From: an uncultured Clostridia bacterium
GTDB lineage: Bacteria; Bacillota; Clostridia; Christensenellales; Aristaeellaceae
Assembly: GCA_947167215.1 (NCBI GenBank)
Contig: CAMVHE010000006.1
Location: forward strand, 1 to 64,000
Length of the DNA stretch: 64,000 nucleotides
Direction: 5' to 3'
Part shown: piece by piece, positions 1 to 64,000 of the stretch
How positions within the stretch are numbered: the first letter of the stretch is position 1
Layout of the letters: every line of letters starts with the position of its first letter
Notes under the pieces: model-generated
The model's input: the letters and a program-made list of their open reading frames with translations, nothing else
Databases searched by the model: none
Told to the model about the DNA's origin: nothing
Made by a program: the position numbers and the translations under genes

Positions 1-185
1 GACCGCCACACCGCTCCTCCCCATCAGAGCTTTTAATATGCGGTCAACAGAGCCATGGATTTGGTGATACGTCCATGGGTGTTATGACGCTTTCAACATA
101 GGTCCCGCAGACCTTTGGCTAGTCAACCGGACTCTGTTTCAAGCCCCCACTTCCAGCCTTTTGGCTTAAGTGGTGGGTAGTTGAC
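1..185. mobile_element. End of an IS200/IS605-like element
   Basis: Positions 145-177 form a stem-loop (CCCACTT arm, inner AGCC/GGCT hairpin, AAGTGG arm) ending in a GTGGGTAGTTGAC-type tail at about 173-185. From memory this closely resembles the subterminal hairpin of clostridial IS200/IS605 elements that carry tnpB. The element continues left out of the window, so no transposase is visible and I cannot assign one to bases 1-120. The boundary falls exactly where a recognisable DUF503 protein stops matching its family, which supports an insertion point at about 185/186. Confidence 0.5.
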
Positions 186-392
186 TAATCTATCTGCCAT
201 GGCGTTATGCGGAACAATAGCCGCTGCGCCGATGACAATGATCTGGTGTGTATCCTGCTCATCCGTTTCGGCGGCAGAAACATGAAACCGGTTCTGCAGC
301 TGCGTGACAAGGCTTTTGACAACCATTCTTTTTTCTTTCAGACTATGAACCCACGGCGCATGCAGTCTGAAAATTATTGCTGCGATAATCAT
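123..392 (-). pseudogene. DUF503 (YlxP-like) protein, 3' end lost to insertion
   Basis: The reading frame starts at ATG 392 behind a GGGAGG ribosome binding site. It encodes the start of a DUF503 protein: MIIAAIIFRLHAPW, then the family hallmark HSLKEKRMVVKSL, then NRFHVSAAETDEQD. Family members are about 90-95 aa. Here about 69 residues match (to position 186), after which the frame reads into the insertion-element hairpin and stops at 123. In Bacillus the homologue YlxP is encoded near translation and ribosome-maturation genes; its exact role is unsettled. The gene is probably inactive unless the missing C-terminal third is dispensable. The rest would lie left of the element, outside this window. 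Confidence 0.65.
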
Positions 393-1087
393 ATGGCCTC
401 CCAGTCCCCGGCATTCCTCTCCGCATCCCGCAGGCGGAGAAACCGGATACAGATACATCCTTTCCGGAGAAGAATCATTCGGACAATACGGGATTTTCCC
501 TGACAGCAAATACGCCTGTGTGATGCCCTGACAGGACAGTAACAGCCTCTTTGAGATGAAAACGGTTAATATATGATTCCTGAGCTTTTCCGTTTCTTCG
601 CCTGTCCCGTTATCATTATCCGGTATCTGCTTCAGTAATGGAAACATGAAAGCCAGCGTCTATAAGCCGGGGCCAGTTCATGCCATCCATAATCAGATTA
701 TAAATGTCGAAATCAAACTGTCAAGGAAAAAACGAATACATGCGATGAGAGAAATACTGCAGACTGCGGATATCATCGTGTACCGTACACGGCCAGTGAG
801 CACGGCAGATACAGGCCGCCGGAGCAGTGAAGGCAGACGCCCGCGATGCCGGCAGAGGTACAGAGAAGCATCCGGAGTTTTTGCAGAGTATTCCCCATAT
901 GATATAATCAAAAACGGGAAACGGGCCTGTGAGGCGGGAGACAGCAGCACAGCAGATGTTCCCCGGATATGCAGGAACGACAGGGATGAATCCCATCGCC
1001 TGCTTACGAAAAAACGGCTATATCCAAAGAAACGGACTGCAAAAGGCCGGCAGGCGGAAGAAAAAGGATTCAGGGGGAGGAACTTCC
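393..1087. other. Region without a convincing gene
   Basis: Open frames on both strands here overlap one another, lack good ribosome binding sites and have low-complexity Arg/Ser-rich translations with no family I recognise. The only clear signals are at the edges: the ribosome binding site of the DUF503 fragment (minus strand, near 393-400) and that of the HAD gene (GGGGGAGG, 1073-1080). Confidence 0.5.
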
Positions 1088-1840
1088 ATGAAACAGAAGC
1101 CAAAGATGATTCTTTTTGATTATGGCGGAACACTGCTCTGTGAACCGGGCTGGGATATGCTGAGAGGCGAAAAGGCCCTTTTTGAGCATGTGACCGCAAA
1201 TCCCCATCATTATACGCCGGAAGAGCTCTCTTCCTGGGAAAGGAATTACTTCCGGTCTCTTCAGCCGGTCCGGGATTTTGGCTCGGAGCCCACGGAAATC
1301 CAGATGCTCCGTTTGAAATATGAACTTCATGGTATCAAACTGGGTATTTCCTATGAAGAAGCGGAATTCATTTTCTGGGATCATACAGCGCCCATGACCG
1401 CGGAGTGCCTGTTACCGGATGTTTGTGAGCTGCTGTCGTTCCTGAATGAGAATGGTATCCGCACGGGAGTAATCAGTAACATCGGATGGACCGGAGCAGC
1501 CCTTCGGAGAAGAATCAATGTACTGCTCCCGGATCATCATTTTGAATGCATTCTTGCATCCAGCGATTATGGGCTGAGAAAACCGGATCCGAGGCTTTTC
1601 CGGATTGCACTGGAAAAGGCAAACCTGAAACCGGAAGAAGTATGGTTCTGCGGGGATACCTATGCCACAGATGTGGAAGGTGCAGAGAATGCCGGAATGA
1701 CAGCTGTTTTCTATCAGGGTCCTGCTGACAGCAGGACCGGACGGGGGCATCCTTCCCAGGGGATGGCCGATAAGGATGTGACAGTCCTCACAGAATGGAA
1801 GGATCTCATCGAGATTCTGAAAAACACCGGATCAAGGTAA
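1088..1840 (+). CDS. HAD-superfamily hydrolase (HAD-IA type)
   Basis: This is a 250-aa haloacid dehalogenase-type hydrolase, probably a small-molecule phosphatase. Motif I is FDYGGTL near residue 10; the second acidic residue of the usual DxD is Gly here, as in some HAD-IA members. Motif II is VISN near residue 127, motif III RKPDPRLF near 165, and motif IV WFCGDTYATDVEGA near 188. An insert between motifs I and II forms the helical cap. The start at 1088 was chosen because GGGGGAGG lies 8 bases upstream; the open frame extends further 5' but without conserved sequence. The substrate cannot be predicted. It stands alone between a non-coding stretch and a frameshifted gene. Confidence 0.85.
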   Translation: MKQKPKMILFDYGGTLLCEPGWDMLRGEKALFEHVTANPHHYTPEELSSWERNYFRSLQPVRDFGSEPTEIQMLRLKYELHGIKLGISYEEAEFIFWDHTAPMTAECLLPDVCELLSFLNENGIRTGVISNIGWTGAALRRRINVLLPDHHFECILASSDYGLRKPDPRLFRIALEKANLKPEEVWFCGDTYATDVEGAENAGMTAVFYQGPADSRTGRGHPSQGMADKDVTVLTEWKDLIEILKNTGSR

Positions 1841-1933
1841 TCCGGCAATGATGGAAAAATGCGGATTGCTTCCTGTCGGTGACGTTATGAGGATGGATGG
1901 GGTCGTCCGGAAATAATTGAGTGGAGGAACGGA

Positions 1934-2498
1934 ATGAAGGAGACCGGGAACGGCTGCAGGGGAAGGATAAAACGCCTGCTGAGTGTCTGTGCTGTTATTG
2001 GAATGCTGTTTGCAGCCTTTGCTTTGGGAAAAATCGCCGCTTCTGTCGATGAACCATATAAAGAGGAACATGCGAAGGCACGCAACGCGCTGCGTATTAC
2101 AAATATCCAACGGGACTTCGTTCCGAATTTTGTTTTCCATGGAAGCCATATCGGGCGCGATAGGTACAGCCAGACATTCTTTGAAGTAACCGATTCAGAA
2201 AGAAGAGAACTGATGGAGCTCATCCGCAGCACCGAAGGCTGGCATGCTGAATCCCTTTCATCTGAGGATTATTGTGATTTTGTGGATATAACCTGGTACC
2301 CCTTCTCTGGTCAAACAAATGATTTCGGAGGCTGTTGTTTTTGACGCGTACTTCTATCACGAAACTGCTCCTTCGAAAGGTTATGAACCTGTCATAACGG
2401 GATACTTCAGTTTTTTAGGAAGAGCAGCCAGCGGCTTTGAATTTGCCGTATTCGATGAGGATACAGGACTCTTTATCTTTATCCATCAGAATGGCTGA
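1934..2498 (+). pseudogene. Exported hypothetical protein with a +1 frameshift
   Basis: The gene starts at ATG 1934 (GAGG upstream at 1922) with a basic N-terminus and one hydrophobic segment (about residues 15-30), so it is probably anchored or secreted. The first frame reads to a stop at 2344. From about 2303 the adjacent frame continues naturally (VVFDAYFYHETAPSKG ... FAVFDEDTGLFIF) to TGA at 2496-2498. One surplus C in the CCCC run at 2299-2302 would account for the break; with one C removed the frames join as WYPSLVKQM. The complete product would be about 187 aa. I do not recognise the family. The break may be real decay, phase variation or an assembly indel. Confidence 0.6.
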
Positions 2499-2698
2499 CC
2501 TGTTCCAGTTTCAAAAGGGCCGCCCCCCGGTAAAGGGAGAGGCCCTGCATATCTGCAGTTCAGCGGTTCATCTCTGTGATTTCCGTGATACACCTCCCGT
2601 CGAAAAGTTTTCCTGTATATAAAAGCAGCTTCTCAGCAGCATGAGCCTATAACCGCTCCAGGTGCAATTATGCCTCTCCTGCTGCTTTGTATCCCGGG

Positions 2699-2732
2699 GT
2701 CTGCGCTTTCCATAGCGCAGACTCCGTTTTTA
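2699..2732 (+). terminator. Intrinsic terminator after the frameshifted gene
   Basis: Arms GTCTGCGC (2699-2706) and GCGCAGAC (2715-2722) pair perfectly around an 8-base loop. They are followed by TCCGTTTTTATTTT. The site separates the frameshifted gene from the GH3 operon. Confidence 0.75.
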
Positions 2733-2876
2733 TTTTCGCGGATTACAGACGGCAGCAAAAAGGGAAACATGACAGAGATCAATTTCATGCTGAAAAACGC
2801 ATATTTCCCGCTGTAGAAGAAATCTTGACGGAAAGTATGGATAAAATAAGGTCAAAAAATAAAGGAGGTTTGCTCT

Positions 2877-3296
2877 ATGAGCCCTGCGAAATCTGTCACG
2901 AAGAACCGCGCCGGAATGATCGCAACACTTGCCATGGCAGCGCTGTCTGCTGCCACCGCCGCCGTGTATGCGGTCTGCTACGGCAATCAGGAACGTTACA
3001 TGTCCTGGGCGGCGTTCATTCTGCTGCTGGTGGGAGGCGCCCTTGGCGTTGCGCTGGCATTTGCCAGAAAGTATGAACTGGGGGCTGCATGCATGGCGGT
3101 GACTGCATTTGCCGCATTGATGCTGTATATCCAGATTATCTACATGTACGTGGTTGTAGTGTATGTGGGCATTGACCTGAAGGCGCTGGATCCGAGGTTT
3201 GTGATCACATCCGTCTTCTTTGTCCTGTGCTTCATTGCAAGTCTGGTGACTGTCTTCCTGCCTCAGGTTGTCAACAAGGAGGGGATGAAGAAATGA
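2877..3296 (+). CDS. Small four-helix membrane protein preceding the GH3 enzyme
   Basis: A 139-aa integral membrane protein with four predicted hydrophobic helices (about residues 14-34, 42-62, 70-95, 108-130) joined by short loops. There is no signal peptidase site and no catalytic motif. A strong AAAGGAGG site precedes ATG 2877. Its last codons overlap the GH3 start (ATGA, 3293-3296), so the two are translationally coupled and probably work together at the membrane. It could help place or stabilise the anchored glycosidase, but that is inference from coupling only. I do not recognise a named family. Confidence 0.8.
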   Translation: MSPAKSVTKNRAGMIATLAMAALSAATAAVYAVCYGNQERYMSWAAFILLLVGGALGVALAFARKYELGAACMAVTAFAALMLYIQIIYMYVVVVYVGIDLKALDPRFVITSVFFVLCFIASLVTVFLPQVVNKEGMKK

Positions 3297-6200
3297 AAAG
3301 CTCCGGAAAAAGAACGCTTCAGAAGGTTCTGATCGTCATCTTTGTGTTCCTGTTCGGATTCTCTGTCACTGCGAATAACATCTGCATGGCAAATGCCAAT
3401 ACCATCACAGGGGCGCTAAACCAGAAGGACTATGTGGTGGAGAACACCGGCGACAGCACAGACAGCGCCGAGTACTTCAGCACGGATTACAAGAGCATCC
3501 GCGATCTGGTGTATGGCGGATATCTCATCCAGATGGAAGAGCAGCTGGAAGGCACCGTTCTGCTGAAGAACGACAATAATGTGCTGCCTTTGGCCAGGGG
3601 GGCCAGCGTCACCCTGTTCGGCGGCGCTTCCGGCTCGCCCAACTACGGTGCCGGCGGTTCCGGCGGTATCATTTCCGATAATGCAATCAGCTGGGTGGAG
3701 GCCTTTGACGGCGTTCATTATGAGAAGGAAAACTCGGCCATCAAGTCCGCAAAGGTTCCCGGCACGCCCTACCTGAATGTGAACAGGAAGATGGCAGACC
3801 AGTACACCGCCTGGACTTACTCGCCCGGCCGCGGCGATCCCACCCCCAAGGGGGATTATGCTGCCAGCGGATTCATGATCAACGAAGTGCCCATGGACGT
3901 GATCCGCGCCTCTGAGGGATACCAGGATCTGGCCCAGTACGGCGACGCGGCCATCATGATCATCAAACGCGCCGGCGGCGAGGGCAGCGATCTGCCCGCC
4001 ACCTCTTCCCAGACGCCGGGCGAATACAGCATGGATCACACCAAAACCCATACGACAGACGGTACGAACGGCGACTATCTGCAGCTCAGCCCCCAGGAAA
4101 AGGAGATTCTGGCCGGTTTGAAGGAAGAAAAGGAGAAGGGCAATATCAAGAGCATCGTCCTGATCCTGAACATGGCGAACACGATCCAGCTCGATTTCCT
4201 TGTAAATGACGAGTATGACATTGACGCCTGTGTCTGGGCCGGCGCCGTGGGCGAATTCGGCACGATCTCCGTCGCCAGACTGCTGGTTGGAGAAGAGAAC
4301 TTCAGCGGCGGACTCTCCACAACCCTCTGGACAGATAACCTGCTGAACCCCGTCAACAGCAACATCACAGACCAGAACTACTACTTCCAGTATGGCAACT
4401 ATGCTGACTTCGGATTTACGGAAGATCCCGGCAACAACCATTCCTCCTTCACGACCTACATCGTGTATCAGGAAGGCATGTACATGGGGTATAAGTATAC
4501 CGAGACCAGGTACGAAGACTATGTGAACGGCAGGGATAAGACGGGCGATTTCCAGTACGGTAAGGTCGTGGCCTATCCCTTCGGCTATGGTCTCTCCTAC
4601 ACGGATTTCCGGTTTGACAACCTGAGCGTGGCAAAGAGCGGCAGCGACTACACGGTAAAGGTTGACGTCACCAACACCGGCAGCGTGGCCGGCAAGACAC
4701 CGGTACAGGTCTATGTCGCGAAACCCTACGGTGATTATGAGAAGGAGAACCGGATTCAGGTGCCTTCCGTCCAGCTTGTGGAGTTTGGCAAGACAAAGAA
4801 GCTGGAGCCCGGCGAAAAGCAGACCGTCGAGATAAGGGTGCCCGAGAAAAACCTGCGCACTTATGATACCTTCGGTGCAGGCACCTATGTGCTGACCCCC
4901 GGCGACTACCAGCTGATCGTCAGCCATGACGCCCACGCTGCCGTGAACAGCCTGCTGGCTTTCCAGGGCAGGAACCCCGGGAACACCGATAACCGCATGG
5001 ACGCTGAAGGACGCGCAGACCTGGTGTACAATACTCACTATGAGCTGGATACCACCACCTACGCTTTCTCAGACAAAACTGAGCTGCCCATTGAGAACTC
5101 CTTTGAATTCGCCGATATAAACACCTATGCCGGCAAGGGCGACAACAGCGTTGCCTACATGAGCCGTGATGACTGGGAAGGCACGGTGCACCTGTGCACC
5201 AGAGACGCTGACGGAAGGCTGATCAAGCCGTACGAAAAGCTGCTGATGACCCAGTTCCTGGCGGATGAACTGCGGGACCAGATGAACGCAGACAAGATGA
5301 TCGCCAAGGGCGGCGAATATCCCACGTACGGTGCGGACAACGGTCTTCGCCTGATTGATCTGATGAATGAGCCCTACGATTCTCCCATGTGGGACCAGCT
5401 GCTGGACCAGATGACCTGGCAGGAAACCGTGCACCTGCTCTCCAACGGCCGTCACAAGACTGTCGCAGTCGAGAGCATTGCCAAACCCGCCGGCGAGGAC
5501 GAAAACGGTCCCAACGGTTTCAACCTCCCCTTCACCATCGGTGAACTGGAGCCCAACCCCTGGTGCGGCATTGCACCGAACCCCTACGCCGCACGGATTA
5601 ACGATCCTGACCTGACCAGCCGCTATGAGTTCACCGGCTTCTCCTCCAACGGCATTCTGGCCGCAACCTTTAACAAGGAAGTGGCAGCCAGGGTGGGCAG
5701 GCAGATCGGTGAGGAAGGCTTCTGGGCCGGAAACTCCGGTATCCTGGGCGTCGGCCTGAACATTCAGCGTTCTCCCTACATCGGCAGAGCGGCCGAATAC
5801 TTCTCTGAGGATGCCATGCTCTCCGGTCTGATCACGATCCCCGAGGTCAGAGGCATCGAGTCCATGGGTATCCACACCTATCTGAAGCACTGCGCCATGA
5901 ACGAGTCTGAGACCGCCCGCCACGGCGTGCAGGTCTGGACCACGGAGCAGACCCTGCGGGAGAACTACTTCCGGGCCTTCGAGCTGGCCATCGCCGAGGG
6001 CGGTTCCTACAACGTCATGACCTCCTTCTCCCGGATGGGACCGCAGGCCGTGGCAAACTGCGTTAACTTTGCTCAGCGCTTCCTCCGCAACGAGTGCGGC
6101 ATGCCCGGCATTGTGGAGACCGACTGCGCCGGCGACATGACCGACGGCGCCCATGGCGAAGCCTATGTCTCCCGCATTGTCAACGTGTACACCCAGGCCA

Positions 6201-6532
6201 CCGACCTGAACGAGTATGACTATGCGGATGACGCCACGGACTACACCGGCGGGACCCACACCTTCCAGGACTACGCGCCCAAGGCAGCCGGTGGCAGCGG
6301 TGAGTACGGCAATGTGGGCCAGGCCATGCGGGAGTCTACCAAGCGTATCCTCTACACGGTGGTGCACTCCAACGCCATGAGCGGCTACTCCGCCAACACC
6401 CGGATCGTGAAGATCACCCCGCCCTGGCAGAACTGGATGAAGGCTGCCATGATCAGCTTCGGTGTTCTGAACGCGGCAGCGATTGCCTGGTTTGTGGTCT
6501 CCGAAATCCGTCGGAACAGGAAAGCCGCCTGA
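3293..6532 (+). CDS. Membrane-anchored GH3 beta-glycosidase with swapped domain order
   Basis: A 1079-aa glycoside hydrolase family 3 enzyme. Residues about 10-30 form an N-terminal membrane segment and residues about 1045-1067 (ISFGVLNAAAIAWFVV) a C-terminal one, so both ends are likely membrane-bound with the enzyme outside the cell. The GH3 C-terminal (beta-sandwich) domain comes first (GTVLLKNDNNVLPL near residue 80), followed by a fibronectin-like module (about 440-560). The catalytic TIM-barrel domain comes last, with the nucleophile Asp944 in GIVETDCAGD. This swapped order is known for some ruminococcal GH3 beta-glucosidases. ATG 3293 overlaps the stop of the upstream membrane protein; an alternative start at 3227 lies inside that gene. 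The likely substrate is a beta-glucoside or short cello-oligosaccharide; the exact sugar is not predictable. Confidence 0.88.
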   Translation: MKSSGKRTLQKVLIVIFVFLFGFSVTANNICMANANTITGALNQKDYVVENTGDSTDSAEYFSTDYKSIRDLVYGGYLIQMEEQLEGTVLLKNDNNVLPLARGASVTLFGGASGSPNYGAGGSGGIISDNAISWVEAFDGVHYEKENSAIKSAKVPGTPYLNVNRKMADQYTAWTYSPGRGDPTPKGDYAASGFMINEVPMDVIRASEGYQDLAQYGDAAIMIIKRAGGEGSDLPATSSQTPGEYSMDHTKTHTTDGTNGDYLQLSPQEKEILAGLKEEKEKGNIKSIVLILNMANTIQLDFLVNDEYDIDACVWAGAVGEFGTISVARLLVGEENFSGGLSTTLWTDNLLNPVNSNITDQNYYFQYGNYADFGFTEDPGNNHSSFTTYIVYQEGMYMGYKYTETRYEDYVNGRDKTGDFQYGKVVAYPFGYGLSYTDFRFDNLSVAKSGSDYTVKVDVTNTGSVAGKTPVQVYVAKPYGDYEKENRIQVPSVQLVEFGKTKKLEPGEKQTVEIRVPEKNLRTYDTFGAGTYVLTPGDYQLIVSHDAHAAVNSLLAFQGRNPGNTDNRMDAEGRADLVYNTHYELDTTTYAFSDKTELPIENSFEFADINTYAGKGDNSVAYMSRDDWEGTVHLCTRDADGRLIKPYEKLLMTQFLADELRDQMNADKMIAKGGEYPTYGADNGLRLIDLMNEPYDSPMWDQLLDQMTWQETVHLLSNGRHKTVAVESIAKPAGEDENGPNGFNLPFTIGELEPNPWCGIAPNPYAARINDPDLTSRYEFTGFSSNGILAATFNKEVAARVGRQIGEEGFWAGNSGILGVGLNIQRSPYIGRAAEYFSEDAMLSGLITIPEVRGIESMGIHTYLKHCAMNESETARHGVQVWTTEQTLRENYFRAFELAIAEGGSYNVMTSFSRMGPQAVANCVNFAQRFLRNECGMPGIVETDCAGDMTDGAHGEAYVSRIVNVYTQATDLNEYDYADDATDYTGGTHTFQDYAPKAAGGSGEYGNVGQAMRESTKRILYTVVHSNAMSGYSANTRIVKITPPWQNWMKAAMISFGVLNAAAIAWFVVSEIRRNRKAA

Positions 6533-6549
6533 TCCGGCTTTATCCCTCC

Positions 6550-6583
6550 GGGATATGCACCCCTTGAAAGCGGTGCATATCCC
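6550..6583 (+). terminator. Terminator hairpin after the GH3 gene
   Basis: A 12-bp perfect stem, GGGATATGCACC (6550-6561) with GGTGCATATCCC (6572-6583), is followed by GTTCTTGT. It lies directly before the promoter of the two-component pair. Confidence 0.65.
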
Positions 6584-6587
6584 GTTC

Positions 6588-6616
6588 TTGTCTGTATCCG
6601 GAAAACATGCTATGCT
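6588..6616 (+). promoter_or_regulatory. Promoter of the LytTR/GHKL pair
   Basis: TTGTCT (6588-6593), a 17-base spacer, then TATGCT (6611-6616), about 30 bases before the GTG start at 6647. Confidence 0.55.
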
Positions 6617-6646
6617 GAATGCATCCAACGGAAAGGAGAGCGCACA

Positions 6647-7372
6647 GTGCTGGATATTGCCATCGTTGACGATGAACTTGCCGAGCGGGAACGCCTGAAA
6701 TCATGCCTGGCCTACGTGGAAAAGCAGCAGGGCATCTCGTTCTCGGTGCAGGAATATGAGTCGGCTGACCAGTTCCTGATGATGTTTGAACAGCAGTATG
6801 ATATTGTGTTTATGGACATCCAGTTTTCCCGTGGCATGGACGGCATGAGCGCTGCCAGAGAGCTGCGGAAAACCGATCCCGGCGTACTGCTTATCTTTGT
6901 GACCAACCTTGCCCAGATGGCCCTGCACGGATATGAGGTGGACGCGCTGGACTTTGTCGTGAAGCCGCTGGATCCGTATGCATTCCACCTGAAGATGCAG
7001 CGGGCACTGGGGCGGATATCCTCCCGGAAGAAAACCGCCATCGAGGTCCGGGACAAAGGCAGCACCGTGTATCTGGATACGCACAGGATCCGCTATCTGG
7101 AGGTCAGCGGGCACTACGTCATATACCATACACGGGAAGGCAATTACACCGAGTATATCTCCCTGGCAGCAGCAGAGAAAAAGCTGAATGACCCGGCGTT
7201 CTTCCGCTGTGACAGGGGCCTGGTCATCAATATGAGGATGCTGACAAAGATTGAAGGAGACACCTGTGTGGTGGACGGGGAAACACTGATCGTTGCGCAT
7301 ATTCTCCGCAGCGAACTGAAGCGGGCTCTCGCCTGCTACCTGAGCGGCACACAGCGTGCAAAGGAGCTGTGA
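6647..7372 (+). CDS. LytTR-family response regulator
   Basis: A 241-aa AgrA/LytR-type transcription regulator. Residues 1-120 form a receiver domain: acidic pair Asp8/Asp9, phospho-acceptor Asp57 in IVFMDIQF, and Lys106 in VVKPLDP. Residues about 130-235 form a LytTR DNA-binding domain (YLEVSGHYVIYH; FFRCDRGLVINM). The start is GTG 6647, behind GGAAAGGAGAG. The stop overlaps the kinase start at 7369, so the pair is translationally coupled. LytTR regulators usually control cell-surface, peptide or autolysis genes. The target here may be the upstream GH3 operon or the downstream transporter, but no LytTR direct-repeat site was confirmed. Confidence 0.9.
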   Translation: MLDIAIVDDELAERERLKSCLAYVEKQQGISFSVQEYESADQFLMMFEQQYDIVFMDIQFSRGMDGMSAARELRKTDPGVLLIFVTNLAQMALHGYEVDALDFVVKPLDPYAFHLKMQRALGRISSRKKTAIEVRDKGSTVYLDTHRIRYLEVSGHYVIYHTREGNYTEYISLAAAEKKLNDPAFFRCDRGLVINMRMLTKIEGDTCVVDGETLIVAHILRSELKRALACYLSGTQRAKEL

Positions 7373-8670
7373 CAAAAATGCTGAGCAATTTTTCATACGG
7401 CTTTCAGCTGTTTTTTGCGGAGATCATCTTCCTGTATCCCTTTCCGAAACGCCGGCATTTTATCCTGCGTATTCTGGCGGCTTTTGTGATGATTCTGGGG
7501 ACGAATTTCATCAACCTTCATTTCATCAGGGCATGGAATCCGTCCACGTTTATGAATTTTGCCGGCCTTCTGCTGACCATCTGCATCAGTTTTCTCGGCA
7601 TGCGGCTGTCCTTTGACGCCGGTGCCATGGCTGTCCTGTCAGGCTGCGTGGCCGGAGTGGCCGTGCAGCACATCAGCTTTCAGATCTACCGTCTGGTCAG
7701 CCTGATTCCGTTCAGGACCAGGCCGGACGAACTGGCCGTTGAGCTCATGACTGCCGCTGTGGTGTACCTGCTGGTATGGATCACTGTCGGGCAGTGGGTG
7801 GCGCGGCGGCGTATCTACGAGGACGGCGACAGGCGCATGATTGTTGTGGCGGTGCTCATCGTGCTGATCTGCATCGGGATCACGCGCCTGCTCCGGCTGG
7901 GCGGCCCTGTCAATGCCTACATGACACTCTGCACGGCGCTTTACGCCATCGTCTGCTGTACACTCGCGCTGTTTGTCGAGTTCTATGTGCACGAGTCCGT
8001 GCGTACGCAGAGCGAAATGCTGGTGCTCCGGCGCATTAACGAGGAGGAACGGCGCCGATATGAGCTCAGCCGCGAGAACGCGGAACAGATGAACATCAAG
8101 TACCATGACCTGAAGCACAAGCTGAGATATCTGGAAAAGCGTCTGCCGCAGGAAGAACTGGACGCGATGCGGACATTGATTGACAGCTATGAAAGCACCT
8201 ACGAAACAGGGCTGGATGTGCTTGATATCGTGCTGAATGAAAAGCAGATGCTGTGCAGATCAAAGGGCATCACGCTGACCGTTATGGGCAACGGTGCAGG
8301 CCTCCGCTTCATGGACACCATGGATGTCTATTCCCTCTTCGGCAACCTCATGGATAACGCCATTGAGGCGGTGGAGGCACTGGAACCGCCGGAAAAGCGC
8401 CAGATCAGCATGGTGCTGGAGCGGCGCGGTGAGTTTGTCTACATCAGCTGTATGAATTATACCGGAAACGATGTGTCCCTGCGGCAGGACGGCCTTCCCG
8501 GGACAACGAAGACCCGGGAACCGGGCTACCATGGCTATGGCCTTCGCAGTATCCGGATGATTGCCGAGAAATACCATGGCGGCATCCGTATCCAGTCAGA
8601 AAACGGGATGTTTGGACTGAACATCTATATGACAGGCGATGCAGAACCGGCTGTTCCTGCTGCCGGCTGA
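7369..8670 (+). CDS. GHKL sensor histidine kinase (AgrC-like)
   Basis: A 433-aa membrane sensor kinase. The first ~205 residues hold about six hydrophobic helices with short loops, the usual AgrC/FsrC-type input module. Then come a linker helix, the phospho-acceptor region with His246 in KYHDLKHKL, the N box NLMDNAIEAV (326-335) and the G box GYGLRSIRMI. The start overlaps the regulator's stop (GTGA at 7369-7372); an ATG at 7378 is the alternative. Kinases of this class commonly sense secreted peptides, but no propeptide gene is visible next to it. It ends shortly before a strong terminator. Confidence 0.88.
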   Translation: MTKMLSNFSYGFQLFFAEIIFLYPFPKRRHFILRILAAFVMILGTNFINLHFIRAWNPSTFMNFAGLLLTICISFLGMRLSFDAGAMAVLSGCVAGVAVQHISFQIYRLVSLIPFRTRPDELAVELMTAAVVYLLVWITVGQWVARRRIYEDGDRRMIVVAVLIVLICIGITRLLRLGGPVNAYMTLCTALYAIVCCTLALFVEFYVHESVRTQSEMLVLRRINEEERRRYELSRENAEQMNIKYHDLKHKLRYLEKRLPQEELDAMRTLIDSYESTYETGLDVLDIVLNEKQMLCRSKGITLTVMGNGAGLRFMDTMDVYSLFGNLMDNAIEAVEALEPPEKRQISMVLERRGEFVYISCMNYTGNDVSLRQDGLPGTTKTREPGYHGYGLRSIRMIAEKYHGGIRIQSENGMFGLNIYMTGDAEPAVPAAG

Positions 8671-8739
8671 AAAAATGCCACATATGATTTCCGGCTGCTG
8701 AGCCGTACCGGTTTCCATTCCGCTGTTTATCTCAACAGG

Positions 8740-8800
8740 AAAGCGCCTGTCCCCTGAGCCATGCTGACGTTTGGTTCTCAGGAGGCAGGCGCTTTGTTAT
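8740..8800 (+). terminator. Long-stem terminator after the sensor kinase
   Basis: AAAGCGCCTG (8740-8749) pairs with CAGGCGCTTT (8786-8795), with inner CTGAG/CTCAG pairing. T-rich ends on both strands suggest a terminator shared by the converging kinase and MATE genes. Confidence 0.75.
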
Positions 8801-8839
8801 ACAGCACTGGAAACACAGAAAACAGGAAGCGGGCCGTGA

Positions 8840-10885
8840 TCAGTTTTCATGCCCGGCTGCAGTGCTTATTATCAAAGCGGCAGCATCGTCGGCGGAAATA
8901 TGGTCAGTATTGATGCACAGGTCATAGCTTTCAGGTTCACCCCATCTGCCCTGCGCCGCCTGATTATAATACGCTGCTCTTTCACGGTCGGCTTTGGCAA
9001 TGCGCACGCTGGCTTCTTTCTCATTCATTCCTTCGCGTTTCATAATGTGACGGATGCGGTTATCCCGGGATGCACAGATGAAGACAGAAAGAACCTTCAC
9101 CTTGTCTCGAAGGAGGATATCGGCGCGCCGACCAACAATGACACAGGGGCCTTCCGCAGCGATTTTTTCAATGATCTCCCGCTGGGCATTGGCGGCTTTC
9201 TGCTCCAGGGGCACATAATTTGGGGTTCCGAAGCCGATGCTCTGATAGATCGTCGGAAGGGTAATGCTCTGCTCGTCCTGGCTTTCCAGATATTTCAGGC
9301 TCAGACCGCTTTCCTGGGCGGCTTTGGCCAGCAGCTGCGAATCATAATAGGGAACATTCAGCGCACTGGCGACCTTCTGGGCGATGGTGCGGCCGCCCGC
9401 ACCGTAGCTGCGTCCGATAACCACGACCCGGTCAGTCAGGGCATCGCCATCAACAGAAGCAGCATTTGTATCCTCTTTTACAGGCACGGAGGCAGGCACG
9501 GACAGCTGCCGGTAGGTGGCAGCAATGACGCAGGCGGCGACGAGAAAGGTGAGCAGGTCGGACACCGGCATGGAGTACAGCACGCCGTCCAGCCCGAACC
9601 ACAGCGGAAGCAGCAGGGCAAAGCCCACACCGAAAATCACTTCCCGCACCATGGAAATCATCGTGGAAGCCAGTGCCTTGCCCACCGACTGCAGGTAGAT
9701 GAAGGTGCCTTTGTTCACTGTGGCCAGGGGCATCAGGCACAGGTAGGTGCGGAAGGCCTTGATGGCAAAATCGGTGTACGCCTGGCTCTCGTTGGCCGCG
9801 CCGAAAATGCCGATGAGCTGCCGGGGAAAGAACTCCACGATGATCAGGGCCGCGGCACCTACGGTGAATTCCCCGATCAGCAGGCGGGTAAACAGCGCCT
9901 TTACCCGGTCATTCCTGCCTGCGCCGACATTGTAGCCTACCACCGGGATGCAGCCTGCGGCCATGCCTACGGCGATGGAGATGACGATCTGGAAGAACTT
10001 CATCACGATGCCCACTACGGCCATGGGAATCTGGGCGTACTGCGGAGCGGAGGACGCGGCGTCCAGTGCGCCGTATTTCCGGATCATGTTGTTGATGGCC
10101 ATCATGGCTGCTACCAGGGAAATCTGGGAAAGGAAACTGGTCATTCCCAGTGCCAGGTATTGCCTGGCCAGACCGGGGTGCAGGCCGAAGCTTTCCTTCT
10201 GCAGTTTCACTGCCTTCATGTGGCACAGATACCAGATGGCCAGTACCGCTGTCAGAATCTGTCCCAGAATCGTCGCCAGGGCTGCGCCCATCATGCCCCA
10301 CCGGAAAACGAAGATGAAAATGGGGTCCAGAATGATGTTCACCACAGCACCGGCCAGGGTGGATACCATGGCGAACCGCGGGCTGCCATCGGAACGGATG
10401 ATGGGATTCATGGCCTGGCCGAACATATAGAAAGGCAGGCCGACCGTAATCCAGAAGAAGTAGCTCCGGGCCTGCTGGAAGGTTTCTTCATTGACCCGGC
10501 CGCCGAAGGCTGTCAGGATGCCATTGGCAAAGATCAGGTAGACCGCCGTTACAATCAGGCTGAGAATCACGCACAGCACCACGGCACTGCCGATGGATCT
10601 GTGCGCCTCTTCTTTTCTGCCCGCGCCAAGGCTGATGGAGACGAAGGCACATGCTCCGTCGCCGATCATGACGGCAATTGCCAGGGCAACGACGGTCAGC
10701 GGGAATACCACCGTATTGGCGGCATTTCCATAGGAGCCGAGATATGTCGCGTTTGCGATGAATATCTGGTCTACAATGTTATAAAGCGCGGCAACCAATA
10801 ATGAAATGATGCATGGGACTGCATATCGCATCATCAGCTTGCCGACGGGTTCTTTTTCCAGAAAGTTGTTCTCCTTATGTTCCAC
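8840..10885 (-). CDS. MATE efflux transporter fused to a cytidylate-kinase-like domain
   Basis: A 681-aa protein with two parts. Residues about 1-460 are a MATE (multidrug and toxin extrusion) transporter: twelve hydrophobic helices in two related halves, opening with the family-typical EPVGKLMMRYAVPCIISLL and containing LYNIVDQIFI. Residues about 485-681 are a cytidylate-kinase-like (AAK/Cmk2) domain starting with the phosphate-binding loop VVVIGRSYGAGGRTIAQ, followed by YYDSQLL, CVIVGRRAD and an Arg-rich lid segment. MATE proteins export cationic drugs or metabolites using Na+ or H+ gradients. Stand-alone domains of the second type occur in many Clostridia; why one is fused here is unknown. 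The start is GTG 10885 behind AGGAGG. The frame is continuous across the junction, so this does not look like two merged genes. Confidence 0.88.
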   Translation of the reverse strand: MEHKENNFLEKEPVGKLMMRYAVPCIISLLVAALYNIVDQIFIANATYLGSYGNAANTVVFPLTVVALAIAVMIGDGACAFVSISLGAGRKEEAHRSIGSAVVLCVILSLIVTAVYLIFANGILTAFGGRVNEETFQQARSYFFWITVGLPFYMFGQAMNPIIRSDGSPRFAMVSTLAGAVVNIILDPIFIFVFRWGMMGAALATILGQILTAVLAIWYLCHMKAVKLQKESFGLHPGLARQYLALGMTSFLSQISLVAAMMAINNMIRKYGALDAASSAPQYAQIPMAVVGIVMKFFQIVISIAVGMAAGCIPVVGYNVGAGRNDRVKALFTRLLIGEFTVGAAALIIVEFFPRQLIGIFGAANESQAYTDFAIKAFRTYLCLMPLATVNKGTFIYLQSVGKALASTMISMVREVIFGVGFALLLPLWFGLDGVLYSMPVSDLLTFLVAACVIAATYRQLSVPASVPVKEDTNAASVDGDALTDRVVVIGRSYGAGGRTIAQKVASALNVPYYDSQLLAKAAQESGLSLKYLESQDEQSITLPTIYQSIGFGTPNYVPLEQKAANAQREIIEKIAAEGPCVIVGRRADILLRDKVKVLSVFICASRDNRIRHIMKREGMNEKEASVRIAKADRERAAYYNQAAQGRWGEPESYDLCINTDHISADDAAALIISTAAGHEN

Positions 10886-11020
10886 GGGTATTTCCTCCTG
10901 CCTGCAGGCAAAAAAATAACGTCTGACCGTCAGCTGGTTCCGCTGCGGCAGACGTTCTGAACATAAAAAGAGTGCTGGCCACAGTTGGATTTACGCTGTT
11001 AGCCACACGCTGTAGGGCTT
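10886..11020 (-). promoter_or_regulatory. Structured 5' leader with terminator (candidate attenuator)
   Basis: Between the promoter and the MATE start, the minus strand holds two structures. The first is an imperfect stem (GTGTGGC-TAA-CAG against CTG-TG-GCCAGCAC, about 10972-11008). The second is a textbook terminator, AACGTCTG/CAGACGTT (10918-10956) followed by ATTTTTTT. The ribosome binding site lies immediately after the terminator. A terminator placed between promoter and gene implies conditional read-through. I could not match it to a riboswitch class I know. A 29-codon frame over the terminator lacks a ribosome binding site. Confidence 0.65.
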
Positions 11021-11048
11021 ATTGTATTCTTTTTTTCAATTTTGTCAA
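11021..11048 (-). promoter_or_regulatory. Strong promoter of the MATE-kinase gene
   Basis: On the minus strand, a consensus TTGACA (11048-11043) and TACAAT (11026-11021) are separated by 16 bases of A-rich sequence. Initiation would fall about 125-130 bases before the GTG start, leaving the structured leader. Confidence 0.75.
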
Positions 11049-11225
11049 GTCAAGCTGCTGCCACATCCGGACATCTTCCGTGACTTTTTTGCAAACAAAC
11101 TTCTGAAGCTGTTGAAAAACGGGCTTTTTTACATATTGGGGTAATCCTGGATCTGCGGTGTCCGTATGATTATCCGGACTTGCACAGCAAGCCGCGATAA
11201 TGGCTGTCGGAGGATATGGCGGTCT

Positions 11226-13004
11226 TCAGCGCGGGATGTTCTTCAGCTTTGGGCAGTTTGCAAAGGCATCCTTTCCGATTCGGGTGCTGCGCCCCCACAG
11301 GAGGACGTTTTCCAGGCTGGAGCAGCCTTCAAAGGCATAATCACCAATGTAATCCGTACCGCTGGTAATGCTGATTTCTTCCAGACTGGTGCAGCCGCGG
11401 AAAGCTGAATTTTCAATGTTGGTATCGCCCCAGATTATGACCGTGTCCAGATCCGTACAGCCCTGAAATGCGGACTCTCCGATGACGGTGCAGCTGCTGG
11501 GGATGCTCACGTCATCCAGGCTGCTGCAGTTTCTGAAAGCGTTTTTCCGGATACTTGTGATGTCTCCCCAGATAATCACGGTACTCATGTTGCTGCAGTT
11601 TTCAAAGGCAGACTCTCCGATGCAGGTCACGCTTCCGGGCAGGCTGATGTCTGTCAGTCTGGTGCAGTCTTTGAAGGTATTCTTTTCAATGCTGGCCGGC
11701 TCACCCCACATGATGACGGTCTTCAGGCTGGAACAGCCTTCAAAGGCGGATTCCCCGATAAAGGAAGTTTCGCCGGGAATGCTGATGTCCTTCAGACCGG
11801 AGCAGCCTTTGAAGGCGGACGCGCCGATGTACTCAATGTCCGCCCAGTTGAGCAGGCTTTTCATTGCGGTACAGTTTTCAAATGCTCCGTCTGCAATACG
11901 GGTTACGTCTCTTCCATCAATTTCCGAGGGGATGGACATGGAGCTCTGGGCTTTGGTATATCCAACAATCTCGACTTTCCCGTCGCCGGTATACCGGTAC
12001 AGGACATCCCCATGGCTCATGACGGTACCGTCAGCGATGACCGGAGAGGCATCCGATACGCTTTCTGCAGCGGTGTCATATTCTGTTTCTGTCTCCATGA
12101 CTGCAGCAGCTGTCTCCGGATAGGGGATGTTCAGCTTATGCACGTAGAGCGTGATGGTCTGATAGGTCTGGCTGTCGACCAGGTTCGAATATTCCTTTCC
12201 CTGGCTGTCCTTCGTGTAAGTCAGCTTCATCTCGGAATTCGGGGCAATATCCTGGGCCGTGACCACATACTGCTTCAGGAGATCGTCGTTTTCCGGGTCA
12301 AGGAAGGCCCCGTCATCGGCGACAAAGCTGAACCGGATGCTCGTTGCACCATACTCGTCCCTGCGGTCTCCTCCAATGGAAGTATAGCCGAAGGAGAGGA
12401 CGTTTTTGCCCACATAGTTCCGGATATAGCAGGTGTATTTATCCGGGGCCGGCTTAATGGGGATCAGCTCGAAGGCGACCGGATCCCCTGCCAGTGTGCC
12501 GTCAATGCGCCGCACGGTCAGATCAATGGTCTGGTGGCTCTGGAAATCGACCAGGCTGCTGTATTCTTCTCCATTGCTGTCCCGGAGGAAAATGTATTTC
12601 ATCTCGGTGTTGGGAGCCAGGTTCTGACCGGTGACGACATACTTCTGCAGCAGGGCTTCATCCTCGATATCCAGATACATGCCGTCTTCCGTGACGAAGA
12701 TAAACTCCAGATGACCTGCACCGTACGCCTCCAGACGGTCACCGCCGAGGGAAGCGTAGCCGAAGCCTGCCGCATTGCGCCCGACATAGTCCTGGATATA
12801 CCAGGTGTACTTATCCGGGGAAGGATTTACCGCAACGGGAATGTGAACCGTCTGACGGCCGCTGCGTTCGGCGGTCGCCTTCCGGATCAGTTCGTCCAGT
12901 TCCGAATCCGTCAGTGCGGTGTAATCACTGCCCTGCGCCGGCACCGGGGCAAAACAGGAAATGGTCAGAAAACAGGAAAGCAGTACAGCAAGCAGTTTTT
13001 TCAT
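11226..13004 (-). CDS. Secreted BspA-type leucine-rich repeat protein
   Basis: 592 aa. Residues 1-25 are a signal peptide (KKLLAVLLSCFLTISCFAPV; cleavage near PAQG). Residues about 62-170 and 180-285 are two copies of one module: PDKYTWYIQDYVGRN against PDKYTCYIRNYVGKN, and LQKYVVTGQNLAPNTEM against LKQYVVTAQDIAPNSEM. Residues about 350-592 hold roughly nine LRR_5 repeats of the form AFENCSSLKSISIPGS. Such proteins are usually surface-displayed and bind host or dietary ligands. No sortase, S-layer or membrane anchor is seen, so it may be released. It is the last gene of the minus-strand kinase/STAND cassette. The start is ATG 13004 behind an AAAGGAGG site. Confidence 0.85.
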   Translation of the reverse strand: MKKLLAVLLSCFLTISCFAPVPAQGSDYTALTDSELDELIRKATAERSGRQTVHIPVAVNPSPDKYTWYIQDYVGRNAAGFGYASLGGDRLEAYGAGHLEFIFVTEDGMYLDIEDEALLQKYVVTGQNLAPNTEMKYIFLRDSNGEEYSSLVDFQSHQTIDLTVRRIDGTLAGDPVAFELIPIKPAPDKYTCYIRNYVGKNVLSFGYTSIGGDRRDEYGATSIRFSFVADDGAFLDPENDDLLKQYVVTAQDIAPNSEMKLTYTKDSQGKEYSNLVDSQTYQTITLYVHKLNIPYPETAAAVMETETEYDTAAESVSDASPVIADGTVMSHGDVLYRYTGDGKVEIVGYTKAQSSMSIPSEIDGRDVTRIADGAFENCTAMKSLLNWADIEYIGASAFKGCSGLKDISIPGETSFIGESAFEGCSSLKTVIMWGEPASIEKNTFKDCTRLTDISLPGSVTCIGESAFENCSNMSTVIIWGDITSIRKNAFRNCSSLDDVSIPSSCTVIGESAFQGCTDLDTVIIWGDTNIENSAFRGCTSLEEISITSGTDYIGDYAFEGCSSLENVLLWGRSTRIGKDAFANCPKLKNIPR

Positions 13005-13022
13005 GGAAATCCTCCTTTTCTC

Positions 13023-13265
13023 TCAGCCGATCTTCATGGTGCGCCAGAAACGAACGTCCGTGGTATTGCCGCATTCACTGCAGTCAAGGGCATCATAGAA
13101 GCCGCCGGTTTCCAGCCGGTCATAATCCGGTGCAAACACGGCAGACCGCACCGTGACCTTCCTCATGCAGTATGGGCAAAGATAGGTATACTCCACCGTG
13201 GCCTGAAACGCATCCTGTGATAGGATCTGATACGTCATGCCGGGCATCTGCTTATGTCCTGGCAT
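13023..13265 (-). CDS. Small zinc-ribbon-like protein
   Basis: An 80-aa protein with two CxxC pairs, CPYC near residue 30 and CSEC near residue 62. They are spaced as in a zinc ribbon and separated by an acidic/aromatic stretch. It has no signal peptide. Its ATG overlaps the stop of the upstream 75-aa gene by one base, and it ends 18 bases before the leucine-rich repeat gene, so it belongs to the same minus-strand unit. I know no named family for it. A role as a small adaptor or zinc-bound regulator of the kinase/STAND protein is possible but unsupported by motif. Confidence 0.7.
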   Translation of the reverse strand: MPGHKQMPGMTYQILSQDAFQATVEYTYLCPYCMRKVTVRSAVFAPDYDRLETGGFYDALDCSECGNTTDVRFWRTMKIG

Positions 13266-13492
13266 CAGGTTACAGCTCCTGCAGTCTCAATGTACCTGTT
13301 CTGCTGCAGGTATTCCGTGAGCTTCTCATAACCCCATCTGCCAATCCGGTATACACCATAGCCTGCTCCGATGAGGATCAACGTCTGTCCGGCTCCTGCA
13401 AGCCATCCCGCGCGGAATACCGCCTCAACGCCAGCTGTTTCACTGCCTTTGCCTGCCACCTTGAGATAGTGCGCAATCTGCGATGCATTCAT
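13265..13492 (-). CDS. Small single-helix membrane protein
   Basis: A 75-aa protein with an amphipathic N-terminus, one hydrophobic helix at about residues 29-50 (WLAGAGQTLILIGAGYGVYR) and a charged C-terminal tail. GGGAGGTATCCGA precedes the ATG at 13492. It is coupled to the zinc-ribbon gene by a one-base overlap. A hairpin separates it from the kinase gene upstream, so expression may be partly uncoupled from that gene. No family is recognised. The shape resembles small membrane effectors, but nothing in the sequence proves that. Confidence 0.65.
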   Translation of the reverse strand: MNASQIAHYLKVAGKGSETAGVEAVFRAGWLAGAGQTLILIGAGYGVYRIGRWGYEKLTEYLQQNRYIETAGAVT

Positions 13493-13582
13493 TCGGATAC
13501 CTCCCGTTTCGTAATCTGAGCGTTTTGTTATCAGCCCGGGTACAGACTATCACGGGAATTTCAGAAATTGGATTTACCGGTG

Positions 13583-13611
13583 CAAACGAAAAGAGCTGCG
13601 ATCTTCGCAGC
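13583..13611 (-). terminator. Hairpin downstream of the kinase/STAND gene
   Basis: GCTGCGA (13595-13601) and TCGCAGC (13605-13611) pair around a 3-base loop. On the minus strand this is followed by TCTTTTCGTTTG, an intrinsic-terminator arrangement between the 1022-aa gene and the two small genes. Confidence 0.6.
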
Positions 13612-13622
13612 GCTTCAGACGG

Positions 13623-16600
13623 TCAGTCAACTCCGGAATTTTTCTCTTCCTCTGCTTTTTCCCGGATGTCTTCCGGACAAAGCGGCAGTTCCCATTCATA
13701 TGGCGAGTCAGCCACTCTTTTTTCCGCTTCGGCAAAGGCCTCTTCTGCTTTGATATACTCGTGGTTCATGGCGTAAATCCTGCCCAGGAAGAAATAGGCA
13801 TCAAAGATGGTTTCCCGATATCGGAGCGCTTCCGGATGCTTTCCGCAAATCCTGACAGCCTCCAATACCGCTTCTGCCGCCTGGTCAGACTGCCCCATTT
13901 CCAGACGGATAGGAGCAGTTTCCTCAATCAGGTGCTCGGCAACGGCGAGATCGGAATCCGGAGATACCAGGGCGATGGCATCTGCAGCATCCATCATGGC
14001 CTGCGCGGCATCCGTTTCCCCTTCCATGGCATGGAACATGGCCGCGTTGCAGAGAAACTGATAGCGCTCGTAGTCCAAAGGCTCTGTAAACCGGTATACA
14101 ACCGGCTCTGCTTCCTGAATCAGCTTTCTGACCTGATCCTGCCGGATGCCTTCGCTCATCAGCGTCCTGGCCTTGTTCATCAGACAGGCTGCCAGCTGCT
14201 TCTTCGCCTCCGGATGGGTGGAAACGCGGGCGGCGGCAATGGCCTGGTCCTCATGGCGGAGGATCTTTTTTAAATCCCGGCTGGCGTTGTGAAGAATAAC
14301 GCTCATGGCCCGGTGGTAGGCAGACAGGTAATAGGCGCTCGGATGCCTGCGCAGATACCGCCTCATATCCTTCAGGATTTCGATGGCATCATCCGGCATG
14401 TAAAGGCGCGCCCGGTAGTAGGCCGCAGTTTCATACAGGCGCAGGATGCTGCTGTCATCCAGATATGCGGGGTCTTCCAGCAGGTCCAGCATCCGGAAGA
14501 GAACCGGCGTATCCTGATCCACCGGAGCATCCATCAGCCAGCGGTACAGCAGCCGCTGAGAGGCTTCTGTTGTCCGGCCGATATTGTCGATGATCTGGCG
14601 GGCGATACGGAGCAGACGGTAAAGACGGTCATAATCCTCCGGAAACTGCCTGCCGCCGTCATGCCTTGTTCCGGCGGGCCGGATGCGCTCATAGAGGCTG
14701 TGCATCATCCGTTCGGCAGCGGCGTCCGCCTCTTCCGTCCATGGCCAGGTGCGGACGTATTCCTGCATCACGGGATGCAGGTGAAGGTTCCGGTTTTCTG
14801 CCTTGACCCAGCCGGATGCTTCCAGCTCATTGACGAAGTCCAGGGAGTCCATTCCGGAGAGGCTCCGGAAAAGCCCCGCATCGATGCCCGGGGCAGAGAA
14901 CAGGGAGAGCAGCTTCATGCAGACCCTGTCCTGCCCGGAAAACCGGTCGGCCTCAACCAGACGGTCCAGAATCCGGAGGAGTGTTTCGTGCCATGCGGAC
15001 TGGTCATGGATATAATCGATTTTTTCTTCCGGGAAATCCGTGAATCCCATTCCGGCCGCCATGGCTTCCGCTGCCTGGATATCCAGGTAGCTTTTGGCAA
15101 TCTGCCGGGCGAACAGTTCCGTCAGCAGCGTATGCCTGCCGATGCAGGTGATGATCGTGCGGAATGCGGACAGATCCGCTTCCTTTTCCAGAATGCAATG
15201 GGAATAATGCTGGAAAAGCAGTGCCAGATCCTCATCGCCCAGTTCTTCCACCGGCATGGCCGGGAACATGCCTTCCGGCATGCGCTCCCGTGAAACCAGC
15301 AGGATGGTCCAGCCGATCGCGCTGAAGGGCTTCAGCTGCTCCAGATGGCCCGGCTCGAAGTTATCGATGACCAGCAGAATGCGCTGCTCTCCGGCCAGAA
15401 CGGACAGGGCCTGTATTTTACGCTGCAGATACTCCTCGGAGCTTTCCTCTTTCATTCTGTGAACGGTATTGACCTGCACCAGCGTGTCGTCCGCAACGGC
15501 CTCTGCCAGATCGCCCTGATCATAGAGCCAGACAACGGCGTCCCACTCCGCCGTATGTTCCGCAGCATACTGCCTTACCAGCGTGCTTTTTCCGATGCCG
15601 CCCATGCCGTACAGGCTGGCGGTACCATGCCCGGCCTGTCTGAGCAGATCTTCCAGCTTCCGGATTTCATCCTGCCGTCCGTAAAAGGCACTGCTTCCCG
15701 GTATGGGGGAAGAGCACAGCCAGGCCTTTGTATCATCCGATAGTGCGAGAATCTCTGAAAGCTGCTGAAGGACCTCTCCGTCATCCTGAAAGCGGTCCGC
15801 AGGATAGCTGGCAAGCGTTTTGTGAAAGAAGCGGGTCAGTGCCCGGAACAGCCTGTCCTGAAAGGGTGCTCCGGCATATGCCATGCTGCCGTAGTCATAT
15901 TCTGCTTCAGGGTCACAGTCAAAGGCGGAGGGTGTCCGGTGCCATAAGGCATGGAAAAGAACGGCGCCGAGACTGTAGAAGTCCGAGTGCTTTCCCAGCT
16001 GGCGCAGCTTTCCTGTCTGCTGTTCCAGCGGGGCATACCCTCTGGTGAAGGAGGTCCGCAGCCCGCCGGGATCACTGGTCCGGATTGTCGTTTTCAGGTC
16101 GTCCATGGAAATCATGGAATCAAAATCAAACAGCTGGACAAGGTCCAGAGAGCCATCCAGCGTCAGAATGTTATCCGGTTTGAGATCCAGATACAGATAC
16201 CCGGCCTCATGAATGCGCTGCAGTGCCTTTGCGGCGCCGTTCAGCAGGGATATACACTCATGCAGGGTGTTCCCGTGGAAATCGGCAAAGGTGCGGCCGT
16301 TCATATAAACGGACACGATATATACGGTGCCGCCGGCATGATAGATGTCGGAAGTGTTTGCTACGGCATTGGTCAGGCTGCCGATGGTGAAGAGCTCGTG
16401 ATTCCGCTGATAGGCAGCGGTCAGCCGGTCTTTTGCAGCTTCAAAGGCGTCCGCATCCCGGTCGGATGCCGTCAGGTTCCCGGCGGCATCCCGGGTCAGG
16501 CGCAGAGAACAGGGAAAACACTCCTTGATGCGGACCAGCTTGAAATTGCCCAGGTGATCCGCATAGGAAGCGTCATACACAATGCATGAGCCGCCGCGTC

Positions 16601-16691
16601 CGACTTCACGGCTGATGGTGAAGAGGGTATATCCGGTATCCGTTGCGAGCTTCAATACAGCACCCGGGGCAAGCGCAGTTCTTCCGTCCAT
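13623..16691 (-). CDS. Ser/Thr protein kinase fused to NB-ARC/STAND ATPase and helical repeats
   Basis: 1022 aa in one frame. Residues 20-310 are a eukaryotic-type kinase: glycine loop VGRGGSCIV (30-38), Lys56 in VRIKE, catalytic Asp169 in LDLKPDN, and metal-binding Asp189 in FDFD (the usual DFG Gly is replaced by Asp191). Residues about 337-600 are a STAND NTPase: Walker A GMGGIGKST (362-370) and Walker B RILLVIDNF (437-445). Residues about 680-1010 form an alpha-helical repeat region of TPR type. This is the usual sensor/switch/effector order, with a kinase as the effector. No transmembrane segment is seen, so it is probably cytosolic. The start is ATG 16691 with AGGAAG upstream. It lies 60 bases after the 399-aa gene. 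Related architectures serve signalling or defence; the target is unknown. Confidence 0.85.
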   Translation of the reverse strand: MDGRTALAPGAVLKLATDTGYTLFTISREVGRGGSCIVYDASYADHLGNFKLVRIKECFPCSLRLTRDAAGNLTASDRDADAFEAAKDRLTAAYQRNHELFTIGSLTNAVANTSDIYHAGGTVYIVSVYMNGRTFADFHGNTLHECISLLNGAAKALQRIHEAGYLYLDLKPDNILTLDGSLDLVQLFDFDSMISMDDLKTTIRTSDPGGLRTSFTRGYAPLEQQTGKLRQLGKHSDFYSLGAVLFHALWHRTPSAFDCDPEAEYDYGSMAYAGAPFQDRLFRALTRFFHKTLASYPADRFQDDGEVLQQLSEILALSDDTKAWLCSSPIPGSSAFYGRQDEIRKLEDLLRQAGHGTASLYGMGGIGKSTLVRQYAAEHTAEWDAVVWLYDQGDLAEAVADDTLVQVNTVHRMKEESSEEYLQRKIQALSVLAGEQRILLVIDNFEPGHLEQLKPFSAIGWTILLVSRERMPEGMFPAMPVEELGDEDLALLFQHYSHCILEKEADLSAFRTIITCIGRHTLLTELFARQIAKSYLDIQAAEAMAAGMGFTDFPEEKIDYIHDQSAWHETLLRILDRLVEADRFSGQDRVCMKLLSLFSAPGIDAGLFRSLSGMDSLDFVNELEASGWVKAENRNLHLHPVMQEYVRTWPWTEEADAAAERMMHSLYERIRPAGTRHDGGRQFPEDYDRLYRLLRIARQIIDNIGRTTEASQRLLYRWLMDAPVDQDTPVLFRMLDLLEDPAYLDDSSILRLYETAAYYRARLYMPDDAIEILKDMRRYLRRHPSAYYLSAYHRAMSVILHNASRDLKKILRHEDQAIAAARVSTHPEAKKQLAACLMNKARTLMSEGIRQDQVRKLIQEAEPVVYRFTEPLDYERYQFLCNAAMFHAMEGETDAAQAMMDAADAIALVSPDSDLAVAEHLIEETAPIRLEMGQSDQAAEAVLEAVRICGKHPEALRYRETIFDAYFFLGRIYAMNHEYIKAEEAFAEAEKRVADSPYEWELPLCPEDIREKAEEEKNSGVD

Positions 16692-16751
16692 GAGTCTTCC
16701 TCCAAGCTTTGGTTTGTCTTTATCCTACCCCGGGCAGCCTCCGATCTGGAT

Positions 16752-17951
16752 TTACCGGTGTTTCTCCAGCGTATCGGTCAGCAGTTCGTTCCAGATGTAG
16801 CGGAAAGTACGCAGAGGCTCCCTGTCCTTTACTGCATAAAAGAAGATCCAGTCATAGGGATTGCCGATATACAGCTCCGGGTAGCCGCAATCCATGAGGT
16901 ACCGGTTCATCTCGGTGATGCAGCGGTCCGCATCCCCGGAAAGTGCCTCATAACTGCCGCCTGCCAGGGCCTTTCTGGCCCAGTGTGTGTAGAAGGTCAG
17001 AAGGACAAGCCATTTCCGCACCCGCTCATAGGAGACATGTTCCCCCCGGAGAATCCGGTCGATTCCCTGCCTGTCCGGAAACGAATCCTGTGCATCGTCA
17101 TGAAGCCTTTCCAGGATCGGTTTGATGGAACGGTCCGTTCCAAGCATCCTGACGGCTTTCTTGTCCAGCTGGAGAATGGCAAGATAGGCATCGTATGGCT
17201 TTGCACCGCTGCTCCCTGTGCGGAAGGTGCTCTTTTTTCCCATGGCTTCATCATCCAGCAGAGAGGACAGCCTCTGATGCTCCCGGATCAGCAGCCCATC
17301 CGGCCCGGCAGCCTGCTGCCACAGACGCCGGATGGTTTCATAGGCTGTCACATTCCCGTAAGGGACGAACTTGTCCATGTTCTCCTTCAGCCAGGCGATA
17401 AACTCTTCCCTGGATTCCAGACCATTCAGCTCCGCGATGATGGAGCCGGTATAGACTACATCGCCGCTTCCGGCATTCCTGCCTGCCAGGGGCGCCCGGC
17501 TCTGGATGTCCAGCGCATCCGCCCAGGTCAGTCCGTTGTTCATGCAGAAGTAGTAGATGGCCTCCTGCAGAAGATGGCAGTTGAAACTGCGTTCCCTGGT
17601 GTAGATCCGGCGGAAGAACTCATCCGTTTCCCCGCCGTCGAGGCCGAAGGCAAAGCAGATCTGGAAAACGGTGTCCCGCTTTACGGGCTGCCCTGCAAAC
17701 CACTCCCGGACCTCACGGGGGGAGTCCATATTGGCTTTTGCAAAAGCAGCCCGGATAAACGCGACCTTGGCATCGGTGTCCTTTATATCGCCGGCAAAGC
17801 CCTGTTCCGTCAGGAATTCATCCATGGCTTCGGAGAAAGGCCGAAAGAGCTGCGCGACTTCGAGCAGCTCTTCGATGAAATTGTCATCCTCCCATGAGAT
17901 GGTGTCCAGGGGCTTCCGGATGGTGTCCGTGTAGGTGGATTTATGTATCAT
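16752..17951 (-). CDS. Unrecognised 399-aa protein, first gene of the kinase/STAND cassette
   Basis: A soluble alpha-helical protein with no signal peptide, membrane span or catalytic motif I recognise. Residues about 70-130 (FAKANMDSPREVREWFAG, then DTVFQICFAFGLDGGETDEF) look like a helix-turn-helix-type segment in which a short helix pair is followed by FCMNNGLTWADAL. Residues about 265-330 (YERVRKWLVLLTFYTHWARK) may repeat this fold. It begins at ATG 17951 with GAGGAAAC upstream and is transcribed with the kinase gene. A regulator or partner that senses the signal for the STAND kinase is the simplest reading, but this is inferred from position. Confidence 0.65.
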   Translation of the reverse strand: MIHKSTYTDTIRKPLDTISWEDDNFIEELLEVAQLFRPFSEAMDEFLTEQGFAGDIKDTDAKVAFIRAAFAKANMDSPREVREWFAGQPVKRDTVFQICFAFGLDGGETDEFFRRIYTRERSFNCHLLQEAIYYFCMNNGLTWADALDIQSRAPLAGRNAGSGDVVYTGSIIAELNGLESREEFIAWLKENMDKFVPYGNVTAYETIRRLWQQAAGPDGLLIREHQRLSSLLDDEAMGKKSTFRTGSSGAKPYDAYLAILQLDKKAVRMLGTDRSIKPILERLHDDAQDSFPDRQGIDRILRGEHVSYERVRKWLVLLTFYTHWARKALAGGSYEALSGDADRCITEMNRYLMDCGYPELYIGNPYDWIFFYAVKDREPLRTFRYIWNELLTDTLEKHR

Positions 17952-17979
17952 GGACTGTTTCCTCAGCTAAAAAACATCT

Positions 17980-18282
17980 TCAATCCTCTGAGTCCCGGAG
18001 AACCGTTCTCTCTGTTCGGTACAGTTCGCTTTTTAATGCCTCAGAGAAAAGATCCGGCGGGAAGCGGGGGTATAGCTGCGCCATAATATGCTTGCTTTGC
18101 TCCCTGCGTCTGCCATGGAAGCAATTGAAAGAAGGCAGCACATTGCCACGCAAAGCTTCAGATCCCATGATCAGCATATCATTGCTCATGATGGAACTGG
18201 ATTTGCCGGTGCTGCCGGAATATCCAATACATATGCGGGCAGGTCCTGATGCCTTCCGCTGCTTCAATACATGGCATATCAT
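17980..18282 (-). pseudogene. Possible gene remnant upstream of the cassette
   Basis: A 100-codon frame whose second half (LYPRFPPDLFSEALKSELYR) reads like genuine protein and stops about 30 bases before the 399-aa gene. The first half is unconvincing, with no ribosome binding site at its ATG. It may be the 3' remnant of an older gene, or chance. I recognise no family, and the rest of 17952-18337 shows nothing else. Confidence 0.3.
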
Positions 18283-18337
18283 ACGCCAAAGCTCTGAATG
18301 CCGGGACAGCTGCTTCGGGAATGCTGGTCAAGGATGC

Positions 18338-19114
18338 TCAGACCGTGATGCTGTCTCCCGCACTGAGGTAATGGAGGTTCTGCATCCGTGCCTTCATGAA
18401 CCGGTATTGTTCGGTTCCCGTGCAGTGGCAGATATAATAGGCCGTGGGGAAGGCGTTCAGCCGATCCGCGTACGAAGCCAGGGTCTCATCCAGCGGGAGC
18501 CTGGACAGGTGAAAGCCGCCGATGAGCACATCCGGATGAAACCAGTGCATGATGTTGATGATGCCCCGGTGGGAGCAGCCGCTGAACAGAATCCGCTTTC
18601 CGTTTTCCTCGGCCAGCAGATACTGCTCGTGCCGGAAGTCCTCCGGCATGAGCTTGCCGTCCTGCACCATGTTCAGCCCGCAGGAACCGAATTCCATCAC
18701 CTTCACCGCGTCCGGCCGGTTGTACAGTATCAGGCCTGGCGCGATTTCCTTTTCCTCATCCACATACACGATCCGCCCGGAGGACTGCAGCGACAGATCC
18801 AGCCCGATGTATTTCTCCGTGCCGTTGTAGTGCGGCTCAAAGGCATGACGGCTCATGTAGACCAGAGCATGGTCATTCCGCTTCAGGAAGGCAGACAGCC
18901 CGCCGCCGTGGTCATAATGCCCGTGGGAGAGCACGGCAAAATCCGCCGTGTTCAGGTCGATGCCGAGGCTTTCCGCGTTGCGTGCGAACAGATCCGTCTG
19001 TCCCATGTCGAACAGGAAACGGCATCCGTTTTCCATGGTGACGAACAGGCTCAGGCCGTGCTCCGCGGGCAGACCGCAGGCGGAAGTGTTTTCAAGCATT
19101 GCCGTGATTCTCAT
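18338..19114 (-). CDS. Metallo-beta-lactamase-fold hydrolase
   Basis: 258 aa. The metal-binding signature is SHGHYDHGGGL (about residues 63-73). Further metal ligands are in FSGCSHRGIIN, GGFHL and YICHCTG near the C-terminus. This pattern fits the MBL subgroup often annotated as dihydropterin-linked or RNase-unrelated hydrolases in anaerobes; the true substrate is unknown. The start at 19114 overlaps the stop of the receiver-domain remnant (ATGA), suggesting that the two were once one operon with a complete upstream signalling gene. It is cytosolic, with no signal peptide. Confidence 0.85.
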   Translation of the reverse strand: MRITAMLENTSACGLPAEHGLSLFVTMENGCRFLFDMGQTDLFARNAESLGIDLNTADFAVLSHGHYDHGGGLSAFLKRNDHALVYMSRHAFEPHYNGTEKYIGLDLSLQSSGRIVYVDEEKEIAPGLILYNRPDAVKVMEFGSCGLNMVQDGKLMPEDFRHEQYLLAEENGKRILFSGCSHRGIINIMHWFHPDVLIGGFHLSRLPLDETLASYADRLNAFPTAYYICHCTGTEQYRFMKARMQNLHYLSAGDSITV

Positions 19115-19302
19115 CTCAGGATTCCTTTCAGCGTTTCAAGGATGACCGGAATGTCATAGGGCTTGGTCGGATGGCCGCTCATCCCGGCCTGCAGGGCAAC
19201 CTGTCTGTCCTCCTCAAAGGCATTGGCCGTGACCGGTTCTTCTGGCCCGGCAGCTTCAGGGCGTTCCCGAAGCTGATCCTCGTTTGATTTTCTGTTTTTC
19301 AA
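19111..19302 (-). pseudogene. C-terminal remnant of a receiver (REC) domain
   Basis: The last ~42 codons match the end of a phosphoreceiver domain as found in hybrid histidine kinases: VTANAFEEDRQVALQAGMSG, then a switch Lys in TKPYDI, then VILETLKGIL. The first ~22 codons do not match, and the phospho-acceptor Asp and the rest of the kinase are absent. It appears to be a 3' stub of a deleted hybrid kinase, still coupled to the metallo-hydrolase gene by a 4-base overlap. Confidence 0.7.
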
Positions 19303-19332
19303 GCGGACGGCACGGAACGGCCACCGGATTTT

Positions 19333-19812
19333 CTACAATATGGCATCCACATCCACGAAAGCGTCGTCTTCGTACAGCCTGTCGATATAGACGGGGACCG
19401 TCCGGCCGATCAGGTCCTCCGGGGGGAAGGAATAGATATATCTGCTTTGATACCGGTGTGTTTCCCCGTAGGCATCCGTATAGGCGCATTCGATGACAAA
19501 CGGGTTCCTGCCGTTTACCCGGACGTTGGGAACCGTCAGGATGGATACAATTTCCGCATCCACGCAATTGCCGGAATAATAAGCCTGGCGCAGCCGGTGC
19601 CTCCGCTGCAGATCCTTCGACAGGAATGCCAGCCCCAGGAGAAGGAAAAGCGCTCCCATTCCCGTGAAAGTATAACAGAACAGATTGTAGTCGCCGGTAA
19701 TGCGGAACAGGCCGGTATAGGTAGCGGCCAGTCCGATTGCCAGGAAAAGTGCGCCGATGGGGGCAAAAACGAACCCGACGATCCCCCATACGGTCCAGCC
19801 GAATTTTTTCAT
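19333..19812 (-). CDS. Two-helix membrane protein (DUF3592-like)
   Basis: 159 aa with two hydrophobic helices (about residues 8-30 and 42-66), then a cytoplasmic or external beta-rich domain with AEIVSI, ECAYTDAYGETHRYQS and VPVYID. This matches the general layout of DUF3592 proteins (two helices plus a small OB-like domain). No catalytic residues are seen. It begins at ATG 19812 with GAGGAAATC upstream, about 180 bases after a good promoter. It is not obviously linked to its neighbours. Confidence 0.7.
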   Translation of the reverse strand: MKKFGWTVWGIVGFVFAPIGALFLAIGLAATYTGLFRITGDYNLFCYTFTGMGALFLLLGLAFLSKDLQRRHRLRQAYYSGNCVDAEIVSILTVPNVRVNGRNPFVIECAYTDAYGETHRYQSRYIYSFPPEDLIGRTVPVYIDRLYEDDAFVDVDAIL

Positions 19813-19995
19813 AAGATTTCCTCACTGTTTTTTCGAATTCAGAGTGCCGGGTAAAAGGCATTTCGTCCGGAACTGCATGCCCGGTGAAGCAGCCGGCGGG
19901 CAGGAACATTCCGGCCCGGAGGACGGTGCTTCCGGCGGTTTCCGCTGAAGCGGGAAGGATCCGTGCGGGTGTGCAGGTCCGGGACGGACATCGCC

Positions 19996-20024
19996 ATTAT
20001 ACCAAATATAATATGGACATTCAA
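19996..20024 (-). promoter_or_regulatory. Promoter of the DUF3592-like gene
   Basis: On the minus strand TTGAAT (20024-20019), 17 bases, TATAAT (20001-19996). It leaves an untranslated leader of about 180 bases in which I see no recognisable regulatory RNA. Confidence 0.65.
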
Positions 20025-20114
20025 ACGGGAATGGCAGTAATCGTTCGGAAAAAGGCAGCCTTTACCCGCCGGAAGGGTTCTTCCGCCCTTTTCCGGGGGC
20101 ATCACGGGGAAAGA

Positions 20115-20148
20115 AAAAAGCAGCACTCCGATCAGACGGAGTGCTGCA
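20115..20148 (-). terminator. Terminator of the flavin reductase gene
   Basis: GCAGCACTCCG (20121-20131) pairs perfectly with CGGAGTGCTGC (20138-20148). The minus strand continues with TTTTTT. Confidence 0.85.
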
Positions 20149-20193
20149 GAAAAAGTGTGGTCAGGTTTTTTCGTTTCCTGCGGCAGGTGCTTT

Positions 20194-20798
20194 TTACCCT
20201 TTTTCCTTTTCCGCCAGCATTTTCTTCCATTCCGCTCCGGTGCGGAAGGCATCTGCCAGCTTTTCTCCAAGGGCGAGGTACCGCCCCTGTTCCTCGTCAT
20301 AAACGATGGACTGCAGCCTTTCCAAGAGGATCCTCCCGTTCCCGCCGAGGATGCTTTCGTCAGCGAGGATGTTCTTTACCTCACCGGTAATCTGTGTATG
20401 GCTTCCGACGGTGACGGTGTGGACCACCTCGCACTCCAGGGAGAGCGGGAATTCATTGATTACCGGCGCATGCACCGTTCTCGCTTCGCTGGTGGTGAAA
20501 CCGATGTTTTTCAGCTTGTCGGCATGATATCCGGATTCCACCCCGAGATAATCAGCCTCTCTGACCTGGCCGGCGCCGGGAAAACCGAGCACAAAGGTCC
20601 CGGTTTCAAGAATATCCTTCAGTGTCTTTCTTTTCTGTGTGGCGTTGATTGCAATGGTCACGCAGGGCGGGATATGGCTGCTCACCATGTAAAAGGCCAG
20701 GGTGCATGCATCTGCCTTTCCTTCCGGGTCATAGGCGGAGACCACCACTGTGGGGGTGGGGCAACCACCGCATGAAGCCGTAATTCCTTCTTTGCCAT
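20194..20798 (-). CDS. Flavin reductase family protein, apparent frameshift near the N-terminus
   Basis: The main frame (184 codons from 20748) is an FMN-binding split-barrel flavin reductase-like protein: VVSAYDPEGKADACTLAFYM, PPCVTIAINATQKR, FVLGFPG, GFTTSEARTV and CEVVHTVTVGSH. No ribosome binding site precedes 20748. In the neighbouring frame, ATG 20798 behind GGGGAGG encodes MAKKELRLHAVVAPPP, exactly what should precede. The frames join if the C5 run near 20757 had six C. The full gene is therefore 20194-20798 (about 201 aa), with a one-base deletion that is either real or an assembly error. These proteins reduce or bind flavins, often in reductive metabolism of anaerobes. The upstream neighbour is a HAD hydrolase 14 bases away. 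Confidence 0.75.
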
Positions 20799-20811
20799 TC
20801 CTACCTCCCCG

Positions 20812-21417
20812 TTACGGCGCGATGCCGATGCTCCGGAATTCCCCGGAGAGCTGTTCGAGGGACGAAAACAGAATGCCTGTGAAGCCGAGCCCCCGGGCTG
20901 CTTCCACATTTTCCGGCGTATCGTCCACAAACACGCATTCCTCCGGCTGCAGGGCATACTGGTCAAGAAAGCAGCGGAACATGCGCGGGTCCGGCTTCGT
21001 CAGGCCCGCCCGGAAGGATACCAGGCCGCCGTCCATGAAAGGCATGAAACCCAGGGACTCGGCGCACTCATCGTAGGCCTTCTTCGAATAGTTGGAGAGG
21101 TAATAGACCCCGTATCCCGCCTTTTTCAGCTGCTGCACCAGGGGGATGGCATAATCCCGCATGACCAGCATGCCCTGCAGGCTGGTGAAGGCAAGCCGCA
21201 GCTCGTTTTCAATCTCCGGGTCTGCGGCGGCGAAGGCCTGCAGCGTTTCTTCCTCCGTCACCTCGCCGCGCTCAAACCTGCCCCAGTACGGATGCATGAC
21301 GGATGCCTTCAGCACGCGCCGGATCATGGCCGCATCCAGGCCTTTCTCCGTCAGGAATTCCATGATGCGGAAATCCGCCAGTACGCCCCCGATATCAAAT
21401 ACAACGTTTCGGATCAT
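20812..21417 (-). CDS. HAD-superfamily hydrolase (phosphatase/phosphoglucomutase-like)
   Basis: A 201-aa HAD-IA enzyme: motif I FDIGGVL near residue 8, motif II LSNYS near 104, motif III TKPDPRMF near 143, motif IV VFVDDTPENVEAA near 168. The Asp two positions after the nucleophile is replaced by Gly, as in the YihX/acid-phosphatase branch. The start at 21417 was chosen for the GGAGG 8 bases upstream; ATG 21432 is alternative. It follows the MmcQ/YjbR gene (stop at 21434) by 16 bases and precedes the flavin reductase by 13, so the three form a small operon. Substrate unknown. Confidence 0.85.
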   Translation of the reverse strand: MIRNVVFDIGGVLADFRIMEFLTEKGLDAAMIRRVLKASVMHPYWGRFERGEVTEEETLQAFAAADPEIENELRLAFTSLQGMLVMRDYAIPLVQQLKKAGYGVYYLSNYSKKAYDECAESLGFMPFMDGGLVSFRAGLTKPDPRMFRCFLDQYALQPEECVFVDDTPENVEAARGLGFTGILFSSLEQLSGEFRSIGIAP

Positions 21418-21433
21418 TGTTTCAGCCTCCATT

Positions 21434-21844
21434 TTATTCGGTTTTCCGCTTCGGCAGCGGGATCTTTCTGTTTTTCGATGCGGTTTTCGTTGCCGCATAG
21501 CTTTCATCCATCCACCGGCAGCGGTCCGCCAGGGGGACGGTGCCGTCCAGCACCGCGGACAGCCAGTTCCATCTGCGGCTGGGATAGCCGCGCAGCCAGC
21601 CCGGCTGCTGCGCCAGAAGATCGGTCAGGACGGGGTCCAGGATTTTGAAGCTGACGATTTCCGCTTCCCCCGTCCCGGGCAGGCCGAATTCCTGCCGGTC
21701 CTTCACGATAAAGACCGCAAACCATTTTCCGGTGTCCGTATGCCGGAGGACGGTATAGTCCTCCCGGGAAAACGGAAGGATTTCCGGTTCAATCCCGTAT
21801 TTTTCAAGGACATGGCGGCAGAGCTGTTCCCGGATGTCCGTCAT
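21434..21844 (-). CDS. MmcQ/YjbR family protein
   Basis: 136 aa, the normal size for the family. Matches include KWFAVFIVKDR, FKILDPVLTDLLAQQPGW and RRWNWLSAVLDGTVP, ending in a Tyr-containing basic tail. The fold is a CyaY-like small domain with suspected DNA binding; its biological role is poorly defined. It is first in an operon with a HAD phosphatase and a flavin reductase. The start ATG 21844 has only a weak purine-rich site upstream. Confidence 0.8.
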   Translation of the reverse strand: MTDIREQLCRHVLEKYGIEPEILPFSREDYTVLRHTDTGKWFAVFIVKDRQEFGLPGTGEAEIVSFKILDPVLTDLLAQQPGWLRGYPSRRWNWLSAVLDGTVPLADRCRWMDESYAATKTASKNRKIPLPKRKTE

Positions 21845-22299
21845 TTTTTCCGTCTTCTTTCTTCATCCGCCGGGGATGCCGGTGTTTTCTTCTGTGCGTG
21901 TGGGATTGCCGGCAGGGATGCCGGTGTTCCGGAAGCCGCGCCTTCCGGATACGGGTCCCGCCGTCCCGGATCCGGCCTGTCCGTCCCGCAGCTCCCGGTT
22001 GATCTCCCAAAGCTCTGGCAGCTGCACGGCTTCAGAAACCGGAAGCCGGCAGAGGGATGAACAGCAGAAACCGTTTTTTTCATTATAGCCGCCGCCCGTT
22101 ATTTGACAACCGGAAAGTGAGAAAAAGCAGCACTGCACCCTCCGGAACATCCGGAACCGCTGCCCTCCCTGCCGGGGGTCCGGTGCCGGTCCTGTGCGGC
22201 ATTGCGTTTCGCGACTGCCGGGAATATAATAGGGGCACGGCCTTCGCAAAGCGCGTCAGGCTTACATTTCCGACAATCCCTGCATGGAGGACACTTGCT
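21845..22299. promoter_or_regulatory. Divergent promoter region
   Basis: Two promoters face apart. On the minus strand, TTGTCA (22109-22104)-16-TATAAT (22087-22082) faces the MmcQ/YjbR operon but leaves about 230 bases of leader. On the plus strand, TTGCGT (22202-22207)-17-TATAAT (22225-22230) serves the acyltransferase. The minus-strand leader has an open frame that looks weakly coding but I could not support it. GGGATGCCGGTGTT occurs twice (about 21867 and 21917). Confidence 0.55.
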
Positions 22300-23427
22300 T
22301 TGGACAAAAACGAACCCAGGAAGCGGCTTGATTCCCTGACCGGGATGAGGGGCCTTGCCTGTATTTTTATCGTCGGCTTTCACTATTTCTGCCTTTTCTT
22401 TGATGACCTGGGGCGGAGCGTGAAGGCTGCGCCTTTTGCGCCGCATTCCGCTTTCTTCTTCCTGTACGGCAAGAATGCGGCGGAACTGTTTTTCATGATT
22501 TCCGGTTTCCTGACTGCATACCAGTACCGGGACCGGATTGCTTCCCGGTCCCCGGGAGACTATCTCCGAAGGCATTACGGAAAGCTGCTTCTTCCGTCCG
22601 TGGCGGTCTCCCTCTGGGCGATGGCAAACGCCGGGGCAGCCCTTGGAACGGTGGAGGGCAGCGGGGCCTATGTGGCCCCCGTCACCCCGCTCCGTGCCCT
22701 GCTGTCCGTGCTCATGATAAATACCGGATGGTTCACCTCCTATTCGCAGACGGGGCTGCCGGTGAATTCCACCATGTGGTACGTGAATGTCCTGCTGCTC
22801 TGCTACCTGCTCTATTATCTGCTCTGCAGGCTCCTCCGGAACCGGGCGGCCTTCCGGGCCGCCTGCGCACTGATGGTCCTGCTGGGCTGGATCTGCCTGG
22901 ACCATACGCCGCGGCAGCCCTTCCTGTGGTCCCTTGACGGGCGCGGATATGCCACGTTCTTTCTGGGCGCACTGCTTTACGAATTTCAGGATCAGGCGGG
23001 GGAAAAGGTACGCAGGGCCGTATCTGCTGCCTGGATGCTCCTGATCCTGGGCATCCTGGCCCTGCGGCTGGCCGTCGGCTTTGAAAAGATTTTCGGACAG
23101 ATGGGCGGTGCCGCTTACGTGCGGTATTTCGAGTTTGCTGCAGCTCCCGGGCTACTGCTGGGCGCGGTAAACCTGGCCCCAGTCCGGAAGTGCCTGGAAT
23201 GGAAGTCCCTTCTCCGGCTGGGAATGCTTTCGGGCCCCGTCTATTATGTGCATAACTGCGTGATGGAGGACTGGCGGATTCTGAACGGCGCGCTCGGGCT
23301 CCGGCTGGATTTTTCCTCCGGCTGGGTTTTCGCGGCGGTTCTGATCAGCATCCTTCCCTTCGCCTGCCTCTGGCAGATGGCAGAGGAGAAGTGGAAAGGC
23401 CGGACCCGCTCCGCACGTGCCCGGTAA
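22300..23427 (+). CDS. Membrane acyltransferase (acyltransferase 3 family)
   Basis: A 375-aa integral membrane protein with about ten hydrophobic helices. The N-terminus carries the family signature SLTGMRGLACIFIVGFHYF, with the catalytic-type His in the first helix, followed by NAAELFFMISGFLTAYQY. Such enzymes O-acetylate or otherwise acylate exported polysaccharide, peptidoglycan or glycolipids at the membrane. TTG 22300 is taken as the start: GGAGG lies 9 bases upstream, and the sequence matches the family from there on. A consensus promoter lies about 70 bases upstream. No glycan synthesis genes adjoin it, so the acceptor is unknown. Confidence 0.85.
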   Translation: MDKNEPRKRLDSLTGMRGLACIFIVGFHYFCLFFDDLGRSVKAAPFAPHSAFFFLYGKNAAELFFMISGFLTAYQYRDRIASRSPGDYLRRHYGKLLLPSVAVSLWAMANAGAALGTVEGSGAYVAPVTPLRALLSVLMINTGWFTSYSQTGLPVNSTMWYVNVLLLCYLLYYLLCRLLRNRAAFRAACALMVLLGWICLDHTPRQPFLWSLDGRGYATFFLGALLYEFQDQAGEKVRRAVSAAWMLLILGILALRLAVGFEKIFGQMGGAAYVRYFEFAAAPGLLLGAVNLAPVRKCLEWKSLLRLGMLSGPVYYVHNCVMEDWRILNGALGLRLDFSSGWVFAAVLISILPFACLWQMAEEKWKGRTRSARAR

Positions 23428-23473
23428 GGGGATGCCGGCAGGTGCAGAAACGGCAGACCCCGGAAGAGGATGA

Positions 23474-23502
23474 TTGTATAAGCGGGTCCGGCATGGTAAA
23501 AT
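23474..23502 (+). promoter_or_regulatory. Promoter with inverted repeat in its spacer (copy 1)
   Basis: TTGTAT (23474-23479), 17 bases, TAAAAT (23497-23502). The spacer holds GCGGGTCCGGC, an imperfect version of the palindrome in copy 2 (33108-33136). Spacer and flanks are otherwise nearly identical in the two copies. Confidence 0.6.
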
Positions 23503-23570
23503 AGCAGCAGCTATTTACCAGGGATGCGAGGCAGGGTACTTTGAAAAAACCGGAAAGGAAACAGATGTGT

Positions 23571-25058
23571 ATGAAACGCTTTTGTCTGATGCTGCTGGCT
23601 TTGCTGATGATGTGCTGCTGTGCGCCCGCAAATGCGGTAAAAAGAGAATCGGCATCAAGGCCGTCTCCGGTGAGCAGTCCTTCACCGTCTCCTGCGTCCG
23701 TTCCGGTCGACGGATACGGAAGGGTGATCGGGGAGGAAGCAGCGCTTCATCTGAGGCCGGCGGAGAATTCGCCGGTCCGGTATAGGCTGCCGGAGGGTGC
23801 GGCCGTAAAAATGATGGAATACCTGTGCGATGAGAAAGGCACCTGGTGGGTAAAGGCGGATTATGCGGATGGAATGCAGGGGTATATCCTGTCCGGGTCC
23901 ATCCTGGAAATGACGTCCGATGAGGTGGGAAAATACCTGGATTCCCTGACGGCGAGCCCTTCCCCGAGCCCTTCCCCGAGCCCTTCTCCGAGTCCTTCCC
24001 CGAGTCCTTCCCCGAGCCCGGTATTACAGCCGGAAAACAAGGCAGTAGACTATCTGCATCAGGACGGATATACTTTTAAAATCCTGGAAGACGGGAGTGC
24101 AACCCTTACGTCTTATTATGATCCGGATTCTTCGACGACGGAACTGAAGGTTCCGGAAAAGGTGGAAGGCCATAAGGTCACTGCCATCGGGGAGAAAGCT
24201 TTCAACTTCCGGACGGAGCTTGTCAGCGTTTCGCTTCCGGACAGCATTACATTTATCGGAGCGGGAGCGTTTTTCAGCTGCAGCAGCATGATGAGCATCC
24301 GGCTCCCGAAAGGTCTTGCTTCCATTGAGGATAGCACTTTCAGCTTCTGCAGGAGCCTGAACTCCATCACGATCCCGAACAGTGTCAAATCCATCGGGAA
24401 TAAAGCGTTTTTCAGCTGTGAAAACCTAGTTAACATAAAAATTCCCGGAAACGTTGCTTCCATCGGGAGCAGTGCTTTCTTCGGATGCAAAAGCCTGGAA
24501 AGCATTACGATCCCCGGCAGCGTGACTTCCATCGGGGATGAGGCATTCCGGTCATGTTCCGGGCTGGCCGGCATTACGGTTCCCGGCAGCGTGAAATCCA
24601 TCGGGAACGGGGCATTCCGTTCATGCACCAGCCTGAAAAGCATAACCATCCAGCGCGGAGTAACATCCATCGGGGATGAGGCATTCGACTATTGCCTCAG
24701 CCTGACCGGCATCACGATCCCGGACAGTGTCAAGTCCATCGGGAAAGGCGCATTCAAGGCTTGTCGAGGCCTGAAAAACATCTCGATCCCCCGCAGTGTT
24801 ACATCTATCGAAGAGGAGACATTTTCTGGCTGTGACGGAAGCCTGACCAGCGTCAAGCTCCCTGACACGGTTACCTCCATCGGGGATAATGCATTCTATG
24901 CCTGTTACAAACTGAAGAATCTGACAATTCCGGGCAGTGTGACATTCATCGGGGAAGATGCTTTCCGATACAGCTCCATTACCTTCACTGTGGACCGGGA
25001 CAGCTATGCAGAAAAGTATTGCAGGCAAAAGAAGTATTCATACAACTATTCCCGGTAG
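23571..25058 (+). CDS. Secreted SH3/leucine-rich repeat protein
   Basis: 495 aa. Residues 1-22 are a signal peptide (MKRFCLMLLALLMMCCCAPA); the CCC run could include a lipidated Cys, though the box is not canonical. Residues about 45-115 form a bacterial SH3-like domain (GYGRVIGEEAALHLRPAENS ... GTWWVKADYADGMQGYI), usually a cell-wall or peptide binding module. About twelve Ser-Pro pairs follow as a flexible linker, then about twelve LRR_5 (BspA-type) repeats from residue ~180 to the end. ATG 23571 with AAAGGAAACAG upstream was chosen over TTG 23541. The N-terminal half is a paralogue of the gene at 33205, with the C-terminal module exchanged. Confidence 0.85.
   Translation: MKRFCLMLLALLMMCCCAPANAVKRESASRPSPVSSPSPSPASVPVDGYGRVIGEEAALHLRPAENSPVRYRLPEGAAVKMMEYLCDEKGTWWVKADYADGMQGYILSGSILEMTSDEVGKYLDSLTASPSPSPSPSPSPSPSPSPSPSPVLQPENKAVDYLHQDGYTFKILEDGSATLTSYYDPDSSTTELKVPEKVEGHKVTAIGEKAFNFRTELVSVSLPDSITFIGAGAFFSCSSMMSIRLPKGLASIEDSTFSFCRSLNSITIPNSVKSIGNKAFFSCENLVNIKIPGNVASIGSSAFFGCKSLESITIPGSVTSIGDEAFRSCSGLAGITVPGSVKSIGNGAFRSCTSLKSITIQRGVTSIGDEAFDYCLSLTGITIPDSVKSIGKGAFKACRGLKNISIPRSVTSIEEETFSGCDGSLTSVKLPDTVTSIGDNAFYACYKLKNLTIPGSVTFIGEDAFRYSSITFTVDRDSYAEKYCRQKKYSYNYSR
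23954..24019 (+). repeat. 12-bp tandem repeat encoding the Ser-Pro linker
   Basis: Five units of GAGCCCTTCCCC or one-base variants plus a partial unit. Being a multiple of three, copy changes would lengthen or shorten the linker without a frameshift. Confidence 0.85.
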
Positions 25059-25387
25059 CGGAGGCACCTGCCTCTGTGCAGAACAGCTCCATCCTGCGCA
25101 GGAACCCGCAGGCATCTGAGAGGTTCTTCCCAGAGACGGGTGATAAAGGACGCTATACCCTTTTCCTTTTCTGTAAAATTGGCAGATGGATCTGACAGCA
25201 TTAAAAGCCCTTTCCCGGAGATTGCCCGGCATGATCATGCCAAGAGCGGGAATCTTCCGGGACAAGGGTTTTCTTTTATTCCATGCTGGACTTCAGAATG
25301 ACGCAGCAAAAAAAGCCGGGCCGGCGGCAACCGCAATACAGAAGCAGTGTTTTCCCTGGATTCTTAAAAAAAATAACAGAAAACCAC
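25059..25387. other. Intergenic region without a gene
   Basis: No frame with a ribosome binding site or family match. It holds the end of the leucine-rich repeat gene and the approach to the LacI promoter. Confidence 0.5.
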
Positions 25388-25434
25388 TTGACAGAAAAGC
25401 TGGACAGTGCTAGACTATAGAAAACGTTTTCTAT
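25388..25434 (+). promoter_or_regulatory. Promoter and 18-bp palindromic operator of the first LacI regulator
   Basis: TTGACA (25388-25393), 17 bases, TAGACT (25411-25416), followed at once by the perfect palindrome ATAGAAAACGTTTTCTAT (25417-25434). The palindrome covers the expected transcription start, the standard position for repression. An identical copy lies at 26491-26508. Confidence 0.8.
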
Positions 25435-25445
25435 GGAGCAAAAGC

Positions 25446-26453
25446 ATGGCAAGAAATGTAACAATTCGGGAAATTGCACGGGCTGCAGGAGTGTCTGTAT
25501 CCACGGTTTCACGGGTAGTGAACGATAATTATCCGGTCAGCCAGGAAGTGAAAGACCGTGTGAACCAGGTGATGGAGCAGCTTCATTATCAGCCGAATGC
25601 CATTGCGCAGAGCCTTCGGAGCAGCAGATCCAACATGATCGGACTGATTGTTGCCGATCTTTCCAACCAGTTTTTTACCAATGCCATGAAGGGACTCGAA
25701 AAGGTTGTGGCAAACAAGGGATACAGCCTTGTGGTGGCAAGCTCTGACGGAAAACCTGAAAAGGAAAGACAGCTGATCCGTGCCATGACCAATAAAAGGC
25801 TGGATGCACTGTGCATTGCTTCCGTGGATACGCAGCCGGATACCATCAATGAGGCGATTCAGGGCGGTACGCCGATTGTCCTGATGGACCGGGAACTGGA
25901 AGGCATCGAAACCAGCCAGGTGTGCTGGAATGATGCGGAATCCGCAAGAATACTGACGAACCTGCTTCTGGAAAACGGACACCGGGATATCGCGATTGTC
26001 AACGTAACGCTTACGCATTCCGTCGGACGGAACCGGCTGAATGCTTTCCGGGAAACCGTTAATAATGCCGGAATTGCTCTGCCGAAAGGGTTTATCAGCC
26101 CTTCCTGCTTCTCTTCCGATGAGGCTTACCGGTACGTGATGAAGATCATGAACGGAAAGCGGAGACCGACAGCACTGCTTTGCGCGAACAACGTCATGGC
26201 GGCGGGAGCGCTGAAGGCGCTCATGGAGCTTGGGCTGAAGATCTATGATGATGTTTCCATGGTGAGCTTCGGCAGTCTTGAATGGAACCATTTCATGAAG
26301 CCCCAGATCACGAATATGGAGCTGAACAGCTGTGAAATGGGAGAGAGAGCGGGAGCAATCATGGCGGATATGATTGAAAGACAGCAGGGGCTGGCAACGC
26401 GGGTTGTGCTCTCAGGAAGGCTTGTGCTGGGAGAATCTGTACGGAGAATATAG
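25446..26453 (+). CDS. LacI-family transcriptional repressor (regulon 1)
   Basis: 335 aa. Residues 5-25 are the LacI helix-turn-helix (TIREIARAAGVSVSTVSRVV) with hinge helix PNAIAQSLRS near residue 55. Residues about 60-335 form a periplasmic-binding-protein-like sensor domain (IGLIVADLSNQFFTNAMKGL). The start ATG 25446 follows GGAG; the frame extends 13 codons upstream through the operator, which is not coding. The identical palindromes before this gene and before the ABC operon indicate autoregulation and control of the importer/aldolase operon. The inducer is presumably the imported compound or its phosphorylated form. Confidence 0.88.
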   Translation: MARNVTIREIARAAGVSVSTVSRVVNDNYPVSQEVKDRVNQVMEQLHYQPNAIAQSLRSSRSNMIGLIVADLSNQFFTNAMKGLEKVVANKGYSLVVASSDGKPEKERQLIRAMTNKRLDALCIASVDTQPDTINEAIQGGTPIVLMDRELEGIETSQVCWNDAESARILTNLLLENGHRDIAIVNVTLTHSVGRNRLNAFRETVNNAGIALPKGFISPSCFSSDEAYRYVMKIMNGKRRPTALLCANNVMAAGALKALMELGLKIYDDVSMVSFGSLEWNHFMKPQITNMELNSCEMGERAGAIMADMIERQQGLATRVVLSGRLVLGESVRRI

Positions 26454-26455
26454 AA

Positions 26456-26480
26456 ATAAAAGCAGAGACCCTGCTTTTAT
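26456..26480 (+). terminator. Hairpin between the regulator and the ABC operon
   Basis: ATAAAAGCAG (26456-26465) and CTGCTTTTAT (26471-26480) pair perfectly around AGACC. T residues lie within the descending arm. It probably limits read-through into the operon, which has its own operator. Confidence 0.6.
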
Positions 26481-26490
26481 ATAGGACAGA

Positions 26491-26508
26491 ATAGAAAACG
26501 TTTTCTAT
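26491..26508 (+). promoter_or_regulatory. LacI operator, second identical copy
   Basis: ATAGAAAACGTTTTCTAT, identical over all 18 bases to 25417-25434, 17 bases before the permease ATG. No separate promoter with good -35/-10 boxes is evident, so the site may act as a roadblock to transcripts reading from the regulator gene or control a weak local start. Confidence 0.8.
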
Positions 26509-26525
26509 CATGGAGGAGTTCAAAT

Positions 26526-27305
26526 ATGTTTCGCAGACTGAAGCTGTATCACAAGACGGCCTACCAGACCATCTGTCTGATCATTTCCATCGCGGCAGCG
26601 CTGATTCTCTGGACAGCAGTGTCAAGCATTCCCAATATTTCCACCGTTTTTGTGTCTCCTGACAGGGTCTGGAGGGCATTCGTAAAAAATGTCCAGAACG
26701 GCACGCTGATTGTGCATGTGCGGGACAGCCTTATTCGGGTGCTGGGAGGATTTGCCCTTGGGGCGGTCTGCTCCATCCCGATTGCCTTTCTGCTTGGATG
26801 GTACGAAGGATTCCGGGCAATTGTGGAGCCCTGGATCCAGTTTCTGCGGACGATTCCGCCCATCGCGCTGATCCCGATTGTTATCGCTGCCTGCGGTATT
26901 GGCACGTCAGCAAAAATTCTGATCATCTTCTTTGCCGTGTTCCTGACGATGGTGGTGACGATTTACCAGGGGGTCAAGAATGTGGACCCCACGCTGATCA
27001 AGGCGGCAAGGGTTTTTGACGCCAATGACCGGCAGCTGTTCTTCCATGTGGTGGTACCGGCATCCGTGCCGTATATTTTTACGGCGGTGCGGTTGGGACT
27101 GGCTACCGGGCTCACAACGCTGGTGGCTGCGGAGCTTACGGGTGCCGCGACAGGTCTTGGAACCATGATCCAGCAGGCAGGCATGTACTTCCGGATGGAT
27201 GTTGTCCTGATGGGCATTGTGGTAATCGGCATCATCGGCTTTATTCTGGATAAGGTTGCGCTGCTGGTGGAAAAGAAAATGACGGCCTGGCAGGAGGGAA
27301 AGTGA
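26526..27305 (+). CDS. ABC transporter permease (SsuC/TauC-like)
   Basis: 259 aa with about six membrane helices and the family's cytoplasmic coupling loop (KAARVFDANDRQLFFHVVVP, with the EAA-like motif near residue 165). Typical SsuC elements are WTAVSSIP at the start and LRTIPPIALIPI near residue 115. It pairs with the ATPase and binding protein that follow. This importer class takes up sulfonates, nitrate, or thiamine/pyrimidine precursors. A GGAGGAG site precedes ATG 26526, just after the operator. First gene of the operon. Confidence 0.88.
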   Translation: MFRRLKLYHKTAYQTICLIISIAAALILWTAVSSIPNISTVFVSPDRVWRAFVKNVQNGTLIVHVRDSLIRVLGGFALGAVCSIPIAFLLGWYEGFRAIVEPWIQFLRTIPPIALIPIVIAACGIGTSAKILIIFFAVFLTMVVTIYQGVKNVDPTLIKAARVFDANDRQLFFHVVVPASVPYIFTAVRLGLATGLTTLVAAELTGAATGLGTMIQQAGMYFRMDVVLMGIVVIGIIGFILDKVALLVEKKMTAWQEGK

Positions 27306-27308
27306 GCG

Positions 27309-28112
27309 ATGGACAGGAATCCGACGCATGAAAATGCACATTATGAGATAGAAGTATCCGGGGTGCGCCAGGAATTCGAGAAAAAAGAAGGATCCTTCCT
27401 GGCACTGGATACAGTGAACCTGAATGTGGAGCCCAATGAGTTCATCTGTGTTGTCGGCCCTTCCGGATGCGGGAAAACGACGCTTCTCAATATTATTGCC
27501 GGGCTGCTCAAGCCGACGGAGGGAACCGTCAGAGTCAAGGGAGAACCGGTTACAGGCCCGGGAAAGGGGAAGGGCGTTGTTTTCCAGCAATACGCATTGT
27601 ACCCGTGGCTGACGGTGAAGAAGAATGTGGAATTCGGACTGCGCATGAAAGGGATGCCGAAAGCAAAACGGGAGGAAATTGCGAGACGCTATATTGACCT
27701 GGTGGGCCTTACGCCCTTTGCCGATGCCTATCCCAAGGAGCTGTCGGGAGGCATGAAGCAGCGTGTCGCAATTGCCAGGGCGTATGCGACTGCTCCAGAG
27801 GTTCTTCTGATGGATGAACCCTTCGGTGCGTTGGATGCGCAGACCAGGGCGCAGCTGCAGGAGAACCTGCTTGCCACCTGGCAGCAGGAGAGGAAGACGT
27901 GCTTCTTCATCACCCATGATGTGGAGGAGGCGGTGCTGCTGGCAACCAAGGTTATTATCATGAGCGCCGGACCGGGAAGGATTACGAAGATTGTACCGAT
28001 TGACCTTCCGTATCCCCGGACACAGGAGACCAAGCTTACGCCGGAATTCAATAATCTCAAGAACCTGATATGGAATCAGGTGTACCGTGAATATCTGGAA
28101 CATGCGAAGTGA
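27309..28112 (+). CDS. ABC transporter ATP-binding protein (SsuB/TauB-like)
   Basis: 267 aa with all ABC motifs: Walker A GPSGCGKTTLL (about residues 49-59), Q loop VVFQQYALYPWL, signature LSGGMKQRVAIARA, Walker B VLLMDEPFGALD and switch His in FFITHDVEEAV. It begins 3 bases after the permease stop. Residues 1-15 are an acidic extension. It drives import together with the SsuC-like permease. The C-terminal sequence is typical of the nitrate/sulfonate/taurine group. Confidence 0.92.
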   Translation: MDRNPTHENAHYEIEVSGVRQEFEKKEGSFLALDTVNLNVEPNEFICVVGPSGCGKTTLLNIIAGLLKPTEGTVRVKGEPVTGPGKGKGVVFQQYALYPWLTVKKNVEFGLRMKGMPKAKREEIARRYIDLVGLTPFADAYPKELSGGMKQRVAIARAYATAPEVLLMDEPFGALDAQTRAQLQENLLATWQQERKTCFFITHDVEEAVLLATKVIIMSAGPGRITKIVPIDLPYPRTQETKLTPEFNNLKNLIWNQVYREYLEHAK

Positions 28113-28178
28113 TCTCCGGACCACATCGATATGATAGGAACACATTACCCAACGACCAACGGAAAAGGAGCTGTCAAA

Positions 28179-29171
28179 ATGAAAAAGCTGGTAACCCTCG
28201 TCTTCGTCATGCTGCTGGTTCTCTGCGTTGCCCTGTCAGCGCAGGCAGAGAAAATTGTCGTTGCCTACCACCCCCATATCACGGGTGTCGGCGGCCTTCT
28301 GAATGCCATTGATAATGGATATTTTGCAGAAGAGGGCCTTGAAATCGAGCTGGTGCAGTTTACCTCCGGTGCTACGGAGCTTGCTGCAATGGCTTCCGGA
28401 CAGATCAACCTCGGCTATCTGGGAGTAGGAGCCCACGTATTTGCCCCGCAGGGACAATGCGCGATCCTTGCGCTGGACTCGACCGATATGAGCGGTGAAA
28501 TCCTGGTGCATGCAGGTTCCGGAATTGAAAGCATGAAAGACCTGAAGGGGAAGAATGTCGGCATTTCTGCCGGAACCACTTCGGAGCTGGTGCTCTCCAT
28601 GGCACTTAAGCTGAACGGCATGGAGAAGAGCGATGTCAATATGATCAATATGGACGCCGCCGGCAAAGTGACTGCTTTCATGAGCAATCAGATTGATGCC
28701 ATTTCCATCGAAGCACCCTATACCGACCAGATCCGTGCAGACCTGGGAGCAGACCAGGTGGTAACGCTTTCCGGAAGCAAGGACTTCCTGCCGGATGCCG
28801 TATTTACCAACAGCTGGGTAACCACCAACAGCTATCTTGAGAAGAATCATGGCACGGTCGTAAAATTTCTGAAGGCCTGGCTGAAGGGCACCGAGGACCG
28901 TTACAACAATATGGAAGACAGCGTCCGCAAGGTGGCCGAATATATCGGAACAGACTATGATACAGTTTATCTTGTTGTCGAAAAGACCAACTGGATCAAC
29001 AATGCAACGCTGAAGCAGTATGTGGAAGACGGAACGGCACTGAAGTGGTATGACACGATCAAGGGCATGTTCCTGGATGCCGGACTGCTGGATGCGGAAT
29101 ATGATGTTGCCCCGGAGACCTTCGTGAAGTTTGACTGCCTGAAGGAAGCAATGGAAGCAAACGGAATCTGA
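28179..29171 (+). CDS. ABC substrate-binding protein (SsuA/NMT1-like)
   Basis: 330 aa. A signal peptide (MKKLVTLVFVMLLVLCVALS-AQA) has no lipobox, so it may remain as an uncleaved anchor or be released. The mature part is an NMT1/THI5-SsuA type binding protein: IVVAYHPHITGVGGLLNAID, FTSGATELAAMASGQINLGY, GKNVGISAGTTSELVL. ATG 28179 was chosen for the AAAGGAG 8 bases upstream; the frame extends further 5'. The ligand class covers sulfonates, nitrate and pyrimidines; the following genes argue for a polyol or sugar-like molecule, possibly sulfonated. Confidence 0.88.
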   Translation: MKKLVTLVFVMLLVLCVALSAQAEKIVVAYHPHITGVGGLLNAIDNGYFAEEGLEIELVQFTSGATELAAMASGQINLGYLGVGAHVFAPQGQCAILALDSTDMSGEILVHAGSGIESMKDLKGKNVGISAGTTSELVLSMALKLNGMEKSDVNMINMDAAGKVTAFMSNQIDAISIEAPYTDQIRADLGADQVVTLSGSKDFLPDAVFTNSWVTTNSYLEKNHGTVVKFLKAWLKGTEDRYNNMEDSVRKVAEYIGTDYDTVYLVVEKTNWINNATLKQYVEDGTALKWYDTIKGMFLDAGLLDAEYDVAPETFVKFDCLKEAMEANGI

Positions 29172-29196
29172 GAAACAGGGAAAGGAGGCCGCGGAG

Positions 29197-29979
29197 ATGG
29201 TGTTGTTTGACGTGGAAGTGCCATCTGGAACTGAAAACAAACTGCTGATGGATGTCTGCCTTCCCGAGAGTGACCGTCTCCGCGACACTCTTCTTTTTCT
29301 GCACGGCGGCGGGTTTACCGGAGGGACCAAGGAGCAGTTCCTTGGAATATGTGCCGGAGTAGCCCTTGCAACCGGATGGGCTGCGGCATCCCTTTCCTAT
29401 CGCCTGGCATCTCCGGAGACGCCGTTTCCGGCGCAGATCGAGGATATTGATGCGGCGGTGGATTTTCTGCAGAGCAGATCCGCACAATGGAAGCTCGACC
29501 CGCAGAATGTGGTGCTGGCAGGAGGTTCCCCGGGGGGATGCATTGCAGCCATGGCATGCCTGCTGCCGAAAGACAGCAGTGCGCATTCACGGAACGGGAA
29601 GGACGGACTGCGGCAGTGCATTCTCCTGAACGGGATCATGGATATGCCGGCCTTTATCCGCCGCAACCCGGAAGAAGAAAAGAACCTGCTTGCGTTTCTG
29701 CCAGATCCGGGGAAGTGGGAAGGTTATTCCCCCCTGCATCTTGCAGCAGAATACGGCTGCGGAAAGCGGTTCCTTCTTCTGCATGGAACAGAAGACCGGG
29801 TTGTTCCCTTTACAGAGGCCAGGGAGATGGAGAAAACGATCCGGCAATGCGGAGGCATGGCGGAAACCGTTGCGTTTCCCGGGGAAGGGCATGCATGGTT
29901 TAATGAAACGGCAAAACAGGGGAAGGTTATCCGCACCATTGCAACATGGCTGACGGAAGAAGAAAAGGAAAGGTTGTGA
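29197..29979 (+). CDS. Alpha/beta hydrolase (esterase/lipase-like)
   Basis: 260 aa, no signal peptide, so cytosolic. Motifs: oxyanion-hole HGGGF near residue 33, nucleophile elbow AGGSPGG near residue 109 (GxSxG with Pro after Ser), acid residue in LHGTEDRVVPF near 193, and His in GEGHAWF near 231. This is the hormone-sensitive-lipase/carboxylesterase layout. AAGGAGG precedes ATG 29197. Lying between the importer and the aldolase, it may cleave an ester or acyl group from the imported compound to release a sugar or polyol. The substrate is inferred from context only. Confidence 0.85.
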   Translation: MVLFDVEVPSGTENKLLMDVCLPESDRLRDTLLFLHGGGFTGGTKEQFLGICAGVALATGWAAASLSYRLASPETPFPAQIEDIDAAVDFLQSRSAQWKLDPQNVVLAGGSPGGCIAAMACLLPKDSSAHSRNGKDGLRQCILLNGIMDMPAFIRRNPEEEKNLLAFLPDPGKWEGYSPLHLAAEYGCGKRFLLLHGTEDRVVPFTEAREMEKTIRQCGGMAETVAFPGEGHAWFNETAKQGKVIRTIATWLTEEEKERL

Positions 29980-29984
29980 TTCGG

Positions 29985-30941
29985 ATGGCGCTGGTCCCTA
30001 TGAAGGCATTATTTGAGGATGCCATGAAAAGAAAGTACACGGTGGGGGCATACAATATCTTTAACCTGGATACAATGGTTGCAGTGCTCCAGGCAGCGGA
30101 AAAGGAAGAGTCCCCGGTGATTCTTCAGCTGTCCATGGGGAGCAGAAAGTACCAGCCGTATTTTTCCACCTTTGTACAGTGTGTCAGAATGTATGCGGAA
30201 GCCGTGACCGTGCCGGTTGGAATCAATCATGATCATTGCAAGACGGTGGAAAATGCGAAAGAGGCGGTGGACTACGGAATCCCGTCGGTTATGTTTGACG
30301 GTTCGCATCTCCCGTTTGATGAAAATGTCCGTCTGACCCGTGAGGTGGTCCGGTATGCCCACAGCCATGATGCCTGGGTGGAAGCGGAACTGGGAAGAAT
30401 GGCAGGATTTGAGGATGAGGTGTTCGGAGAGAGCACCCAGTTCACAGACCCGCAGATGGCGGCAAGATTCATTGCGGAAACCGGCTGTGATTCCCTTGCG
30501 GTTTCCGTGGGGACTTCCCATGGCGGAGTCCTGGAGGATCATCCGCTTCCTCTGCACTTTGAAGTACTGGATGCCATTCGCAGGGCTGTTCCGGAGGGAT
30601 ATCCCCTGGTTCTCCACGGGGCTGCCTCCGTTCCGGAAGACCTTGTCGCAGCGATCAACGCCCAGGGCGCGCAGGTGCGGCAGATGAGGAACTGCACCGA
30701 GGAGGACATTTCGAGAGCAGCGGCATATGGCGTGGTGAAGGCAAATATGGATGTGGACAACCATCTTTGCTATTCTGCCATGATCCGCCGGAAACAGCGG
30801 GAGATTCTTGAAAAGTATGATCCGAGGATGTACCTCAAGCCTGCCCGGGAGGCATTTGAAGAAGAAGTGCGGCACAAAATGAAAGAGGTATCCCGGAGTT
30901 CGGGGAAAAACTGGCTGAAAACGGAAGGAAGAGCACTATGA
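29985..30941 (+). CDS. Class II (zinc) aldolase, fructose/tagatose-bisphosphate type
   Basis: 318 aa. The family signatures are present: KYTVGAYNIFNLDTMVAVLQ at the N-terminus, GINHDHCKT with metal ligands near residue 80, GSHLPFDENVRLT, VEAELGRMAGFEDEV with the conserved Glu, SVGTSHG and LHGAASVPEDL with the last His ligands. Two usual residues vary: GINHDH replaces the common LDHG. The product splits a ketose bisphosphate into dihydroxyacetone phosphate and an aldehyde. The start ATG 29985 lies 5 bases after the hydrolase stop; ATG 30000 is possible. It overlaps the kinase gene by ATGA, so kinase then aldolase form the core pathway. Confidence 0.85.
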   Translation: MALVPMKALFEDAMKRKYTVGAYNIFNLDTMVAVLQAAEKEESPVILQLSMGSRKYQPYFSTFVQCVRMYAEAVTVPVGINHDHCKTVENAKEAVDYGIPSVMFDGSHLPFDENVRLTREVVRYAHSHDAWVEAELGRMAGFEDEVFGESTQFTDPQMAARFIAETGCDSLAVSVGTSHGGVLEDHPLPLHFEVLDAIRRAVPEGYPLVLHGAASVPEDLVAAINAQGAQVRQMRNCTEEDISRAAAYGVVKANMDVDNHLCYSAMIRRKQREILEKYDPRMYLKPAREAFEEEVRHKMKEVSRSSGKNWLKTEGRAL

Positions 30942-31879
30942 TCCGCTCTATATGCCTGAATCCCACCATTGACAGGACTTACTATGTGGATGACTTTATT
31001 CCCGGCAATCCGTATCGCAATACCAAAGTGGTGGTGGATGTAGGAGGCAAGGGCATCAATGTAGCCAAGGTGGCTGCAGGCCTGTGCGTGCCGGTGGTCT
31101 GCTATGGTTTCCTCGGACGGGAAAACGGCAGAAAGGTGAAGGATGCACTCCTTGCCATGCACGCCGACGTCCGTTTCCGGGAAGTTCCGGGGGAAACGAG
31201 AACGACGGTGAATATTATTGACCATGCCGCACAGAAGGAAACCGAGATCCTGGAGGCAGGACCCCGGATCGGGGAAGCCGAAGCGGAAGAACTTCTTAAA
31301 ATGATCAGCGGGGATATTCAGCAGGATGATATTGTGATCTGCTCCGGGCTTTATGCTCCAGGGATTCCGGATGACTATTATGCACGGATCAGCCGGGCAT
31401 GCCGGGAAAAAGGAGCGTACTGCATTCTGGATTCGAATGGAAAAGATCTCCGGAATGCCCTGGATGGTTCGTACTGGATGATAAAGCCGAATGCCAGAGA
31501 GCTCTGCGAAATCAATGATGTTCCCGTTACGGAAGAGGAAGAAAAACTCATCCCCCTCGGACAGAAACTTCTCGGAAATACAAAGCATGTGCTGGTTTCC
31601 ATGGGAAGCCGAGGAGGACTCCTGATTTCCTGCGGTGAAGTATACTGTATCCATGTTCCCAGAGTGCAGGCACTGTCTACCATTGGAAGCGGTGATTCGG
31701 TTGTCGCAGGCTTTGCGGTCGGTATACAGAGAGGGCTGTCCATTCCCGAATGTGCAAGGCTTGCCCTGGCCTGCGGGACAGCAAACGCACTGACTGAAAA
31801 AGTTGCCATGCTGAACAGGAGAGACATAGAGAAAATATTACCTGAGATAAAGATTGAAAGAATAAGGACAAACGGCTGA
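30938..31879 (+). CDS. PfkB-family sugar kinase (1-phosphofructokinase-like)
   Basis: 313 aa of the PfkB/ribokinase family, closest in layout to 1-phosphofructokinase or tagatose-6-phosphate kinase: SICLNPTIDRTYYVDDF, the glycine-rich VVDVGGKGINVAKV near residue 38, and TIGSGDSVVAGFAVG with catalytic Asp near residue 248. It overlaps the aldolase by four bases and is the last gene before a strong terminator. Together with the aldolase it would phosphorylate a ketose phosphate (or analogue) and split it. No isomerase is present in the operon; that step may be encoded elsewhere or be unnecessary. Confidence 0.88.
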   Translation: MIRSICLNPTIDRTYYVDDFIPGNPYRNTKVVVDVGGKGINVAKVAAGLCVPVVCYGFLGRENGRKVKDALLAMHADVRFREVPGETRTTVNIIDHAAQKETEILEAGPRIGEAEAEELLKMISGDIQQDDIVICSGLYAPGIPDDYYARISRACREKGAYCILDSNGKDLRNALDGSYWMIKPNARELCEINDVPVTEEEEKLIPLGQKLLGNTKHVLVSMGSRGGLLISCGEVYCIHVPRVQALSTIGSGDSVVAGFAVGIQRGLSIPECARLALACGTANALTEKVAMLNRRDIEKILPEIKIERIRTNG

Positions 31880-31898
31880 CAGGCCGCCCGATACAAAG

Positions 31899-31970
31899 AA
31901 GCCTTCCTTCCCGGAGACTGCCCTGCATGGTATGCCATGATCAGGAACCCGGGGACGAAGGCTTTTTTCT
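31899..31970 (+). terminator. Terminator of the ABC/aldolase operon
   Basis: AAGCCTTC (31899-31906) pairs with GAAGGCTT (31957-31964) on a long stem with internal pairing (CCCGG/CCGGG), followed by TTTTTTCT. Confidence 0.75.
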
Positions 31971-32167
31971 ATTCTGGGGAATTGCAGACAGGGAGGCCGG
32001 TAACGACGGCAACGGGAGAGAGGCAGGAGTTTAACGGACATCGCCGTCTTCGGAAAAGATTCCCGGGAAGATGTCCCTGTGCGGATGGAAACCTCGGTTT
32101 TTTACGCGCCGGGATGCCGTCCGCACCCGCGTGCATGGAAAAAGCGGAGAAGCTCAGAGGACGGGGC

Positions 32168-32563
32168 TTAATACGGTTCGTCCCCGCCGTCCGGACAGAA
32201 ACCATCGTCATCCGGGTCATCGAAAATGCCGGAGGAATGCGCCCCATCGGAACCATAGTAAGTACTTCCGCCAAGAAGGTTATCGGTGCTGAATCCGGAA
32301 TACTCGCCCTGTCCATTGTAATGGGTGTACCCGCCGAATAATCCGTCGGTGCTGAAACCGACCTTATTTCCGTCTGCGTCATAATGGTCCATACCGCCGA
32401 AAATACCTTCCCTGCTGTATCCTGCAGAGCTTCCGTCTGCATGATAATGGTTGACTTCGCCGAAGATCCCTTCCATGCTGTAGCCGATGTGTCTGCCGTT
32501 TTCATCATAATGGTCCACCCCACCAAAGATGTCGGGGATGCTGGTAACCTTTTTGTCTGCCAT
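32168..32563 (-). CDS. Short HYD/G-repeat protein
   Basis: 131 aa made almost entirely of five tandem 21-22-residue repeats with the pattern IFGGxDHYDxDGxxxGYSxxG (repeat starts near residues 11, 34, 55, 76 and 97), then an acidic tail DDPDDDGF. There is no signal peptide. Similar repeat proteins occur in related Clostridia, with unknown function; the regular Gly/His/Tyr/Asp pattern suggests a stacked beta structure and perhaps metal contacts. ATG 32563 follows AAAGGAGAG. It lies downstream of the HIRAN gene on the same strand (about 135-base gap). Confidence 0.7.
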   Translation of the reverse strand: MADKKVTSIPDIFGGVDHYDENGRHIGYSMEGIFGEVNHYHADGSSAGYSREGIFGGMDHYDADGNKVGFSTDGLFGGYTHYNGQGEYSGFSTDNLLGGSTYYGSDGAHSSGIFDDPDDDGFCPDGGDEPY

Positions 32564-32699
32564 GGCTGGTTCTCTCCTTTTTTCAATCTGACAGTGCAAT
32601 GCTGTCGGTGTGCAGCTCCGGCTACGGCATGTCTGCTGCAGAATCCGGGCTGCCGTGAAAGAGTGTTTCTTAAGAATTTCATATATTTTGGTTTTTTCC

Positions 32700-33011
32700 T
32701 TACAGGTCAACCAGGAAAATCGAGATGCTGATTACTGTGTACCATTCGCCGGATTTGATTTCTGATATCCTGGCCTTAAGCATTTTTCCCGCATCCATAA
32801 GCCTTGCAAACACAATATCGTCCTTTTCCGGGACATAGCCGATCTTCTTCATTTCTGCAGTCAGTACAAGAATTGCAAATCTATCAAAGCCGTTAATCTC
32901 CCACTGCAGAAATAGTTCATCCCCGGCCTTTAAGGTTTTAAGAACGGACTTGTCTTTCAGGTATGTAACCCCTGCAACGAAGGTATCCAGCAGGAGTATT
33001 CCCCGGATCAT
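32700..33011 (-). CDS. Small HIRAN-domain protein
   Basis: 103 aa. The whole protein fits a HIRAN domain: an opening strand (LLLDTFVAGVTYLK), LKAGDELFLQWEIN, FDRFAILVLTAEMKKIGYVP, then DIVFARLMDAGKMLKARI. In SNF2-type proteins HIRAN binds single-stranded 3' DNA ends, while stand-alone bacterial copies are uncharacterised. ATG 33011 has only a weak AAGC site upstream, so the start is uncertain. The small repeat protein gene follows on the same strand. Confidence 0.65.
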   Translation of the reverse strand: MIRGILLLDTFVAGVTYLKDKSVLKTLKAGDELFLQWEINGFDRFAILVLTAEMKKIGYVPEKDDIVFARLMDAGKMLKARISEIKSGEWYTVISISIFLVDL

Positions 33012-33107
33012 TTGCTTCAGCAGGTTTCCGAGCCCGCTGTCTGTAATAACCGATACGGAAGAAATTCCGGCGGTTGTCAGCGCCTTGCGGCATGCGGGAG
33101 ATCAGGA

Positions 33108-33136
33108 TTGTATGCGCGGGTCCCGCATGGTAAAAT
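33108..33136 (+). promoter_or_regulatory. Promoter with perfect inverted repeat in its spacer (copy 2)
   Basis: TTGTAT (33108-33113), 17 bases, TAAAAT (33131-33136). The spacer contains the perfect palindrome GCGGGTCCCGC (33116-33126). It matches the promoter at 23474-23502 in both boxes, spacer length and GCATGG before the -10. Confidence 0.65.
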
Positions 33137-33204
33137 AACAGCATCCGTTCAAATGGAAACCGGAAACAGGGATAATGAGATAAAGGGAAAGGAAGCCGAT
33201 CCGT

Positions 33205-34230
33205 ATGAAACATTTTTGTCTGATGCTGCTGGCCTTACTGCTGCTGTGCTGCTGTGCGCCTGCAAATGCCCTTAAAAGACAATCGGCATCAACGCCGGCC
33301 CCTGCGGTCAGCACTTCTGCTACCCCTGTTCCGGTCGACGGATACGGAAGAGTGACCCGGGAGGAAGCAGAACTGCATTTAAGCCCGTCCGACAGTTCAC
33401 CGGTCCGGAAAATACTGCACCAGGGCGAAATTGTAAAAATGATGGAATATCTGTGTGATGCAGAAGGCGCCTGGTGGGTGCACGCAGATTATGCGGATGG
33501 AATGCAGGGCTATTTACGTTCCGGATTCCTTCAGGAAATGACAGCCAATGAAGTGAAGGAATACCTCAGCGCTTTAATGGAAGTTCCTGCACAGAGCACG
33601 GAAGTGATACCGGGGGATGCCCAGATCGAATTTGCATACCGGGACGGAAGGACAGACGGCCTGCTGAACGGGGAACCGATCGGCCTGGACGGAACGCTTG
33701 AAAACATTCAGAACTCCCTGACGGCACAGGGGGTCACCTTCACGGTGGATGAGCGGGGAGACAATTTTTATCTTGAAGATATCAAAGGCCTTTCCATGTA
33801 TGAAAAGATACCGGTTGAAAGGATCCGGATTACGCAAAGGGATGGAAAAACCGGCTTTATTGTTTTCTACAGCAGGGAATACAGCATCGGGGCGGACAGT
33901 TCTGTCATTGCGGATTATGCTTCAGCCTGTCAGAAGATTCTTTCCCAAATCGGACCGGAAGATTTTGCCGCTGTACGGTGTTACCCAAACGGGTACAGCG
34001 AAACCGACAAGGAAACTTACCGGTTTGAATCCGGCGATACCCAGCCGGAAGATCTTTGCAGACTTGTGCAGGAAAAGTCCATAGCACATAAACTGAGTGA
34101 AAAAAGTGGATATATTGAAGGCGAATATGCCTTCGCTCCGCAGGACGATTATTCCCATATGCTGTCTTTGACGTATTTACGCCTAGCTGCCTATGACCGA
34201 ATCGATGTACTGGTCGAGATCAGCAGATAA
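33205..34230 (+). CDS. Secreted SH3-domain protein, paralogue of the 23.6-kb gene
   Basis: 341 aa. The signal peptide (MKHFCLMLLALLLLCCCAPA) and SH3-like domain (GYGRVTREEAELHLSPSDSS ... WWVHADYADGMQGYLRSG) align closely with the protein at 23571-25058. Residues about 130-341 are different: a globular domain with DGRTDGLLNGEPIGLDGTLE and a fragmentary beta-rich pattern, ending in RLAAYDRIDVLVEI. No family is recognised for that part. ATG 33205 follows AAAGGAAGCC. The duplicate promoter and N-terminus with an exchanged C-terminal module indicate a modular, co-regulated surface protein family. Confidence 0.8.
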   Translation: MKHFCLMLLALLLLCCCAPANALKRQSASTPAPAVSTSATPVPVDGYGRVTREEAELHLSPSDSSPVRKILHQGEIVKMMEYLCDAEGAWWVHADYADGMQGYLRSGFLQEMTANEVKEYLSALMEVPAQSTEVIPGDAQIEFAYRDGRTDGLLNGEPIGLDGTLENIQNSLTAQGVTFTVDERGDNFYLEDIKGLSMYEKIPVERIRITQRDGKTGFIVFYSREYSIGADSSVIADYASACQKILSQIGPEDFAAVRCYPNGYSETDKETYRFESGDTQPEDLCRLVQEKSIAHKLSEKSGYIEGEYAFAPQDDYSHMLSLTYLRLAAYDRIDVLVEISR

Positions 34231-34289
34231 ATACAATGTGGATGTTCCGTTTTCCCGGAAGAAAAGTGTGCAGAGATATCATAGAGGAA

Positions 34290-34445
34290 ATGATGCGGTT
34301 TTTCAAGAGACAGGACTGGCTGTGTCGATGCTGTGGTGCTCTGGAAAGCGGTGCCGGACTGTGCCCCGGTAAGGAAGAAACGGATAGCCTGCAGATTCAT
34401 GGAAGCCCTCCGAACCGGGCGATGACCGTACCTGCCAGAGCATGA
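34290..34445 (+). CDS. Possible small Cys-pair protein
   Basis: A 51-codon frame beginning MMRFFKRQDWLCRCCGALES behind GAGGAAATG, with a CRCCG...C pattern like half a zinc ribbon. The C-terminal half is unconvincing. It may be a short real gene or a decayed one; no homologue is recognised. Confidence 0.3.
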   Translation: MMRFFKRQDWLCRCCGALESGAGLCPGKEETDSLQIHGSPPNRAMTVPARA

Positions 34446-34539
34446 TCAGGATGCTCCCGGGATGAGGAATTTTCCAAGGCACATTCTAAGGAGAAAGCAC
34501 CCGGAAAATGGATGGAGTTTTTAACAAGAAAATGTTTTA

Positions 34540-34569
34540 ACCGTCAGAAAGCAGTTTCTGACGGTTTTT
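34540..34569 (+). terminator. Strong intrinsic terminator
   Basis: ACCGTCAGAAA (34540-34550) and TTTCTGACGGT (34555-34565) form an 11-bp perfect stem with a 4-base loop, then TTTTG. It ends the plus-strand unit after 34230. The rest of 34446-34832 holds no supported gene. Confidence 0.8.
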
Positions 34570-34832
34570 GCATGCGGCATGGCCTCTTTCAGTGCCGGTT
34601 TATGGGCATCCGTAATCAGAACTGTACTTTCGTTTTCACATCCTTACTGCCGGAACAAGAACAGGACCACGGACATGTCCAAAGCCGGGTTTCCGGGTCT
34701 GTCTGCAGACGTCTTTGTGTTTCCGGGTCGGAACACTATGAAGATTTTTCAATAACAGTCGATTCTAATCATGACGGAAAGCATTTGCCCGCTGGGACAG
34801 GACAGACTTTGAAGGAAAAGAAAAAATAGCAG

Positions 34833-34860
34833 AATGCAGGCTTCAACAGCCTGCATTTTT
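34833..34860. terminator. Terminator at the 3' end of the divergent FAD oxidoreductase
   Basis: AATGCAGGCT (34833-34842) and AGCCTGCATT (34848-34857) pair perfectly around TCAAC, with T-rich sequence on the plus strand and, on the minus strand, CTATTTTTTC just beyond. It could serve both directions. Confidence 0.7.
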
Positions 34861-34872
34861 GCAGATATCAGA

Positions 34873-36150
34873 TCATTGTGATTCTGAAGAGGAATATAAG
34901 GGCAGATGCTGACGAAGAAGCGAATAAGGAAGCTGATGTACAGAGTTCCCTGACTGACAGCACAGGGCGGCTGCTGTACCGGCAGACTGCCCTAAAGCCA
35001 TGCAGGTGCCCTGTACCCGTGTGGATGCATGTGCCGAATGATTCACAGAAATGGCGCGCCCTGTGACCAGAAGATTGTCATATACGGGAGAAATGAGGGA
35101 GCGGTAAGAAATCGGTCCGGGCTGCTCCAGTTCCAGTAAGGTCTGCCCGTCATCATACGGATGATGGATATCAATGGGGTGGGCGGCATAGGCAACAGGG
35201 TCGGGTATGACAGAGTCAGCGTTCCAGTCATTTTCCGTAACGGTATGAACACCCTCCAAATGGCACCCCTCACGAATGCCAATCAGGGGAGCAGAGTAAG
35301 AGATGCTGCAGTTATGAAACTCAGCATAATGTGAACGCAAAAGTTCCACAAGCTGAAACATATCTTCCCGCATTTGGCATACTGCCCGGGTTATGGAGTC
35401 TTCATCGTCTGCAGCGGGGGTGCAGCGGGTCATATTGACTGCAAGACGGTCGCCATGCAGGAGTGTATTCACCCAGGGACCACCAAAGTCGGGAGCTGTG
35501 CCGTTGCTGTGTTCTCTTTTCAGAAATTCACGAAGCTCAGTGCAGACAGAACGCTGTCCCTGTTTTCCATTGTGATGTATGTGGGTTTTGAGCAAAGCGG
35601 TACTGCAGTCCACACCGGATAATTCAAAGCATAGGGTCAGCGGCTGGGAGGCTTTGGAACAGGACTGAATTCCGAGCTTTCTGCAAAGGACTCCTTCTCC
35701 GGTTGCATCAATGAAGTAGTTGGAGGTAATTGTCCAGGTGCCTGTAAAACCTGCAATCTGAATGGAGAGAATATGCCGATCCTGTGCATTTAATTCGGTA
35801 ATGAGAGAGTCCGTGAGAAGATGAACACCTGATTCAATGACCATCCGCTGCGCAATCAGTTTGTAAACTTCGGGATCAAAGGAAATATGTCCTCTTGGGT
35901 ACTCTATCAGCGCAGCGTTTTCGGCCTGCAGCCGCTGGATCAGTTCCCAGGGAATACCATCGACAACCCGCCTGCCATTGAAGAAGAAACCGCTGACAGG
36001 TACTACAAGACTGGCTGTGGCGGCACCGCCCAGGAACCCGAACCGTTCAACCAGACAGGTGCGGCATCCGGACCGTGCCGAGGCAATTGCTGCAGTAATT
36101 CCGGAAGGGCCGCCGCCGCAGACGATCACATCGAAATGCTGGTTTGACAT
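34873..36150 (-). CDS. FAD-dependent oxidoreductase (FAD_oxidored type), divergent member of regulon 2
   Basis: 425 aa. N-terminal dinucleotide-binding motif VIVCGGGPSGITAAIASARS with LVERFGFLGGAATASL next, and a C-terminal GRAISVNHSAHASTRVQGTC ... ALGQSAGTAA segment. This is the pattern of the FAD_oxidored (PF12831-like) family, common beside sugar importers and sulfatases in gut bacteria. It has no signal peptide, so it is cytosolic. The start at 36150 has AAAGGAGGG upstream; the longer frame enters the promoter. The promoter carries an operator between -35 and -10, so it is controlled with the operon on the other strand. The likely role is oxidation or reduction of a sugar carbon. Confidence 0.85.
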   Translation of the reverse strand: MSNQHFDVIVCGGGPSGITAAIASARSGCRTCLVERFGFLGGAATASLVVPVSGFFFNGRRVVDGIPWELIQRLQAENAALIEYPRGHISFDPEVYKLIAQRMVIESGVHLLTDSLITELNAQDRHILSIQIAGFTGTWTITSNYFIDATGEGVLCRKLGIQSCSKASQPLTLCFELSGVDCSTALLKTHIHHNGKQGQRSVCTELREFLKREHSNGTAPDFGGPWVNTLLHGDRLAVNMTRCTPAADDEDSITRAVCQMREDMFQLVELLRSHYAEFHNCSISYSAPLIGIREGCHLEGVHTVTENDWNADSVIPDPVAYAAHPIDIHHPYDDGQTLLELEQPGPISYRSLISPVYDNLLVTGRAISVNHSAHASTRVQGTCMALGQSAGTAAALCCQSGNSVHQLPYSLLRQHLPLYSSSESQ

Positions 36151-36172
36151 GTTTTTCCCTCCTTTGGGGGTC

Positions 36173-36201
36173 ATGGTAGAATGGAATATTCCAATTGTCA
36201 A
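36173..36201 (-). promoter_or_regulatory. Promoter with operator in spacer, divergent FAD oxidoreductase
   Basis: Minus strand TTGACA (36201-36196), 17 bases, TACCAT (36178-36173). The spacer contains the palindrome TGGAATATTCCA (36182-36193). The related palindrome at 36287 lies in the opposite promoter. Confidence 0.8.
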
Positions 36202-36279
36202 GAAAAACAGACAAATGAACAATATATATAAATTAATATGATATAATATGTGCAAAAACGATAAACTAAAAAAGTGCTA

Positions 36280-36308
36280 TTGACATTTGGAATGTTCCAA
36301 AATAGCAT
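36280..36308 (+). promoter_or_regulatory. Promoter with operator in spacer, second LacI gene
   Basis: TTGACA (36280-36285), 17 bases, TAGCAT (36303-36308), with TTGGAATGTTCCAA (36287-36300) filling the spacer. This placement would block RNA polymerase directly and implies autorepression. Confidence 0.82.
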
Positions 36309-36336
36309 AAATTTAGCAAAAATGACGGAGACATTT

Positions 36337-37383
36337 ATGGCTACAATCTGGGATGTTGCCAATCTGGCAGGAGTATCAAAGAGTACTGTTTCGCTGGTTG
36401 TTAACCGCAGCCCGCTGGTAAAGGAAACGACAAGACAGAAAGTGCAGGAGGCAATCCGTATTCTTGATTATGTCCCAAACTATAATGCCAGAAGCCTGAC
36501 CAAAAGGAAAAACAACAGCATTGGCATCATTCATATGCGCCGCAGTACGCGGGCAGCGACGCAGTGCTATGAATGGGACTGCAGCATAGAACAGTTTTTT
36601 CATGATATTGAGGAAAGTGTATGTTCTGCTGTAGTTGATCTGAATGAAGATCTGAGCATTGTGAAGGAGCATCTTCATTCAGGGACAGATGCTCCTGCGA
36701 TGGCGAAGATTATCCGGGACCGTAGAGTGGATGGCGTGATTTTCGTAGGAGGCATGGATGATGCTGCCGAACTGGTACAGGTTCAGAAAGTGGATATTCC
36801 GGTTGTCCTTGCAACATCCAAGCTGAATCTGGAAGGAATTGACCTGGTCATGCATGACCCATCCGGCGGAACGCGTCTTGCAGTGGAGAAGCTGATCGAT
36901 ACCGGACATCAGAGAATCTGCCTGATTAACTGTCCGCAGAGATTCAGAATCTGGCCGGCAAGAATACAGGGCCTGCATGATGCCATGGCAGGAAAAGGAA
37001 AAATACAGGACCCGAGATTAATGGTTTCTGTGGACCAGATGAATGCACATAATGCTTATGACACATTTGCCCGGGTCCTGGACTCGGGCGTGAAACCGGA
37101 TGCGGTAGTAACCGCTAACCCGGATCTTGCCATGGGGGTACTTCATTGTCTTTATGACAGAAGAATCCGTATTCCGGATGATATATCTGTCATCTGCTAT
37201 GAAGACTCCGGAATATGCGGAAGCATGAGCCCGCCACTGAGTGCGGTGAATATCCGAAAAGAAGAAATGGGACGAACAGCACTGAATTTTCTGCTCGATC
37301 GGATAAGCCATCCGGAAACCAAACACAGAAAAATGACAGTTGAGCCTTATCTGGTTATGAGAGGCAGCGTGAAAACCCGGTGA
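36337..37383 (+). CDS. LacI-family transcriptional regulator (regulon 2)
   Basis: 348 aa. Residues 3-23 are the helix-turn-helix (TIWDVANLAGVSKSTVSLVV), with the hinge helix YNARSLTKRK near residue 55 and a sugar-binding-protein-like sensor domain after that (DGVIFVGGMDDAAELV; GHQRICLINCPQRFRIWPAR). The start ATG 36337 follows ACGGAGAC and lies about 28 bases from the -10; earlier ATGs sit in or next to the promoter. The operators at 36182, 36287 and 37478 (TTGGAA-N2-TTCCAA type) are its likely targets: the divergent oxidoreductase, its own gene and the main operon. Confidence 0.87.
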   Translation: MATIWDVANLAGVSKSTVSLVVNRSPLVKETTRQKVQEAIRILDYVPNYNARSLTKRKNNSIGIIHMRRSTRAATQCYEWDCSIEQFFHDIEESVCSAVVDLNEDLSIVKEHLHSGTDAPAMAKIIRDRRVDGVIFVGGMDDAAELVQVQKVDIPVVLATSKLNLEGIDLVMHDPSGGTRLAVEKLIDTGHQRICLINCPQRFRIWPARIQGLHDAMAGKGKIQDPRLMVSVDQMNAHNAYDTFARVLDSGVKPDAVVTANPDLAMGVLHCLYDRRIRIPDDISVICYEDSGICGSMSPPLSAVNIRKEEMGRTALNFLLDRISHPETKHRKMTVEPYLVMRGSVKTR

Positions 37384-37397
37384 CTGTTTCACCGGGT
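37375..37397 (+). terminator. Hairpin over the regulator's stop codon
   Basis: ACCCGGTGA (37375-37383) and TCACCGGGT (37389-37397) pair perfectly. No T-run follows, so termination is likely partial. Confidence 0.45.
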
Positions 37398-37477
37398 ACA
37401 ATGGCAGTCCCAGACAGGAGTCCGGGAGAAAGAGAAACGGTCGTAAAAAGCGGATATTGATTTTCATTAAGCATTTA

Positions 37478-37491
37478 TTGGAACGATCCAA
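37478..37491 (+). promoter_or_regulatory. Third operator of regulon 2
   Basis: TTGGAACGATCCAA lies 20 bases before the main operon's first ATG. Half sites match 36287-36300; only the central bases differ. The surrounding sequence is AT-rich but I could not fix a -35/-10 pair. Confidence 0.7.
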
Positions 37492-37511
37492 ATCTGAAAG
37501 GAAAAGGAAAA

Positions 37512-38897
37512 ATGGATGCATTGGGGATAAACGTCCGGGAACCGGCGGAGTTTAAAACGGAGGTGCTGGTGATAGGCGGAGGTCCCGCCGGCTGTATGGC
37601 TGCAATCAGTGCAGCGAGAAATGGCCGGGACACCATTCTTGTAGAAGAGAATGGATTCTGCGGAGGAATGGCGACCGCGGGCCTGGTGGGACCGTTTATG
37701 ACCTGCTACGACCGGACCGGGGAAGAAATGGTTGTGAGAGGGCTTTTTGAGGAACTGGTAAACCGTCTGGTCGAAAGACATGGAGCAATTCATCCCTCCT
37801 GCATACGTGCAGGAACCCCATATGTTTCATGGATCGAAGAAGGACATGATCACTGTACGCCGTTTGATGCCGAAAAGATGAAAAAGCTTCTGGAAGAAAT
37901 GCTCATTGAAAGCGGAGTTCATCTGCTGTATCACACAGTCTTCATTGAAACGCTTATGAGAGGAAATCTGGTTGAAGGCGCCGTGGTCAAAACCAGATCC
38001 GGAATAAAGAAAATCCGGACCGGGGTGGTCATTGACTGCACGGGGGACGGAAATGCTGCAGTGAGTGCCGGAGCGGAATTTGTCAGCGGAAACGGAGAAA
38101 ATGCAGTCCAGCCGGCAAGCATGTTTTTCCGTATCTGCAATGTGGACAGTGAACGCCTCGAGGCAGACATTGAAGCCCACCGTCATCTTTTCCGCCGGGA
38201 AAACGGCGTTGCCTACCGCTGCTTCCACTGGCTGGTTGACGAGGCAAAAAAAAGAGGAGAATGGCACATCAACCGGGCAAGCATCGGCCTTTACAAAGGA
38301 GTGGCCCCGGATGAATGGTGTGTAAATACTTCGCGGGTCCTGGGAGTGGATTCAACGGATTCGCTCAGCCTCACAGCAGGGGAGGTGGAAGGGCGGAGAC
38401 AGGTTGAGGAAATCATGCAGTTTTTGCATAAATATGTTCCGGGATGCGAAAACGTAAAACTGATGGCCAGCGGTTCAACGCTTGGTATCCGGGAAAGCAG
38501 ACATATCTGCGGAGATTACTGGATGAAAGCAGAAGATATTATCGACGGCCGCATTCCGCCGGACACGATTGCGGTATGTTCCAATTCGGTAGATGTTCAC
38601 GGAAAACTGGGGCCAAATACGACAGAGTATATTACCATGAAGCAGGGAAGATACTATGGTATACCGTATCGCAGCTTACTGGTGAAGGGCATCGAAGGAA
38701 TGCTGGTCGCGGGGCGCTGTCTTTCTGCGGATTACAAGGCGGCAGGGGCGGTCCGCGTAATGCCGCCCTGTATGGCCATGGGGCAGGCGGCAGGGACAGC
38801 TGCGGCGATTTCCGTAAGAGACGAAAGTACGCCGAGAGCGCTGGACCCGGAAAAGGTCCGGACGCAGCTGAGAAAGGATGGCGCTTTTCTTCCCTGA
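37512..38897 (+). CDS. FAD-dependent oxidoreductase (FAD_oxidored type), first gene of the main operon
   Basis: 461 aa. The dinucleotide motif VLVIGGGPAGCMAAISAARN near residue 16 and VEENGFCGGMATAGLVGPFM are followed by a C-terminal MLVAGRCLSADYKAAGAVRV ... MGQAAGTAAA. Middle residues include SGSTLGIRESRHICGDYWM, a conserved block in this family (SGS-LG-RESR). It is homologous to the enzymes at 34873 and 45526. No signal peptide. Purine-rich GAAAGGAAAAGG precedes ATG 37512. As the first gene of the sulfated-sugar operon it probably acts on the imported sugar or its derivative, by hydroxyl oxidation or the reverse; the exact chemistry is unknown. Confidence 0.85.
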   Translation: MDALGINVREPAEFKTEVLVIGGGPAGCMAAISAARNGRDTILVEENGFCGGMATAGLVGPFMTCYDRTGEEMVVRGLFEELVNRLVERHGAIHPSCIRAGTPYVSWIEEGHDHCTPFDAEKMKKLLEEMLIESGVHLLYHTVFIETLMRGNLVEGAVVKTRSGIKKIRTGVVIDCTGDGNAAVSAGAEFVSGNGENAVQPASMFFRICNVDSERLEADIEAHRHLFRRENGVAYRCFHWLVDEAKKRGEWHINRASIGLYKGVAPDEWCVNTSRVLGVDSTDSLSLTAGEVEGRRQVEEIMQFLHKYVPGCENVKLMASGSTLGIRESRHICGDYWMKAEDIIDGRIPPDTIAVCSNSVDVHGKLGPNTTEYITMKQGRYYGIPYRSLLVKGIEGMLVAGRCLSADYKAAGAVRVMPPCMAMGQAAGTAAAISVRDESTPRALDPEKVRTQLRKDGAFLP

Positions 38898-38953
38898 GAT
38901 GAACAGGATGTTGCATGCACAAAGCATGAACAAAATAGAAGGAGGGAAAACCT

Positions 38954-40309
38954 ATGAGAAAAATGTTGTCTTTGGTATTGGCACTGATGATGATTCTGGG
39001 GCTGATGGCATATGCGGCTGCAGAAAGTGCGCAGCCGGATATCACGACGTGGATCTTTGCCAATGAAGATCCGAACATGAAAGGCACGGTGAGGTTCTAT
39101 ATTCCATTTTCCGGCAAGCAGGGAATGGATGCCATGATTGCGGAGTTCAACAAAAGCTATCCCAATATCACGATTGAACTGAATACCTACAGCAACAACG
39201 CAGACGGAAATATCGCATTGAACAGCGAAATTAACTCGCAGCAGTGTGATGTCGTAGCATCTTTTGAGATCCATAACCTCATGAACCGGCTGAACAACGG
39301 CATGTATCTGGATTTAACGGACCGCATTGAAGCAGAAGGCATTTCCCTGATGGATAACTGGGGAACCGAGGCATACAACATGGACGGCAAAGTATATGTC
39401 CTGCCATGCGGCGGCCTTACCCACTTTGTTGCCATCAAAAAGAATGCATGGGAAGCTGCCGGACTGGGCGACTATCCCACCGACTGGACATGGGACGAGT
39501 ATATTGAAGCAAGCCGGGCAATGACTGTGCGTGATGAAGCCGGAAACACTACGGTTTACGGCGGCAGCCAGTATCAGGTCATTTCGGACCTTCTGGATTC
39601 GGTTTATCAGGTAAACGGCTGCAACCGTTTCTATCGTGCGGATGGAAGCTGCATCTTTGACGAACCGTGGATCAAAACACTGATACAGAAAAACATCGAT
39701 GCAGAAAAAGAAGGCATCTGGTATAAGATGGACGCTTACCGGAGCGATAATTACAAGACATGGTTTGCTTATACGGATGGAACCGTCAATTCCACCGTGG
39801 GATGCAACCTGATCCGTTTCCTGCGTGACACGGAGACCTACCCGATGGATACGCTGACGGTGTTTGCACCGTATCCGGTAGTGGAAAAAGGCCAGGTAAA
39901 CTACGAGTCCGGTATCAATTATTTCTCCTTTGTCGGCATGACCCGCGGATGCCAGGATCCGGAGGCAGCCTGGGCATGGATCAAATGGTACAGCACCTAT
40001 GGCTCCAAATATCTGACGCTGGCAGGACATCAGTCCACGTGGAAGGGAACCGACTCCGGCGCGCTGGTGGATCTGATCTTCGGCTCAGAAGAGGAAGCGG
40101 CAAAAATTGTTGACGTGGAATCCTTTAAAAAATGGGTAGGCAATCCCAATAATCCGTCTGCTTATACGGACAATGCAACAGCATACTCGAAACTCAGTTC
40201 TATCTGGGATGAATATGTGATGTATGCATTTACGGGAGATATGACAGTGGATGAGGCACTCGATGAAGCTGCCCGTCTTGGCAATCGTGCCATTGCAGAC
40301 GCTGAATAA
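38954..40309 (+). CDS. Sugar ABC transporter substrate-binding protein (family 1)
   Basis: 451 aa. Signal peptide MRKMLSLVLALMMILGLMAY-AAA without a clear lipobox Cys. The mature part follows the extracellular solute-binding family 1 pattern: GTVRFYIPFSGKQGMDAMIA, FNKSYPNITIELNTYSN, PTDWTWDEYIEASRAMTV. It captures an oligosaccharide or sugar for the two permeases that follow. No matching ATPase gene is in the operon; a shared MsmK-type ATPase elsewhere is likely, as is usual for this class. GGAGGG precedes ATG 38954. Confidence 0.88.
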   Translation: MRKMLSLVLALMMILGLMAYAAAESAQPDITTWIFANEDPNMKGTVRFYIPFSGKQGMDAMIAEFNKSYPNITIELNTYSNNADGNIALNSEINSQQCDVVASFEIHNLMNRLNNGMYLDLTDRIEAEGISLMDNWGTEAYNMDGKVYVLPCGGLTHFVAIKKNAWEAAGLGDYPTDWTWDEYIEASRAMTVRDEAGNTTVYGGSQYQVISDLLDSVYQVNGCNRFYRADGSCIFDEPWIKTLIQKNIDAEKEGIWYKMDAYRSDNYKTWFAYTDGTVNSTVGCNLIRFLRDTETYPMDTLTVFAPYPVVEKGQVNYESGINYFSFVGMTRGCQDPEAAWAWIKWYSTYGSKYLTLAGHQSTWKGTDSGALVDLIFGSEEEAAKIVDVESFKKWVGNPNNPSAYTDNATAYSKLSSIWDEYVMYAFTGDMTVDEALDEAARLGNRAIADAE

Positions 40310-40323
40310 GCAGAATGCCACTT

Positions 40324-40353
40324 CCCGGGAAGAAGACATCCCTTCTTCCCGGG
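40324..40353 (+). terminator. Hairpin between binding protein and permease genes
   Basis: CCCGGGAAGAA (40324-40334) and TTCTTCCCGGG (40343-40353) form an 11-bp stem followed by ATTTTC. Such hairpins often lower permease relative to binding-protein expression. Confidence 0.65.
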
Positions 40354-40419
40354 ATTTTCAAAAGCTGCACAGCGGCAGATGCCTGTGTTTACGAGGATGC
40401 GCACGGAGGGTGTGAGACT

Positions 40420-41304
40420 ATGAATAAACGAAAAGAAAACCTGGCTGGATATGCTTTCATTGCTCCGGCGCTTATTATTTTTCTGGCGTTGGTAGCGATT
40501 CCTTTCTTTTTTACAATCTACCTGTCTTTGACAAAATGGAACTTTCTGTCCGGCTGGGGCAATATCAAGTTTGTCGGTCTGAAGAACTTTGCCGATATGG
40601 CATTTGACCGCCGTTTCAAGTATGCAGTACAGAATGTTTTCATTTATTCTTTTTCCATTGTCCCCATTTCGATCCTGATGGCCTTACTGCTGGCCTATCT
40701 GCTGAATGACAAGGTTTTCGGAAAAACGGCACTGCGTTTTTGCTTTTTTATTCCCTATATTTCAAGCTCCGTGGCGCTGGCTGCCGTTTTCAAGTTTCTG
40801 TTCCGGGATAATGGCATTATCAATGCCATCCTGATGCAGGTATTCGGACTGCAGGAGTCCATTCATTGGTTTACAGACCTCAAGTTTTCAAAGGTCCCTA
40901 TCATTATTTTTGTTATCTGGGTACAGATTGGCTTTGAACTTATCATCTATATGGCCGCGCTGCAGAATGTGCCGAGGGACCTGTATGAAGCGGCAGAGAT
41001 AGACGGAGTAACCCCCTGGAAGAAGTTCTGGAGAATCACTTTTCCGATGATCAGCCCCACAACATTCTACCTGGTGGTTGTTCAGTTTATCCATGTGTTT
41101 AAGATATTTAATGCGATTGACATCATGTCCTTCGGCAATGTGACCGCGTATGGCAATACATCGTTGGTTCTGGAGATCTACAGCAACGCATTCAGCGATT
41201 ACAACTTCGGATATGCCAGCGCTGAGGCACTGGTACTGCTGGGGATCATTGCAGTAATGACGGCAATTAACTGGATCGGGCAGAAAAAGTGGGTTCATTA
41301 TTGA
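40420..41304 (+). CDS. Sugar ABC transporter permease (MalF/UgpA-like)
   Basis: 294 aa with six membrane helices. The N-terminus is LAGYAFIAPALIIFLALVAI; the coupling loop is EAAEIDGVTPWKKFWRITFP near residue 200, matching the EAA motif of the binding-protein-dependent family. ATG 40420 with CGGAGGG upstream was chosen over an ATG at 40315, which would overlap the hairpin. It works with the second permease and the binding protein to import a carbohydrate. Confidence 0.9.
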   Translation: MNKRKENLAGYAFIAPALIIFLALVAIPFFFTIYLSLTKWNFLSGWGNIKFVGLKNFADMAFDRRFKYAVQNVFIYSFSIVPISILMALLLAYLLNDKVFGKTALRFCFFIPYISSSVALAAVFKFLFRDNGIINAILMQVFGLQESIHWFTDLKFSKVPIIIFVIWVQIGFELIIYMAALQNVPRDLYEAAEIDGVTPWKKFWRITFPMISPTTFYLVVVQFIHVFKIFNAIDIMSFGNVTAYGNTSLVLEIYSNAFSDYNFGYASAEALVLLGIIAVMTAINWIGQKKWVHY

Positions 41305-41319
41305 TGGGAGGCGAGGAAA

Positions 41320-42147
41320 GTGAAGAAGAAAAAACTGACGGCCAGGATCCTATGTACGGTACTGGTTTCCCTCCTGGCATTACTGTTTGCCATGCCTCTG
41401 GTCTGGATGATCCTGGCATCGCTTAAGACCACACGGGAAGTCTTCGGAGAAAACTGGCTTCCGGCTGTACCGAAATGGGGCAATTACCGGGAAGTATGGA
41501 CGAATTCACAGGTGAACCTGTTCCGTGTTTACAGAACCTCTCTGACCATCGTCATTCTGGGAACGAGCGGCCAGCTGATTATTTCTTCCCTGGCGGCATA
41601 TGCATTTGCAAAGATCCGGTTCAACGGGCGCAACGTGATATTTACGCTTTTCATGCTTTCCATGATGATCCCCGTCCAGGCGACGATCATCCCGAGGTAT
41701 ATGTTCTTTTACGAGATCGGACTCTATAATACCGTATGGGCGCTGATTCTCCCGGGATGGTTCGGTATTACTTCCATTTTTCTGCTGAGACAGTTCTACA
41801 TGAGCCTGCCCAATGAGCTGATGGAGGCTGCAAGAGTGGATGGAGCAGGGCATTTCCGGACTTTTCTGCAGGTAATGATGCCGCTGACAAAGCCTGCAAT
41901 GATTTCAACGGTGATTCTTTCCTTTATCACGACCTGGAATGATTATCTTTCCGCCCTGATTTTTCTTCCCAACAAAAAGCTCTATACAGTCGCCCAGAGC
42001 GTGAGATTCTGGCTGTTTGACGGTGACCAGCGCTATGAACTGACGATGGCGACTGCTACCAGTGTGGTTGTTCCGGTAGTGATTCTGTTTTTCTTCTGCC
42101 AGAAGTATTTCGTTGAAGGACTTGCGACATCCGGCGTGAAAGGTTAA
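41320..42147 (+). CDS. Sugar ABC transporter permease (MalG/UgpE-like)
   Basis: 275 aa with six helices. The EAA-type loop is MEAARVDGAGHFRTFLQVMM near residue 168, and the C-terminal YFVEGLATSGVKG is typical of the MalG side. GTG 41320 follows GAGGAAA and lies 15 bases after the first permease. A partner of the preceding permease. Confidence 0.9.
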   Translation: MKKKKLTARILCTVLVSLLALLFAMPLVWMILASLKTTREVFGENWLPAVPKWGNYREVWTNSQVNLFRVYRTSLTIVILGTSGQLIISSLAAYAFAKIRFNGRNVIFTLFMLSMMIPVQATIIPRYMFFYEIGLYNTVWALILPGWFGITSIFLLRQFYMSLPNELMEAARVDGAGHFRTFLQVMMPLTKPAMISTVILSFITTWNDYLSALIFLPNKKLYTVAQSVRFWLFDGDQRYELTMATATSVVVPVVILFFFCQKYFVEGLATSGVKG

Positions 42148-42151
42148 GGCA

Positions 42152-43834
42152 ATGGAAAAATCATACGTCATTGGACTGGACTATGGCTCTCTTTCCTGCA
42201 GGGGAATTCTGGTCTGTCTGCAGGATGGATGTACTGCAGCGGAAGCGGAATATGCTTTTCCTCATGGAGCCATTTCCCGTCATGCTCCGGATGGGACCGC
42301 ACTCCCGGAGGGATGGGTCCTTCAGGATCCTTCTGACTTTGAAGAAGCGCTTTTTACTACAGTGAGAGCACTTATGGAAAAGAGCCGTGCCGAACCTTCT
42401 GCGGTACTTGCAATTGGAATTGATACAACGGCAAGTACGGTTATTCCGGTAGATTCGGAACTGCGGCCGCTCTGTTATCAGCCCCGGTGGAAAAGCAACC
42501 GGTATGCATGGCCAATGATGTGGAAACATCATGCATCCGCACCGTATGCCGTTGCCATGACAAAGGCGCTTTCCGAGAGAGGAAGTTCATTGCTTTCAAG
42601 ATATGGCGGTGCGATAGGTGCCGAATTTTTCCTGCCCAAGGTTGTCCAGATTGCAGTGGAAGAACCGGAGGTATACAAAGCGGCAGATACTTTTCTGGAA
42701 CTTGGGGATTATCTGGTCAGCCTGCTTGTCGGTCATGAAACAAGAAGCGGAACTATGCTGGAATGCAAAGCAGGGTGGACAAGGGATACGGGATACCTTT
42801 CTTCCGCATTCTTTGAGTCCATTGGTGTGCCGGATGTTCCCGGGGAGAAACTGATGGGAAGAGGGGGAAAGGAAGAAAGCGATTTCTGGCCCGGGGAAAA
42901 GGCAGGAACCCTATGCGAAGAAATGGCAGTAAAACTGGGCCTGAATTCCGGCACCGCAGTAACGGCGGCACAGATGGATGGATATGCGGGGCTTCCCGGC
43001 AGCGGTATATCTGAAGAAGGCAGACTGATGATGATGGTGGGAACATCCACTGCATATATGCTGCTTCAGCACCAGGGCAGGCCGATACCGGGAATCTGCG
43101 GCGCAACCGAAGACAGCATCCTGCCGGGGTATACCAGTTATGCGTGCGGCCAGGCCAGTGTGGGGGATGCCTTTGAATGGGCGGTGAACAATGTGTTTAC
43201 GGCTTCCTGTCGGCAAAAGGCACTTGAACAGGGCGTAAACCCGCATGAATACTTGTCGGGCCTCGCCGGGAAAATGAAACCGGGCGAATGCGGTCTGCTG
43301 GCATTGGACTGGCTGAATGGAAATAAAAGCATCCTGAATGATGCTGATTTATCCGGAATGATCCTGGGACTGACGCTGAGGACCCGTCCCGAACATATTT
43401 ACCGCAGCCTGATGGAAGCAACGGGATTCGGAGCGCGGAAGATTATCGAAAACCTGGAGAAGCAAGGTGTCCATGTGGGCGCGATAAGCGTTACAGGAGG
43501 CATTGCACGGAAAAACCAGGTGCTGATGCAGATGTATGCAGACATTCTCGGACGCGAGATAGGTGTGATGGAAGCGGAACAGACAGCAGCGCTTGGGGCT
43601 GCGGTATATGCAGCTGCAGCGGCGGGTGCCTTTCAGACGGTGGAGAACGCTGTTGAGAAGCTGGCAGACCATCCGGTCCGGACCTATTATCCCGATCCGG
43701 AAAACCACAGATTATATGATGTGCTTTATGAGCAATACAGCAGACTTCATGATCTGTTTGGAAGCGGTGAAAATTCGATGATGGCAACGCTTCGTGCTCT
43801 GGCCAAAGAAAACAGGGGGGAAAGTCATGAGTAA
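42152..43834 (+). CDS. Ribulokinase-like FGGY sugar kinase
   Basis: 560 aa, the size of AraB-type ribulokinases. Matches are VIGLDYGSLSCRGILVCLQD at the N-terminus, ALPEGWVLQDPSDFEEAL, IGIDTTAST near residue 90, PMMWKHHASAPYAV, and the FGGY C-terminal domain with VGTSTAYMLL and ISVTGGIARKNQ. It phosphorylates a keto- or ketopentose-like sugar with ATP in the cytosol. It starts 5 bases after the permease and overlaps the sulfatase gene by 8 bases. No isomerase is in the operon; one or more of the FAD oxidoreductases might supply the keto sugar, though this is inference. Ribulokinase identity is by family resemblance and not proof of substrate. Confidence 0.85.
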   Translation: MEKSYVIGLDYGSLSCRGILVCLQDGCTAAEAEYAFPHGAISRHAPDGTALPEGWVLQDPSDFEEALFTTVRALMEKSRAEPSAVLAIGIDTTASTVIPVDSELRPLCYQPRWKSNRYAWPMMWKHHASAPYAVAMTKALSERGSSLLSRYGGAIGAEFFLPKVVQIAVEEPEVYKAADTFLELGDYLVSLLVGHETRSGTMLECKAGWTRDTGYLSSAFFESIGVPDVPGEKLMGRGGKEESDFWPGEKAGTLCEEMAVKLGLNSGTAVTAAQMDGYAGLPGSGISEEGRLMMMVGTSTAYMLLQHQGRPIPGICGATEDSILPGYTSYACGQASVGDAFEWAVNNVFTASCRQKALEQGVNPHEYLSGLAGKMKPGECGLLALDWLNGNKSILNDADLSGMILGLTLRTRPEHIYRSLMEATGFGARKIIENLEKQGVHVGAISVTGGIARKNQVLMQMYADILGREIGVMEAEQTAALGAAVYAAAAAGAFQTVENAVEKLADHPVRTYYPDPENHRLYDVLYEQYSRLHDLFGSGENSMMATLRALAKENRGESHE

Positions 43835-45317
43835 AGGAAAACATGTACTGATGATTATGACGGACCAGCAGAGGTTTGATACGATTCATGCACTGGGGTG
43901 TGAGAAAGCGATAACACCGAATCTGGATGCACTTGCAGAAGACAGCCGTGTCTTTACCCACTGTTATACCAGCAGCCCTGTCTGTGCGCCGGCGAGACTG
44001 TCATTGTACAGCGGACTGTATCCTGCAAAACATGGCAGTGCCAACAACAGCCCGAACCTCTGCTACACCGGGGACGGTATGTATGGAATCATGAGTGATG
44101 CGGGTGTGGATACGCTGGCAATCGGGAAAATGCATTTCATTCAGGGCAGATACGAACTCCACGGGCTTCAGCGAAGAATTACCCAGGAAGAACTTCCGAA
44201 TCCGGAAAATGATGATTACACGAAGTTCCTGATGAATACCGATTATCGCTATGTTATCGATTACAATGGACAGCGGAGTGAAATGTATTACATTCCGCAG
44301 ATTTCCCAGCTGCCGCAGCAACTGCATCCGACGCAATGGATCGGCGACAGGGCAGTAGAGGCAGTGAAGGAACTGGACCCGGAAAGAAATCAGTTTCTCT
44401 TTGTATCCTTTATCCATCCCCATCCGCCGTTTGCCCCGCCGGTTCCCTGGAATAAAATCCACCGGGAAGAATTGTACGAGCCTTTTGTCCCGGAGCATCC
44501 GGAGAATGTGATAACCTATCATAATTATCAGCAGAACACCTATAAGGGGCTGTCTTCCGGAGTGGATCTGCATCTGCTGACGGTAATGAAGAATTACTAT
44601 TATGACTGCATCACCTTTGTGGATTACCAGATAGGCAGAATCATTGCGGAACTGAAGGAAAAAGGGCTTTATGATGATACCTTGATCATATTTACATCGG
44701 ATCACGGGGAACTGCTGGGAGATTACCATTGCCTTGGAAAACGCACAATGCTGGACTGCGTGGCGCGGGTCCCGCTGATGATCCGAAAGCCGGGGGAGAC
44801 GGCCGGAATCATGGATGAGGTCTGTTCCAATGTGGATCTTTATCCGACGATTCTTGATTATATGGGCATCCCCGGGGAACCGGAGAGGGACGGAGTGGAT
44901 CTGTTTGGCAATCTGTCAGACAGGGAATTTGTCTATTCTCAGTATGCCAACGGAACAACCGGCCTCTATATGATAGCATCCCGGAAGGACAAGCTGATCT
45001 ATTCGGCTGTGGAGGATATGTATCAGTATTTTGATGCTTTCCCGGAAGCAGAGAACCGTTATTCGGAAGACAATCCGCGATGCCGGCAAATGAAAAAACT
45101 GCTGGATGCATATATTGCTTCGGATCAGGCGATAGACAAGGATGACAGAAAGATTGACCTTCAGGAATATCTGAAAGACTATCATTATCGCCTTGTCAAG
45201 CAGGACAGTGTAAACCGTGAAAAGGATGAAAAAGGTATGCTGCCGCCGGGATACACAATTGATACGGGCATTGTATATACCTGGATGAAGAAGGAAACGG
45301 ACGCCAAACCCTGGTAG
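43827..45317 (+). CDS. Type I sulfatase (Cys-type)
   Basis: 496 aa. The formylglycine motif is Cys53 in PVCAPARLSLYSG (C-A-P-A-R), a variant of CxPxR. Metal-site sequences are MIMTDQQRF near the N-terminus (Asp13) and IFTSDHGELLGDYH near residue 290. It needs an anaerobic sulfatase-maturating enzyme, not seen here. There is no signal peptide, so it acts in the cytosol after import, which matches a pathway that imports sulfated sugar first. Its start overlaps the FGGY kinase by 8 bases (GGGGGAAAG upstream); the longer frame from 43794 is not supported. Confidence 0.9.
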   Translation: MSKGKHVLMIMTDQQRFDTIHALGCEKAITPNLDALAEDSRVFTHCYTSSPVCAPARLSLYSGLYPAKHGSANNSPNLCYTGDGMYGIMSDAGVDTLAIGKMHFIQGRYELHGLQRRITQEELPNPENDDYTKFLMNTDYRYVIDYNGQRSEMYYIPQISQLPQQLHPTQWIGDRAVEAVKELDPERNQFLFVSFIHPHPPFAPPVPWNKIHREELYEPFVPEHPENVITYHNYQQNTYKGLSSGVDLHLLTVMKNYYYDCITFVDYQIGRIIAELKEKGLYDDTLIIFTSDHGELLGDYHCLGKRTMLDCVARVPLMIRKPGETAGIMDEVCSNVDLYPTILDYMGIPGEPERDGVDLFGNLSDREFVYSQYANGTTGLYMIASRKDKLIYSAVEDMYQYFDAFPEAENRYSEDNPRCRQMKKLLDAYIASDQAIDKDDRKIDLQEYLKDYHYRLVKQDSVNREKDEKGMLPPGYTIDTGIVYTWMKKETDAKPW

Positions 45318-45430
45318 GACGGTATCGGACATCCGGGGATGATTCAGCGCACGCGGTGCACGGAATAACAGAAATCAGAGAAAACAGAACTGGCAGCAGG
45401 ATGCCGGTGTACATGTGCCGGGAAACGCAG

Positions 45431-45450
45431 AAAACAGGGGTTTCTGTTTT
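45431..45450 (+). terminator. Weak internal hairpin
   Basis: AAAACAG (45431-45437) and CTGTTTT (45444-45450) pair around GGGTTT. It lies in the 208-base gap between sulfatase and FAD oxidoreductase and may attenuate the distal genes. Confidence 0.4.
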
Positions 45451-45525
45451 TGCCCGCAAAAAAGCAAACGGAGCAATCCGGCCCATAAACAGAAAAAGCA
45501 GGCACATGGGCAAGGAGGAGTAAGG

Positions 45526-46809
45526 ATGAGAGTCTACAGCGATCATTATAATGTAGTGGTGTGCGGCGGCGGTCCTTCCGGTATCGCGGCAGCAGTGGCG
45601 GCTGCCCGTATGGGAGCAAAGACAGCACTCGTAGAGCGGTATGGTATTGTCGGGGGCATGATGACTTCCGGGTATGTCAACCCCATTCTGGGCTCAGTTT
45701 CACAGGGAACGATGTATGACGAGATAATACAGCTTCTTGGCGCTACCGGGATGAAGACAAGAAACGGATGGGAAATGAGTGTTGATGCGGAAGAAGCAAA
45801 ATACCGTCTGCTGCGCTTTGTGGAAGAGGCAGGAGTAGATATCTTTCTCCAGACACCCATTGTTGAAGTACAGAAAAATGACAGAAGTGTGACAGGCATA
45901 CGGATCGGAACACAGGAAGGGCTGAAAACGCTTTATGCAGATGTGACAGTGGATGCTACAGGCGACGGGTTTGTGGCAGCACGTGCAGGAGCGTCTTTCC
46001 AGATTGGACGGGATGCAGATGGCCTTTGTCAGCCGGCAACCCTGGAGTTTGTGGTGGGACCGGTTGACGAGGAAAAGGCGATAACCTGCTGGGGAGGAAC
46101 GGACCCGGTACGTCTGCCGGACGGAACGCCATATGTGGAATTCTGCGCACAGGCAAATGCGCGTGGAGAACTGCCGGAGAATGTTGCGGTAGTAAGACTG
46201 CACCGTACCGGATGGCCGGGAGAGCGGAGCATTAATGCCACGCAGGTCAATGGATGCAATACATTGAGCCCGGAAGGAGCATTGGATGCAGAACTGGAAT
46301 TGCGCAGACAGGTGGAAAGCATTGTGCGATTCCTTCGGAAATATGTTCCCGGCTATGAAGAATCCAGGCTGAAGGGTTCAGGCAGTACGCTTGGAGTGAG
46401 AGAATCCCGCAGAATTATGGGAGATTATATTCTGCAGGATGCGGATGTGGAAAACGGGAACGTACAGAAGGATGCAATAGTGCACAAAGCGTGGTTTCTG
46501 ATTGACATCCACAATCCCAAGGGAAGCGGACAGGCGGAAGGGCATTCTCATCCGGCAAAACCATATGATATACCTTACCGCTGCCTTCTTCCGAAAGGCG
46601 TTGAAGGAATGCTGACCTGCGGGCGCTGCATCTCCGGCACGCATCGTGCCCATGCCAGTTACAGGGTAATGGGAATATGCCTTGCAACAGGTCAGGCGGC
46701 GGGTGTGGCAGCTGCACTTGCCGCGCAGAGAGGCGTAACGCCGAGAGCGCTGCCTGCAGAGGCAGTGCAGAAAGCGTTGACGGAAAGCGGCGTAAAACTC
46801 TTTGACTGA
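45526..46809 (+). CDS. FAD-dependent oxidoreductase (FAD_oxidored type), third copy
   Basis: 427 aa. Dinucleotide motif VVVCGGGPSGIAAAVAAARM near residue 10, then LVERYGIVGGMMTSGYVNPI. The conserved middle block is GSGSTLGVRESRRIMGDYIL and the C-terminal end GRCISGTHRAHASYRVMGIC with ATGQAAGVAAAL. It is a full-length homologue of the enzymes at 34873 and 37512 but clearly diverged from both. AAGGAGGAG precedes ATG 45526. It is cytosolic. Its position between two sulfatases suggests that it works on the same sulfated sugar, perhaps at a different carbon. Confidence 0.85.
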   Translation: MRVYSDHYNVVVCGGGPSGIAAAVAAARMGAKTALVERYGIVGGMMTSGYVNPILGSVSQGTMYDEIIQLLGATGMKTRNGWEMSVDAEEAKYRLLRFVEEAGVDIFLQTPIVEVQKNDRSVTGIRIGTQEGLKTLYADVTVDATGDGFVAARAGASFQIGRDADGLCQPATLEFVVGPVDEEKAITCWGGTDPVRLPDGTPYVEFCAQANARGELPENVAVVRLHRTGWPGERSINATQVNGCNTLSPEGALDAELELRRQVESIVRFLRKYVPGYEESRLKGSGSTLGVRESRRIMGDYILQDADVENGNVQKDAIVHKAWFLIDIHNPKGSGQAEGHSHPAKPYDIPYRCLLPKGVEGMLTCGRCISGTHRAHASYRVMGICLATGQAAGVAAALAAQRGVTPRALPAEAVQKALTESGVKLFD

Positions 46810-46870
46810 GGAGCATCTGTGCAGCAACAGGATGCCGGCCGGCATATGCATGTGAATGGAGGAAAAACTC

Positions 46871-48289
46871 ATGAAAAAGCGGCCTAATATTCTCTGGCTT
46901 TGTTCGGATCAGCAGCGTTTTGATACGATCCATGCATTAGGCAATCCGGTGATTGATACACCGAATTTTGACCGGCTGTGTGAAAATGGAGTTGCCTTTG
47001 AAACGGTATATTGTCAGAACCCGGTATGCACACCCAGCCGGGCCAGCTTTCTCAGCGGCAAATATCCTTCTTCGATTAATGCAAATATTCTTGGAGCAGA
47101 GAATAACCCTGAACACTGCACCCTGATACCCAAGGCATTGAAGGACAGCGGATACCACTGCGGAAACATTGGAAAACTGCATATTTCGGCTGCCTGGTAC
47201 GGGTATGAGAAGCGGGGGGATGATGGCTACGATGAATTTATCTACAGCCTCGGTTCGGGCCATCAGCTTGAAGACGGATACAGCGAATATGCTAATTGGC
47301 TGAAGGAAAAAGGAATTGATTTTCATACGATCTTTACCAATGAAGGCGGAGATTACTACTGGTACAGGGAAGATGCACCCGTAGATCTGCGGCAGACAGC
47401 ATGGTGCGCAGAAAAAGCAGTGGAGTTCATGGAAAAAAACAAGGACAGACCATGGTTTTTAAGCGTCAATTGTTTTGATCCCCATCCTCCCTATGATGCG
47501 CCGCTTGAACTGGTGAACAAGTACCTGCAGAAAGGCGTTCCCGAACCGATATACAACCCCTCCGATGAAGAACTTTTCAGGAAGCTTCCGGCAATGCATC
47601 ATCAGACGAGATGGGTAAGTGCTCCGGGTGAGGAAATGCGGCGAAACAAGGCATCTTATTACGGATGCTGCGAAATAGTGGACAGGCATTATGGATGGAT
47701 TGTGGACGCTGTGGACCGTCTCGGACTCAGAGAAGATACCATCATAATATTTACATCGGATCACGGAGAAATGCTGGGAGACCATGGCCTGAAACTGAAG
47801 GGATGCAGATTTTACGAGGGGGCGGTTCATGTACCTTTGATCATTTCCTGTCCTTCCCGTTTTTATACAGGCAAGCAGGTGTCCGGACTGGTTGAACTCA
47901 CCGATCTGGCTCCGACAATTGCAGAAATATGCGGAATCGATTTTCCGGATACGCACGGACACAGTCTTCTGCCTCATTTGTGCGACTGTGGAAGGGAGGC
48001 CTACAGACGGGAATATGCCCGGTGTGAATACTATGCTTCGAATATGAACAGCGATCTGGGACCGGTTCCTTCCTATGCCACGATGTTCAGGACGGAACGA
48101 TATAAGCTGATTACCTATCATGGTATAGATGCCGGGGAATTGTATGATATGGAAAATGACCCTGAAGAAACGAATAACCTGTGGGATGATCCCAACTATG
48201 AAAAACTGCGGTTTGAGCTGGTAAAGCGATCTTTCGATGTGGCTATGGTTGTACAGCGCCCGGGACAGAAACGGGTTGGGAGGTATTAA
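46871..48289 (+). CDS. Type I sulfatase (Cys-type), second copy
   Basis: 472 aa. Formylglycine motif Cys53 in PVCTPSRASFLSG, the canonical C-T-P-S-R. Metal-binding stretches are WLCSDQQRFDTI at the N-terminus (Asp13) and IFTSDHGEMLGDHG near residue 295. No signal peptide. It shares only general family identity with the other sulfatase, so two different ester positions or two sugars are likely. ATG 46871 follows GGAGGAAAAA. It is the last recognised gene of the operon. Its stop overlaps the ATG of a 26-codon frame. Confidence 0.9.
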   Translation: MKKRPNILWLCSDQQRFDTIHALGNPVIDTPNFDRLCENGVAFETVYCQNPVCTPSRASFLSGKYPSSINANILGAENNPEHCTLIPKALKDSGYHCGNIGKLHISAAWYGYEKRGDDGYDEFIYSLGSGHQLEDGYSEYANWLKEKGIDFHTIFTNEGGDYYWYREDAPVDLRQTAWCAEKAVEFMEKNKDRPWFLSVNCFDPHPPYDAPLELVNKYLQKGVPEPIYNPSDEELFRKLPAMHHQTRWVSAPGEEMRRNKASYYGCCEIVDRHYGWIVDAVDRLGLREDTIIIFTSDHGEMLGDHGLKLKGCRFYEGAVHVPLIISCPSRFYTGKQVSGLVELTDLAPTIAEICGIDFPDTHGHSLLPHLCDCGREAYRREYARCEYYASNMNSDLGPVPSYATMFRTERYKLITYHGIDAGELYDMENDPEETNNLWDDPNYEKLRFELVKRSFDVAMVVQRPGQKRVGRY

Positions 48290-48369
48290 TGACGTTGGAC
48301 GAATTGCAGTATAAAATGGAGGACGTTTTCCTAATGAATAGCTGGTATTATTTGTGTACAGGAACATGA
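48289..48369 (+). CDS. 26-codon frame coupled to the sulfatase
   Basis: ATG 48289 shares a base with the sulfatase stop and has GGGAGG upstream, then reads MTLDELQYKMEDVFLMNSWY and a few more codons to TGA at 48367-48369. It may be a genuine short peptide or the 5' stub of a longer operon gene cut off where the AT-rich island begins. No family is recognised. Confidence 0.4.
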   Translation: MTLDELQYKMEDVFLMNSWYYLCTGT

Positions 48370-48441
48370 GAATGCATCAACAAGCAGGATTCATGCAATA
48401 CAGGAAAGATTTTGAGTTTGGATAATAACAAGTTCGAAATA

Positions 48442-48480
48442 AAGAGGAGCCGCTGTATTTTTCAGCAGTTCCTCTTTTTA
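48442..48480 (+). terminator. Terminator of the sulfatase operon
   Basis: AAGAGGA (48442-48448) pairs with TCCTCTT (48470-48476), with inner GCTG/CAGC pairing, followed by TTTA. Confidence 0.7.
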
Positions 48481-49180
48481 TAGCTTTACACAAAATCAGG
48501 GATGACTTGACTAACATCTCAAAACATTTTTTTCACGCTACATCTATCCATTCCTCGGCTCTTTGACTTTTTAGAATCGCTTCAGTCTACTTTACCAGAT
48601 AATGGGTATCTCTACAGCAATTTGGAATTTCATTTATGCTATAATCCGATTTATATGGTCTATATCGTTTATTACACAGAGACACGAAAACAAGAAATTC
48701 CTGTTATGAAGCAGTTGTTTATACTGCAGAATTTATGCCTTTTCTGGCACTTTGGAAGAACATACATGTTGTATTATTCAACCATTTAGATTACAATGGA
48801 GAATGGTGTAAGATTTTTTCGTGTACGTATTGAAAGGATTTAGATAGTAATTCAGGATGATACCTGAATGATATATTTGTCTTTACTCAACACTCGGCAG
48901 TTGCTTACAAATAGAGATGAACTTTTCCTGGATAGGGTTGTGTCACAAGGTATCACCATTGCTGTATTCAGGGATAGAAGGAAATGGATGTCTCTTATTG
49001 ACAAGCATAAAAATACGATTCTATTTTTGAAACGCAATTCTCACTGAGTTTCCAGATTAAAGGAGACTAAGCTACCAAAGAATGCCCTACTACAGTCTTT
49101 CGCACAGCAGGCGGCAGATCCGTAATGCGAGGTGTGTCTATCGGTGAATGGAACATTATTAATTAACAGGAGAATGCTTT
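48481..49180. other. AT-rich stretch at the island's left edge, probable gene remnants
   Basis: No full gene. Two frames read like protein but lack a usable start or a family: about 48562-48789 on the plus strand (LFDFLESLQSTLPDNGYLYS) and a 59-codon frame at 48868-49047 (DELFLDRVVSQGITIAVFRD). Neither has a ribosome binding site. A sharp drop in GC content from the sulfatase gene marks the junction. AACAGGAG at 49168-49175 is the ribosome binding site of the helicase gene. Confidence 0.45.
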
Positions 49181-52100
49181 ATGCTCAAACCAGGTCTATA
49201 TGAACAAATCATCAGCCGCTCCTTATCTCATGAACTGGAGTCTATTTCGGATGCCTGTAAGTATGTGGAGAAACTGGATAAGGAAGAAGCACCGCAGGCG
49301 TTGGCTGAGTATGTAGCAGAAGCGGTGCGAGCAACGTTAGAAGCGATGCCCTCCAAAAAAGATGAACTATTGCCCCAGTACATCACACTGGTGAATAAGG
49401 TACTGGATGTACTGACTCAGCAGTGGGAGGATATAAGAGAGAAGACTCTAGATTGTCGAGCGGAGAAGCTGGTGCAAATTTTACAAGAAGATGATCCCAA
49501 TCGCGCCCCCGGTATGACCGCAGCAAAGATGCCCCGACCGGAAACTCCGATGGCGGTGAGTAGTTTATTCACCGGAGCCGCTCATGAACCGAAAATGTTC
49601 ACCGAGTTACAAAAAGAAATTGCAAGTGCAGATCGGATTGACATGCTGGTTTCTTTTGTGAAATGGAGTGGTCTGAGGCTGATTATCGATGCGCTCAAAG
49701 ATTTTACTGCCCGAGGTGGTTTACTGCGGATCATCACTACATCATATATGGGTGCGACAGAAGTGAAGGCCGTCGACGAACTGGCGGCATTACCTAATGC
49801 AAAAATCAAGGTCAGCTATGACACTGCTCGTACCAGGCTTCATGCCAAGACCTATGTATTTTATCGAGACACGGGTTTTACTACTGCCTATGTGGGCTCT
49901 TCTAACTTGTCGAATGCTGCTATGAGTAATGGTCTGGAATGGAATCTGAAGCTAACTGCTATGGATCAGCCGGATACTTTGCGAAAAATCAATGCCACTT
50001 TTGACAGCTATTGGAATTCGGATGAATTTGAAATTTATACTACAGAAGCGCATTCTAGGTTAGCGGAAGCTTTAAAAGGAGAAAAATGGAAAGGTGAAAG
50101 ACAGGCGTTCTTGTTTGATATCCACCCATATCCCTATCAGCAGGCTATCTTGGACGAATTACGGGCGGAACGGGAAGTAAGAGGATATTATAGAAATCTG
50201 GTGGTAGCCGCCACCGGCACGGGTAAGACCGTTATTGCAGCGCTAGACTATCGCGCCTGGTGCAAGAACCATCCGCGGGAGCGAAATCGGCTGCTGTTCA
50301 TTTCTCACCGGGAAGAAATCTTGAAGCAAGGATTGGCAACCTATCAGGGCGTACTAAAGAATATGAACTTTGGTGAATTATGGGTAGGAAATTATCAAGC
50401 GGAAAAGTTGGATCATCTCTTTATTTCGGTGCAAACGCTGAATTCCCAGGCACTGTGGAAACGGTTACCTGCGGACTATTATGATTATATCGTTATTGAC
50501 GAAACACATCATGCTGCTGCTGAATCCTATGCAGAAGCACTGAAGACATTCAGCCCAAAGGTTCTGCTTGGGCTGACTGCAACGCCAGAACGAATGGATG
50601 GGAAATCCATTCAGGGTTTCTTTGATAATCGTATTGCGGCGGAAATCCGCCTGCCGGAAGCTATCGACAGAAAGTTACTGTGTCCCTTCCAATATTTTGG
50701 TGTATCCGATACCATTGACCTGAACAAGTTGAAATGGGCTCGGGGAAGCTATGACCGAACAGAGCTCAGCAATGTTTATACTTTGTCCGGTGCAGTAGCG
50801 AAGCAACGTGCTGATTATGTAATTCAGAGCTTGATTTACTATGCTGCTGATATGGAAGAAGTAAAGGCCTTGGGGTTCTGTGTATCCGTGGAACATGCTC
50901 ATTTCATGGCGGAGCATTTTAATGCAGCCGGAATTCCTGCAATGGCATTGGACAGCCATTCCAGCGATGAGGAACGTCGCACCGCCCGAAATAAGTTGAT
51001 CAGCGGCGATGTGAGAGTGATCTTTGTAGTGGACCTTTATAATGAAGGAGTGGATATTCCAGAGGTCAATACTGTTTTATTCCTACGGCCAACTGAATCG
51101 CTGACCATTTTCTTGCAGCAACTAGGCCGCGGTTTGCGTCTCAGCGAAGGCAAGGATTGTCTAACGGTATTAGACTTCATTGGTGCTGCTAACCGGAGGT
51201 ACAATTTTGAAGAGAAATTTGCTGCCATGCTGAGTGATAGCCACCACAACGTTAAGGAAGAAATCGAACGTGGTTTTACTGGAGCGCCGAAAGGTTGTTA
51301 TATTCAGTTGGAAAAAAAGGCTGCTAAAGTGGTTTTGGATAATATCAGCCACAGCTTCAGGGGACACGACGAACTGGTCAGCCGAATTCGTTCCTTTGAG
51401 GAGGACAGTGGACTGGAACTGACTTTCGACCAATTCCTCTCTTGGTATCACCTGACACCGGGCGACATTTACCGCAAAAAAATTTCTTTCGCTCGACTGT
51501 GCGTAGAGGCGGGCGTTAGAGAAAACTTTACAGAAGAAATTGAGGATACGCTCAGCAAAGTGTTATATCGGTTTGCTGCAGTTGATTCTCGCCGATGGAT
51601 TCAATTTTTGCTGAACATTCTGTCCCGGCTGGATAATGTTGACTTTGGCAAATTATCCCCTCTTGAGCAACGGATGCTACAAATGTTCTATATGACGGTG
51701 TGGGACAGTTATGCCCAGGATTGGAACAGTGATGAGGTGCTTGACCAGCTATACAGCCTATCCGATAGCCCGGTGATGTTAGCAGAACTTCAGGAACTGC
51801 TGCAATATCAGTACAATCACATTGACTTTATTGATTCCACCACTGACTTGGGTTTTGACTGCCCGTTGGACGTGCACTGTACGTATACTCAGCGCCAATT
51901 GCTAGCTGCGCTTGATTATAAGAATTTCAGTGCCATGCGTCAGGGCGTATTGTTTCTGCCTGAAAAGAAAATTGATGTTTTCCTGATTACGCTTAACAAG
52001 AGCGACAAGGATTATTCACCCACCACTATGTACGAGGACTATGCTATTAGCCCATCTCTTTTTCATTGGCAGAGCCAATCTACCACGGCTGCTGATTCAC

Positions 52101-52321
52101 CCACTGGTCAGCGATATATCCATCACGCCTTGCAAGGTAGCAGAATTCTTCTGTTTGTCCGTGAATTCAAGCAAGATGCCCTAGGAACCTCACCATATAC
52201 GTTCCTAGGCCAAGCTAAGTATGTCAGCCATACTGGCAGTAAACCCATGAATATAGTCTGGGAGCTTGAACAACCAATCCCGGCAAAGTATCTGAAACGG
52301 GTTCAGCAAGTGATAGGGTAA
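49181..52321 (+). CDS. PLD-domain/SF2 helicase with DUF3427-like C-terminus
   Basis: 1046 aa. Residues about 120-290 are a phospholipase D-like domain with HAK at His221-Lys223 and VGSSNLSNAA. Residues about 310-690 are a superfamily II helicase: Walker A AATGTGKT (343-350), DETH box (440-443), motif III GLTATPERMDG, motif V NEGVDIPEV and motif VI QLGRGLRLSEG. The remaining ~350 residues resemble DUF3427. This PLD-helicase-DUF3427 layout recurs in bacterial defence islands, where the helicase is thought to process foreign DNA; the role of this protein is not shown. AACAGGAG precedes ATG 49181. Codon use and GC content differ from the flanking genome. Confidence 0.85.
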   Translation: MLKPGLYEQIISRSLSHELESISDACKYVEKLDKEEAPQALAEYVAEAVRATLEAMPSKKDELLPQYITLVNKVLDVLTQQWEDIREKTLDCRAEKLVQILQEDDPNRAPGMTAAKMPRPETPMAVSSLFTGAAHEPKMFTELQKEIASADRIDMLVSFVKWSGLRLIIDALKDFTARGGLLRIITTSYMGATEVKAVDELAALPNAKIKVSYDTARTRLHAKTYVFYRDTGFTTAYVGSSNLSNAAMSNGLEWNLKLTAMDQPDTLRKINATFDSYWNSDEFEIYTTEAHSRLAEALKGEKWKGERQAFLFDIHPYPYQQAILDELRAEREVRGYYRNLVVAATGTGKTVIAALDYRAWCKNHPRERNRLLFISHREEILKQGLATYQGVLKNMNFGELWVGNYQAEKLDHLFISVQTLNSQALWKRLPADYYDYIVIDETHHAAAESYAEALKTFSPKVLLGLTATPERMDGKSIQGFFDNRIAAEIRLPEAIDRKLLCPFQYFGVSDTIDLNKLKWARGSYDRTELSNVYTLSGAVAKQRADYVIQSLIYYAADMEEVKALGFCVSVEHAHFMAEHFNAAGIPAMALDSHSSDEERRTARNKLISGDVRVIFVVDLYNEGVDIPEVNTVLFLRPTESLTIFLQQLGRGLRLSEGKDCLTVLDFIGAANRRYNFEEKFAAMLSDSHHNVKEEIERGFTGAPKGCYIQLEKKAAKVVLDNISHSFRGHDELVSRIRSFEEDSGLELTFDQFLSWYHLTPGDIYRKKISFARLCVEAGVRENFTEEIEDTLSKVLYRFAAVDSRRWIQFLLNILSRLDNVDFGKLSPLEQRMLQMFYMTVWDSYAQDWNSDEVLDQLYSLSDSPVMLAELQELLQYQYNHIDFIDSTTDLGFDCPLDVHCTYTQRQLLAALDYKNFSAMRQGVLFLPEKKIDVFLITLNKSDKDYSPTTMYEDYAISPSLFHWQSQSTTAADSPTGQRYIHHALQGSRILLFVREFKQDALGTSPYTFLGQAKYVSHTGSKPMNIVWELEQPIPAKYLKRVQQVIG

Positions 52322-52589
52322 TGAAGCGGCATCAGTTTGTGGGTTGGAAGCATATCGTGTGCTTACTCAGAATAATCTGCGGCACCAGATAAATGCAGAG
52401 TGGAGATGTTAAAAGCCTCTCAATTGGTCCAGACTACATTGCATCAGGATACTGAGATGTTAAAAATGATAAGCATAAAACTTACTCTTGATATCTCAGA
52501 GAATTCTTGCAACACCATGAATCAAGCAGTTAATGTTGCTACCTTACAATATGATGTCTGTTGCTGAATGCATTGGTGTTTGTTATGTA

Positions 52590-52996
52590 GTGTCTGCTTA
52601 ACAAACCGGGAAGTGTTGTAAATAAAGGTTTTCACATGATTTTCTGCAATACTAAGTGCAAGGTTTTGGGAACCGAAATGATGTATTTATTGACTTTGTG
52701 ACTTGCACTTAGAGGCAGGTGAGAATCGTGTACAAATCCGCAGATTTCTACCAGCAGCTCAGTTTCTTCCACTTCAATCAGACCTGCGGCATGGGATCGG
52801 ACAAGGAGTACGAATGGATTAAAAATGCTATCAGATTTCCATTTCATGGAGGAAAAGCATCAGCTGTGAATCTTCGAGATAGTCAAACTAGCAGTAGAAG
52901 AGACCGAGAAAGAAAATGAGAAGCCTAGCAAAGGGAAGCAGAATCCTGCCTACCGGGGCATCAGAATTTTAAATATAGGGTTTGTTAAGCAGACAC
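52590..52996 (+). mobile_element. 407-bp internally deleted insertion element (MITE-like)
   Basis: Perfect 18-bp terminal inverted repeats, GTGTCTGCTTAACAAACC at 52590-52607 and its complement at 52979-52996. The 6-base sequence TATGTA is repeated directly outside (52584-52589 and 52997-53002), a target duplication. Inside, a frame from 52719 reads FYQQLSFFHFNQTCGMGSDK, resembling the N-terminus of an IS transposase, and near the right end another frame reads NPAYRGIRILNIGFVKQT, like a transposase C-terminus. The middle is missing, so it can move only if a full element supplies transposase in trans. The IS family is not assigned. Confidence 0.75.
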
Positions 52997-53289
52997 TATG
53001 TAGATAAAATGCTGGTAGTGACCGTGTACCAAATGCAGACTAATCTATAAACAGGAAAAGATGTTCTAACTACATGAATAATTATTACAAGTCTAACACG
53101 AAAATATCCTTCATATATAAATATTGAAGCATGAAATGAACATTGTTGGCAATGCTTGTGATATGTAGTAGAAGATTATTCTGTGATTGATTACAGGAAT
53201 CGGAGAAGCGGGTAGAAAGGGTTTATATAGATGTGAGATTTCAATATGCGCTTTATTTCCAAATGAGGAAACCAGTGTCATAGATGATA

Positions 53290-54510
53290 TCATCGGGAGA
53301 AAGGAAAACGAGTATCAGATCTATCGACAGTATCTAGCCAATTATCAATGTTTGCACTGGTAATAGCATTATGCCGTAAAGTTGTGGCTATATCCGCTGC
53401 TGTGACAATCAAGATAGGATGCCCGTCGGTGACCACTTCTTCATAAGCTTGTTTATCAACATAACTAGTGGTAAGCATAATGCCAAATTGACGATAACGG
53501 ATACGAGATATTAAGCGAGACATTTCTCTTACGCCTACACCATTATTCACCGCATAGCACTTTGCCTCGAGGGCACAATCAATTTTCATAGGGAGATTCT
53601 GATGACTATCACCATTGAGAACATAATATCCAAGAGCATCTCTTCCTCCGTCACGCCAGGGGCGTGTAAGAGAAAAATCCTGGAAATGTGGGTCCATTTT
53701 TTCGACAATATCCTTTGCACATGCTTCGAATCCATAAGGATTCTTATGATAGCGCTCGCGAATAATTGAGAGACAGGTTTTCCCTTCCTCATCGGTCTGA
53801 AGCTGATCGTACGAAGTAGGGATTTTTAGCATTTTCTTAGCTGTCAATGCTTCAATACCGTTTCGACCGGTAGAAATGAATTGCTTCCATGAATCCGGCG
53901 CATATTCCAGACTGGTGTCATGATGCTCGACTAGAGCATTCAACCACGATCTGCTTATAGCTGCCGGTGTATTGAGAATGGTAAAGTAGGCTTCATAATT
54001 TTGAAACCGTTTTCCATCAAGACATCGCCAAAAGGCTACAAGGTCCTTATCTGGTGATATATGTGGATTCCCGGGAGCAGCAACACCTAAAAACTGAACA
54101 TCTCTGCCTGAACCGCTTCTCTTGAACACGAAAAAAGGAGGAATGTCTTTGAGGGAGTTAAGCCCGTTATTCAGCATACCAAAGACTTTTTCAAGTAAAA
54201 CATTGCCTTTTTTCGGAGTGTTTAAAATATCCTTTCCAGGAGTTCGGTTATCGCCATAATATCTGAATACGCCAGTTTCAGCATCCAAGTAGTCTGGCCA
54301 TTCTAATTCGGACATTGACGTGTATAGAATGACATAAGCGGGAAGTTCGCTATTGTCTTTTCTCATAACTTTTCTGAAGCCGCCGGCATTGCCACAGCCT
54401 GGAAAGAGCTTACTAAGTACCTCTGCTCCCAAGTTAGGCGATGGGCCACCCTCGTAAATGGCATCAATGTAAAGGTCTGATTTAGACAGCTGATCAAAAG
54501 GAATAATCAT
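53290..54510 (-). CDS. Modification-dependent restriction endonuclease (AspBHI/Mrr-like)
   Basis: 406 aa. The N-terminal part (IPFDQLSKSDLYIDAIYEGG; LSKLFPGCGNAGGFRKV) resembles the AspBHI-type domain that recognises modified cytosine in DNA. Residues about 250-385 form a Mrr-like PD-(D/E)xK nuclease with RDGGRD at Asp291 and CALEAKCY at Glu315/Lys317, plus an upstream helix (YGFEACAKDIVEKM) typical of the fold. It would cut foreign DNA carrying methylated or otherwise modified cytosine; as a type IV-like enzyme it needs no partner methylase, and none is seen. It faces the helicase gene across the deleted element. The start ATG 54510 has only a weak upstream GAGGTATC site. Confidence 0.82.
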   Translation of the reverse strand: MIIPFDQLSKSDLYIDAIYEGGPSPNLGAEVLSKLFPGCGNAGGFRKVMRKDNSELPAYVILYTSMSELEWPDYLDAETGVFRYYGDNRTPGKDILNTPKKGNVLLEKVFGMLNNGLNSLKDIPPFFVFKRSGSGRDVQFLGVAAPGNPHISPDKDLVAFWRCLDGKRFQNYEAYFTILNTPAAISRSWLNALVEHHDTSLEYAPDSWKQFISTGRNGIEALTAKKMLKIPTSYDQLQTDEEGKTCLSIIRERYHKNPYGFEACAKDIVEKMDPHFQDFSLTRPWRDGGRDALGYYVLNGDSHQNLPMKIDCALEAKCYAVNNGVGVREMSRLISRIRYRQFGIMLTTSYVDKQAYEEVVTDGHPILIVTAADIATTLRHNAITSANIDNWLDTVDRSDTRFPFSR

Positions 54511-54839
54511 TATAGATACCTCGATAAATTAAAGCTTTTCAATAGGTGCAATATGATATTGTAAATACATCTGAGCATATGTTGTCAAGAAATTGAGATC
54601 ATTTTACCATTAGATTTTATTAAATAAAAGACGTTATGTATTCCGCGAGAGAAACACTTATGAAGTGAGAACGCCAAGGGGGCAAATAATGTAACTATCG
54701 TGATTTTTCAGTGGTTGGCTTTGATAGATGTGCTTAAAGAAAAAGGAAATCCAAGAGAACACCAAATATTTGTCGCTCCATGGGCGACCATTTTTTTTAT
54801 GCCTTCGTCTATACTATGACCATCACAGAAGAGGAGGAT
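54511..54839. other. Right edge of the AT-rich island
   Basis: No supported gene. GTCGC/GCGAC (about 54773-54789) followed by CATTTTTTTT is a hairpin-T-run signal on the plus strand with no gene before it. A short frame through it (LIDVLKEKGNPREHQIFVAP) reads like protein and may be a fragment. GC content rises to the genome level from about 54,780. Confidence 0.4.
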
Positions 54840-56618
54840 ATGACAATGCTTGGAGCAATCCTGGGCGACATGATTGGAAGCCCTTATGAATTTGACAGAG
54901 GCCGGAAGGTGAAGCAGTTCCCGCTGTTCATAGAAGACTCGGAGTTTACGGATGATACCGTGATGACCATCGCGGTAGCCGAAGCCCTCATGGACTCTAT
55001 GGGGAAGACGGACGACGAGATCCGGGCGGAACTGGTATATTCCATGCAGAAGTGGGGAGCGCGGTATCCGTATGCAGGATACGGCGGACTGTTCCACGAG
55101 TGGCTGCACAGCCGCAATCCGAAGCCCTACGGCAGCTTTGGAAATGGCAGTGCCATGCGGGTGGCCTCTGCAGGCTGGCTGTTTGCCACGCTGGAGGAAA
55201 CCCGGCACATGGCACGGCTGACGGCGGAAGTAACCCACAACCACCCGGAAGGCATCAAGGGAGCCGAAGCCACTGCCAGCGCGATCTATATGGCCCGCAC
55301 CGGCAGCAGCAAGGAGGAGATCCGGGAATACATCATCCGTGAATTCGGATATGACCTGTCCCGCACCTGCGACGAGATCCGGCCGAAGTACAGGCATATC
55401 GAAACCTGTCAGAAGACGGTTCCGGAGGCGGTTACGGCCTTCCTGGAAGGAGAAGACTTTGAGGACGTGATCCGGACCGCGGTTTCCCTGGGCGGCGACT
55501 GCGACACGCTGACCTGCATCGCGGGCGGAATGGCGGAAGCCATGTACGGCGTGCCGGAGGAGATCGCGGCAGAGGGCAGAAAGCGCCTCCCGGAGGATAT
55601 GCTGGAAGTGCTGGACCGGTTTGAGGAACAGAAGGCAAAGCAGGCAGGGTTTCAGGACCCTTTTCTGGAGGGCAATGAAAAGATAGAGGAAGCCATCCGC
55701 GTGTACCACGGGGACCCCGGAAAGGAAAACCTGTGTGCCGTGCTGGAGGCAATCCGCACCCGGATGCATGAGGATGGGCACTTCATGGTTCCCGCCGCCC
55801 TGTCAGAAGATGGAAAGACTTTTTCCTTCCATACGCTGCAGACGAAGGACGGCAGAGAGTGGCTGGCGGTGTTCACCACCCCTGCAGAACTGCAGAAAGG
55901 GGAGTCGGGCCGGATTATTTCCCATTTTATCGACTCCATGCTGAATGCCTGCCTGGACAGCGAATGCGCCGGCCTGATCATCAACCCGTGGGATAAGCCC
56001 TTCCTGCTGACTAGGGAGCTGATCGAAATGCTGAAGAAGGCCGACGGGGATGCGGAATATACGGTGCCGGAAGATCCGGTGACACCGGAACTGCTGGAAG
56101 GAGGAAGCTTCCTCAAACGGGCGGTCCGCATCTGCAGCCGGAATAAAACGCAGCTGAATGTTATCCGGCTGCTGCGGATCCTCCGGGATAGCCGGATCTG
56201 GATTCCGTGCAGGGCCGTCCTGAGCGATGCGGACCAGGAAGCCTTGGAGAAGCGCATGAAAGAAGCCGAAGAAAACGGCGGATATGATACGCTGGAAGGA
56301 ACAATCCTTACCAATCGGGACCCAATCCGCATGGTGCCGGACATCCTGCAGAGCGGGGAGGATTACTTCTTCCCGGTGTTCAGCTCCGCGGACGAAATGG
56401 GGGAATACGGAAATGGTTTCTCCAAAGTGGAAAAGTATTTCCTCGAAGCGGCCGGGCTTGCCCGCAATAATGAACGGAACGTAAAGGGAATCGTGATCAA
56501 CGCCTTTTCAGAGCCCTTCGTGATCCCCCGTGAATGGTTTGACCTGATTGAGGAAATCCCTTCCGTGGCAGATCCGCAGACTGACAGTCCGGAGGAGCAG
56601 CCCTCCCGGGAACCGTGA
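54840..56618 (+). CDS. ADP-ribosylglycohydrolase fused to SseB-like domains
   Basis: 592 aa. Residues about 1-275 are an ADP-ribosyl-glycohydrolase (ARH) fold: GAILGDMIGSPYEF at the N-terminus, metal ligands in FTDDTVMT, and a second set in LGGDCDTLTCIAGG near residue 240. Residues about 290-430 and 435-575 look like two SseB-type modules (FMVPAALSEDGKTFSFHT; GLIINPWDKPFLLTRELIEM and GIVINAFSEPFVIPREWF are repeated landmarks). ARH enzymes remove ADP-ribose from proteins, such as dinitrogenase reductase or toxin targets. SseB is a small domain of unclear function. ATG 54840 follows GAGGAGG. The SIMPL gene follows 29 bases on. Confidence 0.85.
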   Translation: MTMLGAILGDMIGSPYEFDRGRKVKQFPLFIEDSEFTDDTVMTIAVAEALMDSMGKTDDEIRAELVYSMQKWGARYPYAGYGGLFHEWLHSRNPKPYGSFGNGSAMRVASAGWLFATLEETRHMARLTAEVTHNHPEGIKGAEATASAIYMARTGSSKEEIREYIIREFGYDLSRTCDEIRPKYRHIETCQKTVPEAVTAFLEGEDFEDVIRTAVSLGGDCDTLTCIAGGMAEAMYGVPEEIAAEGRKRLPEDMLEVLDRFEEQKAKQAGFQDPFLEGNEKIEEAIRVYHGDPGKENLCAVLEAIRTRMHEDGHFMVPAALSEDGKTFSFHTLQTKDGREWLAVFTTPAELQKGESGRIISHFIDSMLNACLDSECAGLIINPWDKPFLLTRELIEMLKKADGDAEYTVPEDPVTPELLEGGSFLKRAVRICSRNKTQLNVIRLLRILRDSRIWIPCRAVLSDADQEALEKRMKEAEENGGYDTLEGTILTNRDPIRMVPDILQSGEDYFFPVFSSADEMGEYGNGFSKVEKYFLEAAGLARNNERNVKGIVINAFSEPFVIPREWFDLIEEIPSVADPQTDSPEEQPSREP

Positions 56619-56647
56619 ACGGGAAATCGGAGAAAGGAGAAAAAAGC

Positions 56648-57310
56648 ATGAGAACCATACGGATAACGGGCAGGGGGCAGATCAAGGTGCATCCCGACAT
56701 GACCCGGATTACCATGACCATGGAGGGGATAACCCCCGAATATGCGGAAACTTTGAGGCGGTCTTCCGAGGATACGGAAACCCTGAAGGGCGTGCTGGAG
56801 CCTTTTGGATTCAGCAGGACGGACCTGAAAACCCTCCGCTTTGATGTCAGCCCGGAGTTTGAAAGCTACCGGCAGATGGGCACCTACAAGCAGCGGCTCA
56901 CCGGCTACCGGTATGAGCATGTGCTGAAGCTGGAATTTGCATCGGACAATGCCCGCCTGGGGAAAATCCTGTATGCGCTCTCCGGCTGTGCCCTCCGGCC
57001 GAGATTTCAGATCAGCTATACGGTGAAGGACCCGGAGGCGGCGAAAAACGAGCTGCTGGGGAAAGCGGTCCGGGACGCCCGGGAGAAAGCGGATGTCCTC
57101 ACCGGTGCCGCTGGAGTTTCACTGAAGGAGATCCAGTCCGTGGACTATTCCTGGGGGGAGATCCGCTTCGAGTGCAGCCCCATGAACCGGGAGCTGCGGA
57201 TGGATGATACCTTATGTGCCCCCAGCGCTGCGGAAAGCTTTGCCATGGATATCGAACCGGACGATATCGATGTCACCGATACGGTGACGGTAGTCTGGGA
57301 AATCGCCTGA
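56648..57310 (+). CDS. SIMPL-domain protein (DUF541)
   Basis: 220 aa covering one SIMPL domain: ITGRGQIKVHPDMTRITMTM at the start, TGYRYEHVLKLEFA mid-way, and EAAKNELLGKAVRDAREKAD near residue 135, the most conserved helix. Most family members carry a signal peptide; this one does not, so it should be cytosolic. Function unknown; other members have been linked to oxidative stress or signalling-complex formation. ATG 56648 with GGAGAAAA upstream. Probably co-transcribed with the ADP-ribosylglycohydrolase fusion. Confidence 0.82.
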   Translation: MRTIRITGRGQIKVHPDMTRITMTMEGITPEYAETLRRSSEDTETLKGVLEPFGFSRTDLKTLRFDVSPEFESYRQMGTYKQRLTGYRYEHVLKLEFASDNARLGKILYALSGCALRPRFQISYTVKDPEAAKNELLGKAVRDAREKADVLTGAAGVSLKEIQSVDYSWGEIRFECSPMNRELRMDDTLCAPSAAESFAMDIEPDDIDVTDTVTVVWEIA

Positions 57311-57579
57311 AGGGCCGGGGAGAAAAACGAAAGACAGCGGAGGGATGGGTTCGCAGTGCTCCGGGGAAGCTGTGCAGCCGGGAGGCCGTGAAACCGGCAC
57401 GCAATTGCCGCCGGTACCCGCTTCCGGTTCCCTCCGGGCGGTTCCCGTGTCCTTCCGGATATGTCCCGCCGGACCGGTGTAGGAGGAAAGACGGAGTTCC
57501 CGGCGGGCAGACAGAAGGAAAGAAACCAATGCCGTGCAGCCATCTTCCTGCACAGCATCTTATTTTTTCGACAGGGTAT

Positions 57580-57730
57580 CTGACCCGTCTGCTCACGAAT
57601 ATCTGATCCACCTGCTCACGAACATCTGACCCACCTGCTTACGAATATCTGATCCATCTGCTCATGAATACCTGAGCCGTTTGCTCACGAATACCTGACC
57701 CACCTGCTCATGAATATCTGAGCCGTCTGC
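57580..57730. repeat. 23-bp tandem repeat array
   Basis: Six full units and a 13-base partial unit, consensus CTGACCCACCTGCTCACGAATAT, with scattered differences mainly at positions 5-9. The unit is not a multiple of three and no frame spans it as protein. It lies between the SIMPL gene and the nitroreductase promoter (57826). Confidence 0.85.
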
Positions 57731-57825
57731 CCGCCGTGGGAGGAAGGAACCGGGGACTGCAGCGGAAAGGACGGGCCTGCGGGCAGAACGGAGCGGCAGG
57801 TTTCCGGGATTCCCGGGAATACGCA

Positions 57826-57854
57826 TTGAACCGTCCCGGTTTTCCGGCTATAAT
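57826..57854 (+). promoter_or_regulatory. Promoter of the nitroreductase gene
   Basis: TTGAAC (57826-57831), 17 bases, TATAAT (57849-57854). About 95 bases of leader precede ATG 57953. Confidence 0.65.
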
Positions 57855-57952
57855 GATTTGCACCGAATACGATAAGGGATACGCTCTCCCCGTGCCCCGG
57901 GGAAAAGCGGAAAACGGAAAGCACAGATCAGACAACCGGGGAGGAAAGAAGA

Positions 57953-58447
57953 ATGGAGAACCTTTACAGCCGAGTCAGCATCCGGAAATACCAGGACAGA
58001 CCCGTGGAGGATGCGAAAACCCTCGCTATCCTCCGCGCCGCCATGCAGGCGCCGTCCGCTGCGAACCAGCAGCCGTGGGAGTTTTACGTGGTGACGGACA
58101 GGAAAAAACTGGAGGCGCTGTCCGAAGTCAGCCCCTATGCGGGAATGACGAAAAACGCCCCGGCCGCCATCGTTTCCGTCTACCGGAAAGACTGCGCGAT
58201 CCCGGCCTATGCCCAGATTGACCTTTCCATCGCCATGGAGAACCTGTGGCTGGAGACCGATGCCCAGGGGCTCGGCGGGGTGTGGCTGGGGATTGCGCCC
58301 GTGGAAGAGCGCATGAAGGCCGTGGAGGAAATCCTCAGCCTGCCGGAGAATGTCCGGGCGTTTGCCATCTTCCCGTACGGATATCCCGCCGAGACGCGGA
58401 AGCAGCAGGACCGCTTTGACCCAAGCCGGATCCATTACGTAAGGTAA
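57953..58447 (+). CDS. Nitroreductase-family flavoprotein
   Basis: 164 aa, a compact nitroreductase. Landmarks: SVSIRKYQDRPVED-type start (here RVSIRKYQDR) binding FMN phosphate, MQAPSAANQQPWEFYVVTD, and AMENLWLETDAQGLGGVWLG. It probably uses FMN and reduces quinones, nitro compounds or similar acceptors with NAD(P)H; the physiological substrate is unknown. ATG 57953 follows GGGGAGGAAAG. The Fe-S aldo/keto reductase gene follows 112 bases later on the same strand. Confidence 0.88.
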   Translation: MENLYSRVSIRKYQDRPVEDAKTLAILRAAMQAPSAANQQPWEFYVVTDRKKLEALSEVSPYAGMTKNAPAAIVSVYRKDCAIPAYAQIDLSIAMENLWLETDAQGLGGVWLGIAPVEERMKAVEEILSLPENVRAFAIFPYGYPAETRKQQDRFDPSRIHYVR

Positions 58448-58559
58448 AGGGAGCCGGACCGGAGGCGGCAGGGGAGGAAGCGGCGCCTGCGGGATGTCCC
58501 GCTTCCCTGCAGCGGAGGGACATGGCCCCGGAGAAGAACATCCAATGGAGGAAATTAGC

Positions 58560-59654
58560 ATGCAGTACAGAGTAAATCAGCGTACCGGAGACCGGGTCAG
58601 CGTGATCGGCATCGGCTCGGCCTATCTGTTTGAAGCAGCGCCGGAGGAGGGCGTGAAGGCCCTGCGCACGGCCTATGAAGGCGGCATCAACTATTTTGAC
58701 CTGGCGGCCGGAGATGGCAGGGCGTTTCCCCTCTGGGGCGAAGCCCTGTCCGATGTGCGGAAAAACGTCCGGTACCAGATCCACTTCGGTGCGGATTACA
58801 GCAGGGGCGCCTACGGCTGGTCCCTGGAGCTGGATAAAGTCCGGCGCTCCGTGGCGTGGCAGCTCGGGGAGCTCCGGACCGATTATATCGATTACGGCTT
58901 CATCCACTGCCAGGATGAGGAAGGCGACTGGGAAACGTACCGCAGAAACGGGGTCTATGATTATCTCCGGAAACTGAAGGAGGAGGGCGTGGTGCGGCAT
59001 ATCGGCCTGTCCTCCCATACGCCCCGGGTGATCAGCCGCATCCTCGACGAAGTGCCGGTGGATATGCTGATGTTCTCCGTAAACCCCGCCTACGATTACG
59101 GAAAGGGCGAATTCGCCTACGGCGGGGTGGAGGAGCGGGCGGAGATATACCGGCGCTGTGAGAAGGAGGGTATCGGCATCACGGTGATGAAGCCCTTCTC
59201 CGGCGGCCAGCTCCTTTCGGACGCCCATTCCCCGTTCGGCAGGGCCCTGACCCCCTTCCAGTGCATCCGCTACTGCCTGGATAAGCCGGGGGTGCTGACC
59301 GCGCTGTGCGGCGTGCGGAATGCGGAGGATGTCCGGACGCTGCTGGCCTATTTCGACCAGCCGGAGGAAGCGCTCGACTACAGCATCATCGGCACCTTCG
59401 CACCGCCGGATGCCAGCGGCAGATGCGTCTACTGCAACCACTGCAGGCCCTGCCCGGCAGGGCTGGACATCGGCCTGATCAACAAGTATTACGACCTCAG
59501 CCGGGCGGGGGATGCCCTGGCCCGGGAGCATTACCTTACACTGGAGAAAAGGGCATCGGACTGCATTTCCTGCGGCCACTGCGACCGGCGCTGCCCCTTC
59601 GGGGTAAAGCAGAGCGGGAGGATGCAGGAAATCCGGAGCTTCTTCGGGGAATAG
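58560..59654 (+). CDS. Aldo/keto reductase with two [4Fe-4S] motifs
   Basis: 364 aa. Residues about 1-270 are an aldo/keto reductase barrel (VSVIGIGSAYLFEAAPEEGV, GGINYFDLAAGDG, HIGLSSHTPRVISRIL). Residues about 285-350 hold ferredoxin-type Cys clusters, CVYCNHCRPCP and CISCGHCDRRCPF. This fused form is widespread in anaerobes and is believed to couple ferredoxin or flavodoxin electrons to carbonyl reduction. ATG 58560 follows GGAGGAAATTAGC; the frame extends upstream without family similarity. Cytosolic. Confidence 0.88.
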   Translation: MQYRVNQRTGDRVSVIGIGSAYLFEAAPEEGVKALRTAYEGGINYFDLAAGDGRAFPLWGEALSDVRKNVRYQIHFGADYSRGAYGWSLELDKVRRSVAWQLGELRTDYIDYGFIHCQDEEGDWETYRRNGVYDYLRKLKEEGVVRHIGLSSHTPRVISRILDEVPVDMLMFSVNPAYDYGKGEFAYGGVEERAEIYRRCEKEGIGITVMKPFSGGQLLSDAHSPFGRALTPFQCIRYCLDKPGVLTALCGVRNAEDVRTLLAYFDQPEEALDYSIIGTFAPPDASGRCVYCNHCRPCPAGLDIGLINKYYDLSRAGDALAREHYLTLEKRASDCISCGHCDRRCPFGVKQSGRMQEIRSFFGE

Positions 59655-60552
59655 CCGCGGGCGGAAATGCCCGCAGGAGCAGGCTCCGGCATCCTGCAGG
59701 CAGGAAAGAACCCGTCAGATACAATAACAGGCGGCGGACCAAAGGGGCTTCAGCTTGTTTTTGCGTAGAAGCATGGGAAGCCGGTTTCACATCTGTCCCG
59801 TACGGGCTGCGGGCGAATGTCCGTCGGTCCTGAAAGGACGAGGACAGAGAGCCGCAGCGTTTTCTGGCTGTATCCGTCTGCAGGGTACCCCCTGCCTGCG
59901 GAAGAGAAGCTTTCCCGGAAAAAATCCAGGGAAAGGGAAAATTCCAAACCGAAAATGCACAGAGACCATTCACTCCGGTGGATGGCCTTTTTCTTTTTTC
60001 CGGGGAAAGGGAGGGGATGGGAGGCCCTGCAGGACAGAAAGCACGGCACCTTCCTGTCCTGCGGAAAACAGAAACCGGGATGCCGGAAGGGTGGCAGAAA
60101 GGGCACAGGTTTGTGTGTAATCGGAACGGAAACTGATAGGAACAGCGGGAAATCACACCGGTTTCAGGACTCCGGGAAAAGGAATCTGTGGAGAAAGGGA
60201 AAAAAGATTTGGCGAAACGTCAAAAATAGAATGTGCTTTTTGTCAAAAGTCACATTCGTACCATCCGGAGACTGAGCCCCTGCCCGAAGACGGTACGTAC
60301 AGAAAGGAAGGAAAAAAACAAACTGTTTCTGTCATCTAACAGTTTGATGGAAACCAAAGCCGGATGCGGTGGTACCCCATGGAGCCCGATGGAGAATTGA
60401 CCGGGAAAAACAGACTGTGATATATTGCACGGGTTTTAAAACAACTCAGATAATGCAGGAACGCTCTGCAAGGGCGGGAACGCTGGAAAAAGACGCACAG
60501 CCTGACGGGAGAAAATGCAGGTGGACAGGATTCGGAAAAAGGGGGTGGAGCC
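59655..60552. other. Long intergenic region
   Basis: No supported gene in 900 bases. There is a short GC-rich hairpin right after the aldo/keto reductase stop (GCGGGC/GCCCGC, 59657-59674), and two stems without T-runs: GAATGTG/CACATTC (60229-60257) and CAAACTGTT/AACAGTTTG (60319-60346). The latter two are in AT-rich sequence and could be operators or part of a leader for the AP2-domain gene. Confidence 0.5.
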
Positions 60553-61842
60553 ATGAGCCGATCATCAGACGAGGCCGGCAGACGGAAAACAGGGAAGCGG
60601 AAGCGCGGAAGCCGCGTTATGCCCGCAATCTGTCTGGCCGCGGCCATTGGCATCTTCACCTTCTGTTTTCTCTGCACCGCTGCTGTTCCTCCGGTGCGGA
60701 CTGCCGCCTTCGGTACCGGGGGAGTCCTATCCGTTCCGGCCGGGACGGCGGTGAAAGCAGGGAGCACCTTCAGGACGGGAGCCGGAGCACTGTCCGGCAA
60801 GGACGGCATTCTCCTTCCCGTGGAAAGCAGCCCCCGTACGGCGAACCCCTCTGCCGGCGGGCAGGGGATCCGTCCGTTCCCTGCGGGGAGTCTGCTCCTG
60901 CTCCTTCCTTCCCTGCTGTTATTCCCGCGGGGAAAGGCAAAGGCGGAAGCGAAAGGAAAAGGAAATGACCGGATCCATCCGGGGGACGCTTTCGGCTCCC
61001 TGACCGTCATGGAAAAAACGGCGGAAAAGAAGAACGGGTATCCGGTATGGCGCTTTCGGTGCAGCTGCGGCAGGCCGGACTGTTCCGGGGAGGTGCTGCT
61101 GTCTTCAAGAGCGGTGTTCGGGCCCTATGCCAAAAAGGACTGCGAATGCGGCAAGACCCGCTATATTGATATGACGGGCCAGAAGTTCGGAAAGCTGACC
61201 GTGCTGGAACGGGCTGAAAAGCCCGCCAGGAGGGCTTCCTCCGGAAAGACGGCAGCCGGGGGGAAGAAGGCTGCAGCCAGGTCCGGCAGCTGCGAAACCT
61301 GCTGGAAATGCCGGTGTGACTGCGGGAACACGGTGATCGTTCCCAGGAGGAGCCTCATTTCGGGGAATACCAAAAGCTGCGGATGCGGCCAGATCCGGAT
61401 CAGGGCGGATATTCAGGGAAAACGCTTCGGCGAGCTGACCGTTCTCGAACCGGTGGACGATGCCCGGCTGGGCTTTTACTGGAAAGCAAGGTGCTCCTGC
61501 GGAAAGGAAACCATTGTGAGGCAGTCCTACCTGCTGTCGGGAAGGACCACCAGCTGCGGCCACCGCAAGTATGAGGTGACGGATGCCTTTGAGGGCACGC
61601 GGATCGCCATGATCAAGAACGCGAAGGAAACCATACCGGTCAACAATACTTCCGGGGTCCGGGGGGTTTATCAGGACAAGGGAAGCAAGAAATGGGTTGC
61701 CAATATCGGCTTCCGGAACCGGATCCATTACATTGGAACGTATGACGACATCGAAGATGCCAGGAAAGCCAGAGAACAGGCGGCGGAAAAGCTCTTCGGG
61801 CCGGTGCTCGAAAAATGGAAGTCAAACGGGCAGGATACCTGA
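60553..61842 (+). CDS. Membrane-anchored AP2-domain DNA-binding protein
   Basis: 429 aa. Residues about 22-46 (MPAICLAAAIGIFTFCFLCT) and 106-125 are hydrophobic helices. Residues about 150-345 hold three repeats ending in Cys-rich knots (RCSCGRPDC...CECG; CRCDCGN...SCGCG; RCSCGKE...SCGH), each beginning F/G-x-L-T-V-L-E. Residues about 360-420 are an AP2/ERF-type domain (TSGVRGVYQDKGSKKWVANI, then DIEDARKAREQAAEKLFG), usually found in phage or homing-endonuclease proteins. Soluble CxCG-AP2 proteins are common in phages; the added membrane region is unusual. ATG 60553 with GGTGGAG upstream supports the long form; an inner ATG at 61009 would give a soluble version. Confidence 0.75.
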   Translation: MSRSSDEAGRRKTGKRKRGSRVMPAICLAAAIGIFTFCFLCTAAVPPVRTAAFGTGGVLSVPAGTAVKAGSTFRTGAGALSGKDGILLPVESSPRTANPSAGGQGIRPFPAGSLLLLLPSLLLFPRGKAKAEAKGKGNDRIHPGDAFGSLTVMEKTAEKKNGYPVWRFRCSCGRPDCSGEVLLSSRAVFGPYAKKDCECGKTRYIDMTGQKFGKLTVLERAEKPARRASSGKTAAGGKKAAARSGSCETCWKCRCDCGNTVIVPRRSLISGNTKSCGCGQIRIRADIQGKRFGELTVLEPVDDARLGFYWKARCSCGKETIVRQSYLLSGRTTSCGHRKYEVTDAFEGTRIAMIKNAKETIPVNNTSGVRGVYQDKGSKKWVANIGFRNRIHYIGTYDDIEDARKAREQAAEKLFGPVLEKWKSNGQDT

Positions 61843-62475
61843 CAGGCCCCTCCGCCCGGGAGGCGGCAGGATGCGGTTTTCCGGAGTACGGGAAACCGAA
61901 GGAATCCCGCGGTCTGCAGGGCAGATCTTCCCGCCGGTTCAGCGGGCCGGAGGAACCGGCGGATACGCTGCGGCCGGGGAAGGCAGCTTCGGTAGCCAGG
62001 AAAAGGAGGCGGCCTCCATCCATGCCGGTCCGTCTGCCTTACCGGGCATGAAGGCAGCAGGCCTCGCTGTCGGATATCCCCGTTCTCCTTCAAATCCCGG
62101 ACTGCTTTCTTCAGGAAAGATACGCCCGGATGCGTGGAAATAAATCTCTGAAGAAACGGGACGGTTTTCCTGCAGTCATTGCGAAAAGCCGTCCTGCATT
62201 TTCGGAAGATACACAATAAAACACAATTCATGTATAGCAGAAAGGTCCGAAAAAAGATGGCCGGGAGGAGAAAACAGACAAAAGCGGTGAAAGAGTTTCT
62301 TCGGCTTTTTCGGACAGAAAAGGGAGAAAAATCACGGAATCATTGAAAAAACGGGCAGGAAGGTTCTGAAAAGAAAAAAGGAATCTGCAGAAACAGAAGG
62401 AAAAAGAGAAAAAAGGCGGGGATTTTTTGTGAGTTTTTCTTTGTGAAATAGAAAAGATGTGTTATATTATATATC
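61843..62475. promoter_or_regulatory. Intergenic region with promoter of the surface protein gene
   Basis: No gene in 61843-62400. An AT-rich promoter follows: TTGTGA (62441-62446), then TATATT (62463-62468) or TATTAT (62465-62470). Confidence 0.5.
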
Positions 62476-62520
62476 GGCCGTTTTTATATTATTACACGTT
62501 CATTGGGCCGTTTTAATATT
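62476..62520 (+). repeat. Two direct GGCCGTTTTWATATT repeats in the leader
   Basis: GGCCGTTTTTATATT (62476-62490) and GGCCGTTTTAATATT (62506-62520) differ by one base and are exactly 30 bases apart, about three helical turns, between the putative -10 and the gene start. They look like paired binding sites. Confidence 0.6.
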
Positions 62521-62537
62521 TCATACAGGTGGTTATC

Positions 62538-64000
62538 ATGAAAAACAGATTATGGAATCTGCTCCGTCAGGGAGCGGAAAAATCACCCGAAAAAACAGAG
62601 AATAACCGGCAGAACATGGAAAATGCATCCCCGGATGCTTCGCAGGCCTATGCAGCACGGAGGAGGAAACGGCAGTACAGGAATGCTGCTGTGTTTGTCA
62701 TGGCCTGCTTTGTAGTGCTGCTGACCATTTCGTCCCTCACGATGGATGCGGTCACGCTGGAACGGATTGCAACATGCGGATATCCCGATCACGTGCACGA
62801 AGCGGCATGCTATGCAATGACCTGCACGCCGGCAGAGGGCTATGAGTATATCCATCATCATAATGCTCATTGCCGCGTGGACGGGATGCCGGTCTGTTCC
62901 CTGCCAGAGGTGAAAGCCCATAAGCACACTGCGGAATGCATCCGGGATGTGCTGGTCTGCGGCTATCCGGAAGACGTGGACCCTGCAGTCCATGAGCATA
63001 CCGTGCGCTGCGTGGAGCAGCAGCAGGTCTGCGGCTACCATCAGCATACGGATGCCTGCTTTGAGGACGGGAAGCTGATCTGCGGCAAAACGGAACAGGT
63101 GGCCCATCAGCATACGAAGGATTGTTTTGTGCTGACCTGCCGCCAGCATGTCCATACGGATGCCTGCTATCAGGAGAGTCCGAAGACGCCGGCTGTCCTG
63201 CCCGCAACGACGGAGGAAGCCAGCCAGGGAGCAGTGAATACCGGTGCAGAAGCGACGATGTCCGAAGCAACGGAATCGGAAGCAACGGTAGCCGAGGCGA
63301 CGGCATCCGAAGCAGCAGCATCTGAGACGGCCGAAGCAAAAGTGATGATACCCGGGGCAACCGCACCGGAAGCAACGGTGTCCGAGACAACAGAAGCAGA
63401 AGCAACTGCATCCGAGGCGATAGAATCGGAAGCAACCGTATCCGAAGCAACGGAGTCCGAAGCAACCGTATCCGAAGCAACGGAAGCAGAAGCAACAACC
63501 TCCGAGGCAACGGAATCGGAGGCAACGGTGTCCGAGGCGACGGTATCCGAAGCAACAGAATCGGAAGCAACAGAATCGGAAGCAACCGTATCCGAAGCGA
63601 CCGCAGCAGAAGCAACTCTGTCCGAAGCAACGGAATCGGAAGCAACAGCCTCCGAGGCAACAACGTCCGAAGCAACGGAATCGGAAGCAACAGCTTCTGA
63701 GGCAACGGCATCCGAAGCGGAAGAAGACCTGCTGACCTACACCTTTACCGGAGACGAGGATTTCCTGATGCTGGCGGCATTCCTGAAGGAGAAAGGAATA
63801 TCGGTGACCGGCATCATGGATGCCTGGGTGGAGGACGAGGAAGCGGTGGAACTCGTCGATTACATCGGGGATTACCTGGTGATGCCGAAGAAGCACTTTG
63901 AGGATGTGGCGGTCCATGCCTTTGATGAAGAAACGGAGTATGTCATCCATGTCCGCTATCCGGTACCCGAGGCGCAGGAGATCGCCGCGGAAGGTGCTTC
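62538..64000 (+). CDS. Large Cys/His and SEAT-repeat surface protein (5' part)
   Basis: The frame begins at ATG 62538 (AGGTGG upstream) and stays open to the window end: 487 codons, partial. Residues about 48-66 (AVFVMACFVVLLTISSLTMD) are a membrane/export segment. Residues about 80-230 hold several copies of a CGY...H-HTDACY motif (CGYPDHVHEAACY, CGYHQHTDACF, RQHVHTDACY), a Cys/His-rich module seen in clostridial cell-surface proteins. Residues about 235-395 are a low-complexity stretch of SEAT/ESEAT repeats, a likely stalk. A globular domain then starts (DLLTYTFTGDEDFLMLAAFL). It is probably an anchored adhesin or pilin-like protein; the anchor would lie beyond the window. Confidence 0.8.
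   Translation, partial: MKNRLWNLLRQGAEKSPEKTENNRQNMENASPDASQAYAARRRKRQYRNAAVFVMACFVVLLTISSLTMDAVTLERIATCGYPDHVHEAACYAMTCTPAEGYEYIHHHNAHCRVDGMPVCSLPEVKAHKHTAECIRDVLVCGYPEDVDPAVHEHTVRCVEQQQVCGYHQHTDACFEDGKLICGKTEQVAHQHTKDCFVLTCRQHVHTDACYQESPKTPAVLPATTEEASQGAVNTGAEATMSEATESEATVAEATASEAAASETAEAKVMIPGATAPEATVSETTEAEATASEAIESEATVSEATESEATVSEATEAEATTSEATESEATVSEATVSEATESEATESEATVSEATAAEATLSEATESEATASEATTSEATESEATASEATASEAEEDLLTYTFTGDEDFLMLAAFLKEKGISVTGIMDAWVEDEEAVELVDYIGDYLVMPKKHFEDVAVHAFDEETEYVIHVRYPVPEAQEIAAEGA
63245..63720 (+). repeat. SEAT-repeat coding region
   Basis: Tandem, imperfect units built from TCCGAAGCAACG and GAATCGGAAGCAACA encode SEAT/ESEAT/VSEAT. Units are multiples of 3, so gain or loss changes stalk length in frame. 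The opposite strand is also open over most of this stretch but only as a by-product of the repeat. Confidence 0.85.

Follow-up and report, generated by a model that had tools for sequence, protein, structure and literature searches.

A putative LacI-controlled sugar regulon with three flavoproteins, a separate clade of FGGY kinase and predicted cytosolic sulfatases in an uncultured member of the Clostridia

Introduction

Gene clusters for GlcNAc-6-sulfate in Bifidobacterium breve UCC2003 encode intracellular sulfatases (Egan et al. 2016, via PMC7326374), and in the Bacteroides loci (PULs) for sulfated glycosaminoglycans, as described in PMC9067506, desulfation precedes cytoplasmic import and involves SusC/D, lyases and GH88 enzymes. 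Flavoproteins that open sugar breakdown by oxidizing a hydroxyl are represented by the PurA/PurBC and CarA/CarBC systems (PMC12724307). Lastly, the L-ribulokinase AraB, for which a structure exists (3QDK), contacts L-ribulose through Ala96, Lys208, Asp274 and Glu329 (PMC4880283).

Here, we analyse a locus in a window of 64,000 nucleotides (contig CAMVHE010000006.1 of assembly GCA_947167215.1, an uncultured Clostridia bacterium) that appears to share features with each of these systems. With B. breve it would share a gut bacterium as bearer, a sulfated monosaccharide as substrate and predicted intracellular sulfatases, but a trio of FAD-dependent oxidoreductases and an FGGY kinase go unmentioned in the excerpted account of that system, and the sulfatase maturase of our genome is unlinked, on another contig. 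With the Bacteroides PULs it shares sulfatase genes alongside uptake genes, but combines an ABC importer with predicted cytosolic sulfatases. A preliminary description had suggested that the locus would be a distinct catabolic design, and the literature searched, which lay outside most subscription papers, yielded no description of a gene set joining an FAD trio, importer, kinase and sulfatases; PMC4252021 does not mention a sulfatase.

Results and Discussion

Gene content and layout

Gene calling and Pfam/NCBIfam profile searches placed all ten genes of the preliminary description at 34873..48289 in the order it gave (Table 1), with a Pfam set of three FAD_oxidored, one LacI, one solute-binding protein (SBP), two ABC permeases, one FGGY kinase and two sulfatases. 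Starts of FAD_A, LacI, permease 1, S1, FAD_C and S2 were corrected by the position of the ribosome-binding site (RBS) to 36150, 36337, 40420, 43827, 45526 and 46871; the FAD_A reading frame as listed extends to 36255 from a TTG, and the ATG with an RBS at 36150 was preferred. Genes of the plus-strand run are spaced 4 to 208 bp apart, except that the kinase and S1 genes overlap by 8 bp. The terminator scan flagged the opposite strand alone at the operon end (48468-48450, minus), and Rfam at gathering threshold and a tRNA scan gave no matches in the window.

Table 1. Features of the locus, with positions counted from the first letter of the window
Feature	Position	Strand	Basis
Terminator-like hairpin with T run, 3' of FAD_A	34833..34857	-	Terminator scan, 10-pair stem
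FAD_A, FAD_oxidored (PF12831) flavoprotein, divergent from operon	34873..36150	-	Pfam 6.1e-94
Putative operator 1, ATGGAATATTCCAA, 1 mismatch to TTGGAAnnTTCCAA, upstream of FAD_A	36181..36194	.	Motif search
Putative operator 2, TTGGAATGTTCCAA, exact	36287..36300	.	Motif search
LacI-family regulator	36337..37383	+	PF00356 6.9e-17, PF13377 2.7e-31; start by RBS
Putative operator 3, TTGGAACGATCCAA, 1 mismatch, directly 5' of FAD_B	37478..37491	.	Motif search
FAD_B, FAD_oxidored (PF12831) flavoprotein	37512..38897	+	Pfam 4.6e-117
ABC solute-binding protein (SBP, family 1), hydrophobic N-terminal signal	38954..40309	+	PF01547 1.1e-16, hydropathy
ABC permease 1 (P1)	40420..41304	+	Nearest NCBIfam models UgpA/MalF, below cut-off
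ABC permease 2 (P2)	41320..42147	+	Nearest NCBIfam models GlcU/UgpE, below cut-off
FGGY kinase, FAD-linked ribulokinase-like clade, Ala331 at 3QDK Glu329 position	42152..43834	+	NCBIfam, alignment, tree
S1, predicted cytosolic Cys-type sulfatase, CAPAR at residue 53	43827..45317	+	Pfam, motif, hydropathy
FAD_C, FAD_oxidored (PF12831) flavoprotein	45526..46809	+	Pfam 9e-113
S2, predicted cytosolic Cys-type sulfatase, SGSH_C domain, CTPSR at residue 53	46871..48289	+	Pfam, motif, hydropathy
Probable operon terminator, inverted repeat AGAGGAGCCGCTG..CAGCAGTTCCTCT then TTTT	48443..48479	+	Read by eye

The LacI-type palindrome TTGGAAnnTTCCAA marks three sites around FAD_A, LacI and FAD_B, and at up to one mismatch it has no site outside the locus in the 3.83 Mb assembly, so that this whole-assembly operator search found no distant regulon members. 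Putative operator 2 lies inside the spacer of a sigma-70-like promoter before LacI (TTGACA at 36280 to TAGCAT at 36308); promoter-like sites in the region numbered 22 versus 18.7 in shuffles, without enrichment. Two syntenic loci, L057 and L055, are headed by exact copies of the palindrome. Because the three operator-like sites are confined to the locus, recur exactly in those relatives, and accompany short gaps and a gene overlap, the ten genes look like one LacI regulon with the divergent FAD_A included, as had been proposed.

The preliminary description had also reported no isomerase, aldolase or glycosidase, which holds for the ten locus genes in Pfam searches. A class II ketose-bisphosphate aldolase (TIGR00167, 258.8 bits, cut-off 215.6) is encoded 3 kb upstream together with a PfkB hexose kinase (TIGR03168, 278.9 bits, cut-off 216.4), at 29946-31879. 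This is another operon, which possesses a LacI gene of its own and no TTGGAAnnTTCCAA-type operator at up to two mismatches.

Predicted cytosolic sulfatases

S1 and S2 carry the marks of formylglycine (type I) sulfatases: PF00884 at 157.5 and 155.3 bits (cut-off 25), the maturation motif CxPxR, and a maturase encoded in the genome (TIGR03942, 369.1 bits, cut-off 349.45, contig C74); a KxH motif is present in both. Both proteins start directly at the first catalytic strand, and a simple hydropathy scan found in neither a hydrophobic N-terminus of the kind that an exported sulfatase would have. Since S1 and S2 lack signal peptides and the genome encodes a maturase, desulfation in the cytosol after import, as the preliminary description had it, is a well-supported prediction. 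Its further suggestion that signal-less sulfatases are unusual is not supported: all six other sulfatases examined in the genome (of nine others above the Pfam cut-off) have no obvious signal peptide, though two of them have several possible starts and one, if read from the furthest upstream ATG, has a slightly hydrophobic N-terminus, and intracellular sulfatases have been published for B. breve (PMC7326374, in part). FAD oxidoreductase genes adjoin ABC and sulfatase genes a second time in this genome, on contig C18, and a gene nearby resembles by eye a GDPD phosphodiesterase.

We weighed whether S1 and S2 might instead be phosphodiesterases or phosphonate monoester hydrolases of the same superfamily, in which case there would be no sulfated substrate. 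Their PDB relatives include, beside choline sulfatases, 4upi, 4uph, 4upk and 2vqr; neither protein reaches an NCBIfam cut-off (170.6 and 212.2 bits against 433.45 for the choline sulfatase equivalog TIGR03417); and besides the GDPD-like gene near the C18 locus, two of the 20 core-like loci in relatives (see below) have GDPD homologues. We nevertheless consider this unlikely, given CxPxR and KxH in both proteins, the GKMHF of S1 that aligns with the choline sulfatase 6fny, the top PDB match of both (7oz8, labelled choline-sulfatase), and the maturase.

A kinase clade apart from L-ribulokinases

The kinase (FGGY_C, 120.2 bits) exceeds the cut-off of the ribulokinase model NF003154 (537.9 against 428) and falls below that of the L-ribulokinase model TIGR01234 (491.5 against 583.25). 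It is homologous to 3QDK over its full length (1.4e-139) and retains the catalytic Asp and the substrate-contact Lys, but Glu329 is replaced by Ala331, leaving the set of L-ribulose contacts incomplete, and QMDGY stands where most kinases that keep the Glu (E-type) have N(V/I)DAH. Ala or Ser at this position was found in 14 of 18 kinases from FAD contexts (13 Ala, 1 Ser) versus 0 of 28 other kinases. In a tree that left out the distant row L098 and retained the trait column (the Glu329 position), the kinase falls in a clade of its own (14 rows at 98/90, 12 of these at 100/99), which differs from AraB also in its FAD-gene neighbours. Four genomes with an E-type kinase encode the FAD-linked type as well. 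Because Glu329 is replaced and the clade is separate, we think it unlikely that this enzyme is a plain L-ribulokinase.

Three groups of flavoproteins

FAD_A, FAD_B and FAD_C match PF12831 over their full length (316.1, 392.3 and 378.1 bits, cut-off 27) and form three separate groups by identity to counterparts in relatives: own-group identity is 42-43% for FAD_A (two relatives), 54-60% for FAD_B and 59-70% for FAD_C (three relatives), and cross-group identity among the three is 27-37%. Orthologs of FAD_B occur at 49-63% identity in 13 loci, and FAD_C is found without the core genes in many genomes. The predicted structure of FAD_C (pLDDT 90.9, pTM 0.92) and comparison of the FAD_oxidored fold point to a general flavoprotein fold; the PDB matches cover the N-terminal FAD-binding part only, for FAD_B among the matches listed and for the FAD_C profile among the best 60 of 147.

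A core shared with relatives

FAD_C loci (n = 50, a non-exhaustive set) were gathered with two peptide patterns over genome contigs, their genes called with a composition-scored caller and tallied by tblastn. Twenty are core-like, with LacI in 14, ABC permeases in 15, the kinase in 12, FAD_B in 12 and a propeller protein, P313, in 12; P313 had no match in our own genome, in a search run without a positive control. AP_endonuc_2-type TIM barrels occur in 8 of the 20 and polyol-type dehydrogenases in 6, esterases and other enzymes often accompany the core, and some relatives have dehydrogenases of sorbitol-6-phosphate and mannitol-1-phosphate type. A sulfatase is present in just one core-like locus (L057) and in 3 of the 50 overall; the other two, L058 and L060, have a longer FAD oxidoreductase, which in L058 is joined by an importer and an SDR. 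At L044, a sulfatase was read directly from the DNA.

The gut Clostridia loci L057 and L055 share with ours the order LacI-FAD_B-SBP-P1-P2-kinase-FAD_C and the same operator-like sites, but contain two additional kinds of gene, YesL-like (by eye) and P313. L057 is 51% identical in LacI, 60% in FAD_B, 67% in SBP, 71% in P1, 70% in P2, 53% in the kinase, 70% in FAD_C, 67% in S1 and 62% in an FAD_A cut at the locus end. Its gene order is ours with extra genes interspersed, except that S1, its sole sulfatase, lies behind FAD_C, and it contains an SDR; L055 instead has MtlD- and G1PDH-like genes, with no sulfatase in the 21 kb examined. Clostridium sp. MCC353 (L076) and chh4-2 (L084) have the FAD_B, FAD_C and ABC genes of the core together with an esterase-like gene, and the 21 kb examined of each showed no sulfatase. 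Among 308 genomes of the family (our own included), S1 has matches in 9 (E up to 1e-70), S2 in 5 (1e-70) and FAD_C in 24 (1e-90). No S1 copy read in genus g12 adjoins FAD_C; in genome G235, S1 and FAD_C lie on one contig, separated by about 17 kb, and less than 5 kb from S1 are genes for a FAD oxidoreductase of 584 aa and another sulfatase-like protein (L143).

As judged from these sequences, what recurs is a core of LacI regulator, ABC importer, flavoproteins and kinase, with the sulfatases as accessory genes; sulfatases as part of the core are ruled out by the counts above. The gene set recurs in other Clostridia as a core, with a sulfatase in one of the 20 core-like loci, and the name "sulfated-sugar regulon" suits the study locus but not the whole family. 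The unusual feature is the core, with its flavoproteins and kinase clade, rather than the cytosolic sulfatases. Clostridia, many from herbivore guts by record titles, share a sugar-catabolic module in which a PF12831 trio meets a ribulokinase-like kinase clade, enzymes with no assigned reaction in the literature searched. With its operator-like site, importer and boundaries, the locus offers a direct handle on this module.

Proposed mechanism and alternatives

Our preferred reading, held at roughly even confidence, is a self-contained LacI-controlled catabolic regulon. (i) The ABC importer, of oligosaccharide/polyol type, would take in a small carbohydrate bearing sulfate esters. (ii) The two sulfatases, matured by the unlinked anaerobic maturase, would strip the sulfates in the cytosol. 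(iii) FAD_A, FAD_B and FAD_C would convert ring or chain hydroxyls to keto groups. (iv) The kinase would phosphorylate the resulting keto compound, other than L-ribulose, and the product would enter central metabolism via unlinked enzymes. What we infer here is the oxidation of the sugar by the flavoproteins, its timing before the kinase step, and the identity of the substrate. The sulfatases may be an exchangeable de-capping step, since relatives fit esterases, TIM-barrel enzymes and NAD(P)-type dehydrogenases to the same core. The best PDB match of the SBP (Lmo0181, 1.6e-08) is too weak to name the sugar, and an unlinked sorbitol-6-phosphate-type SDR as the missing step was ruled out, the best match in our genome scoring 140.6 bits against a cut-off of 304.

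A plain polyol route would be simpler: a sulfated alditol is imported and desulfated, a flavoprotein yields a 2-ketose, the kinase makes a ketose phosphate, and the three flavoproteins differ in the stereoisomer that they accept. The preliminary description had a similar idea, that a redox step may replace the isomerase. This may hold, as no AraA (PF02610) was detected in the draft assembly (96.24% complete), in a search that matched 5 of 14 controls; its sugar kinase, as said, is probably not a plain L-ribulokinase. The NF003154 score, an AraD-like protein on another contig (named by eye) and permeases nearest to UgpA/GlcU/UgpE models, below cut-off, fit such a route. The loss of Glu329, the coexistence of both kinase types in four genomes, and the two types of sugar-phosphate dehydrogenase in relatives, which suggest more than one oxidation, weigh against it, and we think it somewhat unlikely.

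Alternatively, the flavoproteins might replace a glycosidase, by way of a keto intermediate (3-keto or similar), loss of a glycosidic or ether bond by elimination, restoration of the hydroxyl by a reductase or another flavoprotein, and action of the kinase on the freed sugar. FAD-first deglycosylation is known for C-glycosides, with PurA and CarA as examples (PMC12724307, in part). The absence of a glycosidase among the ten genes, the TIM barrels (8 of 20) and polyol-type dehydrogenases (6 of 20) of core-like loci, and a family-1 binding protein that suggests an oligosaccharide or glycoside (by Pfam, with a weak PDB match) are in keeping with this. The lyases of C-glycoside deglycosylation are TIM barrels, and the locus differs from DgpABC/CarABC-type systems in having no TIM-barrel lyase gene among its ten (Pfam); PurA and CarA presumably belong to another flavoprotein family than ours, and P313 is unmatched in our genome by the search mentioned above. 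We regard this route as improbable. A bolder version, to which we give equally little credence, is that the trio represents a new anaerobic, flavin-based way of breaking a glycoside or cyclic polyol capped by sulfate or acyl groups, with no glycosidase involved: it would oxidize the substrate, cleave or isomerize it by way of the keto form and pass the product to an FGGY clade blind to L-ribulose, with sulfatases or esterases as exchangeable de-capping tools. Should the trio take the place of a glycosidase or an isomerase, a function would follow for many genes next to sugar importers that are now annotated as "FAD-dependent oxidoreductase".

Least probable of all is a glycosylated or cyclitol-like small molecule of host or plant as substrate, whose non-sugar part the flavoproteins would reduce or dehydrogenate with the sugar as a by-product: FAD_C without the core in many genomes, and 23 of 50 FAD_C record titles that refer to gut samples from goat, sheep, deer, horse, cattle, buffalo or yak, favour it, but LacI in 14, ABC permeases in 15 and a sugar kinase in 12 of the 20 core-like loci weigh against it.

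Gene set and its conservation in relatives

All ten genes of the locus were present and ordered as in the preliminary description, with intergenic gaps of 4 to 208 bp in the plus-strand run and an 8-bp overlap between the kinase and S1 genes. The main inference drawn there was supported in part: the noteworthy feature is a conserved core of flavoproteins and kinase, to which sulfatase or esterase steps are fitted interchangeably, not the absence of signal peptides from the sulfatases. This core is apparently undescribed, and we found no earlier description of the gene set in the open-access literature searched.

Features of the ten-gene locus and of a second locus in the same genome; gene starts were set by ribosome-binding sites
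Feature	Position	Strand	Remark
FAD_A	34873-36150	-	
Putative operator	36181-36194		One mismatch; 5' of FAD_A
Putative operator	36287-36300		Exact; between -35-like TTGACA and -10-like TAGCAT boxes, 5' of LacI
LacI	36337-37383	+	
Putative operator	37478-37491		One mismatch; 5' of FAD_B
FAD_B	37512-38897	+	
ABC solute-binding protein	38954-40309	+	
Permease 1	40420-41304	+	
Permease 2	41320-42147	+	
FGGY kinase	42152-43834	+	
Sulfatase S1	43827-45317	+	
FAD_C	45526-46809	+	
Sulfatase S2	46871-48289	+	
Terminator-like hairpin			3' of FAD_A; terminator scan
Inverted repeat and T run			3' of S2; our own reading of the sequence
Second locus, L044	G000:C18:24000-43900		FAD oxidoreductase, solute-binding protein, permeases, sulfatase

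A non-exhaustive scan of GTDB species genomes with a five-sequence alignment of the flavoprotein FAD_C, using two peptide patterns, yielded 60 loci. Fifty of them (L055-L104) held FAD_C relatives that are 45-70% identical; identity in the remaining 10 was 27-32%. Twenty of the 50 were core-like, also holding the kinase, FAD_B or matching ABC permeases, and 30 were not. With loci cut by contig ends counted as they stand, these 20 contained matching permeases (15), LacI (14), the kinase, FAD_B and a propeller protein, P313 (12 each), an SGNH esterase (9), an AP_endonuc_2-type TIM barrel and a longer FAD oxidoreductase (8 each), FAD_A and a polyol-type dehydrogenase (6 each), GDPD (2) and a sulfatase (1). 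The locus L057, from an Oscillospiraceae MAG, is nearly that of the window, its S1 (67%) sitting behind FAD_C. Additional enzymes in relatives included a sorbitol-6-phosphate-dehydrogenase-type SDR (392.7, above the cut-off of 304) and proteins resembling mannitol-1-phosphate 5-dehydrogenase (364.7, slightly below 368) and glycerol-1-phosphate dehydrogenase (191.5, below 413).

The P313 member at L057:7347-8315 is a predicted beta-propeller (pLDDT 86.7) with counterparts in 11 other core-like loci; the member in L035 had no Pfam or NCBIfam match. A 70-aa protein beside FAD oxidoreductase genes (L065:14129-14341), two-cluster-ferredoxin-like by eye, hints at the electron acceptor in that relative. 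Elsewhere (L143, G235:C22:6000-25900), genes for a 584-aa FAD oxidoreductase and another sulfatase-like protein are found less than 5 kb from an S1 homologue (50%), alongside HAD-like and TIM-barrel-like genes; the FAD_C of that genome is on this contig too, at a distance of about 17 kb.

The second FAD/ABC/sulfatase locus of the window's genome, on contig C18, has permeases 49-51% identical to those of the window locus; its neighbors include genes that by eye resemble GDPD and HAD genes.

Kinase and flavoproteins

The kinase matches the solved L-ribulokinase 3QDK along its full length (1.4e-139), exceeding the cut-off of NF003154 (537.9 against 428) and falling below that of TIGR01234 (491.5 against 583.25). 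PMC4880283 gives the L-ribulose contacts of 3QDK as Ala96, Lys208, Asp274 and Glu329; the window kinase retains the Lys and Asp but differs in having Ala331 for Glu329. Of 46 distinct kinases from the collected loci, 18 have FAD genes no more than 9 kb away, and 14 of these 18 carry Ala or Ser at this position; of the other four, three have Glu and one, a distant protein, has Gln. None of the 28 lacking such FAD genes carries Ala or Ser, although for 20 of these 28, known from less than 5 kb of sequence, the context is only local; the eight with at least 8.5 kb all have Glu. In an IQ-TREE phylogeny of 45 rows, midpoint-rooted for drawing only, the 14 Ala/Ser kinases formed one side of one branch (support 98/90), twelve of them grouping at 100/99, and four genomes (G081, G141, G011 and G045) each carried both types, one kinase apiece. 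The draft assembly of the window's genome contained no match to the L-arabinose isomerase AraA and no further kinase at 1e-80; an AraD-like protein, named by eye, lies on contig C49.

The three flavoproteins fall into separate groups. No reaction can be read from them, because the confidently predicted fold of FAD_C (pLDDT 90.9, pTM 0.92) resembles general flavoproteins only, and the solved sequences among the matches listed align with the FAD-binding part.

Sulfatases and the proposed route

Both sulfatases score well above the Pfam cut-off for PF00884 and carry CxPxR, KxH and DHG motifs, and a sulfatase maturase above its curated cut-off is encoded on contig C74. For each, 7oz8, deposited as a choline-sulfatase, heads the solved relatives, and further sulfatases, some of them choline sulfatases, and phosphonate monoester hydrolases come after it; neither reached an NCBIfam cut-off. 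The absence of signal peptides noted previously was borne out, as neither N-terminus has a hydrophobic stretch, and desulfation would probably take place in the cytosol. That this is unusual, as had been claimed, did not hold: cytosolic desulfation is not special here, because none of six other same-genome sulfatases examined (of nine above cut-off; two with uncertain starts) has an obvious signal peptide, and because intracellular sulfatases are reported in Bifidobacterium breve UCC2003, which uses N-acetylglucosamine-6-sulfate (review PMC7326374).

The most economical reading is that a substrate would be taken up, desulfated in the cytosol, oxidized at hydroxyls in a flavin-dependent manner and, as a keto compound other than L-ribulose, phosphorylated. 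Uptake is well supported, as is desulfation at the level of probability given here; the oxidation and phosphorylation steps are suggested by protein family, gene order and kinase residues. We consider it unlikely that the flavoprotein trio stands in for a glycosidase, although the locus lacks one, relatives carry TIM barrels and dehydrogenases, and FAD-first breakdown of C-glycosides is described in PMC12724307.

Regulation and neighboring genes

Consistent with the single LacI regulon proposed earlier, a LacI-type palindrome (exact form TTGGAATGTTCCAA) occurs at three intergenic places, including before the divergent FAD_A. Since the pattern was derived from this locus, its presence there is no test, and the informative parts are its absence elsewhere and its conservation in relatives. 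At up to one mismatch, the 3.83 Mb draft assembly (204 contigs; estimated completeness 96.24%, contamination 7.14%) held only these three sites, with no distant genes seen to share the putative operator, and a reversed control pattern gave seven; at two mismatches the window count was at chance level (5 versus 3.96 in shuffles). Of two syntenic locus heads, L057 has three exact copies, two upstream of the called LacI start and one just downstream, where the start was perhaps called too early, and L055 has one exact copy 5' of LacI and a near copy 5' of FAD_B. Because of this absence elsewhere and conservation in synteny, the regulator looks local and FAD_A looks to be part of its regulon.

Outside the regulon, another operon (25407-31879), which has a LacI gene of its own, encodes taurine/aliphatic-sulfonate-type importer parts (SsuA-like solute-binding protein, 136.3 bits against a cut-off of 163.5). 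It also encodes an alpha/beta hydrolase, a class II ketose-bisphosphate aldolase and a PfkB hexose kinase, and could serve a sulfonate- or sugar-phosphate-type route. Downstream of the regulon, a likely defence patch (49181-54510) comprises a 1046-aa protein, by eye a helicase whose N-terminus is of PLD type, and, on the opposite strand, an AspBHI-like restriction endonuclease (RE_AspBHI_N, 1.7e-54), and a 612-aa protein at 54780-56615 fuses an ADP-ribosylglycohydrolase domain to an SseB domain.

What the first reader, a model, noticed from the sequence alone, without database searches (positions are those of the whole stretch)
34873..48289. Sulfated-sugar regulon with three FAD oxidoreductases, two sulfatases, FGGY kinase and no glycosidase
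Three homologous FAD-dependent oxidoreductases flank or interleave with a sugar importer, a ribulokinase-like kinase and two Cys-type sulfatases, all under one LacI-like regulator. Neither sulfatase has a signal peptide, so desulfation would occur after import, unusual among characterised gut sulfatase loci where enzymes are exported. No isomerase, aldolase or glycoside hydrolase is present. A redox step may replace the isomerase and provide the keto sugar for the kinase. This would be a distinct catabolic design.
Basis: partly seen in the sequence, partly recalled or inferred. Interest (0 to 1): 0.72.

Follow-up and report, generated by a model that had tools for sequence, protein, structure and literature searches.

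The report
Flavoenzyme-trio sugar regulon with cytosolic sulfatases
A gut bacterium carries a tightly regulated set of genes that appears to import a sulfated sugar, strip its sulfate inside the cell and rework it with a trio of flavin enzymes before phosphorylating it; related gene sets recur in other bacteria, but the sugar and the chemistry of the flavin enzymes are unknown.

Summary
Observation confirmed: the ten genes are present as described, with no isomerase, aldolase or glycosidase inside the coordinates. An aldolase and a PfkB kinase lie 3-5 kb upstream, outside the regulon.

The regulon is supported: the palindrome TTGGAAYRTTCCAA sits at three places in the locus, its only matches (up to one mismatch) in the 3.83-Mb genome, and it precedes lacI in two related loci. 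Binding is untested.

The recurrent core is importer + LacI + FGGY kinase + PF12831 flavoenzymes. In 391 genomes of the class, all eight non-window FADox1 matches lie within 5.9 kb of FADox2 and FADox3; one locus outside that sample (L128) has FADox1 and FADox2 without FADox3 in the stretch held.

The kinase is an unusual ribulokinase relative: six of six FADox-linked loci compared carry Tyr and Ala where 28 of 28 others carry His and Glu.

Sulfatases look accessory: the genome of near-syntenic L039 has no Sulf1 match. In Bacteroidota, FADox2 orthologues carry Tat motifs and often lie beside a sulfatase and a GH27-like gene.

"Redox replaces the isomerase" is plausible, unproven; redox-elimination deglycosylation is the main rival. 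Cytosolic gut sulfatases have precedent in Bifidobacterium breve.

The parts
34873..36150 (-). FADox1, PF12831 FAD-dependent oxidoreductase, divergent from lacI
   Evidence: 316 bits, whole ORF 34873-36255; start at 36150 after GGAGGG; clade FADox1
36181..36194 (.). operator-like palindrome ATGGAATATTCCAA inside the FADox1 promoter-like site
36287..36300 (.). operator-like palindrome TTGGAATGTTCCAA inside the lacI promoter-like site
   Evidence: conserved in L039 and L044
36337..37383 (+). LacI-family regulator (ORF listed from 36274; start at 36322 or 36337)
37478..37491 (.). operator-like palindrome TTGGAACGATCCAA upstream of FADox2
37512..38897 (+). FADox2, PF12831; orthologues in Bacillota (no Tat motif) and in Bacteroidota and Kiritimatiellota (mostly with Tat motif)
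   Evidence: model pLDDT 92
38954..40309 (+). extracellular solute-binding protein with N-terminal signal-like sequence (by eye)
40315..41304 (+). CUT1-type permease 1
41320..42147 (+). CUT1-type permease 2
42152..43834 (+). FGGY kinase, ribulokinase-like, Tyr278/Ala331 pocket variant
43827..45317 (+). Sulf1, Cys-type sulfatase, CAPAR, no visible signal peptide
45526..46809 (+). FADox3, PF12831
   Evidence: model pLDDT 90
46856..48289 (+). Sulf2, Cys-type sulfatase, CTPSR, no visible signal peptide

Best explanation
A dedicated, LacI-controlled catabolic regulon for one imported sugar or small glycoside that can carry sulfate. Steps: (1) a CUT1 ABC importer (ATPase encoded elsewhere) brings the substrate in; (2) two cytosolic formylglycine sulfatases, matured by the genome's anSME, remove sulfate; (3) a trio of PF12831 flavoenzymes remodels the sugar by oxidation and re-reduction at different carbons, in place of an aldose-ketose isomerase; (4) an FGGY kinase of a distinct ribulokinase-like subfamily phosphorylates the resulting keto sugar or polyol, which enters central metabolism, perhaps near fructose 6-phosphate. 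Shown by sequence: gene set, shared palindrome, recurrence of the trio, kinase pocket change, presence of anSME. Inferred: every reaction of the flavoenzymes, the order of steps, and the substrate.
For: Gene content. Three operator-like palindromes, the only genome-wide matches at up to 1 mismatch, control pattern 0, and the same motif in the lacI promoters of L039 and L044. FADox1 is matched in 9 of 391 genomes of the class; in the 8 other than the window's it lies within 5.9 kb (start to start) of both FADox2 and FADox3; in the window the gap to FADox3 is about 9.4 kb. Of all 11 loci with a FADox1 that I hold (window included), 10 have the whole trio. FADox1 and FADox3 are separate clades, so this is no recent tandem duplication. 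In relatives, redox enzymes for hexitol phosphates or polyols sit beside the core: sorbitol-6-phosphate dehydrogenase family over its cut-off in L044 and L114, a mannitol-1-phosphate 5-dehydrogenase-like protein just under cut-off in L039, Zn-dehydrogenases and PfkB in L072, L119, L121 and L122. No araA or araD hit (E<=1e-20) in the stretches held around the FADox-linked kinases. anSME over the TIGR03942 cut-off.
Against: The hexitol-phosphate dehydrogenases of the relatives are not found in this genome: no NF004817 match over cut-off (best 141 against 304 bits) and one Mannitol_dh hit of 70 bits in a 540-aa frame. The last steps here are unknown. No sugar enzyme appeared among the best solved-structure matches of the flavoenzymes, so sugar oxidation is unproven. 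L128 has FADox1 and FADox2 but no FADox3 in the 13 kb held, and FADox3 occurs without the others in 5 of 13 loci. Relatives with PF01261 proteins could be doing elimination chemistry. The locus is sporadic: FADox2 at E<=1e-90 in 9 of 100 family genomes and in none of 3 other genomes of the genus; a binning error of the MAG is not excluded.
Confidence: 0.5

Rival explanations
1. Redox-elimination deglycosylation: a flavoenzyme oxidises C3 (or another carbon) of an imported glycoside, the bond is broken by elimination, water is added and another oxidoreductase restores the sugar. This would explain why no glycosidase is present.
For: Design precedent: Agrobacterium operon with a flavoenzyme glycoside 3-dehydrogenase, a second oxidoreductase and two sugar phosphate isomerase/epimerase-like proteins acting as eliminase and (preliminary evidence) hydratase (passages of PMC10628242). 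PF01261 TIM-barrel proteins lie beside the flavoenzymes in L041, L042, L114 and L131 (Pfam); L048 and L117 were read by eye as such and used as seeds of a local profile, which also matched L116.
Against: The window locus has no PF01261 or other lyase candidate. The glycoside 3-oxidases described are GMC proteins, not PF12831 (abstract; for GlycDH recalled). Many FADox loci show no match to the local PF01261 profile.
Confidence: 0.27
2. The flavoenzymes act on a non-sugar part (aglycone, lipid headgroup or glycerol moiety) of an imported sulfated conjugate, and the kinase handles the released sugar or glycerol-like unit.
For: Glycerol-1-phosphate dehydrogenase-like (AraM) genes lie next to or a few genes from a flavoenzyme in L040, L041, L042, L046, L061 and L115, and in the L039 locus (L041's best NCBIfam model, 193 against 413 bits, is under cut-off); a GDPD gene in L129 (Pfam) and a similar one in L001; nearest folds include reductases of unsaturated substrates such as geranylgeranyl reductase and flavocytochrome c.
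Against: The importer is of the sugar type and the only kinase is a carbohydrate kinase; no aglycone-processing gene was recognised in the locus; fold similarity at this level shows no function.
Confidence: 0.15
3. An ordinary L-arabinose/L-ribulose locus with unrelated sulfatases and oxidoreductases nearby.
For: The kinase passes the NF003154 ribulokinase cut-off (538 against 428 bits).
Against: Below the TIGR01234 L-ribulokinase cut-off (491.5 against 583.25); His-to-Tyr and Glu-to-Ala pocket changes in all six FADox-linked loci compared and in none of 28 others; the shared palindrome ties the genes together.
Confidence: 0.03

Closest known systems
Intracellular sulfatase clusters of Bifidobacterium breve UCC2003 (GlcNAc-6-sulfate)
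   Same: Sulfatases are intracellular, so the sulfated sugar is handled inside the cell (review passage in PMC7326374)
   Different: The passage mentions no flavoenzyme trio or ribulokinase-like kinase; not compared by sequence here
Agrobacterium GlycDH / OGE / HYD / Gfo operon (3-keto-glycoside elimination)
   Same: Flavoenzyme oxidation of a sugar moiety plus further redox and isomerase-like proteins replace a glycosidase (PMC10628242 passages)
   Different: No PF01261 protein in the window; flavoenzyme of another family (PF12831; GlycDH as GMC is recalled); sulfatases present
L-arabinose operon kinases (AraB, L-ribulokinase)
   Same: FGGY kinase, the aligned Asp and Lys kept (Lys is Arg in L016 and L031), 36-43% identity
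   Different: Tyr278/Ala331 instead of His/Glu; no araA or araD hit beside it
[quoted passage not shown]
   Same: Relatives L044 and L114 carry sorbitol-6-phosphate dehydrogenase family members, L039 a mannitol-1-phosphate dehydrogenase-like protein; CUT1 import of polyols is known (PMC11519228 passages)
   Different: Not found in this genome
Bacteroidales SusCD loci with FADox2, sulfatase and GH27-like gene
   Same: FADox2 orthologue (53-57% identity in the Bacteroidales rows), often next to a sulfatase
   Different: FADox2 with Tat motif, sulfatase with lipoprotein-like start in the three loci read (L064, L074, L087), glycosidase-like gene present, no FGGY match to the local profile

Membership tests
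L-ribulokinase (AraB) | Passes the equivalog model TIGR01234 | tested here: not met
   491.5 against 583.25 bits; broader NF003154 passed
L-ribulokinase (AraB) | His and Glu of the ribulose pocket (role recalled, paper not held) | tested here: not met
   Tyr278 and Ala331 in window; 28 of 28 other kinases keep His/Glu
S1 formylglycine sulfatase | PF00884 and CxPxR motif | tested here: met
   157 and 155 bits; CAPAR, CTPSR
S1 formylglycine sulfatase | Maturase available in the genome | tested here: met
   anSME-like protein on contig C74: TIGR03942 369 against 349 bits; NF010321 417.5, under its 441
S1 formylglycine sulfatase | Sulfate ester hydrolysis rather than phosphonate/phosphodiester hydrolysis | not testable with these tools
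   PDB hits mix choline sulfatases and phosphonate monoester hydrolases
PF12831 FAD_oxidored | Full-length match over the gathering score | tested here: met
   all three proteins
CUT1 sugar ABC importer | SBP_bac_1 plus two BPD_transp_1 permeases | tested here: met
CUT1 sugar ABC importer | MsmK/UgpC-type ATPase | tested here: inconclusive
   none in the locus; an ORF at L001 1277-2431 was read by eye as UgpC/MsmK-like, not tested against a family
3-keto-glycoside elimination system | PF01261 or other eliminase next to the oxidoreductase | tested here: not met
   absent in the window, present in four relatives by Pfam
LacI single regulon | Shared palindromic operator at each promoter | tested here: met
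   three sites, genome-unique; binding itself untested

The most novel reading that the evidence does not exclude
PF12831 flavoenzyme trios form an undescribed redox module for sugar catabolism: three co-occurring flavoproteins carry out epimerisation/isomerisation or glycoside cleavage by serial oxidation and reduction, in the cytosol of Clostridia and, through Tat-exported FADox2, in the periplasm of Bacteroidota. The linked kinases form a new FGGY subfamily for the resulting keto sugar.
Probability: 0.36. Interest if true: 0.82.

Novelty: new variant of a known kind. Interest (0 to 1): 0.56.

Why it matters
Among the solved structures searched, none of the listed best matches to FADox2 or FADox3 goes beyond general FAD-enzyme similarity, and five searches of the open-access library aimed at the family or at flavoenzymes in such loci listed no paper that evidently describes their function there. 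The trio, the private operator and the kinase pocket signature turn a vague annotation ('FAD-dependent oxidoreductase') into a small, testable pathway. If a redox step replaces isomerase or glycosidase chemistry, it would add a route by which gut bacteria reach sulfated or rare sugars.

Tried and rejected
Plain arabinose pathway: rejected on kinase residues and lack of araA/araD hits. Recent tandem duplication of one oxidoreductase: rejected by the tree, where FADox1 and FADox3 are each one side of a branch at 98 and 100 support; the FADox2 label needs two changes because three long-branch rows (L002, L004 and the second L097 protein) attach outside. A substrate from homology: the binding protein and both sulfatases have only distant or mixed solved relatives. 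A catalytic clue from fold: both models are confident (pLDDT 92 and 90), but the listed nearest folds (geranylgeranyl reductase-like, EtfABCX, flavocytochrome c, halogenases, monooxygenases) include no sugar enzyme (50 rows each). By sequence, the profile searches matched mainly the N-terminal FAD region (best 60 of 191 and of 281 rows shown). A universal GxRExxR...DxH motif: a loose pattern gave mixed counts, so only alignment columns are quoted: in A1 (40 FADox2-type sequences) D361 and H363 are invariant, in A2 (16 FADox3 and 8 FADox1) D327 and H329. Hexitol-phosphate exit route in this genome: not found. Upstream aldolase/PfkB as part of the regulon: no operator match there.

Literature: searches listed no paper; 43 listed three, 44 one (a Brucella flavoproteome paper, not opened), 45 one, 33 nine, 63 fifteen of 3,074 and 90 five. 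Passages only were read of PMC7326374, PMC10628242, PMC10646112 and PMC11519228; everything else was listings with the starts of abstracts. The library lacks most subscription papers.

Limits of the counts. Class-wide searches scored only four first-look candidates per genome, so further paralogues may be missed, including FADox1 copies outside trios. One search gave 44 kinase matches in 36 of 297 genomes, of which 30 were returned as loci; one search used these plus kinases over 400 aa in other loci, so truncated kinases (for instance those of L050 and L131) fell out. L118 and L122 kinases are in that alignment but are of another FGGY type (L122 nearest to the xylulokinase model, under cut-off) and are left out of the six-against-28 count. 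L011 and L113 are one locus, as are L043 and L127. The loci come from patterns of one protein and are no random sample; some belong to one genome (L053, L099). Five of the eight non-window FADox1 genomes are one genus. The Tat count is a motif search; besides the rows quoted it also flagged 1 of 8 FADox2 of the window's family and the over-long FADox1 ORF of L044.
Full report
Observation. The ten-gene layout is as described: FADox1(-), lacI, FADox2, a solute-binding protein, two CUT1-type permeases, an FGGY kinase, Sulf1, FADox3 and Sulf2. The three oxidoreductases are full-length PF12831 proteins at 29-36% mutual identity. Both sulfatases carry CxPxR and no signal peptide was seen by eye. An anaerobic sulfatase maturase lies elsewhere in the genome (contig C74; TIGR03942 369 against 349 bits, though under the NF010321 cut-off), so cytosolic activation is possible. 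The ten proteins gave no isomerase, aldolase or glycosidase match. A class II ketose-bisphosphate aldolase and a PfkB hexose kinase lie 3-5 kb upstream in another cluster with its own LacI-type regulator. The genome is a MAG, 96.2% complete and 7.1% contaminated.

Regulon. The intergenic regions hold three near-identical palindromes: 36181 (ATGGAATATTCCAA), 36287 (TTGGAATGTTCCAA) and 37478 (TTGGAACGATCCAA). The first two lie within promoter-like sites for FADox1 and lacI (the promoter scan as a whole is not above chance, 21 against 17.9, sd 4.2). In the window the core pattern TGGAAYNNTCCA matches only these three sites (5 strand-matches, chance mean 0.40, 0 of 100 shuffles reach 5). TTGGAAYRTTCCAA with up to one mismatch occurs at three sites in the 3.83-Mb genome, all here, with 0 control matches. 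L044 has three core sites (6 strand-matches, 0 of 200 shuffles as many) and L039 one (2 strand-matches, 3 of 200 shuffles as many). Before lacI they read TATTGACTTTTGGAATGTTCCAA in both relatives and TATTGACATTTGGAATGTTCCAA in the window. I read this as a dedicated operator; binding is untested.

Recurrence. A scan with FADox2 gave 64 loci; by record title they include Bacillota, Bacteroidota, Kiritimatiellota, Verrucomicrobiota and Lentisphaerota. L044 keeps FADox1, lacI, FADox2, binding protein, permeases, FGGY, FADox3 and Sulf1 (67% over its length), with extra genes between; L039 keeps lacI through FADox3. In an even sample of 391 genomes of the class, FADox3 (E<=1e-90) is in 15, FADox2 (E<=1e-90) in 15 and FADox1 (E<=1e-60) in 9, each count including the window's genome and resting on four scored candidates per genome. 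In the 8 other genomes with FADox1, it lies within 5.9 kb, start to start, of both a FADox2 and a FADox3 match; five of these 8 are one genus. In the window FADox1 and FADox3 are about 9.4 kb apart. Of 16 non-window FADox3 matches 13 were fetched (L114-L126): 6 show the whole trio, L114 has FADox2 only, L115 a longer PF12831 protein ('FAD600') and 5 neither. Of the 11 loci held with a FADox1, 10 have the trio; L128 lacks FADox3 in the 13 kb held. The tree of 61 representatives out of 125 sequences puts FADox1, FADox3 and FAD600 each on one side of a branch (98, 100 and 100 support). Within the family FADox2 is sporadic: 9 of 100 genomes, none of 3 others of the genus.

Kinase. The window kinase's best solved match is a ribulokinase, 3qdk, but it is under the L-ribulokinase equivalog cut-off. 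In the alignment the six distinct FADox-linked ribulokinase-like loci (window, L039, L044, L043/L127, L113/L011, L129) all have Tyr at window position 278 and Ala at 331. The 28 other loci returned all have His and Glu, and 13 of these 28 have an araD hit within the short flanks held. That these positions touch the sugar is recalled, not read.

Sulfate. Sulf1 is found in L044's genome (67%) but not in that of L039. Of the eight genomes given, three match at E<=1e-20 and only L044's holds a close homologue; L044 shows no second sulfatase in the 16 kb downstream. The window's own genome has a second locus (L001) with a FAD600 protein, a binding protein, related permeases (51% and 49%) and a sulfatase. 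In Bacteroidota, 28 of 30 FADox2 sequences carry a twin-arginine motif before the FAD site (the other two are cut at contig ends) and in Kiritimatiellota 5 of 6, against 0 of 23 in named Bacillota. Of 27 Bacteroidota loci, 12 have a sulfatase and 15 a GH27-like gene by local profiles (one GH27-like and one metallo-beta-lactamase-like protein were checked in Pfam). FADox2 thus tends to be in the compartment where desulfation would happen. Sulfatases are common in such bacteria (recalled), so this association is suggestive only.

Chemistry. Relatives add redox enzymes or isomerase-like proteins: sorbitol-6-phosphate dehydrogenase family members over cut-off (L044, L114), a mannitol-1-phosphate 5-dehydrogenase-like protein just under its cut-offs (L039, best 364.7 against 368), Zn-dehydrogenases and PfkB kinases (L072, L119, L121, L122), AraM-like proteins (L040, L041, L042, L046, L061, L115, L039) and PF01261 TIM barrels confirmed in Pfam in L041, L042, L114 and L131. 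The hexitol-phosphate enzymes were not found in the window's genome. Two readings fit: redox conversion to a keto sugar for the kinase, or oxidation-elimination cleavage of a glycoside as in Agrobacterium (passages of PMC10628242). Structure models are confident, but the listed nearest folds are general FAD reductases, monooxygenases and halogenases.

Verdict. Its core is a flavoenzyme trio with a modified kinase and a private operator; sulfatases are an accessory. Cytosolic desulfation has precedent (PMC7326374 passage). Function of the trio is unproven.

Noticed in passing
window 25407-31879: Separate cluster: LacI-type regulator, ABC permease, ATPase, NMT1-type binding protein, alpha/beta hydrolase, class II ketose-bisphosphate aldolase and PfkB hexose kinase; no copy of the operator.
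   Followed up: partly
L001 (own genome contig C18) 108-14804: Second sulfatase locus: sugar kinase nearest to fructokinase (under cut-off), GDPD-like gene, HAD, 600-aa PF12831-type protein, importer with permeases 49-51% identical to the window's, sulfatase.
   Followed up: partly
L008 (own genome contig C74) 1-16927: anSME with two sulfatase-like genes and importer genes on the same stretch.
   Followed up: partly
L039 10952-11893, L044 10075-11043, L131 811-1752: About 313-322-aa protein beside the kinase in several FADox loci, without a Pfam match for the L039 and L131 copies, not seen in the window locus.
   Followed up: partly
L064, L087 and other Bacteroidota loci: SusCD loci with Tat-motif FADox2, sulfatase, GH27-like gene and repeated metallo-beta-lactamase-like proteins.
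   Followed up: partly
L139 5896-11965: 1060-aa protein with a sulfatase-like part after an importer, with a ribulokinase-like kinase on the other strand.
   Followed up: no
window 49181-52321: 1046-aa protein that looks like a helicase with an N-terminal nuclease-like part, directly downstream (read by eye, no family search).
   Followed up: no
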